A DNA stretch of 64,000 nt from Rhodothermus profundi (GTDB taxonomy: Bacteria > Bacteroidota > Rhodothermia > Rhodothermales > Rhodothermaceae), in assembly GCF_900142415.1 (NCBI RefSeq), contig NZ_FRAU01000004.1, forward strand, positions 124,001 to 188,000, given 5' to 3'. The position numbers and the translations under genes were made by a program. Below, in pieces: positions 1 to 64,000 of the stretch. The notes under the pieces were generated by a model. It was not told where the DNA came from and made no database searches. It was given only the letters and a program-made list of their open reading frames with translations. Numbering within the stretch: the first letter of the stretch is position 1; each line of letters starts with the position of its first letter.

Positions 1-111
1 CGGGAGGACGAATTGATCGAAGTTACGCCCCGAGCGATTCGGCTGCGTAAACGTTATCTCGATCCTCACGAACGCAAGCGTCAGGCGCTCCGCCAACGAG
101 AAACGTCCTGA
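1..111 (+). CDS. typA: Translational GTPase TypA/BipA, C-terminal end only
   Basis: The first 36 in-frame residues before the stop at 109-111 read like the extreme C-terminus of TypA/BipA. The string DELIEVTPRAIRLRKRYLD followed by a basic tail matches the usual end of that family (DELVEVTP, then IRLRKR). TypA is a ribosome-associated translational GTPase involved in 50S assembly and in stress and cold adaptation. The GTPase and elongation-factor domains lie upstream of the window, so the call rests on the tail alone. The gene converges on the minus-strand gene ending at 167, and the 55-base gap shows no obvious terminator hairpin. Confidence 0.8.
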   Translation, partial: REDELIEVTPRAIRLRKRYLDPHERKRQALRQRETS

Positions 112-166
112 CAGGCTCCCTCAAGCAAACGCTGCTGAAGGTAAATCGGAATCGCCGCAACGCGCA

Positions 167-1366
167 CTAGTCGAAGCGGGCCTGCACCTGCCGGGCCACC
201 AGCACCCCAATGCTGAAGGCCGACGTAGCAGCCGGCGAAGGTGCATTGACCACATGTACCATGCGCGGCGACTCCAGCACCAGGAAATCGTCTACCAGCC
301 GCCCCTCGCGATCAACCGCCTGCGCCCGCACGCCGGAGGGTGCCGGCAGAAAGTCTTCGGACGCCACTTCTGGGATAAGCCGTCGGGCCTGGCGCAGGTA
401 ATACCGCTTGCTGAGCGATTGGAGGAGCTCTTGAAAGCCTTTGCGCCAGTGCCGACGGACCAGCCGACGACACCCCGGATAGGCCAGCATTTCGAGCAGT
501 TCGGACAGGCTTACGTCCGTTAGCCGATACCCTTCGCGGGCAAAAGCCAGCACCGCACTGGGGCCGCAGACAACGCGGCCATCGATCAGGCGCGTAAAAT
601 GCACGCCCAGAAACGGATAGGCAGGATCTGGGACTGGATAAATCAGATGGCGACACAGGTATCGCCGCTCGGGCCGCAGCTCATAGTATTCCCCGCGAAA
701 GGGCACAATGCGCACGCCAGGCTCCAGGCCGTCCATCTGAGCGATTCGATCGGCGTAGAGGCCTGCACAGTTGACGGCCACGTCGGCCCGAAAGGTGCCA
801 ACCGGCGTTTCGAGCACCACGCCCCGGCCGTCCGGCACGATGCGCTGCACAGGAGCCTGAAACACCACGCGATGACCGGCTGCTACCAGTTTTTCCTGCA
901 ACCGTTCAGCTACTGCGCGATAGCTGACAATACCTGCTTCCGGCACGTGCAGGGCGGCCACGCCCTGCGCATGTGGTTCCAGTTCGCGGAGTCGTTCCGG
1001 GGGGATCAGCGTACATGCCACCCCGTTTTGCTGGCCGCGTTCGTAAAGTGCCTGCAGGCGCGAACGCTCTGCTTCCTCAACGGCCACGATCACTTTCCCA
1101 CACGGTTCATAGGGGATGGCTTCCGCCTCACAGAAACGTATCAGGGCTGCCCTGCCCTGTCGGCAACAGATGGCCTTCAGGGAACCAGGACGGTAATACA
1201 AGCCCGAATGAATCACTCCGGAATTGCGTCCCGTCTGATGGGCTGCCACCCGGTCCTCTTTTTCCAGTACGGTAATCTGCACTTCGGGCAGGCTTTCCAT
1301 GAGCCGATAGGCCGTGGCCAGCCCGACAATCCCTCCTCCAATGATGACAACCGTTGGTCCCTTCAT
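167..1366 (-). CDS. lhgO: L-2-hydroxyglutarate oxidase
   Basis: A 399-residue FAD-dependent oxidoreductase of the DAO superfamily. It opens with the dinucleotide-binding motif VVIIGGGIVGLATAYRL, followed by AHQTGRNSGVIHSGLYY, a signature of LhgO/YgaF enzymes, and ends with the FAD-contacting stretch NAPSPAATSAF. Members oxidise L-2-hydroxyglutarate to 2-oxoglutarate and usually pass electrons to membrane quinones. Length and motif order are normal. The start codon overlaps the stop of the upstream yfiT-like gene by 4 bases (ATGA), so the two are probably co-transcribed and translationally coupled. No link between the two activities is obvious. A generic FAD-dependent oxidoreductase of another specificity is the alternative. 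Confidence 0.9.
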   Translation of the reverse strand: MKGPTVVIIGGGIVGLATAYRLMESLPEVQITVLEKEDRVAAHQTGRNSGVIHSGLYYRPGSLKAICCRQGRAALIRFCEAEAIPYEPCGKVIVAVEEAERSRLQALYERGQQNGVACTLIPPERLRELEPHAQGVAALHVPEAGIVSYRAVAERLQEKLVAAGHRVVFQAPVQRIVPDGRGVVLETPVGTFRADVAVNCAGLYADRIAQMDGLEPGVRIVPFRGEYYELRPERRYLCRHLIYPVPDPAYPFLGVHFTRLIDGRVVCGPSAVLAFAREGYRLTDVSLSELLEMLAYPGCRRLVRRHWRKGFQELLQSLSKRYYLRQARRLIPEVASEDFLPAPSGVRAQAVDREGRLVDDFLVLESPRMVHVVNAPSPAATSAFSIGVLVARQVQARFD

Positions 1367-1923
1367 GAACCCGGTAGTTGGGCTTCAGCGCCGCGCCCTT
1401 CTGCCTGCAGACGCACCAGCGACAGATGGGCCACGTGGTGGCGGCCATGCCAGGCGTAAAGTGCCAGGGCCTGATCCAGCGTTAGCAATCCGTGCTCTGG
1501 ATGGCGAAACGTCCGCTGGAAGTCTTCCGGTTGGAGGCTACGAAGCAACGCGACCCAGCGGGCATGCAACCCTTCCAGTAACGCTATAGAAGCTGAAACG
1601 GGCGCCAGACGCGCATCAGGGAGTTCAGCCCATCGCTGCTGATCATATGTTCTGATCTGGGGTTGCTCTTCGGTCAGGGCCAGTCGAAAACGCACGTAGC
1701 CGTTCACGTGACTGTCGGCCAGATGATGCACCACCTGCCGGGCTGTCCATCCCCCGGGCCGGTACGACTGGTCCAGTTGTTCCTCGGTGAGCTGCGCCAC
1801 CGCCTGACGCACCTGCACCGGCAACTCTGCCAGTTGCGCAATCAACCCCTCGCGTTGCTCTGTGGTCAGCGGCGCTTCTGGCCACCGAAACGGTCCAATC
1901 GGGTAGCGTAAAGGATCAGCCAT
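1363..1923 (-). CDS. YfiT-type DinB/bacillithiol-transferase family protein
   Basis: A 186-residue four-helix-bundle protein of the DinB/YfiT superfamily. The N-terminal YPIGPFRWPE, the central GGWTARQVVHHLADSHVN and the C-terminal WHGRHHVAHL closely resemble Bacillus YfiT. The three histidines that bind metal in that family are present: one in the HHLADSH segment and two in HGRHHVAH. Relatives are annotated as metal-dependent hydrolases or bacillithiol transferases, and the true substrate here is unknown. The start chosen is ATG at 1923, because upstream in-frame sequence lacks family similarity and overlaps the divergent gene's leader. The stop overlaps the lhgO start, forming a two-gene unit. 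Confidence 0.85.
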   Translation of the reverse strand: MADPLRYPIGPFRWPEAPLTTEQREGLIAQLAELPVQVRQAVAQLTEEQLDQSYRPGGWTARQVVHHLADSHVNGYVRFRLALTEEQPQIRTYDQQRWAELPDARLAPVSASIALLEGLHARWVALLRSLQPEDFQRTFRHPEHGLLTLDQALALYAWHGRHHVAHLSLVRLQAEGRGAEAQLPGS

Positions 1924-2029
1924 GACGGTCAGGGTCGCGTTTGCGTCATGCCTGGATCTCGCCAGACCTTTCCGGGTGAATCTACGAGAAGCTATAACTT
2001 TTTTCACCGGAAAGATACGGCAACCCTGG

Positions 2030-2605
2030 ATGTCTCCCCGCAAAACGCACCATACGGCCGTTGTTCTTATTCCTCCACCGTCCACCTGGCCTCCGATTCA
2101 GGCCATTCGTAAACGCTACGATCGCCAGGTGCGGCGCTGGATGCCTCATATTAATCTGTTGTATCCGTTTCGCCCCCCGGAAGCCTGGCCGGCGCTGCTG
2201 GAGCCCATTGCCGAACGTATTCGGCCCCTGCTACCCTTTACGGTGCGTCTGTCCGAAATCCGGTACTTTCGCCATCGAAGCGGCCGGTGCACGCTATGGC
2301 TGGCGCCTGAACCTCGCGAAACCCTTGACGTCCTCCAGCAGGCGCTCCTGGCAGTTGTTCCTGATTGTGACGACGTGCGGCGCTTCCGAGGCGGTTTTAC
2401 CCCGCACCTGAGCATCGGGCAGGCACCGAATGCCGCCACCTGCGTCGCACTGCAACGCACGCTGCAAGCTCAGTGGCAGCCCCTTACCTTCGACGTAACA
2501 CACGTAAGCCTGATCTGGCGCAATGCGCCTCCGGACGACGTGTTTCGCGTAGGATGGGAAATCGGCCCCGACGGCATCCAGCCCGTTACGCCTCCGGCGA
2601 TGTAG
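2030..2605 (+). CDS. 2'-5' RNA ligase/LigT-like phosphoesterase family protein
   Basis: A 191-residue 2H phosphoesterase-fold protein. The two histidine motifs are HIN at residues 40-42 (HINLLYPF) and HLS at residues 126-128 (TPHLSIGQ), about 85 residues apart as in LigT and YjcG relatives. Such proteins make or cut 2'-5' phosphodiester or cyclic phosphate bonds in RNA, and the physiological substrate is usually unknown. ATG 2030 is preferred over the in-frame ATG at 1922, because family similarity begins at about residue 8 and the longer version would run back to the divergent yfiT-like start. No strong Shine-Dalgarno site is visible. It is transcribed divergently from the yfiT-lhgO pair. 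Confidence 0.8.
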   Translation: MSPRKTHHTAVVLIPPPSTWPPIQAIRKRYDRQVRRWMPHINLLYPFRPPEAWPALLEPIAERIRPLLPFTVRLSEIRYFRHRSGRCTLWLAPEPRETLDVLQQALLAVVPDCDDVRRFRGGFTPHLSIGQAPNAATCVALQRTLQAQWQPLTFDVTHVSLIWRNAPPDDVFRVGWEIGPDGIQPVTPPAM

Positions 2606-3134
2606 GTCTATGAGAGGCCTCAAAACGAACGACGCAGCGCGCGGAAATGGACTGCGCTTCTGAACCGGCGACTCCGAGAAGTGAGCCGTTTTAAGCAACT
2701 GGCCCTGCTCCGTAACATAATCCGTAGAGACACCGTCCAATTCCTCACTGGACGCCAGACCGGCACATAATCCTCTCGTAACGGGCTCAGCGCTCCACCG
2801 GTACTTTTTCGGGCCGGTCGATGATCGCCCGACGTGCGCTCCCCCGAACCCTCCTCTTGTCTGCTCCAAACGGTTATAGACGTTCTTTCCTCACGCAAAA
2901 GGGTACCTGCACCCCTTCTTTCATAGCATCAAAGGGACAGGTCTAGGCGGGCTTTATGCAACAAGTTTACCGCTCGACCAACCATCAGGGTTTTTTAGTC
3001 GCCACCCTGGAATCGCTTTCTAAAAATTAACTTCTCAAAATCCTTAACCTTTGATTATTGACATACAAAAATTATTTTTCTAAATATTTTGCCGAACCAG
3101 TCGAGATACTCTTAAAAAAGTAAGGAGACGAAGC
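2606..3134 (+). other. Long intergenic stretch, mostly unassigned
   Basis: About 530 bases without a convincing gene. Minus-strand open frames of 92 and 191 codons cross it, but they are Arg- and Ser-rich, run into the RNA ligase gene and have no recognisable motif, so I treat them as chance. Composition changes sharply: 2606-2930 is GC-rich, while 3020-3120 is AT-rich and holds the promoter of the ammonium transporter. A short inverted repeat (CAGGGT and ACCCTG around 2986-3010) lies before the AT-rich part. I tried to match the GC-rich part to RNase P RNA, tmRNA and a cobalamin riboswitch without success. Confidence 0.4.
3058..3086 (+). promoter_or_regulatory. Candidate promoter of amt
   Basis: TTGACA at 3058-3063 and TAAATA at 3081-3086 are separated by 17 bases in AT-rich DNA about 50 bases before the amt start. 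This is a near-consensus housekeeping promoter in the E. coli sense. Bacteroidota sigma factors can prefer a different -7 element, so the call rests on pattern only. Confidence 0.5.
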
Positions 3135-4520
3135 ATGAAGACCTCGCGACGCTACGCGTACGGGCTTTTGCTGACCACCCTGAGCCTTCTGCTGGCCTCG
3201 CCAGTGCTGGCGTCCGATCCTTCTGGCCAGGCAACGCTGGAGGCCGATCCGGCTGCGCCGGCCAATTTTGTCTGGGTACTGCTAGCAGCCTTCCTGGTCT
3301 TCTTCATGCAGCCAGGCTTTGCCCTGCTGGAGGCCGGCCTGACCCGCGCCAAAAACACGGTAAACATTCTCACAAAGAACGTGCTGGACTTCTGCATGGC
3401 AGCGCTGGCCTTCTGGGCCTTTGGCTATGCGCTGATGTTTGGCGGCTCGGGCATGGCCCCCGGACTGGACAAGGGCAACCCGTACATTGGCTACTCTGGC
3501 TTCTTCTTGAGCGGAGAGGCCTACGACGTTAGCACCATCCTGTACTGGCTGTTCCAGATGGTTTTTGCCGCTACGGCCGCTACGATCGTCTCCGGGGCCA
3601 TGGCCGAGCGGACCAAGGTAACGGCCTACCTGGCCTACTCTTTTCTGGTAAGTGCTACCATTTACCCGATCTACGGTCACTGGGTCTGGGGCGGTGGCTG
3701 GCTCGGCGAAATGGGTGCGGTCGACTTTGCGGGCTCGGGCGTGGTGCATGCCGTGGGGGGCATTCTCGGCCTGATCGGCGCCTGGAAGCTGGGGCCGCGC
3801 ATCGGCAAGTACGACGAGCAGGGACGTCCACGCCCCATTCCGGGCCATAACCTGGCCCTGGCCACCCTGGGTGTGTTCATTCTCTTTTTCGGCTGGTTCG
3901 GGTTCAACGCAGGTAGCACGGTAGCGGCCACCGAACTGCGCATTTCGGTGATCGCCACCAATACAGCGCTGGCGGCCGTGGCCGGCGGGGTGGCCGCCAT
4001 GTACCTGACCATGATCCGCACAGGCCGCGTGGATCTGCTGGCCACAGGCAACGGCATCCTCGCTGGCCTGGTGGCCATCACGGCACCCTGCGCCTACGTT
4101 GCCCCCTGGGCAGCGGTCGTTATCGGAGCCCTGGGTGGACTGATCATGCTCTGGGCCGCCCACTTTGTGGAGCACACGCTGAAAATCGATGATCCTATCG
4201 GCGCTTTCGCTGTGCACGGCGCCGCCGGTCTGTTCGGCGTGCTTGCGGTTGGTATCTTCGCCGACGGCACCTACGGCGTCAGCGGTCTGATCGTGGGCGA
4301 CACGCACCAGCTCGTGGTCCAGCTCATCAGCATCGTGGCCCTGGTCCTGTGGACAAGCATCACCGGCTGGTTGCTCTTTACCCTGCTGGACAAGACAATG
4401 GGCCTGCGCATCAGCCGCGAACATGAACTGGCTGGCCTCGACCTGACCGAGCACGGTATGCCGGCCTACACTTTCGACAACACGCAGACCGAAAAAACAG
4501 GCAAAACGGTCGGGGCTTGA
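3135..4520 (+). CDS. amt: Ammonium transporter, Amt family
   Basis: A 461-residue Amt/Mep/Rh channel for ammonium uptake in the inner membrane. A cleavable signal (MKTSRRYAYGLLL through SPVLA) is followed by about 11 membrane helices. Family motifs are FFMQPGFALLEAGLTRAKNTVNI early, the first pore histidine in GSGVVHAVGGILGL and the second in FAVHGAAGLFGVLAVG. The start is fixed by a strong Shine-Dalgarno site (AAGGAGACGAAGC before ATG) and lies behind a near-consensus promoter. No glnK lies next to it, which is unusual because amt and glnK are usually paired. The only PII-like gene in the window, at 59541, belongs to a metal-efflux operon. A 29-residue membrane peptide gene follows directly. 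Confidence 0.95.
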   Translation: MKTSRRYAYGLLLTTLSLLLASPVLASDPSGQATLEADPAAPANFVWVLLAAFLVFFMQPGFALLEAGLTRAKNTVNILTKNVLDFCMAALAFWAFGYALMFGGSGMAPGLDKGNPYIGYSGFFLSGEAYDVSTILYWLFQMVFAATAATIVSGAMAERTKVTAYLAYSFLVSATIYPIYGHWVWGGGWLGEMGAVDFAGSGVVHAVGGILGLIGAWKLGPRIGKYDEQGRPRPIPGHNLALATLGVFILFFGWFGFNAGSTVAATELRISVIATNTALAAVAGGVAAMYLTMIRTGRVDLLATGNGILAGLVAITAPCAYVAPWAAVVIGALGGLIMLWAAHFVEHTLKIDDPIGAFAVHGAAGLFGVLAVGIFADGTYGVSGLIVGDTHQLVVQLISIVALVLWTSITGWLLFTLLDKTMGLRISREHELAGLDLTEHGMPAYTFDNTQTEKTGKTVGA

Positions 4521-4579
4521 GGACGCCCAAATGCCCTTGTAAATCCTGAATCCGCAAACCTAAAAACGGAGGTAGTCTT

Positions 4580-4669
4580 ATGGACGTTGTGCTTGGCGCT
4601 CTTTCCTTTGTGGTCATGGCAGGCATGTGGATTGTCGGTCCTCAGATCTTTCTGAAAAAGAAAAAGTAA
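4580..4669 (+). CDS. 29-residue single-pass membrane peptide behind amt
   Basis: ATG at 4580 is preceded by AACGGAGGTAGTCTT, a strong Shine-Dalgarno site at good spacing, and the frame runs to TAA at 4667-4669. The product starts MDVVLGALSFVVMAGMWIVG and ends in QIFLKKKK. It is one hydrophobic helix with a basic tail, as expected for a small inner-membrane peptide with the C-terminus in the cytosol. It lies 59 bases after amt and before a strong terminator, so it should be part of the amt transcript. I do not know a named family. By position it could be a small subunit or regulator of the transporter (inference). Confidence 0.6.
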   Translation: MDVVLGALSFVVMAGMWIVGPQIFLKKKK

Positions 4670-4712
4670 CAACGGCGCCGCCGGACATCCTCCGGTGCGC
4701 CCACCCGAATAC

Positions 4713-4748
4713 AAAAGCGTTGCTGCTCGGAGCAGCAACGCTTTTTTT
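4713..4748 (+). terminator. Intrinsic terminator of the amt unit
   Basis: AGCGTTGCTGCT (4716-4727) and AGCAGCAACGCT (4731-4742) form a perfect 12-bp stem with a 3-base loop. It is followed by a run of seven T residues and preceded by A residues that extend the stem. It closes the amt plus small-peptide transcript. Confidence 0.9.
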
Positions 4749-4898
4749 CTGTCGATCTATCCGCTCGCTTTTCGTCGATGGCCTGCTGCGATGGCCTCTG
4801 AACCATGCACCCGCCGCTTGGGCGAACGGCAACATATGGGTTGACCCACATCTATTTAACCACAGAATCAATAAACCCAATCACGTGGAGCGGTCGCC

Positions 4899-5141
4899 AT
4901 GAAAACCATCGTTGCCTCTCTGGTTGCGGCTTTGCTGCTGGTACTGAGCGTCGAGATCTCCTGGGAAGAACGGGAGATTGGCTTTTCCGTGCAGGAGGCG
5001 CTTGCCGCCTGTACAGGGTGCAGCACCTGCTTCGGAGAAACGTGTTGCAAAGAGATAGACCGGTATTATTGTGGGATGATCTACAGTGAGCAGTCCGGCT
5101 ACGTACGCTGCTATCGCCCCTGTTTCTTCTGTCTAGAGTAA
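4899..5141 (+). CDS. Small Cys-rich exported peptide (locus A), NVEALA-like
   Basis: An 80-residue product with an N-terminal hydrophobic segment (MKTIVASLVAALLLVLSV), a roughly 18-residue polar linker, the motif VQEALA, and a tail of about 45 residues with nine cysteines in pairs such as CTGCSTC, TCC and CFFC. Short Bacteroidota peptides with a leader, a VEALA-like motif and C-terminal cysteines are known as NVEALA proteins and often sit beside six-bladed propeller genes, as here. The match is from memory and by motif. ATG 4899 is preceded by GTGGAGCGG. A 12-base palindrome TGGGTTGACCCA lies at 4837-4848 and could be an operator. The function is unknown; an exported disulfide-rich peptide or a processed precursor is plausible. 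Confidence 0.7.
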   Translation: MKTIVASLVAALLLVLSVEISWEEREIGFSVQEALAACTGCSTCFGETCCKEIDRYYCGMIYSEQSGYVRCYRPCFFCLE

Positions 5142-5220
5142 GCGATTTGTTGGTTTTTACCTTAAGTTTGATCTGGTGCCCTTCAGACCGGGGCCTGATT
5201 AATCTATCAAGGGCTTACGC

Positions 5221-6268
5221 ATGCGCGGGGCAACGATTCTGATCTTTCTGTGGGCCGGACTGGCCGGCTGCAGAACCGAACCGGCTTCCCCACCGGATTT
5301 CTTTGCCCAAACGGAACAACCCCTGCCTCAGCGACGCATCCAGGCCCGCCTCCATGCGGTCGATAGCCTGAATCTTTCTGCGTTTGAGCTATATGAACCT
5401 GCTCAACTTTGTAAGTCAGGTCCGTATCTTTTTTACTTTCGAAAGAAATATAGGCAAGGTAGCGGTATTTGACAGGGATTTGCAGGCGCGGCCTTTCTTT
5501 ATCGGAAAAGGAAAAGGCGAGGGACCGGGGGAGCTTACAGGAATTACGGATATGGATGTGCACCACGACCGGATCTATCTCTTTTCGGGAACGCGCCTTG
5601 TGGTGTGGTCGATCGCAGACACGCTCGTTCTGGATAAACAGATGGCAGTGGAGGCGTACCGTGGCGAGGCCCTCGATGAGCACAGGATACTGATTTTGTC
5701 CCCTACCAGCTCCGACTATCTCTTCAACATCCTGGACCTGGAGGGAAAGATCATTCGCGGTTTCGTCCGCACTAACCTGGGAAAGGTAACGCCCCTTCGC
5801 TACAGCGGCGATCTGGCTTTTGATGGGAAATACTTGTACTATGCGGGCGAATCTGAGTCGTTTCTCAAGAAATATACGCTCGAGGGCCGGCAACTTTTCT
5901 CCGTGGCCACGATTGATAACCTGCCCAGCGAGGGCAACTACGTGCAGTTCGAGGCCGGTGGCGAAAGCATGGCGATGGGCTACTCGCCCTGGGTTCTTTT
6001 CTCTACCGCCACGATCGAGGTCTATGATGCATACCTGCTGGCAGTGCCGATTCACGATGAGAACCGGAAGCCGCTCTCCTACCTCGACATCTACGCTACC
6101 GGAGACGGGCGTTACGTGGCCACCTACGATCTGGCGCGGATGCCTCTGGCACTGGCGGTGGATGCTGATGGCATCTACACGCTGGAGCGCGAAGGCGATG
6201 ATGTCTACCTGAAGCGTTATCCCAACGTGCTCACCACGCTGGCCGACAACCGGCCGGACACGCCATGA
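5221..6268 (+). pseudogene. Six-bladed beta-propeller lipoprotein, frameshifted (locus A)
   Basis: Two overlapping frames together make one propeller protein. From ATG 5221 the product has a lipoprotein signal ending in the lipobox LAGC followed by R. This frame stops at about 5472. From about 5440 to 6268 the +1 frame carries the rest, starting NIGKVAVFDRDL and including GKGKGEGPGEL, the motif typical of these propellers (Pfam 6-bladed beta-propeller, formerly DUF5128). The break lies in A-rich sequence near 5440-5452; dropping one A there would restore a single frame of about 348 residues. It could be a real mutation, an assembly error or programmed +1 shifting. It sits 79 bases behind the Cys-rich peptide gene. 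Propeller lipoproteins usually act at the cell surface or periplasm. Confidence 0.7.
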
Positions 6269-6677
6269 CCCGAGCGGGATAAGCAACGCGGACGCTGGCG
6301 CTTTGTCTGAAGGCGGCCCTGTCGGCAGAATAAATGGACGCACGCATCATGCACAGCGCAGGAGCCCTCGATTACGTCACCTGACCTACTCCGCGCAAGC
6401 AGCGCGCGCCGGCAAGGTCGGCGCCGGTAGCATCTTCGTACGGTCCATCGACAAAAAACCACCGCATCCGTCCCCCTAGACGAAAACAAAGTCGCCATTG
6501 CCCCGATCATCGCACCTTCCTAGACCCTTTGGATTTTTTTATACCTCCCCTGCTTCTGCTATCTCTAAAGGTGTAGAGCTTTTTGTTGCAGAAACGGTAC
6601 GTTTTTGCTGGAACTCTGCTCTGTTTTTCTGCGCTTTCTCTGGTGCGTGGATTTAGCCATAAAAACAGGAAGGAACC
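6269..6677. other. Intergenic region with no recognisable gene
   Basis: About 400 bases. The first 250 are GC-rich with no open frame on the plus strand. A minus-strand frame (6217-6510) overlaps the propeller gene and is Arg-, Cys- and Ser-rich without motifs, so I regard it as chance. The last 150 bases are T-rich and hold the leader of the sigma factor gene, including TACGTTTTTG near 6598, which loosely resembles a Bacteroidota -7 element. Confidence 0.4.
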
Positions 6678-7322
6678 TTGGCTACCGAAACCCTCACCCC
6701 TTCGTGGAAAACTGTCTTAAAAGGCGACCGGCGCGCCTTCCGGCGACTGGTCGAGCCGTATGTGGACGAACTGCTCCGCGCCGCCCACCGCGAACTGGAG
6801 CATTATCGGCGGCTCAAAGAACTGCGTCCGGAAGACCTGACCGCCGAAGAACTGGTGGGCGAGACGCTGATCACTGCCTGGCGCCAGCGCCATCGCAAGC
6901 CGCGCCGGCTGAGCCTCCGGGCCTGGCTACTGGGTCTGTTGCACCGCGTGCTCCAGCGTTACGTGCAGCGCGAACGGCTCTTTCGCCAGCTCTGGGAGCT
7001 CTCGCTGGAGGCACCGGTGCCTTCCGAGCCCATTTATGACGATGAAGAATCGTTCTGGGAATGGTATCAACCCGACGACATCGAACGCTGGGAAGACGTC
7101 CTTCCAGATCCCAGCTCGCTTTCCGAAGAACGGCTCATTGTAGAAGAAGTGCCGCCAGAAGCACTGGAACCGCTGGAGCCAATCGAGCGCCAGGTGTTGC
7201 TGCTGCACGACACGCACGCTTTACCCATTCAGGAAGTTGCTATCGTCGTGCAGCGGTCGGTGCGTGAAACGGCTGAAATCCTGCAGCGCGCGCGTCAGCG
7301 CGTAACGGCCGCACGCACCTGA
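6678..7322 (+). CDS. ECF-like sigma-70 family RNA polymerase sigma factor
   Basis: A 214-residue protein. Residues 50-100 (PEDLTAEELVGETLITAWRQ, then LRAWLLGLLHRVLQRY) look like sigma region 2. Residues 165-210 (LEPIERQVLLLHDTHALPIQEV, then RSVRETAEILQRARQRV) look like the region 4 helix-turn-helix. Between them is an acidic linker rich in Asp, Glu and Trp. The start is TTG at 6678, chosen because AGGAAGGAA lies just before it and the next in-frame start would cut into region 2. No anti-sigma factor is adjacent; the next gene, 46 bases on, is a baeRF protein and is probably in the same unit. Target promoters are unknown. Confidence 0.75.
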   Translation: MATETLTPSWKTVLKGDRRAFRRLVEPYVDELLRAAHRELEHYRRLKELRPEDLTAEELVGETLITAWRQRHRKPRRLSLRAWLLGLLHRVLQRYVQRERLFRQLWELSLEAPVPSEPIYDDEESFWEWYQPDDIERWEDVLPDPSSLSEERLIVEEVPPEALEPLEPIERQVLLLHDTHALPIQEVAIVVQRSVRETAEILQRARQRVTAART

Positions 7323-7368
7323 ACCCACCCGGGTTGTACCCCAAATCCAAACCAGCGAGAAGACTCCT

Positions 7369-8586
7369 ATGGAAAAACAGACGATGCACCTGACGCAGAC
7401 GCTCTCGCCCGAGCTGCGCGATCGCATCCTGGCCCGGCTCGAACAGGAGCGCACCGAGCCTGCTTATCGCCTGCTGACGCCTTCGACCCTTCGGCAACTG
7501 GGCACAATCCAGTCGACGCGTGATCCTATCGTCAGTCTGTACCTGGAGCTGACGCCAGAACGCCGGCTGAAAGACGCCTGGCACGTGGCTTTCAAAGACC
7601 TGGTACGGGCCAAACTGGAACGCCTGGAAGATCGACGGCTGCGGGAGCAGATCGCCGGCGAACTGGAACGTATTGAGCTGGCCCTGCAGGAAGGGCTTCC
7701 TGCGCTGGGCCGCGGCGTAGCCTTTTTCGTGTGCGAATCGCTGGGACTGTGGCGACAGATTGCCCTCCCGATCCCGCTGCCCGACCGGCTGGAACTGGCT
7801 TCGACGCCCTACACGCGTCCCCTGGTGCGCACGCGCGACGAGCACGACCGCTTCGTGGTAGCCCTGCTTTCCCGAGAGCACAGTCGCTTCTTCATCAGTC
7901 AGATCGGCTACGTCGAAGAAGTGCTCACCCTGACCGGTCCCAGGCTCCGGGGCATGGTCACCGACTGGATCGACTGGAACCAGCGTGACGACCTGGAGCG
8001 GCAGCTTACCCATCAGGAAGGCAAAGCCCTGGCCACCATTGCGGCCCTCATCTTCCAGCAATTTGAGGCCCGCTATCTGCTGTTCTCGGCTCCTGAAAAA
8101 CTTAAGGCGAGCTTCCTGGAGCATCTCCCCAAGGCCATCCGAGCGCAGGTAGGAGGCGTGTTCTCAGTGGAGGTGCATGCACCGGTAGCGCAGGTGGCGA
8201 CCGCCATTGAGCCGGTCCAACGGGCCGTTGAAGCCCGCGAAGAAATGCGTACGCTGGAGCGCATTCAGGAAAGCCTGCCAGAACGAGGCGTCTGGGGTAT
8301 CGAAGCGGTCATCGACGCGATCAACCAGCGGCGGGTTATGACGGTAGCGGTTGACGACGCCCTCCAGATAGCCGGCGGCTACTGCCCGCACTGCGACCTG
8401 CTGGTGCTGGACGCCTCGAAGCCGTGCCCGGTCTGCGGCCAGACTGTGGAAGCCGAAGCCGACCTCGTTGACCGGGCCCTTGAAATGGCCCTGGCTCAGG
8501 ACGCGACCATTGAGCTGGTGCGCAGCGACGCTGCCCGCACGTTCATGGCGCAGCATGCCCCTATGGGCGCGCTGCTACGCTTCTAA
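7369..8586 (+). CDS. Bacterial archaeo-eukaryotic release factor (baeRF) family protein
   Basis: A 405-residue protein resembling eRF1/aRF1 middle and C-terminal domains as found in the bacterial baeRF group, probably family 10 (identified by pattern, not by search). Recognisable parts are RDPIVSLYLELTPERR near the start, the core HDRFVVALLSREHSRFFISQIG, the middle-domain-like LTHQEGKALATIA, and a C-terminal zinc knuckle with CPHC and CPVC pairs around residues 342-360. Members are proposed to act on ribosomes in rescue, termination or hibernation (inference for this one). It sits 46 bases after the sigma factor. A terminator-like hairpin lies about 100 bases beyond its stop, inside the next reading frame. 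Confidence 0.7.
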   Translation: MEKQTMHLTQTLSPELRDRILARLEQERTEPAYRLLTPSTLRQLGTIQSTRDPIVSLYLELTPERRLKDAWHVAFKDLVRAKLERLEDRRLREQIAGELERIELALQEGLPALGRGVAFFVCESLGLWRQIALPIPLPDRLELASTPYTRPLVRTRDEHDRFVVALLSREHSRFFISQIGYVEEVLTLTGPRLRGMVTDWIDWNQRDDLERQLTHQEGKALATIAALIFQQFEARYLLFSAPEKLKASFLEHLPKAIRAQVGGVFSVEVHAPVAQVATAIEPVQRAVEAREEMRTLERIQESLPERGVWGIEAVIDAINQRRVMTVAVDDALQIAGGYCPHCDLLVLDASKPCPVCGQTVEAEADLVDRALEMALAQDATIELVRSDAARTFMAQHAPMGALLRF

Positions 8587-8646
8587 GCGCTTGCGCCAAG
8601 CAGGCAGGCTGCGTAACCTTAACGATATACTTCGTTGAAGCGAACC

Positions 8647-9444
8647 ATGAACAGTAAACAACTGCAACGCGCAGCCATCTCTCAACGCCACGGCGCCAGT
8701 CGCCCGTGGCTTTTTTTGTGGCTCCTGCTTGGGATCGGCGTACGTGGCCCAGCCGCCCAGACGGTCGATCCCGTCGCCCTGGTACGGGCAGCCGAGGAGG
8801 CGATCAAAGGCAAAACCAGCCATGCCGTGCTGGAAATGACCGTCGTTACACCCGACTATCGCCGCACCCGAAAGCTGGAAGCCTGGTGGAAAGGGAACGA
8901 AAAAGCGCTGATCGTCACGCTTGCGCCTCCTCGTGAAGCAGGCAACCGCACGCTCAAACGCGGCAGCGAGCTGTGGATGTACCTGCAGGAAACCGAAACC
9001 ACCATTAAGATTCCCCCCTCCATGATGCTTCAGTCATGGATGGGATCCGACTTCACCTACGACGATCTGGTGCGCGAATCGAACCTGGTGCGCGACTATC
9101 ATATCCGGCAGGTCGGGACCGACACGCTGGAAGGGGTGCCCTGCTACGTGCTGGAGTTGTTGCCTAAACCGGAAGCACCCGTCGTCTGGGGCAAGCTGCA
9201 TTACTGGATTCGCCAGACCGACCGGCTGCCCGCCCGCATCGAATACTACAGCGAGCAGGGCGAGCGAGTACGGACACTTTCGTTCCATAACGTGCAGCGG
9301 ATGGGGGGACGCCGCCTCCCTACCCGATGGATAATGCACAACGACCGTGAACCGGGGCGCTACACGGAAATCCGCCTCCTGGAGGTAGCCTTCGATATGC
9401 CTATACCGGAAGCGATCTTTAGTTTTCGAGCGCTGGAGCAATAG
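8647..9444 (+). CDS. LolA-like outer-membrane lipoprotein-sorting/carrier protein
   Basis: A protein of about 265 residues with an N-terminal hydrophobic segment (PWLFLWLLLGIG) ending near PAAQ and a LolA/LolB-like fold thereafter. KLEAWWKGNEKALIVTLAPPREAGNRTLKRG, split by the WMYLQETETTIKIPPSMM strand, is typical of the proteins annotated as outer membrane lipoprotein-sorting protein. Such carriers bind lipids or acylated proteins in a half-barrel in the periplasm. It heads a five-gene operon with two FtsX-type permeases, an ATPase and an outer-membrane barrel, which supports a shuttle role between membranes. The start is uncertain: ATG 8647 is used, TTG 8635 is possible and neither has a clear Shine-Dalgarno site. 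Confidence 0.8.
   Translation: MNSKQLQRAAISQRHGASRPWLFLWLLLGIGVRGPAAQTVDPVALVRAAEEAIKGKTSHAVLEMTVVTPDYRRTRKLEAWWKGNEKALIVTLAPPREAGNRTLKRGSELWMYLQETETTIKIPPSMMLQSWMGSDFTYDDLVRESNLVRDYHIRQVGTDTLEGVPCYVLELLPKPEAPVVWGKLHYWIRQTDRLPARIEYYSEQGERVRTLSFHNVQRMGGRRLPTRWIMHNDREPGRYTEIRLLEVAFDMPIPEAIFSFRALEQ
8687..8717 (+). terminator. Terminator-like hairpin inside the start of the LolA-like gene
   Basis: GCCACGG (8687-8693) and CCGTGGC (8704-8710) form a 7-bp stem with a 10-base loop followed by seven T residues. It fits an intrinsic terminator for the upstream sigma/baeRF unit, yet it lies within the predicted signal-peptide codons of the LolA-like gene. It may work as an attenuator for the transport operon. 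Confidence 0.5.
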
Positions 9445-9446
9445 CC

Positions 9447-10667
9447 ATGACCGGACGGCTCGCCTGGCGCAATCTGGGGCGCAATCGCCGACGCACGTTA
9501 CTCACCGTAGCGGCTGTCTTTTTTGCCACGTTTCTGATGGTGCTCCTGCGCGGGCTGCAGCTCGGCACCTACGATTTCTTCATCCGTCAGAGCACCCGGC
9601 TTTCGACCGGCTACCTCCAGATCCAGCACGCAGACTATCTGGACCGACAATCGCTGCGCCAAAGCTTCCGGCTTCCTGACACGCTCTTTGTCCGCATTCG
9701 CACCACGCCGGGCATTACAGGGGCAGCCCCCCGCCTGGAAAGTGGCGGCCTGATCAGCAATCGCGCAACTTCTTATGGCGTGCGCCTCCTGGGGATTGAT
9801 CCCACCTATGAGCCAGAAGTCACCGATTTTCCCGCCCGGCTCATCGCGGGACGGATGCCGGCGCCCAACGACCACCTGGAGATCGTCGCAGGCTACCGCC
9901 TGCTCGAAAACCTGAACGCTTCGGTCGGCGATACGCTGGTGTTGCTGGCCGAAACCTATCAGGGCTTTCTCACCAGTCGCTTTGCCGTGGTAGTGGGCGC
10001 GCTACGCATCGGTTACGAAGTGCACGATCGTTCGCTCGTGCTGATGCCACTGCAGGCCCTGCAAGACCTGCTCGAAACCGGCAACCGCGTAACGGCCGTC
10101 GCCATGGCCGTCCGGCGCAACGCCGACGTACCTGTCGTGCGCGACCGCCTGCAGGCCTGGCTGAGCCGCCCACTCGTCGTGCGCACCTGGGAAGAACTGA
10201 TGCCCGAGCTGCGCCAGGCAATCGAACTGGATAACATCAGTGGCCTGCTCTTTCTCTTCATGCTGCTGATCGTTGTGGCCTTTGGCGTGCTCAACACCGT
10301 GCTGATGAGCGTGCTGGAACGCTCGCGCGAATTTGGCATGTTGCTGGCCCTGGGCATGCCCAACGAACGGCTGCTGCGCGTGGTGTTCCTTGAAGCCGTG
10401 CTGGTCGTCCTGCTGGGGTTGATCCTGGGAAGCGCGGCCGGTTTTGCCGTCAACGCCTACCTGATTCGCCATCCGATCACGCTGGGCGGAGAACTGGCCC
10501 AACTGTATGAGTACTATGGTTTTCTGCCAGTGCTGACGTCCTCCGTGGCTCCGGAAATTTTTGCGCGCACAGCCCTTCGGGTGTTGACGATTGCAGGGCT
10601 CGCCATTCTGTACCCGCTCTGGCATGTGCTCCGGCTGGAACCCCTGAAAGGCATCCGCTACACCTGA
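9447..10667 (+). CDS. FtsX/LolE-type ABC transporter permease, first
   Basis: A 406-residue inner-membrane protein with the MacB/FtsX layout: one N-terminal helix after the conserved LAWRNLGRNRRRTLLTVAAV, a large periplasmic domain (residues about 45-260), and three C-terminal helices beginning at GLLFLFMLLIVVAFGVLNTVLMSVLERSREFGMLLALG. That last stretch is the family signature. These permeases do mechanotransmission or lipoprotein extraction rather than classic import. The start lies 2 bases after the LolA-like stop, and its own stop overlaps the next ATG by one base, so the operon is translationally coupled. Its sister permease follows, giving a likely heterodimer like LolC-LolE. Confidence 0.9.
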   Translation: MTGRLAWRNLGRNRRRTLLTVAAVFFATFLMVLLRGLQLGTYDFFIRQSTRLSTGYLQIQHADYLDRQSLRQSFRLPDTLFVRIRTTPGITGAAPRLESGGLISNRATSYGVRLLGIDPTYEPEVTDFPARLIAGRMPAPNDHLEIVAGYRLLENLNASVGDTLVLLAETYQGFLTSRFAVVVGALRIGYEVHDRSLVLMPLQALQDLLETGNRVTAVAMAVRRNADVPVVRDRLQAWLSRPLVVRTWEELMPELRQAIELDNISGLLFLFMLLIVVAFGVLNTVLMSVLERSREFGMLLALGMPNERLLRVVFLEAVLVVLLGLILGSAAGFAVNAYLIRHPITLGGELAQLYEYYGFLPVLTSSVAPEIFARTALRVLTIAGLAILYPLWHVLRLEPLKGIRYT

Positions 10668-11905
10668 TGGTTTTCCAGGACATCACCGGATTGGCCCGCG
10701 TGGCCTGGCGCAACCTCTGGCGCAACCGACGCCGCACGCTGATTGTGCTCAGCAGTGTGGTGGTGGGCGTGTTTGTGCTGGTCCTCTTTGACACGCTCAA
10801 CCTGGGCATGGTGGAGCAGATACTCGACAACCATCTTCGCCTGCACATCGGACATGTCCAGATCCACCGCCAGGGCTACCACGCCAACCCGGCCGTGGCG
10901 CATTTCTTTCCGAACGCCCGGGCCGTGCAGCAGCAGGTGCGTACTTTCCCATCGGTGCGGGCGGTTGCGCCGCGCGTGCTGGCCCACGGGCTGCTTTCAA
11001 GCGCCTACAACAACGGTGGCGTGCAACTCGTGGGCATCGAGCCCCGAGCAGAATCCCTGCTAACCTACATTGCCCGTCAGGTCATCGTCGGTCGCTACCT
11101 GCGGGGGGAAGGCCGCGAAATTCTCCTCGGTGAGCGGCTGGCCCGCAAGCTTGAGGTGCGTCCTGGCGACCGGGTCGTCGCGATGGCTGCCCGCCCGGAC
11201 GGCCAGATCGGCTCCGAAGTGTTCCGCGTGGTCGGTCTGTTTCGCACCGTCAGCGCCGACTTTGATCGGACCATGGCCTTCATTCCCATCACGCAGGCAC
11301 GTGCGATGCTGGGTCTGCCAGCCGACGCTGCCCATGAATTAACCTTGCTCCTGCAGAAAGCCCAACAGGCCGACGCGCTCAAAGCGCGCCTGCAGGCCCT
11401 GCTGCCGGAAACGTTCGAGGTGCTGACCTACCGGGAAGTGGTACCGCTACTGGTCATGCAGCGCGAGCTGTATACCGAGATGATGTATCTGGTTTACCTG
11501 ATCATCGGGTTTGCCCTCATTTTCGGGATCATCAATGCCATGCTCATGGCCGTGTTAGAGCGACTGCCGGAGTTTGGCGTGCTGCGCGCTCTGGGCATGA
11601 GTGAGGGCCGGCTGTTCCTGCTCGTGTCGCTTGAATCGCTGCTGATCGGACTGCTGGGAACGGCCCTGGGCTGGATGCTCAGCCTGCCGGTGTATGCCTA
11701 TCTGGCCCGGCATGGCCTGGACCTGGCCATTTTTTCGGAAGCGCTGGCCGCCTTTGGGATCGGTTCGGTGATCTATCCCCGCCTGACGTTTCGGGTAGTC
11801 TGGAATGCCTGGGTAATCATTCCGCTGGTAGCCTGGCTGGGGGCCCTCTACCCGGCCTGGCGGGCCATACATGTTGAACCCGTAGAAGCCATGCGGGCTG
11901 TATGA
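10667..11905 (+). CDS. FtsX/LolC-type ABC transporter permease, second
   Basis: A 412-residue paralogue of the preceding permease. It has the same opening (VAWRNLWRNRRRTLIVLSSV), a periplasmic domain, and the C-terminal block FALIFGIINAMLMAVLERLPEFGVLRALGMSEGRL with three helices. Two different permeases with one ATPase match the LolCDE arrangement, in which the complex takes lipid-modified cargo from the inner membrane and passes it to a soluble carrier. The stop overlaps the start of the ATPase gene (ATGA). I cannot tell which of the two corresponds to LolC, because the hook that recruits LolA is not recognisable by eye. Confidence 0.9.
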   Translation: MVFQDITGLARVAWRNLWRNRRRTLIVLSSVVVGVFVLVLFDTLNLGMVEQILDNHLRLHIGHVQIHRQGYHANPAVAHFFPNARAVQQQVRTFPSVRAVAPRVLAHGLLSSAYNNGGVQLVGIEPRAESLLTYIARQVIVGRYLRGEGREILLGERLARKLEVRPGDRVVAMAARPDGQIGSEVFRVVGLFRTVSADFDRTMAFIPITQARAMLGLPADAAHELTLLLQKAQQADALKARLQALLPETFEVLTYREVVPLLVMQRELYTEMMYLVYLIIGFALIFGIINAMLMAVLERLPEFGVLRALGMSEGRLFLLVSLESLLIGLLGTALGWMLSLPVYAYLARHGLDLAIFSEALAAFGIGSVIYPRLTFRVVWNAWVIIPLVAWLGALYPAWRAIHVEPVEAMRAV

Positions 11906-12594
11906 AGTCGAACGCTATAGTTCGGGTCGAACAGGTAACCAAGGTCTACGACGAAGGCGCCGTGCCTGTCCAGGCACTACGCGGCGTCACCCTCACCATC
12001 GAGCCAGGCGCATTCACAGTCATTGCCGGTCCCTCCGGCTCTGGCAAGACGACCCTGCTCAACTTGCTGGGCGCGCTCGACGTGCCCACCACCGGACGGG
12101 TGTTTTTTGAAGGACAGGACCTGAGCAAACTCTCTCGACGCGAGCGGGCCCGGCTCCGACTCTACAAGATCGGCTTTGTGTTTCAGGCCTACAACCTGAT
12201 TCCGGTACTGACAGCCCTGGAAAACGTGGCGTTCGTGCTGTTGCTTCAGGGCGTGCCGGAGCGAGAGCGGCGCCAACGGGCTCTGGAGGTGCTGGAGCAA
12301 CTCGGCATCGCCGATCTGGCCCACAAACGCCCTCACGAAATGAGCGGTGGCCAGCAGCAACGGGTCGCGGTGGCCCGCGCTGTGGTCAGCCAGCCACGCC
12401 TGGTGCTGGCCGACGAACCCACTGCCAACCTCGACTCGGCCACCGGCGCCCGCCTGCTCGACCTGATGGAGCAGCTCAACCGCGAGCAGGGCGTGACGTT
12501 CGTCTTCTCCTCGCATGACCCTCAGGTCATTGAGCGCGGCCGGCGCCTGATCTGGCTCCACGACGGACAGATTAAGCGCGACGAAACGCGGTGA
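11902..12594 (+). CDS. LolD/MacB-type ABC transporter ATPase
   Basis: A 230-residue ABC ATPase. It shows Walker A GPSGSGKTT near residue 40, the Q-loop in FQAYNLIPVLTALENV, the signature LSGGQ-like MSGGQQQRVAVARAVV, Walker B LVLADEPTANLD and a switch histidine in FSSHDP. The YNLIPVLTALENV type of Q-loop and the short length are characteristic of the LolD/MacB/FtsE group that works with FtsX-type permeases. It energises the two preceding permeases. Its start overlaps the second permease stop by 4 bases and its stop overlaps the GTG start of the next gene. Confidence 0.93.
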   Translation: MKSNAIVRVEQVTKVYDEGAVPVQALRGVTLTIEPGAFTVIAGPSGSGKTTLLNLLGALDVPTTGRVFFEGQDLSKLSRRERARLRLYKIGFVFQAYNLIPVLTALENVAFVLLLQGVPERERRQRALEVLEQLGIADLAHKRPHEMSGGQQQRVAVARAVVSQPRLVLADEPTANLDSATGARLLDLMEQLNREQGVTFVFSSHDPQVIERGRRLIWLHDGQIKRDETR

Positions 12595-13718
12595 ACCGTC
12601 TGCTGATCCTCTTGGTGCTGGCAATTGCCGGCTCGATGCAGGCACAACCTGTGCGCCTGCGCGGATACGTCCTGGCCCTACACGCCTGGGAACGCTTCGC
12701 GCCGGCCGGTACGCTCCTTTTTGGAGGCCCGCGGACGCTGCGCCTGGAACTGCTTCGCACGCGGCTGATGCCCACCGTGCGCCTGCCGGGCAGCCTGCGG
12801 CTTCAGCTCGCCTATGAGGTAAACCTGCTCTATGCCTCGACCCCGAATCTGCTGTCTGCCCCGGCCGATCCCATGCGTCCGCGCCAGATGATCAAGCTAA
12901 GCGCCCGCCTTTACCACGACCGCCATGTCCGCGTCACGCACTACCTCGACCGGCTTTCGCTGCGGCGCTCTTTTACGTGGGGCCGCCTTGAACTGGGACG
13001 CCAGCGCATCGCCTGGGGCGTTGGCCGCCTCTGGAACCCCGTGGACTTTTTCAACCCGCTGGCTCCTTTCGAATTTGCCCGCGTCGAAAAAAACGGCGCC
13101 GACGCCTTCTCGCTCCGCTACTATCTGGGCCTGCTCAGCGACCTAGAACTGGTGTACAATCCGGAGCACCACGGCCGCTGGCACAATGTGGCCTTCCGGT
13201 GGCGCACCCATGCAGGAACCTACGACCTGGCGTTTGTGGGCGCGATCCTGCGCCGCCGGGCTACGGTGGGGCTGACGGCGGCCGGCAACCTGGGCATGGC
13301 CGGTGCCCGCGCCGAACTGCTCTGGGAGCAGGGCCGAGCGATCAGTCTGGTGCTGGGCCTCGACCATCAGTTCGCACCCCGCTGGTACGGACTGGTCGAG
13401 TATTACCGGAACGGTCGGGGCGCGGCCCGTCCCGAAGCCTATGACTGGCTGGCCCTGGCCCGTGGCGAAGCCGTGCAGGTAGGCCGCGACGAGCTGGCGC
13501 TGATGTTGCAGTACGAGCTACACCCCCTGGTCCGGCTCCAGGCGCTGCACCTGCGCAACCTCAACGACCAGAGCTTCTATACCGGCTTCCAGCTCACCTG
13601 GCTGGCCACCCAGGCCGTCGATCTCGTGCTGGGCGGCTGGCTGGGCGAAGGGGATCGGCTCAGCGAATACGGCCTGTTGCCCGACGTGCTTTTTCTGCGC
13701 GGACGGGTATATTTCTGA
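12591..13718 (+). CDS. Outer-membrane beta-barrel protein of the Lol-like operon
   Basis: A 375-residue protein with a signal peptide (MNRLLILLVLAIAGSMQAQ) and alternating polar/aromatic strands to the end, which terminates LPDVLFLRGRVYF, a typical outer-membrane barrel ending in Phe. The stretch GRLELGRQRIAWGVGRLWNPVDFFNPLAPFE resembles DUF1302-like barrels, which are found beside LolA-like and FtsX-type genes in other bacteria (from memory). The GTG start overlaps the ATPase stop (GTGA). By position it could be the outer-membrane acceptor or exit for whatever the carrier delivers. It has no lipobox, so it is not a LolB equivalent by sequence. Confidence 0.65.
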   Translation: MNRLLILLVLAIAGSMQAQPVRLRGYVLALHAWERFAPAGTLLFGGPRTLRLELLRTRLMPTVRLPGSLRLQLAYEVNLLYASTPNLLSAPADPMRPRQMIKLSARLYHDRHVRVTHYLDRLSLRRSFTWGRLELGRQRIAWGVGRLWNPVDFFNPLAPFEFARVEKNGADAFSLRYYLGLLSDLELVYNPEHHGRWHNVAFRWRTHAGTYDLAFVGAILRRRATVGLTAAGNLGMAGARAELLWEQGRAISLVLGLDHQFAPRWYGLVEYYRNGRGAARPEAYDWLALARGEAVQVGRDELALMLQYELHPLVRLQALHLRNLNDQSFYTGFQLTWLATQAVDLVLGGWLGEGDRLSEYGLLPDVLFLRGRVYF

Positions 13719-13866
13719 AGCGCAAGCCTTCTGCATGTCCGACCTTCGGGCCGATCTTACCGGCCGGCATCGCACCGATCGACGGCACTACCCGGCTCCG
13801 GCAACGCAATCTCGGGCCAGCGCCACACGCCTGCATCCTGCGATCCTGACGACACCGACCGGTACC

Positions 13867-14427
13867 CTATGGCGAAAGGACCATGTCCGGCTCGGCCAGC
13901 GGCATCCCGGCCTGCACCCACTGGCGGATCCGGTCGACCCCGACCAGCCGAAGCAACAGCCGGGGATGACTTTCCGCGTCCAGGTAGAGCACCAGTTGCG
14001 GCGTGGCGGCTGCGCCTCCATGCATTGCCCGCAGCCCACGAAAGGCCAGGCTGTTCCAGCGTCCCCCGGCCGCCACCTCGTGAAAGGGTCCCATCCGCTC
14101 CAGGTGTTTCAGGCCATCTGCAGGCGAGCGACTGATGGCCACCCCGACGAAGTGCACGCCCTGCCGATGCGTTTCAGCATACGCCCTCAGGTGCGTCCGA
14201 ATCGTCCGCAACAGCGCCGGAAGGTCCGGGTGGTTGGAAGGCCCACAGGTGGGCGAGCCAATGTAGACGGCCACCAGCCGGGTATTGAACGACGCAGAGG
14301 TATCGACAGGCGCCCCCGGAGCAGCAAACAGCTTCTGGTACCATAGATACCCACCCCACGCAAACAGCACAAAGCTGGGGAGATAGAGGCTAATACGTGT
14401 AATATGAGATGTTGGGGACTTCATCAT
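13867..14427 (-). CDS. Membrane-anchored thioredoxin-fold protein with CGPS motif (locus B)
   Basis: A 186-residue protein. Residues about 11-30 form one membrane helix (LYLPSFVLFAWGGYLWY), placing the rest outside the cytosol. A thioredoxin fold follows, with LVAVYIGSPTCGPSN where thioredoxins have WCGPC, so the second cysteine is Ser (a CXXS site). A cis-proline candidate is in ATPQLVLYLD. CXXS proteins can hold mixed disulfides or isomerise them but cannot perform a normal dithiol cycle. The gene overlaps the end of the propeller gene by 38 bases in another frame, so it is coupled to it. With the Cys-rich peptide gene upstream, a role in handling peptide thiols is an attractive inference. 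Confidence 0.7.
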   Translation of the reverse strand: MMKSPTSHITRISLYLPSFVLFAWGGYLWYQKLFAAPGAPVDTSASFNTRLVAVYIGSPTCGPSNHPDLPALLRTIRTHLRAYAETHRQGVHFVGVAISRSPADGLKHLERMGPFHEVAAGGRWNSLAFRGLRAMHGGAAATPQLVLYLDAESHPRLLLRLVGVDRIRQWVQAGMPLAEPDMVLSP

Positions 14428-15487
14428 AATCCTCAGCTATCATGATATGGTCATCAATATACCTTATTCTTGACACACCTATAGAATCAATAAGATGGTA
14501 TTGTTTTGTATCCAAATCAAAAATATAGCCAAAAAGCTTCTGTATTTTCCATGATTTTAAAGTCATATATGTACTGATCAGTTTATCATTTAAAAAATGA
14601 ATATTAGCCAACCTAATTCCATCTGAGGCAACAAATATTCCACCATCACTTTGCTCCTCAAATCCCGTCAAAGGTAAGTTTTCAATCCATATCTGGTCTA
14701 TCAGATTACCATCTGTTTTATATATCTGAATCAGCGGAGCATTTCTATACACAAGAAAGATTCGTTGCTTCTTAAAATCGCAGACTATATAGTTCCTGGT
14801 AATAAACATACGCACAAGTCTATTCTCTGTCATGTAATCAATATTTCCAAATTTACCTATTAAATCTCCCTGCTTGTTCAGGTGGTAAATCAGGGAATCT
14901 CTCCAAGAAGTATGTTGTGAGATAAAAAGCGATGAATCATTGACGCATAACCCTCCACTCGGAGTAATAGGGAGTAAGATTGTTCGATAGTAAGCATATC
15001 CCGTCTCTGCGGGCACAAAAACTTCAATTTTTCGACGCCTATCCGTTACATACAGGGTGTCATAATCATCAAGTTCTAACCACTCTGGATACAGAAACTC
15101 TCCAGGACCCTCTCCTTTTCCTCCTATAGAAAAAAGATAGCTTCCATCTGAACTGAATACACGTACCACAGTATTTTCTTTATCCAGAACAAAAATACGT
15201 CCTTTTCGATCCTGCGCTACATCTCCTATCTCACCAAACAGGGTCCACGGATCTGATTCCCCCCACCCACCGACATGCCATCGACGTTTTGCCGTTTTAA
15301 GACGCCCAATCAATCGATTGATTTTCTCGTTTTCCTGAACTTGCTGCCACGTAGAAATTTCAGAAAACGTAAAGCGTGCTCTGTCCGGATGTTGACGAAC
15401 TGTTCCAGCCTGCTCTTTCGAGCGACAGGCAGCTATCGCTACAAGCACTGCACTAACAATACACCATTTTCGAAACGATGCATACAT
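14390..15487 (-). CDS. Six-bladed beta-propeller lipoprotein (locus B)
   Basis: A 365-residue protein. The N-terminus MYASFRKWCIVSAVLVAIAAC ends in a lipobox-like AIAAC, so a lipid-anchored exported protein is likely. Repeats follow with the propeller signature GRIFVLDKENTVVRVFSSDG and IGGKGEGPGEFLYPEW, the same GKGEGPGE motif as the frameshifted gene at 5221. It belongs to the 6-bladed beta-propeller family (formerly DUF5128), common in Bacteroidota and of unknown function. The DNA is visibly AT-rich compared with its neighbours, with runs of A and T and codons such as ATA and AAA, suggesting recent transfer. It is the middle gene of a minus-strand cassette: Cys-rich peptide, propeller, CXXS thioredoxin. 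Confidence 0.8.
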   Translation of the reverse strand: MYASFRKWCIVSAVLVAIAACRSKEQAGTVRQHPDRARFTFSEISTWQQVQENEKINRLIGRLKTAKRRWHVGGWGESDPWTLFGEIGDVAQDRKGRIFVLDKENTVVRVFSSDGSYLFSIGGKGEGPGEFLYPEWLELDDYDTLYVTDRRRKIEVFVPAETGYAYYRTILLPITPSGGLCVNDSSLFISQHTSWRDSLIYHLNKQGDLIGKFGNIDYMTENRLVRMFITRNYIVCDFKKQRIFLVYRNAPLIQIYKTDGNLIDQIWIENLPLTGFEEQSDGGIFVASDGIRLANIHFLNDKLISTYMTLKSWKIQKLFGYIFDLDTKQYHLIDSIGVSRIRYIDDHIMIAEDYDEVPNISYYTY

Positions 15488-15512
15488 TGCAGTAAGAATT
15501 TTTTACTGATAA

Positions 15513-15548
15513 CTGGATGGGGGTAGGCAATAGCCCACCCCCATCCAG
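15513..15548 (-). promoter_or_regulatory. Strong intercistronic hairpin between peptide and propeller genes
   Basis: CTGGATGGGGGT (15513-15524) and ACCCCCATCCAG (15537-15548) pair perfectly over 12 bp, and GGC/GCC extends the stem inside after one mismatch. It lies between the peptide stop (15561) and the propeller start (15487). No T run follows on the minus strand, so partial attenuation or 3'-end protection of the peptide message is more likely than full termination. Confidence 0.6.
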
Positions 15549-15560
15549 CTCATTCCTTCT

Positions 15561-15767
15561 CTACTGCCTCTGAATCCCACACCCCAATGTTTTACATCCG
15601 CTACCGACAACATCGCAGAGTGTATAACCGTCTGGGTTCTCAACACATTGCCCTCCTTCACACTCATCATCTTCACAGTACAATGCTACACTTGGCGTCT
15701 CAGGCCATAGAACAGCTCCACCTAAAAACGCTACCGAGCAGACCAGCAGGATCAATGCCTTCTTCAT
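15561..15767 (-). CDS. Small Cys-rich exported peptide (locus B)
   Basis: A 68-residue product with a classical leader (MKKALILLVCSVAFLGGAVL) and a mature part of about 45 residues holding six cysteines in the pattern YCEDDECEGGQC, LCDVVGSGC and LGCGI. The start is well fixed: AGGAGG lies 5 bases before ATG at 15767. The acidic middle and evenly spaced cysteines suggest a disulfide-bonded or metal-binding fold. It differs in sequence from the locus A peptide but shares its size, export signal, Cys richness and position before a propeller gene. I do not recognise a named family. Downstream, after a strong hairpin, are the propeller and thioredoxin genes. Confidence 0.7.
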   Translation of the reverse strand: MKKALILLVCSVAFLGGAVLWPETPSVALYCEDDECEGGQCVENPDGYTLCDVVGSGCKTLGCGIQRQ

Positions 15768-15810
15768 GGCGCCTCCTGTTTTGATTGGTTGAACAATGGA
15801 TATGAAACTT

Positions 15811-15863
15811 TTTTGAAATTTCTCTCTCTCTCTCCTTCGTCAAGTATTCAATTTTGAAATTTC
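15811..15863. repeat. (TC)7 tract flanked by direct repeats upstream of the locus B peptide
   Basis: TTTTGAAATTTC occurs at 15811-15822 and again at 15852-15863. Immediately after the first copy is a dinucleotide run of seven TC units (15821-15834). The run is 54-67 bases upstream of the peptide start on the minus strand, and on that strand TTGACG lies directly before it, so the GA repeat could fall in a promoter spacer. Confidence 0.55.
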
Positions 15864-16043
15864 CGTTAAAGATGACAATCTGCGAGACAGCCCGGTCGAG
15901 GATCGGACCCAGCGTCTGGCAACGAAATGTCGATGCATCTTACCCACCTTCACAGGCAATCCGCCGGCCTGCCCACCTCCCGTTCCTCGAAAAACTTTCG
16001 CTCCCAGCATCGGCGTTAGCGGATGCGTCGGATAGCAGAAGCC

Positions 16044-16541
16044 TCAGCGCCCTCCCAGTCGCACCACCAGTCCCATGTTCGGGAGCAGGTCCCATTGCAG
16101 CACGCGCCGACGGGTGAATTCGTCGCGTCCGGGCCCTCCGGACAGCCGCTCCTTCCACCGGGGCACGCCGATCATACCCCCCTCTATAGCCCATCGCCGG
16201 CCGGGGAGCCACACCCGCACGCCAAGCTCCAGTCCGAATACGACCGTTGCCGCTCCATCCCAGAAGCCCGCCATGTACATCAGATGCAGGCGCCCCAGCA
16301 GGTCAACCCGACCGTCCATGCGCACGGTCACGCCAGCAAATCCGTCCGCAATCAGCAGCAGCCATCCCGCGCCGAGCGTCCCGTGCAGACCACCGCCCAG
16401 CGGCCCTTCCGCCATCACACCCACCCCACCCACGGCTTTGGCCTGCATGCCCCACCAGGCAGCCGGCTGACCGTACCCCGTGCAGACGCTTCCGGCCAGC
16501 AGCAGACCCAGCGCGACGGTAAACGCGCGTCCCTTTACCAT
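16044..16541 (-). CDS. Hypothetical exported protein
   Basis: A 165-residue protein with a clear signal peptide (MVKGRAFTVALGLLLAGSVCTGYGQ) and a Gly-rich mature part with alternating hydrophobic segments such as GGVGVMAEGPLGGGLHGTLGAGWLLLIADG and VVFGLELGVRVWLPG. This pattern suggests beta strands of a small outer-membrane protein. I recognise no family. ATG 16541 is used because the signal peptide begins there; a GTG nine codons upstream (16568) is possible. It stands alone, divergent from the radical SAM gene, and about 280 bases upstream of the locus B peptide in the same orientation. Confidence 0.55.
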   Translation of the reverse strand: MVKGRAFTVALGLLLAGSVCTGYGQPAAWWGMQAKAVGGVGVMAEGPLGGGLHGTLGAGWLLLIADGFAGVTVRMDGRVDLLGRLHLMYMAGFWDGAATVVFGLELGVRVWLPGRRWAIEGGMIGVPRWKERLSGGPGRDEFTRRRVLQWDLLPNMGLVVRLGGR

Positions 16542-16621
16542 GGCGTGAACGTTTTCACCGATCGGCACTTAAAATCCGTGGTAAATTTAAAAAGCGTCGG
16601 TGGGACGTTCGGTAGGTATGT

Positions 16622-17710
16622 ATGGCAATGTACTATCCCACAAAATACTGGCACCGGCTGGCAGACGGACGGGTGCAGTGCGATCTGTGCCCGCGGCATT
16701 GCCGGCGCCAGGAAGGCCAGCGCGGCTTCTGTTTTGTCCGGATGAACCGGGACGGCCAGATCGTGCTGACCACCTATGGCCGTTCCAGTGGGTTCTGCAT
16801 CGACCCGATTGAGAAGAAGCCCCTGAACCACTTCCTGCCGGGCACGGCTGTGCTCTCGTTCGGGACGGCCGGCTGCAACCTGGGATGCCGGTTCTGCCAG
16901 AACTGGGACATCAGCAAATCGCACGAAATGGACACGCTGGCCGACGAGGCCACGCCCGAAACGATTGCCCGGGCTGCCGAAGCACTGGGCTGCCGGAGCG
17001 TCGCCTTCACCTATAACGATCCGGTCATCTTCCACGAATACGCCATCGAGGTCGCCCGCGCCTGCCATGCGCGTGGCATCCGGACGGTGGCCGTCACGGC
17101 CGGCTACGTCTGCGCGGAACCCCGCGCCGAATTCTATGCCCACATGGATGCAGCCAACGTGGATCTGAAAGCCTTTTCGGAACGCTTTTACCGCAAAATC
17201 TGCGCAGGCGAGTTAGGGCCCGTGCTCGACACGCTACGCTACATCTACCACGAAACCAGCACGTGGCTTGAAATCACGACCCTGCTCATCCCTGGCGAAA
17301 ACGACAGCGATGCCGAGCTGCATGCGCTCACCGAATGGATCGTCACCCAGCTGGGGCCGGACGTGCCGCTGCACTTTACGGCATTCCATCCCGACTGGAA
17401 GATGCAGGATCACCCGCCTACGCCCCCCGAAACGCTGCGCCGCGCCCGCACGATTGCCTTGAAAAACGGCCTGCGCTACGTATACACGGGCAACATGCTG
17501 GATCCAGAAGGCCAGAGCACCTATTGCCACGCCTGTGGCGAGTTGCTCATCGGGCGCGTGGGCTATCAGCTTACGGCCTGGCATCTGGACGCACAGGGAC
17601 GCTGCCCGCGCTGCCAGACGCCCTGCGCCGGCGTCTTTGAAGCCCGGCCTGGCGGGTGGGGTCCCCGCCGCCGGCCTGTATGGCTCGGAGCTTTCGCGTC
17701 GGCGTCATAA
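16622..17710 (+). CDS. amrS: AmmeMemoRadiSam system radical SAM enzyme (AmrS-like)
   Basis: A 362-residue radical SAM protein. The cluster motif CNLGCRFC (Cys 85, 89 and 92) fits CxxxCxxC, and upstream are paired cysteines (CDLCPRHC, then FC) typical of AmrS and related activating-enzyme-like proteins. FTYNDPVIFHEYAIEVARA and ANVDLKAFSERFY are strongly conserved in AmrS. A C-terminal cysteine set (YCHACG, then CPRCQTPC) may bind zinc or iron. AmrS proteins are named for their link with AMMECR1 and Memo proteins, and their chemistry is unsettled. Neither partner gene lies nearby. ATG 16622 is taken as the start, with 16628 as the alternative. The stop sits on the terminator of the convergent nrdJ gene. 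Confidence 0.88.
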   Translation: MAMYYPTKYWHRLADGRVQCDLCPRHCRRQEGQRGFCFVRMNRDGQIVLTTYGRSSGFCIDPIEKKPLNHFLPGTAVLSFGTAGCNLGCRFCQNWDISKSHEMDTLADEATPETIARAAEALGCRSVAFTYNDPVIFHEYAIEVARACHARGIRTVAVTAGYVCAEPRAEFYAHMDAANVDLKAFSERFYRKICAGELGPVLDTLRYIYHETSTWLEITTLLIPGENDSDAELHALTEWIVTQLGPDVPLHFTAFHPDWKMQDHPPTPPETLRRARTIALKNGLRYVYTGNMLDPEGQSTYCHACGELLIGRVGYQLTAWHLDAQGRCPRCQTPCAGVFEARPGGWGPRRRPVWLGAFASAS

Positions 17711-17746
17711 AAAAAGCGCCCGGTCCGAACGGTGGAGCCGGGCGCT
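17709..17746 (-). terminator. Terminator of nrdJ
   Basis: AGCGCCCGG (17715-17723) and CCGGGCGCT (17738-17746) form a 9-bp stem with a 14-base loop. On the minus strand the stem is followed by a run of seven T residues (A residues 17709-17715 on the plus strand). It lies 25 bases after the nrdJ stop. Confidence 0.85.
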
Positions 17747-17770
17747 CTGTCCCGCGCAGCAAACCAGTGA

Positions 17771-20700
17771 TCAGCCGCAGCCGCTCGAGCTACCGCAGTT
17801 CGGACAGACGTAGCAGGCTCCTGAGCGCACAGTGATCGAGCCGCAATTTGAGCAAGCCGGCGCGTCTTCCTGATTCTGGAAGGCGGCTGAGGCCACGGTA
17901 GCTGCTTCGGCTGCAGCAGCCACCGCGCTTCTCTGCTGCGTTTGTAGGAAGGTTTCGATCGTCTGTCCTACCAGCGGTGTCACGCTACCGGTCGGTTGCG
18001 TCTCAAAGCTCAACTCCAATTGCCGCTCATCACGGGCTGGACCGCTCCGCTTCACCTCGGCGGCCACTCCCTCCTGCGGGTCTTCACTCTTTTCCTCCTG
18101 CGGCCGTCCCAGGAATTTGAGCGACAGGTAGCGGAAAATGTAGTCCATGATGGACTTGGCAATCGGAATCTGCGGGTTGTTCGTAAAGCCCGCCGGCTCA
18201 AAGCGCATGTGGCTGAACTTGTTGCATAGATCTTCGAGCGGCACGCCATACTGGAGCGCAATCGAGATGGCCGTGGCAAAGGCGTCCATCAGGCCCGAGA
18301 TTGTCGATCCCTGCTTGGCCATCGTGATAAAGATCTCGCCCGGCATGCCGGTATCCGGGTAGAGGCCAATGTGCAGATAGCCTTCGTGCCCGGCCACGGA
18401 AAACTTGTGCGTAATCGAAGGCCGCTCGTCGGGCAGTCGCTTGCGCACCGGCTTATAGACGACCTTTTCCACAATCTTTTCGACCACCTGCGGCTCGCCG
18501 GCGGCCACCCCATCGCCTGCCGCCTCGGCCTTCTTGTCCTCTTTGCGCGTCGAAAGCGGCTGGCTCCGCTTCGAGTTTTCCCGGTAGATGGCCAGCGCCT
18601 TGAGCCCCAGCTTCCAGCCCTGAATGTAGGCGTCCATGATCTCCTCGACCGTCACATGCTCCGGCATGTTGACGGTCTTGGAAATCGCGCCACTGATGAA
18701 CGGCTGGCAGGCCGCCATCATTTTGATATGCCCCATGTAATGAATGAAGCGCTGGCCTTTGTAGGGTTTGAACGCGCAGTCGAAGACCGGCAGGTGTTCC
18801 TCCTTCAGGTGCGGCGCCCCCTCAATCGTGTCGTTCTCCTCAATATAGGCCAGGATATCTTTAATCTGCGCTTCCGAATAGCCCAGGCGACGCAGGGCGA
18901 TAGGGACCGTGTTGTTGACAATCTTGAACATGCCATCGCCCTTGCCCGCCAGCAGCTTGTACTTCACGAGGGCAATGTCCGGCTCAATGCCCGTCGTATC
19001 GCAGTCCATCAGGAACGAAATGGTCCCGGTCGGGGCCAGTACCGTGGCCTGGGCATTGCGGTAGCCGTAGCGTTCTCCCAGCGCAACCATGCGCGCCATG
19101 CTTTCGCGGGCCGCCTCCTTCAGGTAAGCCGGACAGCTCGGATGGATATCCTCGACGGCGGCCTGGTGCAGGCGCATCACCTCCAGCATAGACTCCCGGT
19201 TCTTCTCAAAGCCCGGGAAGGGCCCGATGCCCTCAATGGCTGCAATTTCCGCGCTCCGGGCATAGGCCTCTGCATGCATGATGGCCGTAATGGCGCCGGC
19301 CACGGCCCGTCCTTCGTCGCTGTCGTACGGCAGGCCCATCGCCATCAGCAGCGCGCCCAGGTTGGCGAAGCCCAGCCCGAGTGGCCGGTAGTCGTGGCTG
19401 TTCTGCGCGATCTTTTCCGAGGGATAGCCGGCATTATCGACCAGGATTTCCATGGCCGTGATAAAGATCCGCACGGCTGCCCGGAAGCGCTCGACGTCGA
19501 ACGATCCGTCCGCTCGCTGAAACTTGCGCAGGTTCAGCGAGGCCAGGTTGCACGCCGAGTTGTCGAGAAACATGTACTCGGAGCAGTTGTGGACGGCGAT
19601 CCCGTTCGCCACGAAGTGGTCCGTAACCGGCTCCGTCAAATCGTAGACAGGCTCTTCGCCCAGAAGCTCAAGCGAGACAACCTGATCAACCAGCGGATCT
19701 TCGTAGGCCGAGACCGTAGCGTTCAGCGCGCGCAATGCTGCCGCCTTTGGACTCTCTGGAAGGAACCCGATCTCGCGCTCAAAGCGCACCCGACTCGACC
19801 GACTGATACGCAGACTATACATGGGCTGCACGCGATACTCCTGCACTCCCCCTTTGCCGTCCGGCAGCAGCGCGCGATCGGTCAGCCGCCGATTTTCATA
19901 CAATTTGCTCTTGATGCCAAACCCCAGCAGCAACAGCTGAACCTGCTTCAGTAATTCCTGAGAACTCGAATCCAGACTGATGTACTGGCTCTTACTGCCG
20001 TAGTTGGCGACCGTACCATCAGCGGTGAACAGGCCGCGCAGCAGCGCAGCAACGCTCTGTCGATCCAGCTGGAAAACCTCTTCGGTGAACCGTTTGGCTG
20101 CGGCCCCCTGGTCCAGTACGGCAAACTGCTTCAACACCTCCTGCACCGTCCGGGCACCGGTAGCAACGGCGACACTGGCAGGCCGCTCGGCGACCTGCAC
20201 GCCTTTACGATGCGTCTGCCGGTCAAACTGATTGACCACCTGGGCCATTTTTTCGGCCACAGCCCTTTCCCGTCGATCCAGCGTCAGAATGGCCACTTCA
20301 TGCGAAAGGCATCCGTCCCCCACCATCAGCCCGATGTATTCGGCCACCTCCGGATCCAGATGCTTCCGGCCAAACCGCGGTGGCACCAGGCGCACGACGT
20401 CGTCACGGGTCAACTCAGCGGCCGGCACGTCGCCCCGGTTTTCTGTCCACACCCGGTGATCGGCCGTCAGCTTCACCTCGTAGCCGCACCGGGTACGCAG
20501 CCGGTAGACCGGCTTGATCCCCGTTTCGATCACCCGGGTTGTGCGGTGCAGGCGGCCGTCCAGTCCCACTACGCGTGGCGTTTCCCCCACCAGACTGTCG
20601 ATGCGGCGTAGCCCGTCCTCGGTGGCCACCAGCGTATCGCCTGTCACACACGGGTTGCTCGAGTTGATCGGCCCGCTACGCTTGCAGGTGTGCCACTTCT

Positions 20701-21838
20701 GGATCGTGTCCTCGTACTGCAACCCCGGGTCGCCGCAGATCCACGTGCCTTCCGCTACCTTATAGAGCAACTCATAGGCATCAATCTCCTCAATAACTTC
20801 GCCTGTTGTTACAGCCCGGAGGGGGTATTTTTTGCGGGCCAGCACGGCCTCCATGAATTCATCCGTGACGCGCACGGACTGGTTCACATTCTGAAAGGCG
20901 ACCGAGCTGTACGCCTCGCCATTGAACGAGCCGTCGTAGCCCTGTTCGATCAGCGCCCAGGCCTTCTTTTCCTCTTTGGCCTTGGCCGTCACAAACTCCA
21001 TGATGTCGGGGTGCCAGACCTTCAGCGTCTGCATGATGGCCGCCCGGCGGGTCTTGCCCCCCGACTTGATTGTAGCGCCCGTGGCATCCTGCACGCGCAT
21101 GAACGACACCGGGCCGGAAGGCCGTCCTCCTCCGGAAAGCTTCTCTTTGGTTGAGCGCAGCCTGGACCAGTCGGCGCCCACGCCAGAGCCAAACTTGAAC
21201 AGGCGAGCGCTCTCAGCCATGAGCTGCCAGATATCGTCAATCGAGTCCTCTACCGAGATGATGAAGCAGGCCGAGGCCTGGGGCCGCTCGTATGGATCAA
21301 CGGGCACGACCCGCTGCTTTTCAAAGTCCCAGCCAAAGATCGTTTTGCCTCCTGTATCCCGCACTCCGTACTGATGGTAGAGGCCGACGTTAAACCAGAC
21401 CGGCGAGTTGAAGGCCCCATACTGGTGCAGGCAGAGCCAGGTTAGCTCATCGTAGAAGCGCTCAGCGTCTTCCGGGGTCGCAAAGTATCCCTGCGCTTTG
21501 CCCCAGTCAGCAATCGTGCGGGTAACCCGATGAATGAGTTGCTTCAGACTGTACTCCCGTTTGCCCTCGCGGGGATCGCCGTTGCCGGCTGCCAGGTCAC
21601 CGTAGAAGTATTTGGAGGCAACGACGTTTGTGGCAAGCTGACTCCACGTCGTAGGAAATTCTACCTCTTTTTGTTCAAAAACCGCTTCGCCTTTGCTGTT
21701 ATAGATGGCAGCGGTTCGGCGCTCCCAACGGACCGTATCAAATGGATGGACGCCTTCCTGAGAAAACACGCGCGCAATGCGTAGGCCGCGACGAAGCTCC
21801 TGGGCATTTGCGGACGACTTGCGGGGGGACTTTGCCAT
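17771..21838 (-). CDS. nrdJ: Vitamin B12-dependent ribonucleotide reductase (class II) with intein
   Basis: A 1355-residue precursor; without the intein (residues 397-751) the enzyme is 1000 residues, normal for the large class II family. It reduces ribonucleotides to deoxyribonucleotides with adenosylcobalamin and needs no oxygen. Visible features are FNSPVWFNVGL, the substrate-site QASACFIISVEDS, the active-site loop NPCSEY (split by the intein), PTGTISFLMDCDTTGIEPD, and a C-terminal zinc ribbon with CSNC and CPNC followed by GSSSGCG, whose last cysteines probably re-reduce the active site. The start is ATG 21838, with GGAGG 5 bases upstream; the TTG four codons earlier is unlikely. A promoter and DnaA-box-like site lie upstream, and a terminator follows. 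Confidence 0.96.
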   Translation of the reverse strand: MAKSPRKSSANAQELRRGLRIARVFSQEGVHPFDTVRWERRTAAIYNSKGEAVFEQKEVEFPTTWSQLATNVVASKYFYGDLAAGNGDPREGKREYSLKQLIHRVTRTIADWGKAQGYFATPEDAERFYDELTWLCLHQYGAFNSPVWFNVGLYHQYGVRDTGGKTIFGWDFEKQRVVPVDPYERPQASACFIISVEDSIDDIWQLMAESARLFKFGSGVGADWSRLRSTKEKLSGGGRPSGPVSFMRVQDATGATIKSGGKTRRAAIMQTLKVWHPDIMEFVTAKAKEEKKAWALIEQGYDGSFNGEAYSSVAFQNVNQSVRVTDEFMEAVLARKKYPLRAVTTGEVIEEIDAYELLYKVAEGTWICGDPGLQYEDTIQKWHTCKRSGPINSSNPCVTGDTLVATEDGLRRIDSLVGETPRVVGLDGRLHRTTRVIETGIKPVYRLRTRCGYEVKLTADHRVWTENRGDVPAAELTRDDVVRLVPPRFGRKHLDPEVAEYIGLMVGDGCLSHEVAILTLDRRERAVAEKMAQVVNQFDRQTHRKGVQVAERPASVAVATGARTVQEVLKQFAVLDQGAAAKRFTEEVFQLDRQSVAALLRGLFTADGTVANYGSKSQYISLDSSSQELLKQVQLLLLGFGIKSKLYENRRLTDRALLPDGKGGVQEYRVQPMYSLRISRSSRVRFEREIGFLPESPKAAALRALNATVSAYEDPLVDQVVSLELLGEEPVYDLTEPVTDHFVANGIAVHNCSEYMFLDNSACNLASLNLRKFQRADGSFDVERFRAAVRIFITAMEILVDNAGYPSEKIAQNSHDYRPLGLGFANLGALLMAMGLPYDSDEGRAVAGAITAIMHAEAYARSAEIAAIEGIGPFPGFEKNRESMLEVMRLHQAAVEDIHPSCPAYLKEAARESMARMVALGERYGYRNAQATVLAPTGTISFLMDCDTTGIEPDIALVKYKLLAGKGDGMFKIVNNTVPIALRRLGYSEAQIKDILAYIEENDTIEGAPHLKEEHLPVFDCAFKPYKGQRFIHYMGHIKMMAACQPFISGAISKTVNMPEHVTVEEIMDAYIQGWKLGLKALAIYRENSKRSQPLSTRKEDKKAEAAGDGVAAGEPQVVEKIVEKVVYKPVRKRLPDERPSITHKFSVAGHEGYLHIGLYPDTGMPGEIFITMAKQGSTISGLMDAFATAISIALQYGVPLEDLCNKFSHMRFEPAGFTNNPQIPIAKSIMDYIFRYLSLKFLGRPQEEKSEDPQEGVAAEVKRSGPARDERQLELSFETQPTGSVTPLVGQTIETFLQTQQRSAVAAAAEAATVASAAFQNQEDAPACSNCGSITVRSGACYVCPNCGSSSGCG
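19586..20650 (-). mobile_element. Intein with LAGLIDADG endonuclease inside nrdJ
   Basis: 355 residues spliced out of NrdJ. The N-terminal splice block starts CVTGDTLVATEDG, block B has TADH at intein residues 62-65, and the C-terminal block reads HFVANGIAVHN followed by Cys of the C-extein. Two LAGLIDADG-type helices are present, IGLMVGDG (106-113) and LRGLFTADG (204-212), so a dodecapeptide homing endonuclease is encoded and looks intact. The junctions are NSSNP before and CSEYMF after. The +1 cysteine is the residue that aligns with the thiyl-radical cysteine of ribonucleotide reductases (Asn-x-Cys-x-Glu), so unspliced protein must be inactive. Confidence 0.95.
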
Positions 21839-22003
21839 GGCTGCCTCCAAAAAACCAATTGCGTTTTGATGGTTAAACCAGCCTGCTCAGCACCGGCGAC
21901 TGCATAACGGCAATAAGAGGACCTTTCCCGCCGTTCACCGGCACAGATGCGGTTTTCTAATAAAGAACCTGAAGACCCGTTTATGCAAGGACGAGTTAAT
22001 CAC

Positions 22004-22033
22004 ATTTTATCCACAAGAACGGCATCCTTGCAA
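22004..22033 (-). promoter_or_regulatory. Candidate nrdJ promoter overlapped by a DnaA-box-like site
   Basis: On the minus strand TTGCAA (22033 to 22028) and TAAAAT (22009 to 22004) are 18 bases apart, about 170 bases before nrdJ. A perfect DnaA-box consensus, TTATCCACA, occupies 22007-22015 on the plus strand and covers part of the -10 element. TGCAAG recurs at 21984, 22029 and 22050. DnaA control of ribonucleotide reductase genes is known in E. coli; here it is inferred. Confidence 0.45.
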
Positions 22034-22066
22034 GAATAACAGACTTTCATGCAAGCGCATATCTTT

Positions 22067-22154
22067 ATTTCCGTTATACATCAAAAAGAATCTTTTCCTT
22101 TTTTTCAGCCCCACTTTTCACATCTCCACTACTTCTCTGAGATATAACGGAAAT
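22067..22154. repeat. Perfect 12-bp inverted repeat with 64-base spacer
   Basis: ATTTCCGTTATA at 22067-22078 is the exact reverse complement of TATAACGGAAAT at 22143-22154. The spacer is AT- and pyrimidine-rich with no gene. The pair lies between the nrdJ promoter region and the terminator of the acidic-repeat gene, and could bind a regulator at two sites or form a long-range stem. Confidence 0.6.
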
Positions 22155-22156
22155 CA

Positions 22157-22184
22157 AACAAAAAACCCGGTCATTCAGACCGGG
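22157..22184 (-). terminator. Terminator of the acidic-repeat gene
   Basis: CCCGGTC (22166-22172) and GACCGGG (22178-22184) form a 7-bp stem with a 5-base loop. On the minus strand it is followed by a T run (A residues at 22157-22165). It lies about 55 bases after the stop of the acidic gene and supports that gene being transcribed. Confidence 0.8.
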
Positions 22185-22237
22185 AGCCCACAGCGACACA
22201 TCCGCCTTTTTATGCCCACTCGCTGACCAACTGCGCT

Positions 22238-22480
22238 TCAAAACGTCTCTTCCTCATCCAGATCATCAAAGTCATCAAATTCAAAATCCTCTTCGTCAAA
22301 ATCTTCAAAATCCTCCTCCTCGAAGTCATCTTCAAAATCTTCAAAGTCTTCTTCCTCAAAATCCTCAAAGTCCTCCTCGTCGAACTCAAAATCTTCTTCC
22401 TCAAAATCCTCAAAGTCTTCTTCATAGGCCCAGATGGGCTGCAGGGGCAGCCGATCTGGCGCAAACGCTGCCGTACGCAT
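22238..22480 (-). CDS. Acidic, Phe-rich repeat protein of unknown function
   Basis: The last 60 or so residues are built almost only from Glu, Asp and Phe in repeats of EEDFEDFE type (EEDFEFDEE, EDFEDDFEE, EEDFDDFD-like variants), giving an extremely acidic tail ending DDLDEEETF. The head reads MRTAAFAPDRLPLQPIWAY. Codons within the repeats vary (GAA/GAG, TTT/TTC, GAT/GAC), so the pattern seems kept at the protein level rather than by recent DNA duplication. ATG 22480 is a provisional start; the frame stays open upstream to 22672, where only alternative starts exist, and no clear Shine-Dalgarno site is seen. A terminator follows. It could be a polyelectrolyte or binding tail, but I do not recognise a family. 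Confidence 0.55.
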   Translation of the reverse strand: MRTAAFAPDRLPLQPIWAYEEDFEDFEEEDFEFDEEDFEDFEEEDFEDFEDDFEEEDFEDFDEEDFEFDDFDDLDEEETF

Positions 22481-22684
22481 GGTCGGAAAAGTTACCGGTT
22501 TGGTGAACAGGGATTCGGCCAGAACGCCCGGCCACTCTTCAAAAATACGCAACAAACCCCTCAATGCAAGACGCTCCAGGCCTTTCTGAAATATGAAAAT
22601 TTCCCCGGCCGTCCCCTTTGAACCGAATACCCTTTGAACGAGTACACCACTGTCTAAATAGGGCACGAACAACCAGGACTAACC

Positions 22685-23092
22685 ATGTACGACACCGACC
22701 GCAGTGCGTATCCGCACCCGGATGAGTTTAAGGTAAAGCGTCCAGAATACACGCAACTGGAGGACGGTTACTATCGGGCAATCATAGAAATCGCTCCCTT
22801 TAAAGTGGTGGGCGAAAGTCGCACCAAGGCAGGCGCCCGGCGCGTCGCGCTCTATCGAGCAGCGCTGACCTATCGCTCCTACCACCCCTCCTACCGGGTG
22901 GAAAATCCCTACCCCGACGAGTTTGTCGACCAGGAAGGTACGCGCTGGCGCCGGCTGCCTGCCTCCCAACGAGAGCTCGGGGACTATGCCTTCGTCGGAC
23001 CCGACGGCGAGGAGGACTACGCCACTATCGAGCAAATGCTCATGTGGGACATCCGACCGGCCACCACTTCAAAGGCAGAAGAAACGTCCTGA
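22685..23092 (+). CDS. Hypothetical cytosolic protein
   Basis: A 135-residue soluble protein without a signal peptide or membrane segment. It is rich in Tyr, Pro and Arg, with YPHPDEFKVKRPEYTQLEDGYYRAIIEIAPF at the start and a related NPYPDEFVDQEGTRWRRLP in the second half; the shared YP(H)PDEF hints at an internal duplication. I recognise no family. It is divergent from the acidic-repeat gene (if that starts near 22672 they share a promoter region of a few bases) and is followed 15 bases on by a strong terminator, so it is probably a single-gene transcript. Confidence 0.6.
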   Translation: MYDTDRSAYPHPDEFKVKRPEYTQLEDGYYRAIIEIAPFKVVGESRTKAGARRVALYRAALTYRSYHPSYRVENPYPDEFVDQEGTRWRRLPASQRELGDYAFVGPDGEEDYATIEQMLMWDIRPATTSKAEETS

Positions 23093-23107
23093 AGCGCTTC
23101 TTTCTCA

Positions 23108-23134
23108 GGCGCTCCTCCAGGGAGCGCCTTTTTT
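23108..23134 (+). terminator. Intrinsic terminator
   Basis: GGCGCTCC (23108-23115) and GGAGCGCC (23121-23128) form a perfect 8-bp stem with loop TCCAG, followed by six T residues. It ends the transcript of the hypothetical gene at 22685-23092. Confidence 0.9.
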
Positions 23135-23211
23135 ATGGTACCGATCCTGAGTAACGATCTTTTTGTTAATTTTCACGTATATTCCCTTGAATCCTTCCGA
23201 AAAGGACTACG

Positions 23212-24474
23212 ATGCAGGCGCACGTCCTGCTTGCCCCTTCGTTCGAGCAGCTAGCAGACCACAGGCACGGATTTGTTGGCTGGTTGGTCGATTTGCTGCG
23301 CGGACCGCTGGCTTACCGGCACACGCTGCTGGCCGTATGTCCCAATTCCGAAGCCGTAACGCGCGCCGCCCTGGAAGCTGCGCGCGAAGCCAACGCCCCG
23401 CTATTTTTTGCGGCTACCCTGAACCAGGTCGACCTGGATGGCGGATATACCGGCTGGACCCCGGCCACGCTGGCTCGTTTTGTTGCCGACGAGCGCATCC
23501 GCCTGGGCCTTCGCGCCCCTGTCGTACTTGGTCTGGATCACGGTGGCCCCTGGAAAAAGGATTGGCATGTCCGCAACCGTCTTCCGTACGAGGCAACGCT
23601 CCAGGCGGTGCTTCGCGCGATTGAGGCCTGCCTCGACGCAGGTTATGGGCTGCTTCATCTGGACCCGACGGTAGATCTGGAATTGCCGCCCGGCACACCC
23701 GTCCCCATCCCACGTATTGTCGAACGAACGGTAGCGCTTTTACAACATGCTGAAACGTATCGCCAACAGCGTCGCCTGCCCCCGGTCGCCTACGAGGTAG
23801 GCACGGAGGAGGTTGGCGGCGGCCTGCAGGCTGAGGCGCGAATGGCAGAATTTCTGGATCGACTCTGGACCGTCCTGGATCGGGAAGGGCTACCCCGTCC
23901 GGTGTTTGTGGTGGGTGACATTGGCACCCGGCTTGACACGCACACCTTCGACTTTGAACGCGCCCGTCGCCTGGATGCCCTGGTGCGCCGCTACGGTGCC
24001 CTGATCAAGGGGCACTACACCGATGGAGTAGACCGCCTGGATCTATATCCACAGGCGGGTATCGGTGGAGCAAACGTGGGGCCTGGCCTGGCTGCTATCG
24101 AGTTTGAAGCGCTGGAGGCCCTGGTGGCCGAAGCGCACCGCCGCAAGCTGCCCGTTACCTTTGACCGGACCATCCGCCAGGCTGTCATTGAAAGTGGACG
24201 CTGGCAAAAATGGCTGCGCCCTGAAGAGAAAGGACGTCCCTTTGAAGCATTACCTCCAGAACGCCAGCGGTGGCTGGTCGCTACAGGCAGCCGCTACGTG
24301 TGGACGCACCCGGCTGTCCGGCAGGCGCGCCATCAATTGTATCAGGTGCTCGCTCCCTGGCTCGATGCCGATGCTTTTGTGCGCGCGCGCATCAAGGCCC
24401 GCCTGATGGACTACTTCCGCGCTTTCAACCTGATAGGCTTCAATGAACGGCTGCAGGCCTTTTTACCTAATTGA
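23212..24474 (+). CDS. GatZ/KbaZ-like tagatose-bisphosphate aldolase non-catalytic subunit family protein
   Basis: A 420-residue protein of the GatZ/KbaZ family (Pfam tagatose-6-P kinase-like). Typical segments are AVCPNSEAVTRAALEAAREANAPLFFAATLNQVDLDGGYTGWTP near the start, GLDHGGPWKK, a middle LLHLDPTVD, YEVGTEEVGGG and VKGHYTD-like IKGHYTDGVD. In enteric bacteria such proteins support the class II tagatose-bisphosphate aldolase; others act as sugar 4-epimerases on their own. No aldolase gene (gatY/kbaY) is next to it and it appears monocistronic, which favours an independent epimerase or isomerase activity (inference). ATG 23212 is preceded by AAAGGACT, a fair ribosome site. It converges on the CCA transferase gene. 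Confidence 0.75.
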   Translation: MQAHVLLAPSFEQLADHRHGFVGWLVDLLRGPLAYRHTLLAVCPNSEAVTRAALEAAREANAPLFFAATLNQVDLDGGYTGWTPATLARFVADERIRLGLRAPVVLGLDHGGPWKKDWHVRNRLPYEATLQAVLRAIEACLDAGYGLLHLDPTVDLELPPGTPVPIPRIVERTVALLQHAETYRQQRRLPPVAYEVGTEEVGGGLQAEARMAEFLDRLWTVLDREGLPRPVFVVGDIGTRLDTHTFDFERARRLDALVRRYGALIKGHYTDGVDRLDLYPQAGIGGANVGPGLAAIEFEALEALVAEAHRRKLPVTFDRTIRQAVIESGRWQKWLRPEEKGRPFEALPPERQRWLVATGSRYVWTHPAVRQARHQLYQVLAPWLDADAFVRARIKARLMDYFRAFNLIGFNERLQAFLPN

Positions 24475-24481
24475 GCGAAAA

Positions 24482-26140
24482 TCAGGCAGGCTCATTGGCT
24501 GGCGCCAGCGCTTCTTCTTTGACGCGATGCAGGTAGGCAAGCGCCTCCTCGCGATCAGCCGGCAACTCTCCTTTGAAGATAACTTCCTTAATCGCGCCTA
24601 ACGCACGCCGCTCCGGTCCCTTGAGCGCAGCGACCATTTCGTCGAACAGAGCGGCGCGCCGCATCGCCTCGTCTTTAATGGCCATCATATACTGAAAGGC
24701 CGCGTCGTGCTCGTTCGGAATACGTCCTTCCAGAATGGCTTCTTTGATGGCTTCCTTGATGATGCCCACCGCCACTCCTTCGCCAATGCCCAACGTCCGC
24801 ATAATCTCTTCCCCATCAACAGGTGGCTGGAAATTGCGGATGCGGTCTTTCTCCTCCACCTCCGCCATACGGACTTCCAGCCGGTCGAAAGCCTCCAGGT
24901 AGCGACGCACGCGTCTCGGATTTTTGGACGTAACGTCGGCCCGCACCAGGAGCATTAGATCCTCCAGCTCGTTGCCCGCCTCAAAGAGCAACCGCCGGAT
25001 AGCCGAGTCGGTTACTTGCTCGTCCACCAGCGCAACGGGGCGATGGTGCAGGCGGACCAGCTTCTGCACATAGGCCATGCGCTCATCCATGGGCAGCTTG
25101 AGCCGGCGAAAGATGCGTGGAATCATACGCGCCCCCAGGTCTTCGTGGCCGTGAAAGGTCCAGCCTGTTCCCGGTACAAAGCGCTTGGTAGCCGGCTTCG
25201 CGATGTCGTGCAGCAGCGCGGCCCAGCGTAGCCAGACGGCGTCATCCTCGCAGGGGCGATCGGCCGTCATGCGCGCTACGTTGTCCACGACCTGCAGCGT
25301 ATGGTAAAAGTTGTCCTTGTGGCGATACCCTTCGATGGTCTCGACCCCTTTGAGCGCTACCAGCTCTGGGAAGATGCGCGCTAGAATGCCGGTGGATTCC
25401 AGAATTTTGAAGCCGACGGACGGCTGCGGTGCGCACAGGATCTTTTGCAGCTCATCGGTGATCCGTTCCTGGCTGAGGATTTCAACGCGGTGGGCTTTTT
25501 CGCGCATGGCAGCAAACGTATCGGGCTCGACGCGGAAGCCTAGCTGGGCCGCAAATCGCGCAGCCCGAATCATTCGCAGCGGATCGTCCTCAAAGGTCTG
25601 GCGCGGGTCGAGAGGCGTGCGCAGCAGTCGCTGTCGCAGATCGCGCCGTCCGTGAAAGGGATCAATCAGGGTGCCCCAGCGCGCAGGCCACAGGTCGATC
25701 GCCATTGCGTTAACGGTGAAGTCGCGGCGGCGCAAATCGTCATCCAGCGTGCCATCTTCGACGATGGGTTTGCGGGAATCCTTACGGTAGCTTTCGCGAC
25801 GAGCTGCCACGAATTCGAGCACCATCACGCCGCTCTGATCTGGCGCAGGTACGCGAATGGCCGCCGTACCGAAGTTTTCGTAGATGTGCACGGTGCGGCC
25901 GCCCAGCGCCCGCGCTACCAGGCGAGCCAACCGGATACCCGTTCGCGCTCCCACCGTTACGAAATCAATGTCGGTGGTCGGTCGATCCAGGAACAGATCC
26001 CGCACGACGCCTCCGACCGCGTACACCGGAATGTCGCATTGCTGTCCTAGCTCGCCAATGCGCCGAAGGAGTGAAGCAAAAGGGCGTTTCTCCAGCCGTT
26101 CCTGTATATGCAGTGGTAAGGGCCGAACCGTCACCGTCAT
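24482..26140 (-). CDS. CCA tRNA nucleotidyltransferase/poly(A) polymerase family with HD domain
   Basis: A 552-residue protein. The nucleotidyltransferase motif VYAVGGVVRDLFLDRPTTDIDFV supplies the GG and DxD metal ligands. RRRDFTVNAMAIDL and EDDPLRMIRAARFAAQLGF are the usual class II CCA-enzyme motifs. An HD phosphohydrolase domain follows, with RHKDNFYHTL and LLHDIAKPATKRF. The roughly 75-residue C-terminal extension (from about NEHDAAFQYMMAIKDEA) is helical and charged and is longer than in many relatives. The protein adds or repairs the CCA end of tRNA, or adds A tails; sequence alone cannot decide which. It is convergent with the GatZ-like gene, 7 bases apart. Confidence 0.9.
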   Translation of the reverse strand: MTVTVRPLPLHIQERLEKRPFASLLRRIGELGQQCDIPVYAVGGVVRDLFLDRPTTDIDFVTVGARTGIRLARLVARALGGRTVHIYENFGTAAIRVPAPDQSGVMVLEFVAARRESYRKDSRKPIVEDGTLDDDLRRRDFTVNAMAIDLWPARWGTLIDPFHGRRDLRQRLLRTPLDPRQTFEDDPLRMIRAARFAAQLGFRVEPDTFAAMREKAHRVEILSQERITDELQKILCAPQPSVGFKILESTGILARIFPELVALKGVETIEGYRHKDNFYHTLQVVDNVARMTADRPCEDDAVWLRWAALLHDIAKPATKRFVPGTGWTFHGHEDLGARMIPRIFRRLKLPMDERMAYVQKLVRLHHRPVALVDEQVTDSAIRRLLFEAGNELEDLMLLVRADVTSKNPRRVRRYLEAFDRLEVRMAEVEEKDRIRNFQPPVDGEEIMRTLGIGEGVAVGIIKEAIKEAILEGRIPNEHDAAFQYMMAIKDEAMRRAALFDEMVAALKGPERRALGAIKEVIFKGELPADREEALAYLHRVKEEALAPANEPA

Positions 26141-26167
26141 CGCACGCTGATTTCGGGTTGGAGATAC

Positions 26168-27004
26168 TTAACGCAGGCGGCTCATTAAACGTTCGACAAT
26201 CCGAAGCACCTGAAGGGTTTCCAGCAGCGAAACGGGTGCCGGTTGCCGAGCAGCAAGGGCTTTCAGAAAAGCCCGGACTTCTGCCTGAATCAGGTCGTCA
26301 CCGGCAGCTTCAAGCTGAAGCCGACGGTGCCAGCCTGTGCGGGCCAGGTACAGTTCGGGCGTAGAGGTTTCCCCATTACGCCACATCAGCACCTGGGCAT
26401 ACGTACCGCTATGGAAACGTAAACCAAAAGCTATCGCCTCAAGCCAGGTAGGGCCACCGCGAACAGCTTCGCCCTCAATGCGCAACACGCTGCTGGAGTG
26501 AGCCAGCGCGCAGCATAGATCGACCACCTCGGCCAACCGAGCATGCCAGGGAACCACGCCCTGTCCCCCTACCTGCTGGCGATAGACCAGGAGCGTAGGG
26601 GGTGTTTGCTCCCAGACAGACTCCAGGGCGGGATGAAAGCGCAGCGGCCGGCTAACGCCAACCTCTACACGGGCTTCTTCAGCCAGCCGATTTAACCGCT
26701 CCAGGTCGCGCAAGGCTGGTGCAGGCGGCCAGGCCACAAAGCAGTGCACCCCTTCGCGGAGCGCAATTTCGGTAACCCGAAAGCGTTCGGCCGGCGGGGT
26801 CGCGATAAAGACCACATCCAGGGTTCGCATCCAGGCGGCCAGCCGCTCGTCGGGTAGCTCCAGGGTATTTTCAGACAGCCGCGCAACGGCATGCATGGGC
26901 TTCAACGCGCGCAGCGCAGTCTGTAGGCTGTGGACCGCCCGGCCACTGCCGATCAGGCCGATCCGAAAGGCCGGCGCGGGCTCAGTAGCCTGCGGCCTGT
27001 CCAT
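26168..27004 (-). CDS. Gfo/Idh/MocA-like oxidoreductase
   Basis: A 278-residue protein with an N-terminal Rossmann segment FRIGLIGSGRAVHSL and the family-like DVVFIATPPAERFRVTEIALREGVHCFVAWPPAPAL, in which the usual EKP is replaced by AWP. That lysine is catalytic in many family members, so activity is uncertain. The C-terminal half is shorter than usual (most members have 330-400 residues). ATG 27004 is taken as the start because the upstream in-frame sequence has no similarity and overlaps the ggt gene extensively; with this start the overlap is 23 bases. It is the last gene of a macrodomain-ggt-oxidoreductase unit. The substrate is unknown. Confidence 0.65.
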   Translation of the reverse strand: MDRPQATEPAPAFRIGLIGSGRAVHSLQTALRALKPMHAVARLSENTLELPDERLAAWMRTLDVVFIATPPAERFRVTEIALREGVHCFVAWPPAPALRDLERLNRLAEEARVEVGVSRPLRFHPALESVWEQTPPTLLVYRQQVGGQGVVPWHARLAEVVDLCCALAHSSSVLRIEGEAVRGGPTWLEAIAFGLRFHSGTYAQVLMWRNGETSTPELYLARTGWHRRLQLEAAGDDLIQAEVRAFLKALAARQPAPVSLLETLQVLRIVERLMSRLR

Positions 27005-28766
27005 CCTTGCGCATCTCCGAAGCTCCGTGATAAACGCCTGACGAGTCGCGCAGAATGGCCTGGTAGCCACCAAAAGCCCCTCGGGTAAAGCGAACGCGAT
27101 GCCCACGCCGCTCCAGTTCGCGCACGACAGCCGGATCAAAACCACTTTCCAGCAGCAATACGCCACTCCCTTCCCGCGTACCCAGCGGCGTGCGTCCTCC
27201 GATGTGTCGCCACCGGGCTGCATCGCCCGCCTCCTGCACGTTCATGCCAAAATCAATCAGATTCGTAAGCACCTGCACATGCCCTTGCGGCTGCATGTCC
27301 CCTCCCATCACCCCAAAACTCAGCCAAGGCTCACCGTCCTTCATCACAAAACCCGGAATGATCGTATGAAAAGGCCGCTTACCAGGCGCATAGGCATTGG
27401 GATGGTCAGGGAGAAGAGCGAACAGCGCACCACGATTTTGTAGCATAAAGCCTGATCCATCAGGCACCAGTCCGCTGCCCATACCGGTATAATTGCTCTG
27501 AATGAGCGATACCATCATGCCCGAGGAATCGGCCACGGTGAGATAAATGGTGTCGCCGTCTGGCAATGGCTCGTCCAGCCCCGGTCCTACCGTGGCCATC
27601 ACCGTGTCCATGCGGATCAAGCGGCGGCGCTCTGCGGCATATGCCTTAGAAAGGAGTCGCTCTAATGGAATATCATAAAAATCCGGATCAGCGTAAAAAC
27701 GAGCCCGGTCTTCGAAGACGAGTCGTTTGGCTTCTGCCATGACATGCAGGTAATCGGCACTGCCCCATCCCATTGCTTTGAGGTCAAATCCCTCTAAGAT
27801 GTTGAGCATCTGCAGCACGGCAATTCCCTGGCCGTTCGGTGGCAGTTCGTAAACCTCATAGCCACGGTAGGTTACCGAAACGGGTTCGACCCACTCGCTG
27901 CGGTGGGCGGCCAGATCCGCTTTGCGCAGGTAGCCGCCAATGCGGCGCATATAGGCATCAATGGTCTCGGCAATGGGGCCCTGATAGAACGCATCTCGAC
28001 CCTGCTCGGCCAGCAGTTCATAGGTGCGCGCCAGATCTGGATTGCGAAAGATTTCCCCCTCCCGAGGCGCTCGGCCATCAGGGAAAAAGGTCTGCAAGGC
28101 GTTGTCGAATTCAGGGATCAGGTGCCGGTTTTCCTGGAATCGTTCCAGATTGCGCGCCCAGTAGTAAGCAATCACCTGCGAGACCGGAAACCCCTCGCGC
28201 GCGTAGCGAATAGCCGGCGCCAGCACCTCGCGCATAGGCAGGCGCCCAAAACGGGCGTGCAACGCAAACCAACCATCTACCGCCCCCGGTACCGTAACAG
28301 GCAGCACGCCCCAGAGCGGAATGGTGGGCGGTTCGCCAGATGCTGGCGGTTGCAGACGCTGGGCTTCGGCTACCATGGTCTCGAACGAAAGCCCTTGCGG
28401 AGAACGCCCGCTGGCGTTCAGGCCATAGAGCTTCCGGGTTTCGGGATCCCATACAATCGCAAATAGATCACCGCCAATGCCGCATCCAGTTGGCTCCATC
28501 AGTCCCAGCACGGCATTGGCAGCAATCGCAGCATCGACCGCCGAACCGCCCCGCTTCAAGATGTCCAACGCTACCTGCGTGGCCAACGGCTGACTGGTGG
28601 CCGCCATGCCGCGGCGCGCCAGCACAGGACTTCGCGTAGCAAAGGATGCCCCGACCAGCCGATCCCCTCCGCCGTGTCCGAACACCTGAGCCGGCGCGTG
28701 CGAAAGCGGAATCCACATGAGAACTCCCCAGATCAATCCATAGAGCTTAGCCGGAATGCGTCGCAT
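26982..28766 (-). CDS. ggt: Gamma-glutamyltransferase
   Basis: A 594-residue Ntn-hydrolase precursor with a signal peptide (MRRIPAKLYGLIWGVLMWIPLSHAPAQ), so it acts in the periplasm. Conserved parts are MAATSQPLATQVALDILKRGGSAVDAAIAANAVLGLMEPTGCGIGGDLF and, at the autoprocessing site, GDTIYLTVAD, where the Thr after Asp begins the small subunit and is the nucleophile. GSGFMLQNRGALF and GVMGGDMQPQGHVQVLTNL complete the family pattern. It hydrolyses glutathione and other gamma-glutamyl compounds or transfers the group. It starts 3 bases after the macrodomain gene stop and overlaps the oxidoreductase gene, so all three are probably one operon. Confidence 0.92.
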   Translation of the reverse strand: MRRIPAKLYGLIWGVLMWIPLSHAPAQVFGHGGGDRLVGASFATRSPVLARRGMAATSQPLATQVALDILKRGGSAVDAAIAANAVLGLMEPTGCGIGGDLFAIVWDPETRKLYGLNASGRSPQGLSFETMVAEAQRLQPPASGEPPTIPLWGVLPVTVPGAVDGWFALHARFGRLPMREVLAPAIRYAREGFPVSQVIAYYWARNLERFQENRHLIPEFDNALQTFFPDGRAPREGEIFRNPDLARTYELLAEQGRDAFYQGPIAETIDAYMRRIGGYLRKADLAAHRSEWVEPVSVTYRGYEVYELPPNGQGIAVLQMLNILEGFDLKAMGWGSADYLHVMAEAKRLVFEDRARFYADPDFYDIPLERLLSKAYAAERRRLIRMDTVMATVGPGLDEPLPDGDTIYLTVADSSGMMVSLIQSNYTGMGSGLVPDGSGFMLQNRGALFALLPDHPNAYAPGKRPFHTIIPGFVMKDGEPWLSFGVMGGDMQPQGHVQVLTNLIDFGMNVQEAGDAARWRHIGGRTPLGTREGSGVLLLESGFDPAVVRELERRGHRVRFTRGAFGGYQAILRDSSGVYHGASEMRKDGQAAGY

Positions 28767-28769
28767 GAT

Positions 28770-29309
28770 TTACGTCGTTGGTTCAAGGTGAGCCAGCACC
28801 TTTTCGTGGATGTCGCGGGCACGTTCATCAAAAAGTACAAAGCGCACGTGCCGCACATGCTGAAGCCGGGAGGCCTCTTCCAGCACCGTCTTTAGCGCAA
28901 CCTGCGCTGCCTCCTCCATAGGATAGCCGAATACACCGGTGGAAATGGCGGGAAAGGCCACCGATCGCACTTTATGCGCGTCTGCTACCTTCAGCGCATT
29001 CCGATATGCGTCGGCCAGCAGGCGATCCGAGGGCACGTCGCGTCCATAGACCGGCCCCAGCACATGGATCACATAGCGATTGGGCAATCGAAACCCTGGT
29101 GTGATGACCGCCTGGCCGGGACGAATAGGAGCCAGCGGACGGCACGCTTCAGCTAATTCTGGTCCGGCCGCCCGATGAATAGCACCGGCTACGCCACCGC
29201 CTGGCATAAGCTCGGCGTTGGCCGCATTGACGATGGCCTCCATATCCGGCTGCTTCGTAATGTCGCCCTGAACAATCTCAAGGGTAACGTTGCCTTTTTC
29301 GACGCGCAT
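28770..29309 (-). CDS. Macrodomain protein, O-acetyl-ADP-ribose deacetylase family
   Basis: A 179-residue single macrodomain of the YmdB/MacroD type. ITKQPDMEAIVNAANAELMPGGGVAGAIHRAAGPEL contains the NAAN and GGGVAGAIH loops that hold ADP-ribose and the catalytic residues. ITPGFRLPNRYVIHVLGPVYG and AFPAISTGVFGYP complete the family pattern. It removes acetyl from O-acetyl-ADP-ribose or mono-ADP-ribose from proteins. ATG 29309 begins right at the domain; longer in-frame versions add 38 basic residues without similarity. It opens the operon with ggt and is divergent from fabF, with about 185 bases between them. Confidence 0.9.
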   Translation of the reverse strand: MRVEKGNVTLEIVQGDITKQPDMEAIVNAANAELMPGGGVAGAIHRAAGPELAEACRPLAPIRPGQAVITPGFRLPNRYVIHVLGPVYGRDVPSDRLLADAYRNALKVADAHKVRSVAFPAISTGVFGYPMEEAAQVALKTVLEEASRLQHVRHVRFVLFDERARDIHEKVLAHLEPTT

Positions 29310-29494
29310 AGCCGCTCCGGTTGGGGCCGATGGTTTTTTGCAAAAGATAACACGCGCGCGCCCAAAGTGCAGCCTCACGCAACCGCTGACTTTTATGCGA
29401 CTTTTTTGTTTTTTAGGCAGCAATGCAGGGCTTTTGTCCTGTTTCTGGCGTACAACTGTCCATCTTTTTCCAACCGAAAACCCTGGTTATTGCT

Positions 29495-30766
29495 ATGAAG
29501 CCGACCCATATGGTTGCTCCCCGACGGGTAGTTGTTACCGGCCTGGGCGCTGTTACGCCCATCGGACTGTCGCCGCAGGAATTCTGGGAAGGCATGATGC
29601 GTGGCGAAAGCGGTGCGGCTCCGATTACTCGCTTCGACGCTTCGCGCTTCGACACGCGCTTTGCCTGCGAGCTGAAAGGATTTGATCCGCTCAATTACAT
29701 GGACCGCAAGCTGGCCCGCCGCCTCGACCCTTACGCGCAGTATGCGCTGGCGGCCGCCCGGCAGGCCCTCCATGACGCAGGCATCGACACCAGTACGCTG
29801 TCAGACGAAGCCCGCGAGCGCTTTGGCGTGGTCTTTGGCTCCGGCATTGGTGGCCTGCGCCTTTTTGAAGACCAGACTGCCCGCTACCTGCACGAAGGTC
29901 CGCAGCGCCTGTCTCCATTTTTCGTTCCGATGATGATTTCAAACATGGCCGCCGGGCTGATTGCCATTGAGCACGACCTGCGCGGCCCAAACTATTCGGT
30001 GGTATCGGCCTGCGCTACCGGTAATCATGCCCTGATTGATGCTACCATGCTCTTGCGACACGGCCATGCAGACGTGGTGCTCTGCGGCGGCAGCGAAGCT
30101 CCCATCACACCGCTGGGCATCGGTGGATTCAACGCGATGCGGGCGCTATCGACTCGCAACGAGGATCCCCAAACGGCCAGTCGTCCCTTTGACAAAAACC
30201 GAGATGGTTTTGTGGTAGGCGAAGGGGCCGGCGCCCTGGTGCTGGAGACGCTCGAACATGCTCAGGCGCGAGGCGCTCGCATTTATGCCGAGCTAATCGG
30301 GTTTGGCATGTCAGACGATGCCTACCATTTTGCCGCACCAGAGCCAACCGGCCGGGGGGCCCGGCAGTCGATGTTGCATGCGTTGCAGGATGCTGGCATT
30401 GCGCCAGAAGAAGTGGATTATATCAACATGCACGCTACTTCCACACCCGTAGGCGATCCCATTGAATCAGAGGCCATTAAGAGCCTTTTTGGAGAGCACG
30501 CCTACCGGCTAAGTTGCTCGGCAACCAAGAGCATGACCGGTCACCTGCTGGGAGCCGCCGGAGCCGTTGAAGCAATCGCAACCGTACTGGCCATCTGGCA
30601 CCAGACCATCCCCCCTACCATCAATGTCGAAGAACTTGATCCCGCCTGCGATCTGGACTACACGTTACATAAACCGCGCCAGCGGGAAGTGCGCGTCGCG
30701 CTCTCCAATGGTTTCGGCTTTGGTGGTCATAATGCAACGGTAGTCTTCCGACGCTATGAAGAATGA
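29495..30766 (+). CDS. fabF: Beta-ketoacyl-ACP synthase II
   Basis: A 423-residue condensing enzyme of fatty-acid elongation. VVVTGLGAVTPIG opens the fold. The catalytic Cys lies in VSACATGNHALIDA and the two His in INMHATSTPVGDPIE and SATKSMTGHLLGAAG, giving the Cys-His-His triad of KAS I/II. The end GFGFGGHNATVVFRR is standard. ATG 29495 is chosen because the upstream 24 codons lack similarity. acpP, often located before fabF, is absent here; instead fmt follows with an 11-base overlap. The leader between 29310 and 29494 is shared with the divergent macrodomain operon. Confidence 0.95.
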   Translation: MKPTHMVAPRRVVVTGLGAVTPIGLSPQEFWEGMMRGESGAAPITRFDASRFDTRFACELKGFDPLNYMDRKLARRLDPYAQYALAAARQALHDAGIDTSTLSDEARERFGVVFGSGIGGLRLFEDQTARYLHEGPQRLSPFFVPMMISNMAAGLIAIEHDLRGPNYSVVSACATGNHALIDATMLLRHGHADVVLCGGSEAPITPLGIGGFNAMRALSTRNEDPQTASRPFDKNRDGFVVGEGAGALVLETLEHAQARGARIYAELIGFGMSDDAYHFAAPEPTGRGARQSMLHALQDAGIAPEEVDYINMHATSTPVGDPIESEAIKSLFGEHAYRLSCSATKSMTGHLLGAAGAVEAIATVLAIWHQTIPPTINVEELDPACDLDYTLHKPRQREVRVALSNGFGFGGHNATVVFRRYEE

Positions 30767-31715
30767 CGCGCAAAAGCAGGCGGTCTCCACGCCGCTGCGC
30801 ATTGTGTTTATGGGCACTCCCGAATTTGCCGTCCCGTCCCTGGAACGGCTGGTCGCGGCCGGTTATCGCCCGGTGGCGGTGGTAACCGGCCCCGACCGTC
30901 CTCGTGGACGCGGCCAGCGCGTGCAACCGACTCCGGTCAAAAAAGCTGCGGAGCGGCTGGGGCTGGCGCCTATCCTGCAACCAGCGTCCGTTCGGGATCC
31001 GGCCTTTGCAGAAGCTATTGCAGCGCTGCACCCCGACATCATTGTAGTGGTGGCCTTTAAGATCCTACCACCTGAAGTGTACACCCAAGCTCGCCTGGGC
31101 GCTTTCAATTTGCATGCTTCGCTGCTGCCCCGCTACCGTGGAGCCGCGCCGATCCATCGGGCGATCATGGCCGGCGAAACGGAAACAGGTGTCACCACTT
31201 TTTTCTTGCGTCCTGAAGTCGATACCGGTGAAATTATCCTGCAAAAACGCACGCCGATTGGTCCCGAAGAAACGGCCGGTGAGCTGCATGACCGGCTCAT
31301 GCACCTGGGTGCTGACGCCGTAGTGGAGACCGTTCGTCTTATCGAACGAGGCGAAGCCCATCCCCGGCCGCAGGATGACCGCCAGGCAACCCTTGCGCCC
31401 AAGCTGACGCGCGAGGAAGCCCGCGTTCCCTGGCATCGCCCGGCCTTTGCAGTGCACAACCACATTCGAGGTCTATCTCCCCATCCGGGAGCCTGGACCA
31501 TGCACGGCAATCGCCTGCTCAAACTCTACCGCACGCGCCTGGCAACGGGCGAAGGCGCTCCGGGCACTGTGCTTGAGGCGGACAATCGGCTTGTAGTGGC
31601 CTGCGGTGAAGGCGCTGTAGAAATTTTAGAGCTGCAACAGGAGGGACGTCGCGTGCTGCCAGCCGATGCGTTTCTGCGCGGCTATCCGCTCCGTCCCGGA
31701 GATCGCCTGAGCTGA
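30756..31715 (+). CDS. fmt: Methionyl-tRNA formyltransferase
   Basis: A 319-residue enzyme that formylates initiator Met-tRNA with 10-formyltetrahydrofolate. It shows LRIVFMGTPEFAVPSLERL, the catalytic-site stretch FNLHASLLPRYRGAAPIHRAIMAGETETGVT (Asn, His and the folate-binding SLLPRYRG loop), and VDTGEIILQKRTPI. The C-terminal OB-like domain for tRNA binding is present from about residue 205. It overlaps fabF by 11 bases, so the two are coupled. def, the usual partner, is not adjacent. Confidence 0.96.
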   Translation: MKNDAQKQAVSTPLRIVFMGTPEFAVPSLERLVAAGYRPVAVVTGPDRPRGRGQRVQPTPVKKAAERLGLAPILQPASVRDPAFAEAIAALHPDIIVVVAFKILPPEVYTQARLGAFNLHASLLPRYRGAAPIHRAIMAGETETGVTTFFLRPEVDTGEIILQKRTPIGPEETAGELHDRLMHLGADAVVETVRLIERGEAHPRPQDDRQATLAPKLTREEARVPWHRPAFAVHNHIRGLSPHPGAWTMHGNRLLKLYRTRLATGEGAPGTVLEADNRLVVACGEGAVEILELQQEGRRVLPADAFLRGYPLRPGDRLS

Positions 31716-31818
31716 AGGTAGCGACACGCCTGAACCGTCAGACAGCCCCAAACGTATCCGAATAGAAAGGCCAGAGGCGCGCTTAAACCGCCCGACAACG
31801 ACACCCTGCTACGCACCT

Positions 31819-33045
31819 ATGGATTTTCCACCTTCACATGGCACTAACAGCCCGCTGCTTCGCACCTATCGGGAAGTGCTTACGCGTTTAGAAGCAGAAG
31901 CGCCCCCTTCCCCCGAGGTGCATCGCGCGCAATGCCAGTCCCTGCTGCAGCGGCTGGGCCCGGAGGATTCCGAAACAGTGCGGGTCCAATTCGTTCATGG
32001 AACGCCCGGCTTACTGGCCGCTCACACGCATTATTTCGATGGCTTTGCGCTGCTACTGGCGATTGCGCACGGCACCGCCGTGGCCGTCCGTCCCTCTCCG
32101 GATGCCACCAGTCGCCTGCTGCTGCCTTCCGACGAAACGCCCTGGACGTTGCCGTCCGGAGCGCCGGTGCCCCCGGACTGGCCTTTAGAGGTGTCGCTAA
32201 CGTTTTCCGTACTGCGCCATTTTCGTCCCGAGCAGGCTGTAGAGGTAGCTGTGTTTAGCTCTGTGCCTGCGTTTGCGCGGGAAGTGCAGCTAACCACGCT
32301 GGCCGTCGCGCTGGCGCAGGCACTGGAATCGCCGAATGCTTCCTCGGAGATAACGTCCGCCAAACTCCGAGCGCTGGCAGAAGTTATCGAACGCTGCACC
32401 GGCTTCCCGTTCAGCGTTGCCTACCTGTTGGCGGCTTCGGTGGCCCGGCCTCGAACGTTTGTGCTCATTGACACCGCCACGCTCGAACATCTTGAACTGG
32501 AAGGGCCGGCCCCCGAAGTACTACGCTGGCTGTTAATCAATGCGGGATGCACCCTGCTGCCTCCTCCCGAGCATCACCGCCGGCAACGCGCCCTGGCCCA
32601 GCAAATTGTTGAAATTCTACAACGCCGTGGATTTCGCGAACTGACGTCTCTGCGCGAGCTTGCCTACAATGATCTGCCGCGCGCTCAGGCCCTGTTGCCT
32701 CGCCGGCTACATCCAGTGCTGCGCTACCTGGTCTCCGAAAACCACCGCGTGCACCACCTGGTGGTAGCGATCCGGCAGCAAGACTGGCAAAAACTCGGTT
32801 CGCTGCTGCTTATGTCACATGCGGCGCTGCGACACGACTGGCTGGCCTCCTGCGCCGAAGCCGACCTGATCGTTGAAGTGGCCGAAACCATGAGTCTGGA
32901 GGGTATCTTCGGGGCCAGCATGAACGGCTACGGGAACGCTGTACTGGTAGCGGGCCGCCCGTTTCAGCTACCTGTCTACCTGGAACGTCTCAAGAAAACC
33001 TTTGAGGCCCAGTTCGGTCGCGCTCCAGAAGCACTGCTGCTCTGA
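31819..33045 (+). CDS. Galactokinase-like GHMP-fold protein lacking key kinase motifs
   Basis: A 408-residue protein that aligns by eye with galactokinase. VQFVHGTPGLLAAHTHYFDGFALLLAIAHG corresponds to the sugar-binding APGR-NLIGEHTDYNGG region but with HTH for HTD. The C-terminal YLVSENHRVHHLVVAIRQQDWQKLGSLLLMSHAALRHDW and GASMNGYGNAVLVAG match the ends of galactokinases. The ATP-binding GLSSSAA loop is missing; its place is taken by VPAFAREVQLTTLAVALAQAL. So it is probably not an active galactokinase and may be a pseudoenzyme or a sugar-binding regulator (inference). It lies alone in the fmt-moxR interval, 103 bases after fmt and 63 bases before the MoxR gene. Confidence 0.65.
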   Translation: MDFPPSHGTNSPLLRTYREVLTRLEAEAPPSPEVHRAQCQSLLQRLGPEDSETVRVQFVHGTPGLLAAHTHYFDGFALLLAIAHGTAVAVRPSPDATSRLLLPSDETPWTLPSGAPVPPDWPLEVSLTFSVLRHFRPEQAVEVAVFSSVPAFAREVQLTTLAVALAQALESPNASSEITSAKLRALAEVIERCTGFPFSVAYLLAASVARPRTFVLIDTATLEHLELEGPAPEVLRWLLINAGCTLLPPPEHHRRQRALAQQIVEILQRRGFRELTSLRELAYNDLPRAQALLPRRLHPVLRYLVSENHRVHHLVVAIRQQDWQKLGSLLLMSHAALRHDWLASCAEADLIVEVAETMSLEGIFGASMNGYGNAVLVAGRPFQLPVYLERLKKTFEAQFGRAPEALLL

Positions 33046-33108
33046 CGGGAACCCGCACGTTTGCCACGACTTCGATAGGGCTGAAGCTCAGGAAAACCCT
33101 TTCAACGC

Positions 33109-34104
33109 ATGCCTTCGTTCGATCTGGCGCGTGTAAATGCCCGCATTGAAGCAGACAGTGCTTTCCTAGATGCGCTGCGCACGGAGGTAGGCCGCGTCAT
33201 TGTGGGCCAGCGCTATCTCATCGATCGCCTGCTGATCGGCTTGCTCTGTGGTGGACATGTCCTGTTGGAGGGGGTGCCGGGACTGGCAAAAACGCTGACT
33301 GTTAGCACCCTGGCCCGCGCTTTGGGCGTTCAGTTCCAGCGCATCCAGTTTACTCCCGATCTACTGCCGGCCGATCTGCTGGGCACGCTTTACTTCAATC
33401 AGAAAGAAGGCACTTTCTCCATCCGGAAGGGCCCGATTTTCGCGAATTTGATTCTGGCCGATGAAATTAACCGAGCACCGGCCAAGGTGCAAAGCGCCCT
33501 GCTCGAATGCATGCAGGAGCGACAGGTAACCCTGGGCGACACCACGTTTCGGCTACCTGAACCGTTCCTGGTGCTGGCCACGCAGAATCCCATAGAGCAA
33601 GAGGGCACGTACCCGCTGCCTGAAGCCCAACTTGACCGCTTCATGCTTAAGCTCCACGTGGGCTATCCTTCCCGCGACGAAGAATTAGCCATCATGCGGC
33701 GCATGGCCCGCACGGATAATCTTCCGGCCGTGCGCACCGTCGCTACCGGTGCCGATATACTGCGAGCGCGCCAGGCGCTTAACGAACTGTATGTGGACGA
33801 GCGCATCGAGCAGTACATCGTGGACCTGGTTGTAGCTACCCGCATGCCCGAGACGTATGGTCTGGATGACATGCGTCCGTATCTGGAGTTTGGCGCCTCG
33901 CCTCGAGCTACCATTTACCTGAACCTCGCCGCACGGGCCCACGCGTTTCTGGAACACCGGCCCTATGTAACGCCCGACGATGTGCGCGCGGTAGCCCCCG
34001 ACGTGCTCCGCCACCGCCTGGTGCTCAGCTATGAAGCCGAAGCCGAAGCGGTTACCAGCGACATGCTGGTAGAGCGGCTGCTCGCCCATATTCCCGTACC
34101 CTGA
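33109..34104 (+). CDS. MoxR-family AAA+ ATPase
   Basis: A 331-residue ATPase with Walker A EGVPGLAKTLTVS, Walker B LILADEINRAPAKVQSALLECMQERQVT, sensor ATQNPIEQEGTYPLPEAQLDRF, and the C-terminal lid with ATRMPETYGLD and GASPRATIYLNLAARAHAF. MoxR ATPases act as chaperone-like assembly factors, normally with a DUF58 and von Willebrand A protein encoded next to them. None follows here: the next gene is hprK, 21 bases on. Its client is therefore unknown. Confidence 0.9.
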   Translation: MPSFDLARVNARIEADSAFLDALRTEVGRVIVGQRYLIDRLLIGLLCGGHVLLEGVPGLAKTLTVSTLARALGVQFQRIQFTPDLLPADLLGTLYFNQKEGTFSIRKGPIFANLILADEINRAPAKVQSALLECMQERQVTLGDTTFRLPEPFLVLATQNPIEQEGTYPLPEAQLDRFMLKLHVGYPSRDEELAIMRRMARTDNLPAVRTVATGADILRARQALNELYVDERIEQYIVDLVVATRMPETYGLDDMRPYLEFGASPRATIYLNLAARAHAFLEHRPYVTPDDVRAVAPDVLRHRLVLSYEAEAEAVTSDMLVERLLAHIPVP

Positions 34105-34125
34105 ACGCAACCGCCACGCCCAGCC

Positions 34126-35145
34126 ATGCCCTATCAACCGAACCGGATTTATCGCAAAGAGTCGATCACAGTTGCCTTTATGGTCGAGCAGCTCCAGAGG
34201 ACGGTTGGCCTTCCTGTGGAGCGCGTTAACCAGGTCGACGACACCCTGCGCCTGGTTGTTGAAAGTGAACTGAACCGTCCAGGCCTTGTTCTGGCCGGCT
34301 ACACCGAGCTATTTACGTACCAGCGCGTCCAGATTCTGGGCAACACGGAAAATCGCTACCTGCGCCACCTGCCGCCAGCGCAACGCCGGCAGGCTTTTCA
34401 GAACCTGCTGCAGTTTCCCATTCCGTGCATCTTTCTGACCGACAATAATGAACTGGAGCCCGAGCTGGTCCAGATGGCTACCGAAGCGGGCGTGCCCGTC
34501 TACCGCACGCCGGTGCCTTCGACACGATTCATGGCCCTGCTGCGCGACTTTCTAAACGATCAGTTTGCCCCTCAGATGACCGTCCACGGCTCGCTGGTGG
34601 ACGTCTACGGGATCGGGCTGCTTTTGATCGGCAAACCGGGCATTGGCAAAAGCGAAGTCGCCCTCGACCTGGTCGAGCGCGGCCATCGCCTGGTAGCCGA
34701 CGATGTGGTGATTGTCACGCGTAAGGAAGAAACCGTCCTGATGGGCACCGGGACCGACCTGGTGCAGCACTTCATGGAGGTGCGCGGCTTAGGGCTGATT
34801 GACGTGCGCGCTATGTTTGGCGTGCGCGCTATTCGCTTCCAGAAACGCATCGAAGTCGTGGTCAAAATGGAACTGTGGGACCCGGAGGAAGAGTACACGC
34901 GCCTGGGCATGGTTGAAGAGACCTATCGGCTGCTCGACGTAGAACTTCCCATGGTAAAAGTCCCCATCACGCCCGGCAAAAACATCACGGTGCTCTGCGA
35001 AGTCATTGCCATGAACCACCTGCTGCGCCACTACGGGTACGATCCGGCCGAAGTGTTTGCGCAGCGCCTGAGCGAGCGTATCCGCCAGAAAGCTTCTTCC
35101 GTTCCCTTAAGAGGCACCGAATATTTTGAGCAGGATTACGAATAA
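34126..35145 (+). CDS. hprK: HPr kinase/phosphorylase-like protein
   Basis: A 339-residue protein. The N-terminal domain runs to about residue 140. The kinase domain has the conserved His in MTVHGSLVDVYGIGLLL, the P-loop IGKPGIGKSEVALDLVERGHRLVADD and the signature EVRGLGLIDVRAMFG, all intact. In Firmicutes it phosphorylates Ser46 of HPr to control carbon use. In bacteria without a full sugar PTS its substrate can differ, and no ptsH is in the window. It starts 21 bases after the MoxR gene and is probably co-transcribed with it. An AT-rich gap with a promoter follows. Confidence 0.92.
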   Translation: MPYQPNRIYRKESITVAFMVEQLQRTVGLPVERVNQVDDTLRLVVESELNRPGLVLAGYTELFTYQRVQILGNTENRYLRHLPPAQRRQAFQNLLQFPIPCIFLTDNNELEPELVQMATEAGVPVYRTPVPSTRFMALLRDFLNDQFAPQMTVHGSLVDVYGIGLLLIGKPGIGKSEVALDLVERGHRLVADDVVIVTRKEETVLMGTGTDLVQHFMEVRGLGLIDVRAMFGVRAIRFQKRIEVVVKMELWDPEEEYTRLGMVEETYRLLDVELPMVKVPITPGKNITVLCEVIAMNHLLRHYGYDPAEVFAQRLSERIRQKASSVPLRGTEYFEQDYE

Positions 35146-35200
35146 GCCGTTGGCGCGTAAAAAAGAAACCAGAATTACCATGTAGTCCAATTTCTTTCTG

Positions 35201-35229
35201 TTGACACAGTCTGAGTCTCCATGTATTTT
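35201..35229 (+). promoter_or_regulatory. Candidate promoter of the M23 peptidase gene
   Basis: TTGACA (35201-35206) and TATTTT (35224-35229) are spaced by exactly 17 bases in the AT-rich 218-base gap after hprK, about 135 bases before the peptidase start. The leader in between has no clear structure. Confidence 0.5.
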
Positions 35230-35363
35230 CTGATGCGTTTTTAATCAAGATGAGGGGCCCCACCATTTTTATTTGTGCATGCATTGAAGATTTTGCTGCA
35301 AGGCACGATTTTTTAAAGAAGGAAGCTACGTGTGAAATTTGAGTGCATGGAAGGGGTGGTATC

Positions 35364-36335
35364 ATGCCGAAGAACCGGTACTACTATTTCGATCACACCA
35401 CATGCTCCTTTGTAGAGGTACGCCCGCATCCACTGCGGCGTTTGTTGCTGTTTGCGAGCGTTGCCGTCTTTTTGCTTGGAGCAGGGGCGCTGCTTTTCTG
35501 GTACGCTACGGGTCGCCTTGCCACCCCACGGGAACTGGCGCTGGAAGCTGAAAACGAGGCGCTACGGGCGCAGTTGAGTCGCCTGAGTCAGAAGTTAGAC
35601 CAGTTTGCCGTCCGCCTGAACGAGCTGGCCGCCCACGACCAATCGCTTTACCGAACCCTGCTGGAAGCGGAACCTATCTCAGAGGATATATGGCAGGTAG
35701 GCGTAGGAGGCACCGACACCTACGCTGAATTTGACCGCTTCAGCAAACCAACCGCTACCCTTCTGCGAGAGACCTCGCAGAAACTTGATGCCCTGGAACG
35801 CAAAATTGCGTTGCAGAATGCTAGCTACCGGGAGCTTGTGAAGCTCGTAGAAGCCCGAGAGAGCTGGCGCCGCCAGATGCCGGCTTTGCTACCAGCCGAC
35901 GGAGTCATCGTATCGGGCTTCGGCATGCGCCTGCATCCCATCCTGCGCGTGCGCAAAATGCATGAAGGCATTGATATCCTGCTTCCCTATGGATCGCCGG
36001 TCTACGCGCCCGGCGATGGCATTGTGTATAAAACCGGCCGCAGCGCAGGCTATGGCCTTTACATCATTCTGGAGCATCCCGCCACAGGTTACCGCACACT
36101 CTACGGCCACCTGTCCAAAATCCTGGTGCGGCGCGGGCAGAAAGTCAAACGCGGCGATCTTATCGCTCATAGTGGCAACTCCGGACGCTCAACAGGCCCC
36201 CATCTTCACTACGAAGTACGGGATGCGCGGGGACGTGCGCTCAATCCTCTGCAATTCGTCGCCCCCAGCATGACTCCCCAGCAGTACCAGCAACTGTTGG
36301 AAGCCGCCGAAAACTCCAAGATTTCACTGGACTAA
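35364..36335 (+). CDS. M23-family metallopeptidase with membrane anchor and coiled coil
   Basis: A 323-residue protein. The opening MPKNRYYYFDHTTCSFVEV is a conserved N-terminus in Bacteroidota M23 proteins. One membrane helix follows (LLLFASVAVFLLGAGALLFWY), then a coiled coil (ELALEAENEALRAQLSRLSQ) and the LytM/M23 domain. Zinc ligands are in GMRLHPILRVRKMHEGIDI (His and Asp) and in TGPHLHYEVR (HxH), so the site looks complete. It should cut cell-wall peptides in the periplasm or activate an amidase. ATG 35364 has GGAAGGGGTGG upstream; the in-frame GTG seven codons earlier is less likely. Confidence 0.9.
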   Translation: MPKNRYYYFDHTTCSFVEVRPHPLRRLLLFASVAVFLLGAGALLFWYATGRLATPRELALEAENEALRAQLSRLSQKLDQFAVRLNELAAHDQSLYRTLLEAEPISEDIWQVGVGGTDTYAEFDRFSKPTATLLRETSQKLDALERKIALQNASYRELVKLVEARESWRRQMPALLPADGVIVSGFGMRLHPILRVRKMHEGIDILLPYGSPVYAPGDGIVYKTGRSAGYGLYIILEHPATGYRTLYGHLSKILVRRGQKVKRGDLIAHSGNSGRSTGPHLHYEVRDARGRALNPLQFVAPSMTPQQYQQLLEAAENSKISLD

Positions 36336-36505
36336 AAATTCTTTTCTCTCGCCATCGAACGGGAACTCTTATCCCCTTTCGCCGATAGGGAAAAAAGCCG
36401 ATATAAAGAAAGCAACCTCTTGCTTTTTTCAGGCCGGTGTGCTATCGTGCCGGCCCATGATGGGGAACGAAAAGCCATTGTGTCAACCAAACCTGTGTGC
36501 CGACG

Positions 36506-36727
36506 ATGGGGTACTGGACACTCGAGCTGGCCTCCTACCTGGAGGATGCCCCCTGGCCAGCCACCCGTGACGAGTTGATCGACTATGCAGAGCGCACGGG
36601 TGCGCCGATCGAGGTGATCGAAAACCTCAAGGAACTGGAGGACGACGGGGAGCCCTACGAGAGCATTGAGGAAATATGGCCGGACTATCCTACGGCCGAC
36701 GACGACTTCTACTACGAAGAAGAATAA
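36506..36727 (+). CDS. DUF2795-like small acidic protein
   Basis: A 73-residue acidic protein. The stretch ELASYLEDAPWPATRDELIDYAERTGAPIEVIENL matches the DUF2795 pattern of a short helical domain (YLEGA-PASKEEL-A-GAPEEV). The tail DDDFYYEEE is strongly acidic. The function is unknown; it is soluble. ATG 36506 is preferred to the GTG three codons before, though neither has a good ribosome site. Its last 52 bases overlap the start of the Omp85 gene in another frame. Confidence 0.7.
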   Translation: MGYWTLELASYLEDAPWPATRDELIDYAERTGAPIEVIENLKELEDDGEPYESIEEIWPDYPTADDDFYYEEE

Positions 36728-39192
36728 GCCGAGCATCTGATCTGGTCGGCCGTCCGGCCACTCCCCGTCTCTTAAAGGGATGGCTACTCTGGTTGATCGG
36801 CTGGGGGCTGCTGGGTGGGCTTCCGGTGCGGGGGCAGACCCAGCAGCAATTTTTTTCTGCGCCGTGGCTGGTACGCGAAGTGCGCCTGGAAGGCAACCGT
36901 TCTTTCTCTGACGAAACCCTTCGTCCTTATCTCCACACCACGGCCAACCGGCGCTTTCTGGGAATTCCTGGCTTTACCTGGTGGCTGTGGCTCTATCAAC
37001 TGGGCGCTTCCGGCAAGCTGGGTGGCCTGCTGAGCCGGGCGCTGATGGCCAGCGGCGAACCGCCTGCCTATTACGAGCCGGCAGTGGTACAGGCCGACGT
37101 AGAACGGCTTACGCTGTTCTACCGCCAGGAAGGGTTTCCCAAAGCCCGAATAGAAGCCCGGCTGGACACCCTGCGCCCCGGCTACCTGCGCGTAACCTTT
37201 CATATCAACGAAGGCCCCCCGACCTACCTGCGACTCATTCGGTATGAAGGACTCGAGCCACTCCCTCCCGCCTTGCAACAAGCCCTGATCCGCGGCGCTC
37301 TGCTGCGCCACACTCCGCCGGCAGACTCGGCCCTGCTGTTGCAGGCCCGCAATCAGCGCTACTCGGAACTCACCCTGCTCGAAGAGCGCCAGCGGCTCAT
37401 GGAATTCCTGTGGAACGCAGGCTATGCCGCCGTTACGCGCGACTCAATCCGGGCCATTGTCATTCCCGCACGCCCCGACTCCTTTGACCTGATCTTTCAG
37501 ATTCATCCCGGCCCCCGCTTTCGCTTTGGCGACGTGCATGCTGAGGTCGATGGCCCGGAACCTGACGCTTTTTTCCAACGCGATACGCTCTGGCTGGAAG
37601 CGGCCGCCGACACGTTGCAGCCCGGCCAGCTCGTAGTCACCCGCCGCCAGGAACGCCACCTCAGCCCCTCCTTCCTAGCCCGCATGCTGCGCTTTCGACC
37701 AGGCGACTGGTACAACCGCTCGCGCCTGCTAAACTTCCGACGTCGCCTGGAAGCTACCGGCCTGTTTTCCTACGTGCGCATCGAACCAGGCTGGCGCGAC
37801 ACCATCCGCGTAACAGGCGAGACAGCCCCGCGCCTCCCCCATCGACTCGTGCTAAGCACTCGGCCCCGCCACCGCATGCGACTGGAAACCTTTATGCTGC
37901 AGCGTAATGGCCTGCTCACCGGTAGCGAAAACGAACTGGGAACCGGCATAGCCCTCACCTATGAAAACGCTAACCTGCTGGGCCGCGCCGAAACGTTCAG
38001 CCTGCGCACCTCTGGCTCCATCTCTGGCAACTTTGAAGAAGGCCTGCTGACTTCAGCCCAGCTCGAAATCACCGCCTCCCTGGTCTATCCTTATGCCATC
38101 CGTCCTTTCGGCGTGCTCGAGCGCTGGCTCCAACTTTACGACGCCCGCACACGCCTATCGCTCAGCTTGCTCACGGCCCGCCGCGACATACTTCGCCTGG
38201 TCATCCGAGGACGCGGCACCGCCCGCTTTCGTCTCGAATTGCAACATACCCCCACGCTTACCTCGTTCGTAGACCTGCTTGACCTGAGCTTGAGCAATCC
38301 AGACACCCTGACCGGCTTCCGCGCCGCCTTCCTCGACGAAGTGCTGCGCCCCATTGAAGATCCTGTGCAGCGCGCCCAGATCCTTGACGACTACACCGTG
38401 CCCCAGATCAACGACGTCGTGCGCTACACGCTGCAAGCTGCCCGCTTCAACCCGTTGCGCCGCGAACGCGGCTACGCCCATGAACTGTCGATCGAAGCAG
38501 GCGGCCTGCTGTCTGACCTGCTGGACCGTTTTGTATTCAGCCCGGGCCAACACGAAGGCACCCTGCCCGGCCTTCCTCTATTCCGAAGCGGTCCAACAGG
38601 CAACCGACTGCTCTACCGCCCGTACCTGCGCCTCAGCGTAGATATGCGCCGGTACCGCCCTCTCCGTCCAGGCACCGTAGTAGCCGGCAAGCTGCAGGTT
38701 GGCCTCGCTCATCCGGTCGGTATACCCGACGTCATTCCTTTCGACCGACGCTTCTACAGCGGCGGTGCTACCAGCGTCCGCGGATGGCCCCTACGAGGAC
38801 TGGGACCGGGCCGTCTGCAATTGATGGAAAACGTGGACGGCGCCAATCTGCTGGGCGGCGAAATCAAACTGGAAGCCAGCCTGGAACTGCGCCACCGACT
38901 GCTGCGACGCGTACTGGCCGCCGACTGGATCGGGACGCTTTTCACCGACGTAGGAAATGTATGGTTTGGCCCCCGCAATCCAGGCGCCAAAGCCGGGCAT
39001 TTTCGCCTTAACCGCTTTCTTCAAGAGCTGGGGTGGGGCGGAGGAATAGGCTTGCGATTGGCCTGGGAATATCTCATTCTTCGATTAGATGTGGCCTATC
39101 GGCTGCACGACCCGGCCCGTCCGGCAGCCGGTCTTCTGCCTGACGGCCTGCACCGCCCAACACTCCACTTTGGCATTGGCCACGCTTTCTAA
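36676..39192 (+). CDS. BamA/TamA (Omp85)-family outer-membrane protein
   Basis: An 838-residue protein. After a signal-like segment (LLKGWLLWLIGWGLLGGLPVRGQ, residues about 33-54) come POTRA-like repeats, for example WLVREVRLEGNRSFSDETL and YLRVTFHINEGPPTYLRLIRYEG. The barrel has the Omp85 signature FYSGGATSVRGWPLRGLGPG and ends in GIGHAF, a usual C-terminal Phe. It assembles outer-membrane proteins or moves cargo across the outer membrane; it may be the TamA/TamL-like paralogue rather than the essential BamA, since no skp or other bam genes are near. ATG 36676 is used because GAGGAA lies just before it, giving a 52-base overlap with the upstream gene. The n-region is long and Arg-rich. Confidence 0.85.
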   Translation: MAGLSYGRRRLLLRRRISRASDLVGRPATPRLLKGWLLWLIGWGLLGGLPVRGQTQQQFFSAPWLVREVRLEGNRSFSDETLRPYLHTTANRRFLGIPGFTWWLWLYQLGASGKLGGLLSRALMASGEPPAYYEPAVVQADVERLTLFYRQEGFPKARIEARLDTLRPGYLRVTFHINEGPPTYLRLIRYEGLEPLPPALQQALIRGALLRHTPPADSALLLQARNQRYSELTLLEERQRLMEFLWNAGYAAVTRDSIRAIVIPARPDSFDLIFQIHPGPRFRFGDVHAEVDGPEPDAFFQRDTLWLEAAADTLQPGQLVVTRRQERHLSPSFLARMLRFRPGDWYNRSRLLNFRRRLEATGLFSYVRIEPGWRDTIRVTGETAPRLPHRLVLSTRPRHRMRLETFMLQRNGLLTGSENELGTGIALTYENANLLGRAETFSLRTSGSISGNFEEGLLTSAQLEITASLVYPYAIRPFGVLERWLQLYDARTRLSLSLLTARRDILRLVIRGRGTARFRLELQHTPTLTSFVDLLDLSLSNPDTLTGFRAAFLDEVLRPIEDPVQRAQILDDYTVPQINDVVRYTLQAARFNPLRRERGYAHELSIEAGGLLSDLLDRFVFSPGQHEGTLPGLPLFRSGPTGNRLLYRPYLRLSVDMRRYRPLRPGTVVAGKLQVGLAHPVGIPDVIPFDRRFYSGGATSVRGWPLRGLGPGRLQLMENVDGANLLGGEIKLEASLELRHRLLRRVLAADWIGTLFTDVGNVWFGPRNPGAKAGHFRLNRFLQELGWGGGIGLRLAWEYLILRLDVAYRLHDPARPAAGLLPDGLHRPTLHFGIGHAF

Positions 39193-39206
39193 ACTATCCG
39201 AAAATC

Positions 39207-39806
39207 ATGCACACGCTCTGGCACACCCTGCAACACGCCTACCAGCGCCTGTTTCAGGCGCAGGAGGACGCTCACACCCGCGAGCTGCTGCACATCCTGC
39301 GCCACGTTCCCATCTTTCAACATCTGCCGCGACGCACCTTGCGCACCCTGCTACCCTACCTGCATGCCCGCACCTATCGCCGCCACGAAGTACTCTACTT
39401 TGAAGGTGACCCCGGACTGGGGCTATACATTATCACCCGGGGCACCGTACGTCTGCTCACCGAAAACGAACACGGCCAACTCGAAGAGCTCACGCGCCTG
39501 AGCGAATACGACACCTGCGGCCATCTGGCATTGCTGGGGGAATTTCGCCGACTGGAAACAGCCCAGGCGGCTACCGAAGTGCAGGTGCTGGGCTTCTTCC
39601 GCCCGGACCTCAAGTTGCTACTCCGACGCCACCCGACCGCCGGTGCTGCCATTCTGCAGGCTGTAGCCCGCTACGTGGCCGCTCGCCAGGTAGAACTGGT
39701 TGGCCTGCTGGAGCAGTGCGCCAATCGCCGCCAGGCACTTATCTGGCTCCAGGAAGCAGGCCGCCGCGCCGAACACCGCCTGCCTTCGCTGCTCTCTGAA
39801 CGGTAA
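39207..39806 (+). CDS. Cyclic-nucleotide-binding-domain protein without DNA-binding domain
   Basis: A 199-residue protein. Residues about 30-150 form one cNMP-binding fold: LRHVPIFQHLPRRTLRTLLPYLHARTYRRHEVLYFEGDPGLGLYIITRGTVRLLTENEHG. The phosphate-binding cassette (usually GELALL-x-x-x-R) appears as GHLALLGEFRRLETAQA, with Gly-His for Gly-Glu, so cyclic-nucleotide binding may be lost. No helix-turn-helix follows, unlike Crp/Fnr regulators; the C-terminal 50 residues are helical. It starts 14 bases after the Omp85 gene and is probably in the same transcript. The function is unknown. Confidence 0.8.
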   Translation: MHTLWHTLQHAYQRLFQAQEDAHTRELLHILRHVPIFQHLPRRTLRTLLPYLHARTYRRHEVLYFEGDPGLGLYIITRGTVRLLTENEHGQLEELTRLSEYDTCGHLALLGEFRRLETAQAATEVQVLGFFRPDLKLLLRRHPTAGAAILQAVARYVAARQVELVGLLEQCANRRQALIWLQEAGRRAEHRLPSLLSER

Positions 39807-39870
39807 CGGCCGAACCCTTTCGCCTGCTCCGGGGTTTGTTGAGCCCGACCACTGACCCACACGGAGCACC

Positions 39871-41271
39871 GTGCTGAAAAAAGGCGCTGAGCTGGAACTG
39901 ATCGTCGAAAAATTCGCAGACCGCGGGAAGTCCCTTACCCGCGTCGATGGGTATGTGCTCTTCATTGAAGGGGGCGTACCCGGCGACCGCGTGCGCGTGC
40001 GCATCACCAGACGCAAGAAAAACTACGCCGAAAGTCGCATCATCGAACTACTCGAGCCAAGCCCTCTGCGCACCAAGCCCCGCTGCCGGTATTTTGGCAC
40101 CTGCGGGGGCTGCAAATGGCAGCACGTGCGCTATGAAGCCCAGCTCGAAGCCAAGCGCCAGAGCGTTTATGAAGCGCTTGTCCATCACGGCGGCTTCGAA
40201 GACGTTGAAGTGCGCCCTACCCTGCCTTCTCCTCGCCTTTACGGCTATCGCAACAAAATGGAATTTTCCTTCAGCGCCGACCGCTGGCTGACCCCTGAAG
40301 AAATCGCCAGTGGCCAACCGCTCGATCGCCACTTTGCCGTAGGACTACACGTACCAGGCAACTTTTACAAAGTGATCGACCTGGAGGAATGTCACCTGCC
40401 TGCCCCTATTACAGTGCACCTGCTCAATGCGCTCCGCTCGTTCTTCAAAGCCAGAGGCTGGGAGCCCTGGGACATTCGACGGCATGAAGGCTACCTGCGC
40501 CACCTGGTCATCCGCACCGGCACGCGCACTGGTGAAGTTATGGTCAACCTCGTAACCAGTCGCTACGACGAGGCCCGCATGGCCGAGCTGAGCGCTTTTC
40601 TGCAGCAGCACGTTCCCGAAGTTACGACGCTGGTCAACACCATCAACTCGCGTCCGGCACAGATCTCCTACGGCGAAGCCACCTACACGATCTTCGGCCC
40701 CGGCGTCATCCACGACTGCATTGGCCCGTTTCGGTTTGAAATTGCTCCCGATGCTTTCTTCCAGACCAACACGGAACAGGCCGAGCGACTCTACGAAGTC
40801 GCTTGCGAGCTGGCTGCCCTGCGCCCGGACGATCTGGTCTACGACCTGTACTGTGGCACCGGCACCATTTCTATCTTTGTGGCTCCCCACGTGCGCCATG
40901 TGGTCGGGGTGGAACTGGTCGCATCGGCCGTCGAAAACGCCCGGGCCAACGCAGCCGCTAACGGCATCACCAACTGCACGTTTGTAGCAGGGGATCTGCT
41001 CCAGGTGCTCACTCCCGCTTTTGTGCGCACGCATGGTCAGCCGGACGTGGTCATCGTTGATCCGCCCCGCGCCGGCATGCATCCAAAGGTGGTGCGTCGC
41101 ATCGCGCAGTTGCGTCCACAACGGCTGGTCTACGTAAGCTGCAACCCGCAGACCCAGGCGCGTGATCTGAAGCTGCTCCGCGCGCACTATCAGATCGAGG
41201 CGGTGCAGCCTGTCGATCTGTTTCCGCATACCGATCATGTGGAATGCGTCATTGCCCTGCGAGCTCGTTAA
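39871..41271 (+). CDS. rlmD: 23S rRNA (uracil-5-)-methyltransferase RlmD/RumA-like
   Basis: A 466-residue TrmA-family methyltransferase. A TRAM domain (residues 1-60; LELIVEKFADRGKSLTRVDGYVLFIEGGVPGDRV) leads to the iron-sulfur cysteines CRYFGTCGGCKWQH. The SAM domain has LVYDLYCGTGTISIFVA, and the catalytic cysteine lies in VYVSCNPQTQARDL. It forms 5-methyluridine in rRNA, though RumA-like paralogues differ in target site. It starts at GTG 39871, with ACGGAGCACC just before. The stop is 12 bases before the epimerase gene. Confidence 0.88.
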   Translation: MLKKGAELELIVEKFADRGKSLTRVDGYVLFIEGGVPGDRVRVRITRRKKNYAESRIIELLEPSPLRTKPRCRYFGTCGGCKWQHVRYEAQLEAKRQSVYEALVHHGGFEDVEVRPTLPSPRLYGYRNKMEFSFSADRWLTPEEIASGQPLDRHFAVGLHVPGNFYKVIDLEECHLPAPITVHLLNALRSFFKARGWEPWDIRRHEGYLRHLVIRTGTRTGEVMVNLVTSRYDEARMAELSAFLQQHVPEVTTLVNTINSRPAQISYGEATYTIFGPGVIHDCIGPFRFEIAPDAFFQTNTEQAERLYEVACELAALRPDDLVYDLYCGTGTISIFVAPHVRHVVGVELVASAVENARANAAANGITNCTFVAGDLLQVLTPAFVRTHGQPDVVIVDPPRAGMHPKVVRRIAQLRPQRLVYVSCNPQTQARDLKLLRAHYQIEAVQPVDLFPHTDHVECVIALRAR

Positions 41272-41283
41272 TCCTGAAGTGCT

Positions 41284-42291
41284 ATGCATCGAGGCATTGC
41301 GTTCGTAACGGGCGGAACCGGCTTCATCGGCAGCCACCTGGTAGAAGAGCTGCTGCGCCGGGGCTACCGCGAAGTGCGCTGCCTGGTACGAAATCGGCTG
41401 CGCTGGCTAGAAGGGCTCGACATCGTCCCCGTACGCGGCGACTTTTCCCGAATTGAGGTGCTCTGGGAAGCCGTGCGTGACGCCGACGTCGTCTTTCACG
41501 TGGCCGGCGTTACGCGCGCCCGTGACTGGGCGACCTTTGCGCAGGGCAACATCACGGCCACGCTGAACCTGCTGGGTGCCGTACTGGAAGCCAACCCCAA
41601 CGTCCGCAAAGTGCTCATCACCAGCAGTCTGGCGGCCGTGGGGTACTGCCCGGGCGGCGTGGCTACCGAAACGTCGCCCCTGCGTCCGATCAGCGCCTAC
41701 GGACGCAGCAAGGCGCTCATGGAACAGGCGCTCCAGGCACCTCGCGCCGAAGGTCCGCCCTTCATCGAAGTGCTTCCCCTGGTAGTGGTGCGTCCGCCTG
41801 CCGTCTACGGTCCTCGCGACGCCGACATCTATACGTTCTTTCGGACGGTCAGCCGGGGGCTGTGCCCGATCGTGGGAAGTGGCCGCCACCCCGAGCTGAG
41901 CCTGGTGCACGTGCGCGACCTGGTGCGCGGCATGGTAGACGCCGCCGAATCGGACGCCACCACGGGCCAGACCTATTTCATCGGCAGCGAGCAGTTCTAT
42001 TCCTGGCGCGAGATTCGCGACGCAACCCTGCGTGCGCTGGGCCGCCGTGCGCTGACCCTGCACATCCCCCCCTTCCTGGTTGAGCCCATCGGGACGCTGG
42101 TTGAGCTGGCCGGACGGCTGACCGGCACCTATCCCCCGCTTAACCGCGAAAAGGCCCGTGAAATCCGCCACGCCTGCAAAATGTGCGCGGTCGACAAAGC
42201 CCGCCACGACTTTGGCTACCGCCAGCAGATTGACCTCGAAACCGGCATCCAGGAAACCATCGCCTGGTACCGGCAGCAGGGCTGGCTGTAG
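41284..42291 (+). CDS. NAD-dependent epimerase/dehydratase family protein
   Basis: A 335-residue extended short-chain dehydrogenase. The coenzyme motif AFVTGGTGFIGSHLVEELLRRG is at the start, VFHVAGVTRA follows, and SSLAAVGY with YGRSK (residues about 138-145) gives the Ser-Tyr-Lys active site. VVRPPAVYGPRDADI is typical of sugar-epimerase and dihydroflavonol-reductase-like members. The substrate cannot be told: NDP-sugar, sterol or other ketone. It is likely co-transcribed with rlmD and converges, almost touching, with the MFS gene. Confidence 0.88.
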   Translation: MHRGIAFVTGGTGFIGSHLVEELLRRGYREVRCLVRNRLRWLEGLDIVPVRGDFSRIEVLWEAVRDADVVFHVAGVTRARDWATFAQGNITATLNLLGAVLEANPNVRKVLITSSLAAVGYCPGGVATETSPLRPISAYGRSKALMEQALQAPRAEGPPFIEVLPLVVVRPPAVYGPRDADIYTFFRTVSRGLCPIVGSGRHPELSLVHVRDLVRGMVDAAESDATTGQTYFIGSEQFYSWREIRDATLRALGRRALTLHIPPFLVEPIGTLVELAGRLTGTYPPLNREKAREIRHACKMCAVDKARHDFGYRQQIDLETGIQETIAWYRQQGWL

Positions 42292-42292
42292 C

Positions 42293-43495
42293 CTATCCTT
42301 CCTTCACCGAAGACTGCAGCGTGGGTTCAGGAAGGCCGTAGCCCACCACCAGGGCCATGACCAGGAGGGCCAGCGCGCCCAGCAAAGCATTGCTTGCGTA
42401 GCCGTATTGCGTGAAGAGCCAGCCCGCAACGACCCCGCTGATGCCAATGCCGAGCTGTCCCAGCGCAATCGACAGGCTCATGAGCGAACCGCGCCGCGCT
42501 CCCGGCACCAGCGCCGTCAGCAACGACTGGAGCGGGCTCATGCGCATGCCCACCAGGGCCATGGCCAGGGCAAACAGTCCATACGCCGCAATCCTACTCC
42601 GCATGAGAAAGGGCGCACCGGCCATCAGCACAGCCAGTCCAAGCGTGGCACTTACAATGAGGGGCTTGCGGCCCATGCGATCCGAGAGACGCCCGGCTAA
42701 CGGGCCGGCCACGACATTGGCCAGTCCGCCGAGCAGAAAGAGCAGCGCCATCGCTTCGGTGCGAAACCCGAGCGTACGCTCCAGCCAGGCGGGCAGATAA
42801 ATCAGAAACAGGCCGATGCTGAAAAACATCAGGAAATAGACCAGTGGCGAGGGGGCCGTTGCGGGCTGCCGCAGGAGCTCCCCATACCGCTGCAGCATGC
42901 CCTGAAGCGACAGCGGTTCTTCGGCCAGCACGCCCGTGGGCTGCGGCACGTAGCGCCAGATCAGCAGCGTGGCCAGCGCCATGGTCAGTCCGAACATCAG
43001 GAACGGCCAACGGAAGTCGACCCACCCCGCCAGCAACGTCCCCGCCGGAATGCCCACGATCTGGCCAAAAGCGATGCCGCTCATCACCCACCCGTTGGCC
43101 CAGCCGCGCCGCTCATAGGGAAAGTAATCACCCACGTAGCTGACGGCCGCCCCACTGAGCAATCCTCCGGCCGCACCGGCCAGGGCCCGTACAGCAAGCA
43201 GCGCAGCATAGCTGTACGCGATACCATGGAGCAGCAACGCCCCCGTCATTGCGGCACTGCCAACCAGAAGAATAGGACGACGCCCCAGCCGATCTGAGAC
43301 CGGCCCCGCTACCAGGGCCATAAGGCTAAGCATAACCGCATAGACCGAAATCAAGCTGCCCTGTTCTACAGCAGAAATGCCCAGCGTCGCGCCAATGCGT
43401 GGAAGAATGGGGACCATGATGATCACCTGACTACTGGCTGAAAAGACCATCAGCCAGAGCGCCAGGAGGATATGCCGTTCAGATTGGGCAGCCAT
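42293..43495 (-). CDS. MFS transporter, probable drug/solute exporter
   Basis: A 400-residue protein with 12 predicted membrane helices. The motif A region between helices 2 and 3 reads GPVSDRLGRRPILLVGS, and its second-half copy reads GPLAGRLSDRMGRKPLIV, both typical of the DHA1-type exporters. ATG 43495 is taken as the start; the in-frame TTG at 43525 adds ten residues without similarity. It is transcribed alone on the minus strand. The 208 bases between it and the TonB receptor gene include the leaders of both divergent genes. The substrate is unknown. Confidence 0.85.
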   Translation of the reverse strand: MAAQSERHILLALWLMVFSASSQVIIMVPILPRIGATLGISAVEQGSLISVYAVMLSLMALVAGPVSDRLGRRPILLVGSAAMTGALLLHGIAYSYAALLAVRALAGAAGGLLSGAAVSYVGDYFPYERRGWANGWVMSGIAFGQIVGIPAGTLLAGWVDFRWPFLMFGLTMALATLLIWRYVPQPTGVLAEEPLSLQGMLQRYGELLRQPATAPSPLVYFLMFFSIGLFLIYLPAWLERTLGFRTEAMALLFLLGGLANVVAGPLAGRLSDRMGRKPLIVSATLGLAVLMAGAPFLMRSRIAAYGLFALAMALVGMRMSPLQSLLTALVPGARRGSLMSLSIALGQLGIGISGVVAGWLFTQYGYASNALLGALALLVMALVVGYGLPEPTLQSSVKEG

Positions 43496-43703
43496 GCCCT
43501 GACCAGCGGTGTTTTCCGCGCCCAACCGCCGGCGCTAACGCTTTGTTTCGACAGAAACATCTCTCTGGATTACCCCTACTCCCTGCCCATCTGCTCAGGC
43601 ATCAAATAGCCCCATCGTTAACGACTCGCTAACAGGCGGATAATCTCTGAATAACAACCACCCCCTACTTTAGGGACGGTTCTAGAAGCGAGCACAAGGG
43701 CCT

Positions 43704-46577
43704 ATGAAGCGTTTGCTTCTGCTGTTTCTGGCGATGTGGCTGGTCTGTCCGGCTCAAGCCCAGACGGGACGCATTGCCGGCACTGTGGTTGACGCCGATA
43801 CCGGCGAACCGCTTATTGGCGTCAATGTGTTTGTCGAAGAGAATAGCACAGGTACGGCCACAGATCTGGAAGGACGCTACGAAATAGGCAACTTAGCTCC
43901 AGGCACTTACACGCTTCGTTTCTCCTACGTGGGCTACCACAGCCAGACTGTAGCAGGCGTAACCGTACAGGCAGGCAACGTTACGCACCTCAACATCAAG
44001 CTGGCTTCGCAAGAAGTAGGACTGGAGGCTGTAGTTGTCGAAGCACGTCTGCTGCGCAATACCGAAGCCGCCATGTTAGCTGTCCGCCAGAAGGCAGCCG
44101 CCCTCAGTGAGGCAATCAGCGCCGAAATGATGGCGCGCACTGGCAGCAACAACGCAGCCGACGCCATGGAAAAAGTAACAGGCGTATCGGTGCTTGATGG
44201 CAAATATGTCTACATCCGAGGGCTGGGCGAGCGCTACATGAACGCCCAGCTTAATGGACTCGACCTACCCAGCGCTGATCCTGACCGAAAAGCTGTCCCC
44301 TTCGACCTTTTCCCGACGGCCCTGCTGGATAATATCGTTACTGTCAAAACGTTCACGCCCGACAAACCTGGGAATTTTACCGGGGGCAGCGTCAACCTGA
44401 ACACGCGCGCCTTTCCTGATGCCTTATCGATTAGCTTTACCACCTCAATTACCTATCGCCCGCAGGTAGTAGGGTTTGGCAACCTGATGCTGGCGGTGCC
44501 CAACGCAAATCCGGGCACCTGGGGCCTCCAGGCCAGCCAGCTCGACGTGCCCGCTCTGCTGCAACGCTATCGCCTTGAAAACATTCCGTCTCTTAGCGAA
44601 GCAATTGTAGATGCCCAAAACGCCCGACTACTGGATCAGCTTTCCAAAGCCCTCACGCCAGCATTAACGCCCATCTATCGGCGCGCACCGTTCAACCGAA
44701 GCTACACCCTCTCGGTAGGCAATCGCCTGAATCTGGGCAATGGACGGCTACTGGGCGTGGTGGCCAGTTTTAGCTACCGCCGACAGGCTACTGCCTACGA
44801 TGACGGCATATGGGCCCGCTACCGACTAACGAGCCGCAACGCAACGGTCCTTTCTGAGGACAATTACCTGCACACCATCTCAGGTACCGACGAAGTCCTC
44901 TGGGGTAGCCTGATCAATGCGACCCTGCGTCTCCACCGCCACCACGAACTGAGCGTCCGGTTCATGCAGAGCCACAGCGCTGAAAGCACCGCGCGCTACC
45001 AGCGCGGTCGCTTTCTGTACACCCTGGAGCCGGACGACATCTATGAAACCCGATCGCTGATTTACATTGAGCGGAACCTGCGCACCTATCAGATTCACGG
45101 CAAACATGCGCTGACCGACAAAGAAAAACCGGCTACGCTGAGCTGGGACCTCTCCATCACAAACACCCGGCAGGCCGAACCCGACCGTCGCTTCTTCACC
45201 AACCACTATCGCATCCGTACCAGCAGCGACGGCTCGGCTGACACGCTCTACACAATCCGCGCTACCACCCCACCGCAACGCTACTTTCGCTCTCTTAAAG
45301 CCTCCAATCAGGTAGGCAAGCTGGCCCTGGACATACCGATCACAACCCGGCTTCGCTTGAAACTGGGCGGCTACCTGCAACGCAAGAGACGCCTTCACCG
45401 AGAGCGCAAGTTTGTCCTGCGCCAGCAACGCGGTGCCCGCTACAACGGTAACCCGGAAACGTTCTTCACCTCTGAAAACCTGGGGCTTATTCAAGAGCAC
45501 GACATCAACGGCGACGGCATACCCGACCTGTTCACTTTTGGATTATACCTCCAGGAAGATACCCAACCCTCCTCCAACTACGATGGCCTCCAGGACGTAT
45601 GGGCTGGTTTTGCCATGATCGACGGGACTCTCGCGCACCGACTACGCGTGATCACCGGTCTCCGGTATGAAACCACCAATATGGAGGTCGTCAGCCACGA
45701 CTCCACCAAAGAGGCCGGACGACTACAAAATGGCGACTGGCTACCAGCAGTAGCCCTGATTTACCAGTTGGCGGGCAACATGAACCTGCGCCTGGCCTAT
45801 GGCCGCACGCTGGCCCGACCGATCTTTCGAGAGCTGGCTCCTTACTCGACTTTCGAATACGTGGGAGGCTACCTGCTTACCGGCAATCCCGGACTGCGCC
45901 GCACGCTCATAGACAACGTTGACCTGCGGTGGGAATGGTTCGTGCGCCCAGGCGAACTGCTGGCTACCAGCGTGTTCTTGAAACACTTCCATAATCCCAT
46001 CGAGGCGGTATATCAGCCCTTCGCTCCTAACGATAGCCCGGAGGTGCAGTACCGCAACGTTGACGACGCCGTGCTCTATGGACTCGAGCTAGAGCTGCGA
46101 AAGCGACTGGACTTTCTGCATGGTGCGCTTCGCCACTTTGAAATCAGCGGCAATGCAACGCTTGTTCATGCAACCGTACAGGTGCCCGCAGAAGAGCTTC
46201 GGTCGATTCGTGCATTGCGCCCCGACGCGCCGGCTACGCGTCCGCTCCAGGGACAATCGCCCTACCTCTTCAACGTGAATCTGAGCTATGTGCATGAGCA
46301 GCGAGGAACCACGGTCAGCCTGCACTATCACGTATTCAGACCGCGGCTGAAGGAAGTAGGGTTGGGTGGCACCCCCGACACCTATGAGCGGCCTCGCCAC
46401 CTGCTGGACCTGAACGTTAGCCAGCGGCTGCTGGCTACCTTATCACTTAAAATTTCGGCCAAGAACCTTCTGAACGCTCGCTATCGCGTTTCCCACACCT
46501 ACAAAGGACGAGAGTACGTAACGCGCGCTTATGGAAGCGGACGCGCCTTCTCCATCGGACTCCGCTATCAGTACTGA
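43704..46577 (+). CDS. TonB-dependent outer-membrane receptor with CarboxypepD_reg-like domain
   Basis: A 957-residue receptor. Order: signal peptide (MKRLLLLFLAMWLVCPAQAQ), a carboxypeptidase-regulatory-like domain (GRIAGTVVDADTGEPLIGVNVFVEENSTGTATDLEGRYEIGNLAPGTY), a plug domain (NAADAMEKVTGVSVLDGKYVYIRGLGERYMNAQLNG), and a barrel ending RAFSIGLRYQY. The RGLGERYMNAQLNG and NFTGGSVNLNTRAF motifs mark the OmpR/OprB-like subgroup with no known substrate. It takes up a substrate across the outer membrane using TonB energy. No SusD is adjacent; instead a secreted T9SS protein follows after a hairpin, and the two may work on the same nutrient. Confidence 0.93.
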   Translation: MKRLLLLFLAMWLVCPAQAQTGRIAGTVVDADTGEPLIGVNVFVEENSTGTATDLEGRYEIGNLAPGTYTLRFSYVGYHSQTVAGVTVQAGNVTHLNIKLASQEVGLEAVVVEARLLRNTEAAMLAVRQKAAALSEAISAEMMARTGSNNAADAMEKVTGVSVLDGKYVYIRGLGERYMNAQLNGLDLPSADPDRKAVPFDLFPTALLDNIVTVKTFTPDKPGNFTGGSVNLNTRAFPDALSISFTTSITYRPQVVGFGNLMLAVPNANPGTWGLQASQLDVPALLQRYRLENIPSLSEAIVDAQNARLLDQLSKALTPALTPIYRRAPFNRSYTLSVGNRLNLGNGRLLGVVASFSYRRQATAYDDGIWARYRLTSRNATVLSEDNYLHTISGTDEVLWGSLINATLRLHRHHELSVRFMQSHSAESTARYQRGRFLYTLEPDDIYETRSLIYIERNLRTYQIHGKHALTDKEKPATLSWDLSITNTRQAEPDRRFFTNHYRIRTSSDGSADTLYTIRATTPPQRYFRSLKASNQVGKLALDIPITTRLRLKLGGYLQRKRRLHRERKFVLRQQRGARYNGNPETFFTSENLGLIQEHDINGDGIPDLFTFGLYLQEDTQPSSNYDGLQDVWAGFAMIDGTLAHRLRVITGLRYETTNMEVVSHDSTKEAGRLQNGDWLPAVALIYQLAGNMNLRLAYGRTLARPIFRELAPYSTFEYVGGYLLTGNPGLRRTLIDNVDLRWEWFVRPGELLATSVFLKHFHNPIEAVYQPFAPNDSPEVQYRNVDDAVLYGLELELRKRLDFLHGALRHFEISGNATLVHATVQVPAEELRSIRALRPDAPATRPLQGQSPYLFNVNLSYVHEQRGTTVSLHYHVFRPRLKEVGLGGTPDTYERPRHLLDLNVSQRLLATLSLKISAKNLLNARYRVSHTYKGREYVTRAYGSGRAFSIGLRYQY

Positions 46578-46601
46578 TCCCGATGCCTCCCAACGCAAAA
46601 C

Positions 46602-46631
46602 GAAGCGGCGGCCTGTGGGCCGCCGCTTCGC
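46602..46631. promoter_or_regulatory. Perfect 13-bp hairpin between the receptor and T9SS genes
   Basis: CGAAGCGGCGGCC (46602-46614) pairs perfectly with GGCCGCCGCTTCG (46619-46631) across a TGTG loop. No T run follows, so it may be a rho-type stop, an mRNA-stabilising stem or an attenuator within the 100-base gap. Confidence 0.7.
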
Positions 46632-46677
46632 ATAAAGACCGCTCATTAACAAACCATAAACCCAACGTAATCCTGCC

Positions 46678-48339
46678 ATGAACACGCGCCTGAGCATGCT
46701 GCTCCTACTATGCTGGCCCCTGGTAAGCCATGCGCAAAACGTGGTAACCATTACCGATGCCGACATTGGTCCGGGCGATCAGGTTACCTGGACCAGCGAC
46801 AATATCTACCTGCTCGACGGCTTTGTCTTTGTGGAAGAGGGGGCAACCCTCACCATCGAACCCGGCACCATCATCAAAGGCAAACCCGGCACCGGTGAAA
46901 ACGCCTCTGCCCTCATCATCACGCGCGGCGCCCGCATCTATGCCGAAGGGACTCCTGAGCGCCCCATCATCTTCACGGCCGAAGCAGATCCCCTCGATGG
47001 AAGCTTCGATGCGTCCATTCGCGGCCAGTGGGGCGGACTGATCATACTTGGTCGCGCCTCTACGAACCTCGCCACCGGTGAAGCCAATATCGAAGGCATT
47101 CCCTCCACAGAAACCCGCGCCCGCTACGGCTGCGTCCCAGGCAACAACACCCCCACCCCAATCGACGACTGCGATGACAACGACAACTCTGGCGTCCTCC
47201 GCTACGTCTCCATCCGACACGGCGGCTCCAACATCGGGGCAGACAACGAAATCAACGGACTGACGCTGGGCGCCGTTGGACGAGGCACAACCATCGAATA
47301 CGTCGAAGTCTTTGCCAACGAAGACGATGGCTTTGAATTCTTCGGTGGCACCGTTAACACCCGGTATCTTGTAGCCGCCTTCTGCGGCGACGATGCCTTT
47401 GACTATGACGAAGGATTCCGCGGTAAAGGTCAGTTCTGGTTTGCTATTATGCCTCCCGACGGAGGCAACCGAGCAGGCGAACACGACGGCGGGCGCGATC
47501 CTGAAGACGGCCAGCCCTTTGCCATTCCGCTTATTTACAATGCCACCTATATCGGATCGGGCGCCAGCTCGGGCAATGCCGACAACAATGTCTTTGTCTT
47601 CCGCGACAACGCAGGCGGCAAATACTACAATTCTATTTTCACAGACTTTGGCAACCTGGGCATCGTCGTTGAAGACCTGGAAGGCATTGCAGTCGACAGC
47701 CGCCAGCGTCTTGAGCAGGGGGACCTGGTGCTGGCCCACAACCTCTGGTGGAGCTTTGGTGCAGGCAACAACCTGGCCGATATCGCCCCGCAAGCGTTTG
47801 TGCAGCAACACCTGCTGGCTAACAATAATTTTGTTGAAGATCCGATGCTGCGGGGCATCAGCCGGGAATCGAATGGCGGGTTGGATCCACGTCCAGCGCC
47901 CAACTCACCGGCTCTGACGCGGCCACGGGCCGCCTATCCCGCCCAGGACCCCTTCTTCACACCCGTGGAGTACCTGGGTGCCTTCGGCCCCGATGACCTC
48001 TGGATCAAGGGATGGACCAAAGTCGCCCAGCTCGGCATCTTGACCGGCCTGAAGCGCAACGCCACCGAAACATCCTTCCCGGTGATGCTCTATGCTGGTT
48101 CTCCCAACCCCTTTCGCTCCACGGCCACGGTAGCATTTTCGCTGAATCAGCGGCAGCACGTTCGGCTGGCCATTTATGACCTGCTCGGACGCGAAGTAGC
48201 CCGCCTCGTTGAAGGCGTTCGCCCGGCCGGCACCTACCATATTCCCTTTGATGGGAGCCACCTGGCGGCCGGCACCTATCTGGTCCGTCTTGAAACCCCC
48301 TCGGGCGTGCAGGTGCGAACGCTAACGCGCCTGCCCTGA
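46678..48339 (+). CDS. Secreted T9SS cargo protein with C-terminal sorting domain
   Basis: A 553-residue protein with a signal peptide (MNTRLSMLLLLCWPLVSHAQ). The body resembles a right-handed beta-helix or parallel-beta repeat (for example GATLTIEPGTIIKGKPG and IYAEGTPERPIIFTAEADP). The C-terminal 80 residues form a type IX secretion sorting domain: SPNPFRSTATVAFSL, VRLAIYDLLGREVARLVEG and LAAGTYLVRLETPSG. So it is exported across both membranes and attached or released at the surface. It is paired with the TonB receptor upstream, and the pair is probably co-regulated. The ligand is unknown. A strong terminator follows. Confidence 0.88.
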   Translation: MNTRLSMLLLLCWPLVSHAQNVVTITDADIGPGDQVTWTSDNIYLLDGFVFVEEGATLTIEPGTIIKGKPGTGENASALIITRGARIYAEGTPERPIIFTAEADPLDGSFDASIRGQWGGLIILGRASTNLATGEANIEGIPSTETRARYGCVPGNNTPTPIDDCDDNDNSGVLRYVSIRHGGSNIGADNEINGLTLGAVGRGTTIEYVEVFANEDDGFEFFGGTVNTRYLVAAFCGDDAFDYDEGFRGKGQFWFAIMPPDGGNRAGEHDGGRDPEDGQPFAIPLIYNATYIGSGASSGNADNNVFVFRDNAGGKYYNSIFTDFGNLGIVVEDLEGIAVDSRQRLEQGDLVLAHNLWWSFGAGNNLADIAPQAFVQQHLLANNNFVEDPMLRGISRESNGGLDPRPAPNSPALTRPRAAYPAQDPFFTPVEYLGAFGPDDLWIKGWTKVAQLGILTGLKRNATETSFPVMLYAGSPNPFRSTATVAFSLNQRQHVRLAIYDLLGREVARLVEGVRPAGTYHIPFDGSHLAAGTYLVRLETPSGVQVRTLTRLP

Positions 48340-48360
48340 CCACGCCCAGAGCGAATGCAC

Positions 48361-48400
48361 AAAAGGGGAGGAAGAAAGAACTACCTCCCCTTTTATTTCT
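48361..48400 (+). terminator. Terminator after the T9SS gene
   Basis: AAAAGGGGAGG (48361-48371) pairs with CCTCCCCTTTT (48384-48394) across a 12-base loop, followed by ATTTCT. The U tract is part of the stem's 3' arm. It ends the receptor/cargo unit. Confidence 0.75.
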
Positions 48401-48589
48401 GGTGAAAAGATTCCGCTTCTACTGACAGCTTAAGCGGCCAGACTACCGCCAAAAGCAGTCTGTGCGCAGCAAATGCCTCCTTCAGGCCTGATGACTCCGG
48501 GCCAGCGTAGCCAGTTGCACAAGCTGGAGCTTCCCGGTATTTTTGGGCGTTGCGTAACGGTATCCTCCTGTTTGAGTATACTGCCTGCC

Positions 48590-50359
48590 ATGCGCAAATA
48601 CCGGTGGGTCCGCCGTCCCCTTGCCGATCCAGATGCGGTGGCCACGCTGATGGCAGCCGCCCGTTATCTACCGGAGCCCCTGGCACGCGTGCTGGTAGCC
48701 CGAGGCATTACAACGGTGGAAGCTGCTCGCGCTTTTTTTCGGCCAACCCTTGCTCAATTACACGACCCTTTCCTGATGGCTGACATGGAAGCGGCGGCCC
48801 GCCGCCTGGCCCGGGCGATTGAACAGCAAGAGCACGTGCTGGTCTATGGCGACTACGACGTAGACGGCACAACGGCCACCGCGCTCATGACTTCCTTCCT
48901 GCAAACGCATGGCGTGCCTGTTCGATACTTCGTGCCGAACCGTTTTCGGCATGGCTATGGCTTAACGCAAAAAGCCCTTGAAGAAGCGCTGGAGGCCGGC
49001 ACCCGGCTGCTCATCGCTCTGGACTGTGGCATCACGGCGGCCGAAGAGGCGGCCTATGCCCGCGCCCGGGGCGTTGATCTGATCATCTGCGATCACCACA
49101 CCGCTGGCGCCACGCTCCCGGAGGCCGTGGCCGTGCTCGATCCGAAACGTCCCGACTGTCCCTATCCGTTTCCCGAACTCTCAGGCTGCGCCGTCGCCTT
49201 CAAGCTGGTGCAGGCAACGCTGCAGGTGCTGGGCGAGCCCCTCGAGACTTCCTACGCCTACCTTGACCTGGTTGCGCTCTCAACCGCAGCCGATATCGTA
49301 CCATTGACCGGCGAAAACCGCATCCTTATGGCCGAAGGCCTGCGTTACCTGCGCCGCACGCCGCGTCCAGGCCTGCAGCAACTGGCCGCTAAAGCCCGCT
49401 GGCCGCTGGAGACACTGACGATGCACGGCATTGTGTTCGGGCTTGCTCCTCGCATTAATGCGGCTGGCCGGCTGGGCGATGCCAACCGCGCCGTCCGGCT
49501 GCTATTAGCCGACGATATGGCCAGCGCTGAAGCACTGGCCGCCGAGCTGGATGCGGCCAATCGCGAACGCCAACAGCTCGACCGCCAGACGCTTGAAGAA
49601 GCTATGGCGCAGGCCGAACGCCAGATCACTGCCCGGGACGATCATTATGCCCTGGTGCTGTATCACCCTGACTGGCACCTCGGGGTCATCGGAATCGTGG
49701 CCAGCCGCATTGTCGAACGCTTCTACCGTCCCACTATTTTGCTCTGTGCTGTTGATTCCATTCTCAAAGGATCCGCTCGCTCCATTGCAGGTCTCAACAT
49801 CTATGAAGCGCTGCACGATTGCGAAGATCTGCTGCTGCAATTTGGAGGGCATACGTATGCAGCCGGCCTTGCTCTGGAAGAAACCCACCTCGAAGCCTTC
49901 CGCGAGCGCTTCAACGAAGCCGTAGGTGCCCGCCTGACACCTGAACTGCTCATCCCCCGCCTCGAAATTGACGCGTTACTCGATCTGCACACGCTGGACG
50001 AACGCTTCTGGCGACTTCTTCAGCGCTTTGGCCCCTACGGGCCCGAAAACGAAGAGCCCCTGTTTATGGCCCGCGATCTGGAAGTCGTAGGCGACCCTCA
50101 CCTGGTGGGCGGCGAAGGCAAGCACCTGAAGTTCTATGTGCGCCAGCGCGCCTACCCCGAAGATCCACCCTGCGAAGTTATCGGCTTCGGCATGGGACGC
50201 CTGCTTCCCCTGGTGCAGCACAGCCGTCGGACAGGACAGCCGCTGGCACTGGCCTTTACCCTCCAGGAAAACTCCTGGCAGGGCCAGACCCGCCTGCAAC
50301 TTCGACTCCGCGACCTGAAACTGCAACGCGTAGAAGCATCCGTCAATAAAATTTCTTGA
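48590..50359 (+). CDS. recJ: Single-stranded-DNA exonuclease RecJ
   Basis: A 589-residue DHH-family nuclease that digests 5' single-stranded DNA in recombination and repair. The core motifs are VYGDYDVDGTTATALM (motif I), LIALDCGIT, IICDHHTAG (DHH, motif III) and GLAPRINAAGRLGDA. Downstream SARSIAGLNIYEALHDCEDLLLQFGGHTYAAGL is the DHHA1-type second domain, where many homologues have GSGRS and this protein has GSARS. The C-terminal OB domain is present. ATG 48590 is used because upstream in-frame codons show no similarity. It stands alone between the T9SS terminator and the feo operon. Confidence 0.93.
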   Translation: MRKYRWVRRPLADPDAVATLMAAARYLPEPLARVLVARGITTVEAARAFFRPTLAQLHDPFLMADMEAAARRLARAIEQQEHVLVYGDYDVDGTTATALMTSFLQTHGVPVRYFVPNRFRHGYGLTQKALEEALEAGTRLLIALDCGITAAEEAAYARARGVDLIICDHHTAGATLPEAVAVLDPKRPDCPYPFPELSGCAVAFKLVQATLQVLGEPLETSYAYLDLVALSTAADIVPLTGENRILMAEGLRYLRRTPRPGLQQLAAKARWPLETLTMHGIVFGLAPRINAAGRLGDANRAVRLLLADDMASAEALAAELDAANRERQQLDRQTLEEAMAQAERQITARDDHYALVLYHPDWHLGVIGIVASRIVERFYRPTILLCAVDSILKGSARSIAGLNIYEALHDCEDLLLQFGGHTYAAGLALEETHLEAFRERFNEAVGARLTPELLIPRLEIDALLDLHTLDERFWRLLQRFGPYGPENEEPLFMARDLEVVGDPHLVGGEGKHLKFYVRQRAYPEDPPCEVIGFGMGRLLPLVQHSRRTGQPLALAFTLQENSWQGQTRLQLRLRDLKLQRVEASVNKIS

Positions 50360-50385
50360 AAAGGAAACCCTCTCCCCCCCAGGCG

Positions 50386-50422
50386 TTGCATTTCTGCGTT
50401 CAGACATTTAGACTATGTCTAA
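50386..50422 (+). promoter_or_regulatory. feo promoter with overlapping palindromic operator
   Basis: TTGCAT (50386-50391) and TAGACT (50409-50414), 17 bases apart, are a fair promoter. The palindrome TTAGAC TAT GTCTAA (50408-50422) covers the -10 element and resembles metal-dependent DtxR/MntR-type operators. Repression under metal-replete conditions would be expected (inference). Confidence 0.5.
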
Positions 50423-50451
50423 GCAAGAATCTCGGCCGGAGGTAGGAAGCC

Positions 50452-50682
50452 ATGCGGAGTGATGCGGCCCCGCTGACCTGTTTCCAGAAAGGACAATACG
50501 TACAGATCGAGTGGCTGGCTCTCGACGAGGCGGAGGCGCAGCGGCTGCGTGAGCTGGGCGTGCGCGAAGGCTGCCGGGCGTGCGTGATGCTCAACGCAGA
50601 CAAGTGCATCCTCGGGCTGGGTGCCTGCCGATTAGCCCTGCAACGCGAAGTGGCCATGCGGCTGTTCGCCGTACCTGCCTGA
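50452..50682 (+). CDS. feoA: FeoA domain protein, first
   Basis: A 76-residue SH3-like FeoA protein: RLRELGVREGCRACVMLNADKCILGLGACRLALQREVAMRLFAV matches the family core (LRELGFREGTEV, then G-RIALRR-A--I-V). It is a small cytosolic partner of the FeoB ferrous iron transporter. CGGAGGTAGGAAGCC before ATG 50452 is a strong ribosome site. It has more cysteines than usual (Cys at CFQ, CRACVM, CIL and ACR), which may matter for metal or redox sensing. It is the first gene of the feo operon, three bases before the second feoA. Confidence 0.85.
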   Translation: MRSDAAPLTCFQKGQYVQIEWLALDEAEAQRLRELGVREGCRACVMLNADKCILGLGACRLALQREVAMRLFAVPA

Positions 50683-50685
50683 GCA

Positions 50686-50910
50686 ATGACGACGCTACGT
50701 GATCTCCGGCCGGGAGAACGGGGCCGCGTGACCGGCTATGCCAGCGACCGGCTTCCTCCTCGCATCTTCGAGATGGGTCTGTTGCCCGGCACCGAAGTGG
50801 AACTGATCCGCATCGCTCCTCTGGGCGATCCACTAGATTTGAAGGTCCGCGGGTTTCATCTCTCCATTCGCAAACACGAGGCGGAGTTGATCCTCATTGA
50901 GCGGCTATGA
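50686..50910 (+). CDS. feoA: FeoA domain protein, second
   Basis: A 74-residue FeoA protein. LRDLRPGERGRVTGYASDRLPPRIFEMGLLPGTEVELIRIAPLGDPLDLKVRGFHLSIRKHEAELI shows the complete family pattern, closer to the standard type than the first copy. Its stop overlaps the feoB start by 4 bases (ATGA), so it is coupled to feoB. Two consecutive FeoA proteins before FeoB are known in several lineages. Confidence 0.92.
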   Translation: MTTLRDLRPGERGRVTGYASDRLPPRIFEMGLLPGTEVELIRIAPLGDPLDLKVRGFHLSIRKHEAELILIERL

Positions 50911-53168
50911 GCGGAAGCTGCCACGAACCGGCGGTTGCGGTTAAGACGCCTCAAACGACGGTCATTGCGCACCGCGTCGCGCTGGCCGGCAACCCGAACG
51001 TAGGCAAAACCACGCTCTTCAATCTGCTGACGGGCCTGCGCCAGAAAGTAGCCAACTATCCGGGCGTGACGGTTGAGCGCAAAAGCGGCCGGCTGGTAGG
51101 GCATGAAAGCATTGAGGTCGTTGACCTGCCCGGCACCTACAGCCTCAACCCGCGCTCCATCGATGAACGGGTAGCGTACGATGTACTTGTCGGGCGCATG
51201 CCCGGAGAGCCGGCCCCCGACGTCGTGGTGTGCGTGGTCGATGCGACGAACCTAGAGCGCAACCTCTATCTGGTCTCCCAGATCATGGATCTGGGACTAC
51301 CGGTCGTGGTAGCGCTCAACATGATGGATGCGCTGGCCGAGAACGGACTGGAACTGGACGTAGATGGGCTGGCGCGCCGGCTGGGCATTCCGGTCGTACC
51401 TATTGTCGCTCGCAAAGGAGAGGGTATCGACCGCCTGAAAGAAATTCTCTTGCGTGGCGTTCCGCCTCCTCCAACCGAACGGCGCTGGACGCTTATGCCC
51501 GCCGTGGCCACGGTTGTTGAGGAGCTGGCCCGGCAATTAGGCGAAGAAGTCCCTGCCTTACCTGCCCGTCAGCGCTTCTTTGAAGCCCTCAACGCTTTGA
51601 CCAGCGATACGCTGCTGGAAGCCTGGAAGCATCGCGCTCCGCGCTTCTACGAAGCGGTGCGAGCGGCTCGCCAGGAATTAGAAGCCCGCAACGTACCCTA
51701 TCGCCAGGCCGAAATGATCGGTCGCTATGGCTGGCTGAGCCCGCTTGTCGCCTCGGTGCTGCATCGTCATCCTGAAGCGCAGGAACGTACGCTTTCGGAC
51801 CGGATCGATGCCGTTCTCACCCATCGCGTGGCCGGTCCCCTGATCTTTCTGGGCATTTTGCTGCTTATCTTTCAGGCCATTTTTTCCTGGGCTGTGCCGT
51901 TCATGGATGCCATCGAAACGGCCGTTGCCTGGACCGGCGAGCAGGTGCGCACCGTTCTGCCCGATGGCTTTCTGGAAGACCTGATCGTAGATGGCGCCAT
52001 TACGGGCGTAGGCAATGTGCTGGTCTTCCTACCCCAGATTCTGCTTCTGTTTTTCTTTCTGGGGCTGATGGAAGACACAGGATACATGGCGCGCACGGCC
52101 TTTATCATGGATCGCTTGATGCGCAGATTAGGCCTGAGTGGCGCCTCGGTCGTCCCTTTGCTCAGCGGATACGCCTGTGCCGTACCGGCAATCATGGCCG
52201 CCCGCACGCTCGACAATGAGCGCGATCGGATCATTACCATTATGGTCACGCCACTCATGAGCTGTTCAGCTCGCCTGCCCGTCTACACGCTTTTTATCGC
52301 GGCCTTTATTCCCAACCTCCCCGTACTTGGCCCGCTCAATGCGCAGGGGCTGGCGATGTTCAGCCTGTACCTGCTGGGCACTACCATGGCCTTCGCAGCC
52401 GCCTGGGTGCTGAAGACTTTCGTCTTTAAGGGCGAAAGTGCATACTTCGTCATGGAACTTCCCCCTTACCGGGCGCCCCAGTTCAAGCAGATCCTCTATC
52501 GCATGATCGACCGTGCCAAGGCGTTTGTTACGCGGGCCGGCAAGATCATTTTTGGGCTGAGCATTGTCATCTGGTTTCTGGCCAGCTTTCCACGGGCCGA
52601 ACAGGATCCGGAGCTGGCTGCGCAACGGGCCGCCCTGGAAGTCTGGTATAGTCAGGCCCGAGATAGTCTGGAAGCCCTGGGCGCATCGGACGCAGCTTTC
52701 GCCGAGCTGGAAGCGACCTACAACGCCCGCCTGGCTCCCCTCATGGATGCCGAGGCAGCCCGCCAGATCAGCCAGAGCTTCATCGGCCGCCTGGGCCATG
52801 CACTGGAACCGCTCATGCGTCCGCTGGGCTTCGACTGGAAAATCACGGCCGGCATTATCTCTTCCTTTCCTGCCCGTGAGGTGATCGTAGGGACCATGGC
52901 TACGATTTACGGCGTGGCGCACGCGGGCGAAGATGAAGTGATCCTGCGCCAGGCGCTCCAGGCAGACCCCGCTTTCTCGCCTCTGGTGGCCGTCAGCCTG
53001 ATGGTCTTTTACGTGTTCGCCTTGCAATGCATGAGCACGCTGGCCATCGCGCGCCGCGAGCTGGGGAGCTGGAAATGGCCAGCCGTCATGTGGACCTACA
53101 TGTTTGCGCTGGCCTACCTGTTTTCGCTGGTGGTCTACCAGGGCGGTCGCTGGCTGGGACTGGATTGA
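50907..53168 (+). CDS. feoB: Ferrous iron transport protein B
   Basis: A 753-residue GTPase-coupled ferrous iron transporter in the inner membrane. The G domain has G1 AGNPNVGKTTLFNLLTG, G2-region NYPGVTVERK, G3 VVDLPGTYSL and G4 NMMD. The membrane part carries two Gate-type repeats, for example GLMEDTGYMARTAFIMDRLMRRLGLSG and LLSGYACAVPAIMAARTLDNERDR, whose cysteine and GYxCxxP motif are conserved in the pore. Its length is slightly shorter than the E. coli form. It is the third gene of the iron operon behind a palindromic operator. Confidence 0.96.
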   Translation: MSGSCHEPAVAVKTPQTTVIAHRVALAGNPNVGKTTLFNLLTGLRQKVANYPGVTVERKSGRLVGHESIEVVDLPGTYSLNPRSIDERVAYDVLVGRMPGEPAPDVVVCVVDATNLERNLYLVSQIMDLGLPVVVALNMMDALAENGLELDVDGLARRLGIPVVPIVARKGEGIDRLKEILLRGVPPPPTERRWTLMPAVATVVEELARQLGEEVPALPARQRFFEALNALTSDTLLEAWKHRAPRFYEAVRAARQELEARNVPYRQAEMIGRYGWLSPLVASVLHRHPEAQERTLSDRIDAVLTHRVAGPLIFLGILLLIFQAIFSWAVPFMDAIETAVAWTGEQVRTVLPDGFLEDLIVDGAITGVGNVLVFLPQILLLFFFLGLMEDTGYMARTAFIMDRLMRRLGLSGASVVPLLSGYACAVPAIMAARTLDNERDRIITIMVTPLMSCSARLPVYTLFIAAFIPNLPVLGPLNAQGLAMFSLYLLGTTMAFAAAWVLKTFVFKGESAYFVMELPPYRAPQFKQILYRMIDRAKAFVTRAGKIIFGLSIVIWFLASFPRAEQDPELAAQRAALEVWYSQARDSLEALGASDAAFAELEATYNARLAPLMDAEAARQISQSFIGRLGHALEPLMRPLGFDWKITAGIISSFPAREVIVGTMATIYGVAHAGEDEVILRQALQADPAFSPLVAVSLMVFYVFALQCMSTLAIARRELGSWKWPAVMWTYMFALAYLFSLVVYQGGRWLGLD

Positions 53169-53262
53169 ATCCGAACTACTATCTTAATCAAGGCAACCCT
53201 TAGCCGATTTTTTGCAAAACTTCGCTTCTTCCTCCCGGTAAAGAGGAGAAGCTCAGGCGACA

Positions 53263-53733
53263 ATGGCACGTGTTCGTGCACATATCGTCCCGGCAATTGG
53301 CCGGATTATGATGGGGCTACTGGCCCTGTTTCCCCTGGGGCCGCACACGCTGACCGGCCTGCTGCTGTGCATTGAAGCTGGAGGCCGCGTTCATGTCGAA
53401 GGAGTTGCCGATAGCGACTGCGCGGCAACAGACCTGCTGGCCCAGTGGGAAGCGCATCCGGTTCATCCACTTGCAGCAGCCACCTCGGCCACGCAATGGC
53501 AGCGGGTAGATGAGACGGCGCCCTGCATCGACGTGCCGCTCCTGCTCAGCCCCACAGACGGCTATGGCCAACTGGCACGTGGGCAGGCCGTCGTACTGGC
53601 CGTAGCGGCAGGAATGCTGTGGATTCCATGGCATCTGGCGTCCAACCAGACGCCTCTATTCCATCTGTCGGATCTATCCTCCCGCTTTCCTCGCTTTACT
53701 GCACCTCTGCGCACGGTCATCCTGCGCCTCTGA
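53263..53733 (+). CDS. Cys/His-containing small exported protein before the metal efflux operon
   Basis: A 156-residue protein. The N-terminal hydrophobic stretch (IMMGLLALFPLGPHTLTGLLL) is followed by CIEAGGRVHVEGVADSDC, AHPVHPL and APCIDVPLL, with three cysteines and several histidines spaced as in small proteins often placed before CzcCBA- or copper-type efflux genes. A second hydrophobic region (QAVVLAVAAGMLWIPWHLA) may be a membrane segment. It probably binds a metal ion in the envelope (inference from residues and position). It lies about 110 bases before the TolC-type gene. No named family is certain. Confidence 0.55.
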   Translation: MARVRAHIVPAIGRIMMGLLALFPLGPHTLTGLLLCIEAGGRVHVEGVADSDCAATDLLAQWEAHPVHPLAAATSATQWQRVDETAPCIDVPLLLSPTDGYGQLARGQAVVLAVAAGMLWIPWHLASNQTPLFHLSDLSSRFPRFTAPLRTVILRL

Positions 53734-53844
53734 TACGCTCCAGGACCAGGCGCACCTGACCTTCTCGCTGTGCGCTCTGCTTAACCGGTCCGCTACCTGA
53801 GAATCGGTTCGGGCTTTTTCCACCAAGGTTCCTGGAGTATACCC

Positions 53845-55206
53845 ATGGCTTTTTCGATTCGTCTGTATCTGTGGAGTAGCGCCCTGTTGCTGCTCGGACT
53901 GGGCTGTTCGGCGCCGCGTGATCTGGCCTGGCAGCCGCCGCGCCCTCTGGCCGCCGATCGGCCAGCCTATCGTCCTCCGAAGCGCCCGGTGCTGCACGCA
54001 GTAGCCGACACCGGCCGCACCGCAGAACCGCTCACGCTCGAAGCGGCGCTTCGCTATACCCTCCAGCTCAATCCTGAACTGCAGGCAGCCGCCTGGGAAG
54101 TGCGGGCCCGAGAAGCCCGCACCCTGCAAGCCGGCCTCTGGCCCAACCCGGAACTCGAATCAGAAATCGACGGCGCGGGCGCCACGGCACCAGGCCTTGA
54201 TCCCCAGGACCGAGAAATGAGCCTGATCCTGAGCCAGGAGCTACCGTTGGGCGGCGACCCCGGAGCTGCACGTCGCCTGGCGCTACAGGAAGCTCTGCTG
54301 GCGGGCTGGAATTACGAGGCCATGCGGCTGGAGCTGGTTGCCCGCACCCGGCAAGCTTTTGTTGAGGTACTGACGGCCCAGGAGCGGCTGCGCCTGGCCG
54401 ATAGCCTCCTGCAGCTGGCGCGTCGCTTTGAGCAGGCCGTGCAGGCACGCGTGTCGGCCGGCAAAGCCCCTCCGTTTGAAGCCCAGCGAGCAATGGTGGT
54501 CCGGGCCAACGCCGAACTGGCAGCGCGCGAAGCAGCTCAACTGCTGGAGGCCGCCCGGCGCCAACTGCGGAGTCTCTGGGGACCCACCGGCCCTCGCTTT
54601 AAGCGGGTTGTCGGTACGCTGCAGGAGGTGGAGCCGGTGCCTCCGTTCGCCTCCCTGACGCCTCTGCTAGCTCAGCATCCAGCCCTGGCCCAGTTTGCAG
54701 CCCGACGTGCCCTGCGGCAGTCCGAACTGCAACTGGCCCGGGCTCGCCGGATTCCTAACCTCAACCTGGTAGCCGGCCTGGTGCGCTATGGCAACACAGG
54801 CACCCAGGCTTTTCGCCTGGGGTTGCGGCTTCCGCTGCCGCTGTTCGACCGGCAGCAGGGGAGCATCCAGGAAGCACAGTACCGCTTGCTGCAAACCGAA
54901 ACCGAAGCAGAAGCAGTTCGCCAGGCCTTGATTCGACGCCTGGCTGCTGCCCATGCACGCCTGCTCACTTCTTACCAGGCAGTCCAGCAGCTACAACAAG
55001 AAGTCCTGCCCGCCGCCCGAGAAATCTTTTCCGTCATCGAACAAGGGTATCGCGAAGGCAAATTCGACCTGCTAACAGTGCTGGACGCACAGCGCACCCT
55101 GCTGGAAACGACCAACCAGTACCTCGACGCGCTGCAGAATTATCACCAGGCGCGCGCCGAAGTCGAAGCATTGATCGCGCAACCCCTGAATGCACAGTCC
55201 CCCTGA
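53845..55206 (+). CDS. CzcC/CusC-type outer-membrane efflux protein (TolC family)
   Basis: A 453-residue lipoprotein; the lipobox is LLLGLGCSAP near residue 23. Two repeats of the OEP coiled-coil hairpin follow, for example LTLEAALRYTLQLNPELQAAAWEVRAREARTL and later VLDAQRTLLETTNQYLDALQNYHQARAEVEALI, the usual close of the family. It forms the outer-membrane exit duct of a heavy-metal RND pump. It is followed 21 bases on by the adaptor and then the pump, in C-B-A order. Confidence 0.92.
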   Translation: MAFSIRLYLWSSALLLLGLGCSAPRDLAWQPPRPLAADRPAYRPPKRPVLHAVADTGRTAEPLTLEAALRYTLQLNPELQAAAWEVRAREARTLQAGLWPNPELESEIDGAGATAPGLDPQDREMSLILSQELPLGGDPGAARRLALQEALLAGWNYEAMRLELVARTRQAFVEVLTAQERLRLADSLLQLARRFEQAVQARVSAGKAPPFEAQRAMVVRANAELAAREAAQLLEAARRQLRSLWGPTGPRFKRVVGTLQEVEPVPPFASLTPLLAQHPALAQFAARRALRQSELQLARARRIPNLNLVAGLVRYGNTGTQAFRLGLRLPLPLFDRQQGSIQEAQYRLLQTETEAEAVRQALIRRLAAAHARLLTSYQAVQQLQQEVLPAAREIFSVIEQGYREGKFDLLTVLDAQRTLLETTNQYLDALQNYHQARAEVEALIAQPLNAQSP

Positions 55207-55227
55207 ACCGAGCCGAAGAGAAACGCC

Positions 55228-56406
55228 ATGTGGATGTCCTATAGAACCCATGCACTTTCGCTCCTGAGCGTTGGTCTGCTGCTGACCGCTATTGGCTGTC
55301 AGTCGGGCGACGCAGACCCTCCACCAGCGACTGAAGTTGAAGCCGACCATGTAGAAGTCGTTCGCCTGGAGCAAGTCGATCTTGAAGATTTTGCCATTGT
55401 CATCGACACGGCAGGTCCGGGCACGCTGACCTTTACCAAAACCTTTCCAGGTGAGGTGCGGGTCAACGAGGATCGATTTGCCCACGTCGTGCCTCGCCTG
55501 CCGGGCATTGTGCGCACGGTCTATGTGACGCTGGGCGACCATGTGGAGGCTGGCCAGCTCATGGCTGTCCTCGAAAGTCGCGAGCTGGCGGAATTAAAAG
55601 CCAACTACCTGGATGCCCTGGCCCGGCTGGAGCTGGCCCGGGCCACGTATGAACGCGAAGCCCGCCTCTACCGGGAAAAGGTGTCCTCCGAGCAGGAGTA
55701 CCTAGAAGCCCGTCAGGCCCTGGCCGAAGCTGAGATTGCGTTGCGCTCTGCCATGCAGAAACTAATGGCGCTGGGCTTCTCACAACGCTACATCGAATCC
55801 CTGCCCGACCAGCCCGACAGTCTGCTTCGCGTCTATCAGTTGCGCGCTCCGATTCGGGGCACCGTCGTGGCCAAACACATTGTCCAGGGAGAAGCGGTCG
55901 AAGCCTTTACCACCGTCTTTACGGTAGCGGACCTGTCTACGGTCTGGGTGGATCTGTCGATCTATCAGCAGGATCTCGCCCGCATCCATGAGGGCCAGCG
56001 GGTGACCATTGTCGGGCTGGATCATCAGGAAGAAGGGATTATCTCCTATGTCCAGCCGCTGGTTGAAGAAGACCGACGCACTGGACTGGCTCGGGTAGTG
56101 CTTCCCAACCCCCACGGCCGCTGGAAACCTGGCCTGTTCGTGACCGGCCAGATCATGATCGGACAGCAGACCTATGCGGTCGTTGTGCCACGCGCCGCCA
56201 TCCAGACGATGGACGATCATCCTGTTGTCTTTGTCCCCACTCCAGAAGGTTTTATGCCGCGGCGCGTCCAGCTTGCGGCGGAAACCGACAGTCTGGTTGC
56301 GTTGGCCGACGGCCTGGCTCCTGGCGAGCCCTTTGTAGTGCAGGGGGCCTTTACGCTGAAAGCCGAACTGGAAAAAGAAGAAATCGGCGAAGGCCACGCA
56401 CACTGA
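55228..56406 (+). CDS. CzcB/CusB-type periplasmic adaptor (HlyD/RND membrane fusion protein)
   Basis: A 392-residue lipoprotein with lipobox LLLTAIGCQSG. Adaptor motifs: VVPRLPGIVRTVYVTLGDHVEAGQLMAVLESRELAELKANYLDALARLELARATYEREARLY (lipoyl half, then coiled coil) and LRAPIRGTVVAKHIVQGEAVEAF. It joins the RND pump to the outer-membrane duct. It lacks the Met-rich N-terminal stretch that binds copper in CusB, so zinc, cobalt, nickel or cadmium may be the substrate (weak inference). It is the second gene of the efflux operon. Confidence 0.9.
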   Translation: MWMSYRTHALSLLSVGLLLTAIGCQSGDADPPPATEVEADHVEVVRLEQVDLEDFAIVIDTAGPGTLTFTKTFPGEVRVNEDRFAHVVPRLPGIVRTVYVTLGDHVEAGQLMAVLESRELAELKANYLDALARLELARATYEREARLYREKVSSEQEYLEARQALAEAEIALRSAMQKLMALGFSQRYIESLPDQPDSLLRVYQLRAPIRGTVVAKHIVQGEAVEAFTTVFTVADLSTVWVDLSIYQQDLARIHEGQRVTIVGLDHQEEGIISYVQPLVEEDRRTGLARVVLPNPHGRWKPGLFVTGQIMIGQQTYAVVVPRAAIQTMDDHPVVFVPTPEGFMPRRVQLAAETDSLVALADGLAPGEPFVVQGAFTLKAELEKEEIGEGHAH

Positions 56407-56442
56407 TCGTTGTTCTTCTCCAAGCTTTGATCCCGACAAGCC

Positions 56443-59400
56443 ATGCGTAAGCTGATAGATTTTGCACTGCGAAATCGCCTGCTGGTGCTTTCGCTGGGCC
56501 TGCTGGTTATGGGCGCAGGCTGGTACGCTTACACGCGCCTGCCCGTTGATGCTTTTCCGGACGTTTCGCCCTCGCTGGTGCAGGTATTCACCGTAACCCG
56601 AGGACTGGCTCCGCAGGAGGTCGAGCAGTACGTAACCTATCCAATTGAACGGGCCATGAGCGGACTGCCAAACCTGAAGCAGATCCGCTCGGTCTCCAAC
56701 TTCGGGCTGTCGGTTGTCAACATTTACTTTGAAGACGGCACCGACATCTATTTCGCCCGACAGGTAGTCGGAGAGCGCCTCCAGGAAGTCCGGGAACAGA
56801 TCCCTCCCGGTTTTGGCGAACCCCAGATGGGTCCTATTTCCACCGGCATGGGCCTGGTCCTGTTTTACTACCTGGAGGACACCACGGGCCGCTACTCTCT
56901 GGAAGAGCTACGAACCATTCAGGACTGGGTTGTCAAACCCATGCTCGAATCGGTGCCGGGCGTCACTGAAGTGCTCGGCATTGGCGGTTTTGAACGCCAG
57001 TTCCAGGTCAACGTCGATCCCAATGCGCTGCTGCGCTACGGGGTGACGATGACGGAGCTGGTCGAAGCGATTGAAGCCAACAACCTGAACGTAGGCGCCC
57101 AGTTCATTGAGCAGCACGGCGAGCAGTTTGTCATTCGTTCCGAAGGACTGGCCACCGGCATCTCGGACATTGAAAACATTGTGGTGAAAACCGTTGATGG
57201 CACGCCCATTTACGTGCGCGACCTGGCGCGCGTCGAAATCGGGGGGGCCATCCGCCGGGGCCTGCAGACGCGCAACGGCGAAGAAGAAGTCGTGGCGGGC
57301 ATGGTCATCAAGCTTTACGGAACCAATGCATCGACGGTGATCGCCCGCGTCGAAGAAAAACTGGCCCAGATTGAGGACGTCCTACCCCCGGGCATTCGGA
57401 TCGTCCCGTATTACGAACAGAAAACGCTCGTTGAGGCGGCTGTTTCGACGGTAACCAATGCGCTCTGGCAGGGCATTCTGCTGGTCATTCTGGTACTGGT
57501 AGCGTTTCTGGGCTCCTGGCGTCCTAGCGTGGTCGTGGCCCTCTCCATTCCGTTTTCGGTACTCCTGGCCACGTTGTTCATGGGCCAACTGGACATCTCC
57601 GCCAACCTGATGTCACTGGGGGGACTGGCCATCGCAATCGGTATGATGGTCGATGGCGCCATCGTGATGGTAGAAAATGTGGACCGTCATCTCCGCCAGG
57701 CCGCCCCCGACGAACCCCGCCTTCATGTCGTCGCCCGTGCCTGCCTGGAGGTGGCACGTCCGGTCGCGTTTGCGATCGCTATCATTGTGATCGTCTTTCT
57801 GCCACTGTTCACGCTGCAGGGCGTCGAAGGCAAAACGTTCCGGCCGCTGGCCTACACCACAGCACTGGCTATGTTTGGCTCGCTGGTCTTTGCACTGGTG
57901 GTAGCTCCCGTCCTTTCCAGCCTGTTTATGCGCCGGAGCACGACCAACCGGACGCCCATTGGCGAGCGCATTATCCAGCGCCTGCTGCAGTATTACCGCC
58001 CTCTGGTCACCTTCTTTGTGCAGCATCGCCGCTGGGCGCTGGGGCTGGCTGGCGGTCTGCTGCTGCTGGGCGCCACCGCTTTCCCCTTCCTGGGAAGTGA
58101 GTTTACCCCCACGCTGCAGGAAGGCACCATCGTACTTCGGCTGACCATGGCCCCATCCATTTCCCTTACCGAGGCCAAAGCAACCACGCAACGCGTCGAG
58201 CGTCGCCTGATGCAAATTCCTGAGGTCATCGGCGTCGTTACCCGAATCGGACGCGGCGAGGTGGGCGCCCACAGCGACCCGATCAACTCGGCAGAGATGT
58301 ATATCCTGCTGAAGGACCGGGACGAATGGCGCGTAGATAATCAGGAAGAGCTCCTGAGGCTTATCCGCGAGGAGCTGGGCACGCTGCCTGGCGTGCTGAC
58401 CAATTTTACGCAGCCCATCCAGATGACCGTCGATGAACTGCTCGAGGGCGTGCGGGCCGAACTGGCGGTCAAGCTCTTCGGAGATGATCTGGAAACGCTC
58501 AAACGTAAGGCCGATGAGATCGTGGCCGTGCTGCAGACCATCGAGGGCGCGCGCGACGTGCAGGCTGATCAGATCACAGGTACCCCGCAGATCCGAATTG
58601 TTGTGGACCGCGCAGCCATTGCGCGCTACGGCATTAATGTAGCCGACGTGCAGCGCACTATCGAGGCAGCTATTGGAGGCGTAGAGGCCGGGCTGGTTTT
58701 CGAGGGGGTGCGTCGCTTTCCTATCTACGTGCGCTACCAGGAACCCTACCGCGCCACCCCCGAGCAGATTCGGCAGTTACTGATCCCGGCCCCCGGCGGC
58801 ATTCACGTGCCGCTGGCTGAACTGGCCCAGGTTGAGGAAGTCGTTGGTCCACGTCAGATCACGCGCGAGGACCTGCAACGCTTCATTACGATCCAGCTGA
58901 ACGTAGAAGGACGCGACATTGGCTCCTTTGTGGCCGAAGCCCAGCGGGCCATTCGGGAGCGCATTGAACTCCCGCCGGGCTACTTTATTACCTGGGGAGG
59001 CCAGTTCGAGCTGCAGCAGCAGGCCAATCGACGCCTGATGCTCGTGATCCCCATCACGCTGCTGATTGTACTGGTACTGCTTTACAGCACGTTTAACTCG
59101 GTGCGCAATGCAGCGCTGATCATCCTCAACATTCCGCTGGCCCTGGTCGGGGGCATCCTGGCGCTGTGGCTGACCGGCCAGCACCTCTCGGTGCCTGCTT
59201 CGGTAGGCTTTATTGCGCTGTTCGGAATTGCCCTGGAAAATGGCCTGGTCCTGGTGTCTTACATCAACCAGCTCATCCGGGATGGCCTTCCAATCGACCG
59301 AGCCGCCATTCAGGGTGCGCTCCTGCGACTCCGACCGGTACTCATGACAGCCCTGACCACGTCGCTGGGGCTGTTTCCCCTGCTATTCTCGCAGGGAACC

Positions 59401-59544
59401 GGCGCTGAGGTCCAGCGGCCTCTGGCTACCGTCGTGGTCGGCGGTCTGTTTACCTCTACGGTGCTTACGCTGCTGGTTCTGCCGGCGCTGTATAAATGGT
59501 TTGCCATTCGTCTGCCCTACGACCAACCGCCCACGGGATCATGA
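56443..59544 (+). CDS. CzcA/CusA-type heavy-metal RND efflux pump
   Basis: A 1033-residue inner-membrane proton antiporter with 12 helices and two large periplasmic loops. The N-terminus RLPVDAFPDVSPSLVQVFT is typical of heavy-metal RND pumps. The helix-4 site reads IAIGMMVDGAIVMVENV: the Asp in VDG and the Glu in VEN are present, whereas CzcA has DFG where this protein has AIG. This is nearer the Cus-like pattern, but the substrate cannot be fixed. It overlaps the PII-like gene start by 4 bases (ATGA), so the two proteins are produced together. Confidence 0.93.
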   Translation: MRKLIDFALRNRLLVLSLGLLVMGAGWYAYTRLPVDAFPDVSPSLVQVFTVTRGLAPQEVEQYVTYPIERAMSGLPNLKQIRSVSNFGLSVVNIYFEDGTDIYFARQVVGERLQEVREQIPPGFGEPQMGPISTGMGLVLFYYLEDTTGRYSLEELRTIQDWVVKPMLESVPGVTEVLGIGGFERQFQVNVDPNALLRYGVTMTELVEAIEANNLNVGAQFIEQHGEQFVIRSEGLATGISDIENIVVKTVDGTPIYVRDLARVEIGGAIRRGLQTRNGEEEVVAGMVIKLYGTNASTVIARVEEKLAQIEDVLPPGIRIVPYYEQKTLVEAAVSTVTNALWQGILLVILVLVAFLGSWRPSVVVALSIPFSVLLATLFMGQLDISANLMSLGGLAIAIGMMVDGAIVMVENVDRHLRQAAPDEPRLHVVARACLEVARPVAFAIAIIVIVFLPLFTLQGVEGKTFRPLAYTTALAMFGSLVFALVVAPVLSSLFMRRSTTNRTPIGERIIQRLLQYYRPLVTFFVQHRRWALGLAGGLLLLGATAFPFLGSEFTPTLQEGTIVLRLTMAPSISLTEAKATTQRVERRLMQIPEVIGVVTRIGRGEVGAHSDPINSAEMYILLKDRDEWRVDNQEELLRLIREELGTLPGVLTNFTQPIQMTVDELLEGVRAELAVKLFGDDLETLKRKADEIVAVLQTIEGARDVQADQITGTPQIRIVVDRAAIARYGINVADVQRTIEAAIGGVEAGLVFEGVRRFPIYVRYQEPYRATPEQIRQLLIPAPGGIHVPLAELAQVEEVVGPRQITREDLQRFITIQLNVEGRDIGSFVAEAQRAIRERIELPPGYFITWGGQFELQQQANRRLMLVIPITLLIVLVLLYSTFNSVRNAALIILNIPLALVGGILALWLTGQHLSVPASVGFIALFGIALENGLVLVSYINQLIRDGLPIDRAAIQGALLRLRPVLMTALTTSLGLFPLLFSQGTGAEVQRPLATVVVGGLFTSTVLTLLVLPALYKWFAIRLPYDQPPTGS

Positions 59545-59885
59545 AGCTGGTTTACGCCTACATCAAACCCCATAAGTTGCAATCCGTTGTGCTGGCCCTG
59601 CACCGCGTACGGGGCCTTACCGGCCTGAGCATTAGCAACGTGGAAGGATTTGGCCGGGGATGGTTTCGGCAGGACACGCCGCCCGCCTCTCCGGCCGAAG
59701 TGGTTGACTTTATCCGACATGTGCGGCTGGAGGTCTTTTGCCGAGACGATCTGGCCGAACAGGTGGTGCAGACCATCCAGCAGGCCGCTCACACCGGCCT
59801 CCGTGGAGATGGTAAAATTTTCGTGCTGCCGGTAGAAGACGCAGTGCGCATCTCCACCGGAGAGCGGGGCCAGGCTGCCCTGTAA
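59541..59885 (+). CDS. PII-like signalling protein of the metal efflux operon (PII-NG type)
   Basis: A 114-residue PII protein. It has MKLVYAYIKPHKLQSVVLAL at the start, a T-loop GFGRGWFRQDTPPASP shorter than GlnB/GlnK and without the uridylylated Tyr, and the C-terminal signature GDGKIFVLPVEDAVRISTGERG. PII proteins encoded with heavy-metal RND pumps form the separate PII-NG group. It may regulate or report on the pump by binding nucleotides or metal; this is not known. ATG 59541 overlaps the CzcA-type gene by 4 bases, whereas longer in-frame versions lack similarity. Confidence 0.88.
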   Translation: MKLVYAYIKPHKLQSVVLALHRVRGLTGLSISNVEGFGRGWFRQDTPPASPAEVVDFIRHVRLEVFCRDDLAEQVVQTIQQAAHTGLRGDGKIFVLPVEDAVRISTGERGQAAL

Positions 59886-59912
59886 GGGCTTCCCAGCCTT
59901 ATAGCCGCTTCG

Positions 59913-59920
59913 TATCTTTG
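59913..59920 (+). promoter_or_regulatory. Bacteroidota-type -7 element before the S9 peptidase gene
   Basis: TATCTTTG matches the TAnnTTTG -7 consensus described for Bacteroidota primary sigma factors and lies 39 bases before ATG 59960. No clear TTG -33 element is seen upstream, so the call is tentative. Confidence 0.35.
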
Positions 59921-59959
59921 GGGCACCGTACGTCTTCCACCGCGGACCCTCACTGTGTT

Positions 59960-62266
59960 ATGCCGGGTGTTGGCATCCGACTGTTGCTGATCGGCAGCCT
60001 CAGCTTTGGCCTGCTAACGCATTCCGCTGCTGCGCAGAACGGGGACAAACCGATCACGGTTACGGATCTGCTGCGCATCCGCCAGCTTGAAAGTCCGACC
60101 GTCTCTCCCGACGGCCGCTGGCTGGCTTACATCGTGCGCCAGATCGATACGGTCGAAACCAGACCCGAGGTGCAGTATGCCTACCGCACCCATCTGTACC
60201 TGCTCCCCACCGATGGAAGCGCGCCGCCCAGAGCCTACACGCACGGTGACCGAACGGCCCGTCAGCCCGCATGGCATCCCGAAAGCGATCAGCTCGCCTT
60301 TGTCCGTCCGGTCGAAGGCAAACCTCAGCTCTTTGTGATGCCCCTCTTTGGCGGGGAAGCGGTCCAGCTCACCGACTTCCGGTACGGCGCCAGCCGGCCG
60401 CGCTGGAGCCCGGACGGCTCGCTGCTGCTTTTTACGGCCACGCTCTCGGAGGAAGACGTACGCCGCACAGCAGGCACTCCCCCCTGGCCCGACGAGCGAC
60501 CGGCCCGCACAGCAGCCGACACCGCCGGCGTCCGCCCCGACCCAGACGGCTCGCTCGCGGAAATCCGTGCCTGGCTGGCCCGCAACGAAGCCCGCCAAAA
60601 CCCACGGGTTTTTTACCGGCTGGACTTTCAGGGAGAACTGACGCTTCAGCCGCAACTGCGCTTCCAGCACCTCTATGTCGTGGAACCTCACCCGGGCGCC
60701 ACACCCCGTGCCCTGACACGTGGTTTCTTTTCGTTCACCGGAGCCGAATGGCTGCCTCATGGCCAGCAGGTCGTAGCGGCTGCCCGGATCGACTCCACGC
60801 GCCACCCCGACCGCATCCGAGGCAGTGATCTCTATCTGATTGACGTGGATACTAGTCGTATCCATCTACTACTGCATATCGACGGCTACGCCCTCTTTTC
60901 CCCCGTGCCGTCGCCCGATGGCCAATGGATTGCCTTTCTGGCCTCTCCCCTGGCCGACTCAGGCTACGCCCAGACCGAAATTGGCCTGTTTCGCCTTGAT
61001 GGGCGCCATCCGCCTGAACTGCTCACGCTCCACTTCGACCGATCCGTGCGCAACCTGCAATGGTCGCCCGACATGCGTTACCTCTACTTTGTGGCGCCTT
61101 CAAACGGCGGCTTTCCTCTCTACCGCATTGCGTTCTTCGACCTGCATCCTCCACGTCCCTCCCGAACCGCCCCAACCGACACAACGCAGGTCTCCCGCGC
61201 GCGCTTTACGGCCGATGAAGTTGTGCGACGAACGCCAGAAATTGAACGCCTGCTTGATTACGAAAAAGGGGTGCGCGCCTATACGTTGAGTGAAGCAACG
61301 GTGTACTACGTACTTACCGAATCGACCAATCCTTACGAGCTCTATGCAGCGGATCTGGCCTTCAAACGCCCCCGTCGCCTTACCGAACACAACGCTTCCT
61401 GGCTGCGCAGCCGACGCCTGAGCCGACCCGAACCCTTTACGCTCCGCCGCGACACGCTGGAAATTCAGTACTGGGTGATGAAGCCCGCCTTCTTTGAAGA
61501 AGGCCGGCGCTATCCGATGCTCCTGGAAATTCATGGAGGGCCGGCCGCCATGTGGGGACCCGGCGAAGCCACGATGTGGCACGAGTTTCAGTTCTTTGCA
61601 AGCAAAGGCTTTGCCGTCGTGTTCTCGAACCCGCGGGGATCCGGAGGCTACGGGCAAGCCTTCCGACGCGCCAACTACCAGGACTGGGGCGATGGCCCGG
61701 CCGGCGATGTGCTGGCTGTCGCCAGCGCAGCCGCCCGGCTACCATGGATTGATCCAACCCGCCAGGTGGTAACCGGAGGTTCCTATGCGGGCTACCTGAC
61801 CGCCTGGATCGTCGCGCACGACCATCGCTTTCGGGCCGCTGTGGCTCAGCGGGGCGTTTACGACCTGCAAACGTTTCTAGGCGAAGGGAACGCCTGGCGC
61901 CTGGTCCCCTGGCACTTCGGCGGCTATCCCTGGGATCAGGAAACGCCCGCCTTGCTGCACGGCGACACAGTCTCGGTGCGCGACGTCCTGTTGTACAACT
62001 CACCCATCACCTGGGTACACCAGATCCGTACGCCCCTGCTCATCCTGCACAGCGATCAGGATCTGCGGACTGGTGTTATTCAAAGTGAAATGCTCTACAA
62101 AAGCCTGAAAATTCTGGGACGCCCCGTCGAGTACGTCCGCTACCCGAAAGAAGGGCACGAATTGTCTCGTTCAGGCGATCCAAAGCGGCGCATGGACCGT
62201 ATTCTCCGCATCTACGAATTCTTCATGCGTTACCTGCCTGCCGAAACGCCTTCCGCTTCGGAATGA
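59960..62266 (+). CDS. S9-family serine peptidase (prolyl-oligopeptidase-like)
   Basis: A 768-residue protein. The signal peptide is MPGVGIRLLLIGSLSFGLLTHSAAAQ. A beta-propeller N-terminal half (for example SPTVSPDGRWLAYIVRQ and ASRPRWSPDGSLLLFT) covers the catalytic domain. The Ser is in TGGSYAGYLTAWI, the Asp in LILHSDQDLRTG and the His in YPKEGHELSRSG. The nucleophile elbow GGSYAGY fits the acylaminoacyl-peptidase-like group. It should degrade short peptides in the periplasm. ATG 59960 is chosen because the signal peptide starts there. Its stop overlaps the next gene by 4 bases. Confidence 0.9.
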   Translation: MPGVGIRLLLIGSLSFGLLTHSAAAQNGDKPITVTDLLRIRQLESPTVSPDGRWLAYIVRQIDTVETRPEVQYAYRTHLYLLPTDGSAPPRAYTHGDRTARQPAWHPESDQLAFVRPVEGKPQLFVMPLFGGEAVQLTDFRYGASRPRWSPDGSLLLFTATLSEEDVRRTAGTPPWPDERPARTAADTAGVRPDPDGSLAEIRAWLARNEARQNPRVFYRLDFQGELTLQPQLRFQHLYVVEPHPGATPRALTRGFFSFTGAEWLPHGQQVVAAARIDSTRHPDRIRGSDLYLIDVDTSRIHLLLHIDGYALFSPVPSPDGQWIAFLASPLADSGYAQTEIGLFRLDGRHPPELLTLHFDRSVRNLQWSPDMRYLYFVAPSNGGFPLYRIAFFDLHPPRPSRTAPTDTTQVSRARFTADEVVRRTPEIERLLDYEKGVRAYTLSEATVYYVLTESTNPYELYAADLAFKRPRRLTEHNASWLRSRRLSRPEPFTLRRDTLEIQYWVMKPAFFEEGRRYPMLLEIHGGPAAMWGPGEATMWHEFQFFASKGFAVVFSNPRGSGGYGQAFRRANYQDWGDGPAGDVLAVASAAARLPWIDPTRQVVTGGSYAGYLTAWIVAHDHRFRAAVAQRGVYDLQTFLGEGNAWRLVPWHFGGYPWDQETPALLHGDTVSVRDVLLYNSPITWVHQIRTPLLILHSDQDLRTGVIQSEMLYKSLKILGRPVEYVRYPKEGHELSRSGDPKRRMDRILRIYEFFMRYLPAETPSASE

Positions 62267-63048
62267 GCAACCGTCTGGCCGCTGAACTTCAGCGCTGGCG
62301 TCAGGCCCTGCAGCGTCTTGACCGCCAGACAGTTCTTGTCCTGCTGGCTGCGCCCCTGCTGGCCTACCTGCACCTGCTGATTGGACGGCGCCGGTTCTAC
62401 CTGGACACGCTGGTGCCTATACTGACGCTTCCAGAAACGCCTCTGGCCGCCTGGGCCTGGTGGACAGGCTTGCAGGCGCTGCTGGGCTTCGTAATTCCGG
62501 TGTTGCTCCTTCGTTTCGGCTTTCGTCGTCGCCTCACCGAGATCGGTCTGGGTCCGGGCGACCTGCGCTTCGGCCTGACTGTGCTGGCGGTCTACGTACC
62601 AATCGTCCTGCTGGGCACCTGGGTACTTTCGGCCGACCCGGCCTTTCAGGCCATCAACCCGCGTCTGCGTCCTGCCATCCATGACTGGCTCCTCTTTGTC
62701 CTGTACGAATTGCTCTTTCTGATGTACTGGATCGGCTGGGAGTACCTCTGGCGTGGGTTCGTCCTGTTCGGGACAGCACCCACCCTGGGCCTCTATGCCA
62801 TCTTTGTGCAGATGTTGCCCTTTGCCGCCCTGCACGTTAACAAGCCACCTGCTGAAGCACTCCTTTCCATTCCAGGTGGACTCCTGCTAGGAGCTCTGGT
62901 GTGGCGCTGCCGCACTTTCTGGATTGCCGTCCCGATTCATTTCGTGCAGATGCTGGCCCTCGACTTCTGGTGCACGCTCCGCCTGCGCACCGGGCTGAAT
63001 GGTCTCGGCCTGCAAACGCTGTGGCAGATCCTCGCCCATGGCTGGTAA
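62263..63048 (+). CDS. CPBP-family intramembrane protein with altered EExxxR motif
   Basis: A 261-residue membrane protein with about seven helices. The CPBP/Abi motifs are present in changed form: WIGWEYLWRGFVLFG, where the first Glu of EExxxR is Trp, FAALHVNKPP with the second-motif His, and VPIHFVQM with the third-motif His. The family includes Rce1-type CAAX proteases and bacteriocin-immunity proteins, and its bacterial members often have no proven activity. It overlaps the S9 peptidase stop by 4 bases (ATGA) and is co-transcribed. Loss of one Glu makes protease activity doubtful. Confidence 0.8.
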   Translation: MSNRLAAELQRWRQALQRLDRQTVLVLLAAPLLAYLHLLIGRRRFYLDTLVPILTLPETPLAAWAWWTGLQALLGFVIPVLLLRFGFRRRLTEIGLGPGDLRFGLTVLAVYVPIVLLGTWVLSADPAFQAINPRLRPAIHDWLLFVLYELLFLMYWIGWEYLWRGFVLFGTAPTLGLYAIFVQMLPFAALHVNKPPAEALLSIPGGLLLGALVWRCRTFWIAVPIHFVQMLALDFWCTLRLRTGLNGLGLQTLWQILAHGW

Positions 63049-63144
63049 CCCCTCCCTGTTGCGCTGGAGGCACCACACGCAGCTTTCTGGCCGCTCTGGC
63101 CTCGCCCATGCCCTGCGCAGAGCTACAACCGCTGGAGATATCCC

Positions 63145-64000
63145 CTACGGGGGAGAAGTGGCGAATACAAGTGCAAGCGTAAGCATGTGCAGGGGAGGCA
63201 ATCCCAGACGTTCAAGCTGTACAGTGTAGCCTGCGGTGAGCGGCAAATTGCCCAGATGGGTTGCCAGCATAAAGCCTGCGGCCGGCTGCCAGCCGCCCGC
63301 TTCGGGAAGACGTCCGATACGGTCCAGTCCGCCCAGCACGGCAAACGCCTTGCTTAACCGATAGGTAGCGCCTAACCGGAGTTGTCCCTTCCGCGCCCAG
63401 CGTCGCTCCGAAACCAGTCCTTCGCGAGGCGCATCGCCCACAAGCTGCACGCGGCGCCTGCGCACCTCGACAGAAGTGAACGCCACCTGGTACTCGCCCA
63501 GTAACCGCAGGCGTCCGGCCAGCACCTGCCACGATGCCCCCACGCGCACGCGGATAGGGAAACGATCCGAGGTAGTACTGCCCTGCTGCGGTCCGTAGAG
63601 ATCGGCAGTGTTCCAGGTATAGCGGGCCAGCACGTCATCAATTGCCAGCCCCAGATGTAACGATTCAGACGCCTGGTAAAGCAGCCCCAGATCAAGTCCT
63701 ATGCTCTGCACCGGGCGCAGCCCCTCAAACAGATCGGCGCGAAAGAATTGCAATCCCAGCCCCAGGGTAAGGCGATGGCTTACCTGGGTGCCAAAAGCCA
63801 CCAGCAACGCGTATTCATCGGTGCGGTAGGTCTGCGTGTGGTAGCCACTGGCGTCACGTCCGTCGATATTACGCACGCCGGCATGGCGGAGCACCACGGC
63901 AATACCAGCTCGCGGCGGCATGCGCGTTGCCAATTGGACACTCTGCAACTCCCGGTCCAGTGCCATCAACGCACTGCTGAGCGCCAGGACAGGTTGCGTG
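63145..64000 (-). CDS. PorV/PorQ-type outer-membrane barrel protein, N-terminus outside the window
   Basis: At least 284 residues, open to the right edge. Barrel-like strands run throughout, for example LVAFGTQVSHRLTLGLGLQFFRADLFEG, SIGLDLGLLYQASESLHLGLAIDDV and GQLRLGATYRLSKAFAVLGGLD. This repeats the pattern of PorV/PorQ proteins (UPF0164-like), some of which work with type IX secretion. Since the frame stays open to base 64000, the true start and signal peptide are beyond the window; the TTG-ATG near 63969 is probably internal. It converges with the CPBP gene, with a 96-base gap lacking a clear terminator. Confidence 0.7.
   Translation of the reverse strand, partial: TQPVLALSSALMALDRELQSVQLATRMPPRAGIAVVLRHAGVRNIDGRDASGYHTQTYRTDEYALLVAFGTQVSHRLTLGLGLQFFRADLFEGLRPVQSIGLDLGLLYQASESLHLGLAIDDVLARYTWNTADLYGPQQGSTTSDRFPIRVRVGASWQVLAGRLRLLGEYQVAFTSVEVRRRRVQLVGDAPREGLVSERRWARKGQLRLGATYRLSKAFAVLGGLDRIGRLPEAGGWQPAAGFMLATHLGNLPLTAGYTVQLERLGLPPLHMLTLALVFATSPP

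Follow-up and report, generated by a model that had tools for sequence, protein, structure and literature searches.

In methylamine dehydrogenase, a cysteine-rich light chain (MauA) goes with a propeller heavy chain (MauB) and a thioredoxin-like maturation factor (MauD). Thioredoxin folds with a CXXS motif can hold or isomerise disulfides. AGR2 and ERp44 are CxxS protein disulfide isomerases, and their single active-site cysteine favours mixed disulfides and the isomerisation or retention of cysteine-rich secreted clients. In the pediocin operon, the genes for a disulfide peptide, its immunity protein and the thioredoxin-like PedC lie together (PMC4919988), and in NHLRC2 a thioredoxin-like fold and an NHL propeller are domains of a single polypeptide, with a CCINC motif lying between them (PMC6107167). 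No description of a peptide-propeller-thioredoxin gene arrangement was found in the open literature; subscription papers lay outside this search.

Such an arrangement lies in a 64,000-nt stretch of Rhodothermus profundi DNA, hereafter called the window (Table 1). The first-pass annotation had described three minus-strand open reading frames (ORFs): a 68-residue exported peptide with six mature cysteines, a 365-residue lipoprotein with a six-bladed propeller, and a membrane-anchored thioredoxin fold with CGPS in place of CGPC. All three are present as described, including the 38-base overlap between the propeller and thioredoxin genes (14390-14427). The cassette resembles pedABCD of pediocin PA-1, where a short disulfide-bonded secreted peptide, a partner gene and a thioredoxin-like factor lie in one operon (PMC4919988). 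It differs in having a propeller lipoprotein where pedABCD has PedB, a Sec-type signal, a CxxS rather than a CxxC motif, an acidic peptide and no ABC exporter. It falls outside the class IIa/PedABCD group, which is marked by a double-glycine leader and a dedicated ABC exporter, and has a signal-peptidase I-like site instead. NHLRC2 shares a thioredoxin-like fold and an NHL propeller with the cassette, but the two are fused and no small peptide accompanies them. AGR2 and ERp44 share with the cassette protein a thioredoxin fold and one active-site cysteine. However, they are eukaryotic ER proteins, while the cassette protein is bacterial and membrane-anchored, with a predicted TlpA/ResA-like fold, and the likeness is one of predicted fold and motif. 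Methylamine dehydrogenase offers a cysteine-rich small chain, a propeller chain and a thioredoxin-like maturation factor, as the cassette does.

Table 1. Features of the window bearing on the cassette (positions in the window)
Feature	Position	Strand	Remarks
Peptide gene, 68 aa	15561..15767	minus	signal ~residues 1-28 (15684-15767); mature six-Cys part ~29-68 (15564-15683)
Propeller lipoprotein, 365 aa, DUF5128/NHL type	14390..15487	minus	PF17170, lipobox, PDB NHL matches; AT-rich
Thioredoxin-fold protein, 186 aa, membrane-anchored, C61-G-P-S64	13867..14427	minus	AF2/Foldseek; invariant Pro143
Ribosome-binding site of the peptide gene, AGGAGG	15772..15777	minus	direct reading of the sequence
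Conserved upstream region, a pair of GAAATTTC(AAAA) palindromes flanking TTGAC	15815..15863	minus	putative promoter/operator
Stretch missing from genome G038	13717..16053	no strand	insertion/deletion unit between porin-like and outer-membrane-like genes
Second exported Cys-rich peptide, 80 aa	4899..5141	plus	9 Cys beyond the signal, ...VQEALAACTGC..., other family
Second window propeller lipoprotein	5221..6268	plus	right after the second peptide; 5221-5472 and 5384-6268 in different frames

The peptide has an N-terminal hydrophobic helix and a predicted signal-peptidase I-like site (SVA-LYC, between A and L), beyond which all six of its cysteines lie (positions 31, 36, 41, 51, 58 and 63). In the alignment of the six-cysteine family (A1), C31, C36, C41, C51 and C63 are invariant and C58 is present in at least 90% of the members; the shared pattern, CE(N/D)DxC-x(n)-C-x(n)-C-x(n)-CxxxxC, starts just beyond the predicted signal-peptidase site. 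The cysteine number is even in 48 out of 54 peptides, and five are 8-Cys variants. Even counts, together with five members that gained a fourth pair, are as expected for disulfides. The 54 peptides are acidic (mean net charge of about -6), and tryptophan is not conserved, being absent beyond the signal in 23 of them. When close relatives were pooled, the mature peptide had a pS of 0.30 and a pN of 0.07. This is purifying selection, from which it follows that the peptide is translated and constrained. Failure of translation had been named beforehand as a finding that would undo the proposal; selection at the protein level points the opposite way. In the metagenome-assembled genome (MAG) G040, the ATG and the N-terminal lysines of the peptide gene are gone, and that copy may therefore be dead or mis-sequenced.

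The window peptide belongs to no Pfam or NCBIfam family (no Pfam family at E <= 1), and its AF2 model (pLDDT 85; helix 2-20, short strands 34-62) matched nothing in the PDB. Against PDB sequences, profile A1 gave chance-level matches only and profile A2 none. Processing of the peptide by an amidating lyase of the NHL-propeller type was considered and rejected. Such a lyase depends on a monooxygenase and on a C-terminal glycine, whereas Glu is often the last residue of the peptides and no monooxygenase gene was noticed.

The propeller has the lipobox VAIAAC and matches PF17170 (“6-bladed beta-propeller”) with 52.2 bits (gathering cut-off 22.9, E 6.9e-14), over residues 83-187 only. A phmmer search against the PDB matched it to the NHL propellers of Thin/TRIM71. 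Its closest paralogue (43%) stands alone on the minus strand of locus L009 (G000:C1:749000-758000, at 3641-4888); the remains of a broken propeller lie immediately upstream of it (C1:753948-754148).

The thioredoxin-like protein has one N-terminal transmembrane helix (6-34), and its single cysteine lies in the CGPS motif. It had no match in Pfam or NCBIfam, while its AF2 model (pLDDT 87.5) matches TlpA/ResA/DsbE folds (best Foldseek match 3gl3, E 1.5e-5; TM-scores 0.4-0.55). C61, G57 and P143 are invariant in 37 relatives, P143 at the cis-proline position. The predicted fold and the cis-proline thus place the protein, in all probability, in the TlpA/ResA/DsbE group; by its CGPS motif it is not a classical CxxC thioredoxin/TlpA oxidoreductase. 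Its nearest named relative, from a Rhodothermus MAG, has 79% identity and was the sole match in a single-protein scan of named genomes. Among 66 tabulated relatives, the fourth motif position is S, A or T in 48 and Cys in 18.

The single-cysteine form predominates in six-cysteine cassettes: 34 of the 37 scored had CxxS or CxxA. Thioredoxins with CxxS/A occurred 34 times with a six-cysteine peptide and 10 times without, as against three and seven times for CxxC (Fisher p 0.007). On the tree, this association comes down to only three (starred branches) to six independent pairs, for which a sign test is not significant. The pattern is a pointer, though no proof, towards a six-cysteine client going together with the loss of the resolving cysteine. 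In a small clade (L082, L083, L086 and L115), the thioredoxins have CxWC instead of the CxWA seen in L107. The readable peptides of this clade have about eight cysteines, including a CGxC, and motif and peptide may change together.

Next, we turn to the distribution of the trio. A search with the thioredoxin only found it in 26 out of 114 genomes of the order (14 genera), and an independent search with the peptide led again to many of these contigs, with matches 1-3 kb from the thioredoxin and on its strand. In the fetched regions, iterated profiles recovered complete peptide-propeller-thioredoxin units in five families and at least nine genera. Besides the genus of the window, these comprise four genera in family f3 and one or two in each of the families f4, f14 and f18, the last belonging to the same class. 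The first-pass annotation had proposed conserved synteny in several genera, with cysteine spacing kept, as its check; the gene order is kept in these genera and the six-cysteine spacing is preserved. The order peptide-propeller-thioredoxin was found 24 times and peptide-peptide-propeller-propeller-thioredoxin five times, along with several other peptide-containing arrangements. Of the 54 thioredoxin genes that adjoin a propeller and have upstream sequence that can be read, 37 have a six-cysteine peptide, and another exported Cys-rich ORF lay upstream at about seven of the remaining 17. No recognisable peptide was found in cassettes L181, L184, L189, L190, L191 and L196. Many of the genomes are draft MAGs with frameshifts.

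By one mechanical rule, the 64-kb window has only two small exported Cys-rich ORFs, each directly 5' of one of the two propellers of the window. In the fetched loci, the density of such ORFs was 0.46 per strand-kb 5' of propellers and 0.011 elsewhere, an enrichment of ~40-fold that is somewhat inflated since a few loci were fetched through peptide matches; the window figure (two of two) is free of this bias. On these counts, the cassette exceeds what is expected by chance.

The neighbour genes in the window do not recur with other cassettes, and the three genes are therefore the conserved unit. Within the genus the cassette is patchy. In G038 the flanks are joined with ~14 bp between them, a clean empty site, which shows that the whole cassette is an accessory unit. 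Next to the cassette and convergent with it, a plus-strand operon (8635-13718) encodes a LolA-like protein, two FtsX-like permeases, an ABC ATPase and a porin-like protein, and is conserved in the genus with or without the cassette. As a candidate exporter, this ABC/FtsX/LolA-like operon was rejected: G037 and G038 keep it although they have no cassette, and nearly all other cassettes lack it (relatives of its ABC gene occur in only 3/48 cassette loci). An AmmeMemoRadiSam-like radical SAM gene was set aside as a maturase because it is not common to other cassettes. Elsewhere in the window, a ribonucleotide reductase gene (17771-21850, minus strand) seemingly carries an intein (CVTGDTL...VHNC); G038 has ~1.3 kb extra in this gene, at window position 19025, perhaps a further intein.

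In the region 5' of the peptide gene, the GAAATTTC palindromes at 15856-15863 and 15815-15822 are 41 bp apart and partly conserved in G040, and the region is possibly a promoter/operator or a set of regulator sites. The GAAATTTCAAAA repeats were discarded as a general operator, since among the loci exact copies occur in this genome only.

We then compared the cassette parts with one another. In the sister species Rhodothermus G040, the syntenic site has a thioredoxin with 78% identity and a signal with 79%, and the upstream region is conserved, while the propeller has only 41% and the mature peptide 33%. For the thioredoxin dS is 0.48, and the synonymous sites of the propeller are saturated; hence the central block differs in its history, and not merely in a faster protein evolution. 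At this site the mature peptide and the propeller were swapped together. A block replacement this sharp is confined to one locus pair; other close pairs diverge more evenly. Base composition follows the same division, with a GC content that drops from ~65% to 33-48% across the peptide and propeller of the window and stays at 64-68% in the thioredoxin gene (flanks 64-68%); across cassettes, peptide GC and propeller GC have a correlation of 0.74. Peptide and propeller distances, given the thioredoxin, have a partial correlation of 0.21, reached in 8 out of 2000 permutations, whereas that of peptide and thioredoxin, given the propeller, is 0.05. Five tandem cassettes hold two copies each of peptide and propeller and a single thioredoxin, and in them both peptide and propeller keep separate a and b lineages; another tandem has the order peptide-propeller-peptide-propeller-thioredoxin. 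Taken together, the partial correlations, the tandems, the GC content and the paired replacement indicate that the tight pair is peptide plus propeller and that the thioredoxin is the constant part.

The first-pass annotation had counted propellers kept without the peptide or the thioredoxin as evidence against a joint system. Such propellers exist, but they bear out this objection only in part and trivially: many propellers of the same broad superfamily stand alone, including most of those in the genome itself. Pairs without a thioredoxin are also found. At 4899-6268 of the window a peptide (no Pfam match) is followed by a propeller whose frame is broken around 5384-5472. Locus L014 (G000:C1:704000-718000) has five propellers and two different small cysteine peptides, at 3458-3697 and 5078-5326, which are preceded by near-identical ~180-bp regions with a G+C-rich repeat. 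The second cassette of the genome (L010, G000:C7:72000-83000, at 3459-6382 on the minus strand) has two propellers, a frameshifted thioredoxin and no peptide, and looks like a decaying tandem cassette.

A parallel arrangement was found in Bacteroidales-like genomes, a label that comes from the NVEALA family and from one named Bacteroides control genome. Here, Pfam NVEALA peptides adjoin PF17170/TolB_like propellers, and a CxxC thioredoxin-like lipoprotein follows directly. The order of exported cysteine peptide, PF17170/TolB_like propeller and thioredoxin-like protein, which the Rhodothermus-side cassettes have, recurs in the Bacteroidales loci L241, L242, L244, L245 and L246, while L178, L240 and L248 have the same parts arranged otherwise. 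An S26 signal peptidase gene is present in several NVEALA loci (the clusters span L178, L240-L246 and L248), and in the six-cysteine cassette L183 an S26 gene follows the thioredoxin. The NVEALA loci thus resemble the cassette in parts and order, often with S26 nearby. They differ from it in the NVEALA motif, in fewer and irregular cysteines, and in a CxxC thioredoxin-like lipoprotein of a different sequence family. Membership of the window peptide in NVEALA (PF14055) was rejected, as it had no match to the profile and no NVEALA match was found within the genus. Profile comparison gave no real alignment between A1 and the NVEALA peptides, and only a 17-column active-site match between the thioredoxins of the two sides. 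On this comparison, what the two sides share is the arrangement and the propeller family; common descent of all three parts does not follow from it. The word NVEALA was found in no paper of the open-access literature searched, where the arrangement is apparently undescribed. An iron-regulation report for BT0662 and BT0664 gives P values of 0.132 and 0.353, which are not statistically significant, and it was left out of account.

The explanation that we favour, with even confidence and no more, is an exported peptide with three disulfides that has a propeller lipoprotein as its specific partner and is isomerised or retained by a thioredoxin-like protein, monothiol and dedicated to this task. 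The signal peptide would export the 68-aa precursor, to be cut about two residues ahead of the first cysteine. The mature part would then fold as an acidic mini-protein of ~40 residues, presumably with three disulfides. The membrane-anchored thioredoxin-like protein, with its one nucleophilic cysteine (CxxS/CxxA) and cis-proline, would be the constant accessory factor, forming mixed disulfides with the peptide and so isomerising it or temporarily holding it. This step is suggested by the fold, the motif, the gene order and the analogy to CxxS isomerases and PedC. The propeller lipoprotein would be the specific partner of the peptide, whether as binding protein, receptor or immunity protein, and mature peptide and propeller would form a cognate pair that is exchanged as a pair. 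The first-pass annotation had made the peptide a possible substrate of the thioredoxin and the propeller a possible scaffold or receptor, a reading that the gene data support in part. We infer likewise the final destination and the biological role of peptide and propeller.

The main functional rival is a bacteriocin with its immunity protein, which we consider rather unlikely. The maturation step is the same as in our preferred explanation, and the roles of peptide and propeller differ: the Cys-rich peptide would be a secreted antagonist of close relatives, the propeller its immunity protein and the thioredoxin-like protein a PedC-like disulfide factor. A conserved signal and thioredoxin around a variable mature peptide and propeller that are swapped together would fit this, as would an accessory, insertable unit that is patchy in the genus, and the pediocin operon sets a precedent for the combination (PMC4919988). 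However, no dedicated ABC/peptidase exporter is common to the cassettes, the peptides at about -6 are unlike most membrane-active bacteriocins, and propellers on their own are very common. The paired replacement would equally be explained by kin recognition or signalling.

It is unlikely, in our judgement, that the thioredoxin is simply adjacent and works separately, in general envelope thiol chemistry, with Dsb-type enzymes oxidising the six cysteines and only peptide and propeller functionally paired. The partial correlation of only 0.05 between peptide and thioredoxin speaks for this, as do the peptide-propeller pairs without a thioredoxin (the second window pair, L014 and several NVEALA units) and the few independent CxxS contrasts. 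On the other hand, dozens of cassettes from several families have the thioredoxin directly 3' of the propeller, with an overlap or close to one, while other neighbours are not shared, and in Bacteroidales a different CxxC thioredoxin-like protein takes the same place.

A redox enzyme of the methylamine dehydrogenase kind, with peptide and propeller as its subunits, is very improbable, even though the same three kinds of part are clustered and peptide and propeller occur 1:1. In methylamine dehydrogenase, two light-chain tryptophans form TTQ; the peptides have no conserved tryptophan, hence no tryptophylquinone site, and this makes such an enzyme unlikely. Moreover, the peptide is much shorter than the light chain (mature part only ~40 aa), the window neighbours do not recur, no MauE-like partner or cytochrome gene was noticed, and a housekeeping subunit is not expected to vary as a swapped block. 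Chance neighbours or a spurious small ORF, for which the absence of a database family might speak, are scarcely credible: nine or more genera keep the gene order and a fixed cysteine pattern, the peptide is under purifying selection, and such ORFs are enriched 5' of propellers.

More broadly, we tentatively raise the possibility that these loci belong to a hitherto unrecognised, Bacteroidota-wide class of polymorphic secreted-peptide systems. In these, a peptide stabilised by disulfides would be exchanged as an allelic pair with its cognate propeller, located at the surface or in the periplasm, for kin recognition, signalling or antagonism. The pair would be served by a dedicated thioredoxin-like maturase, which in the Rhodothermus branch would have turned into a single-cysteine isomerase or chaperone specialised for a single family of six-cysteine peptides; NVEALA loci of gut Bacteroidales would be of the same kind. 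Through the cassette, orphan families (DUF5128/TolB_like propellers, NVEALA, unnamed CxxS thioredoxins and new six-cysteine peptides) become components of a single system that can be tested. A naturally occurring one-cysteine thioredoxin whose predicted client is small and dedicated would be a clean model for bacterial thiol isomerisation or retention. Since NVEALA peptides and propellers recur in Bacteroidales, a function found here could carry over to them.
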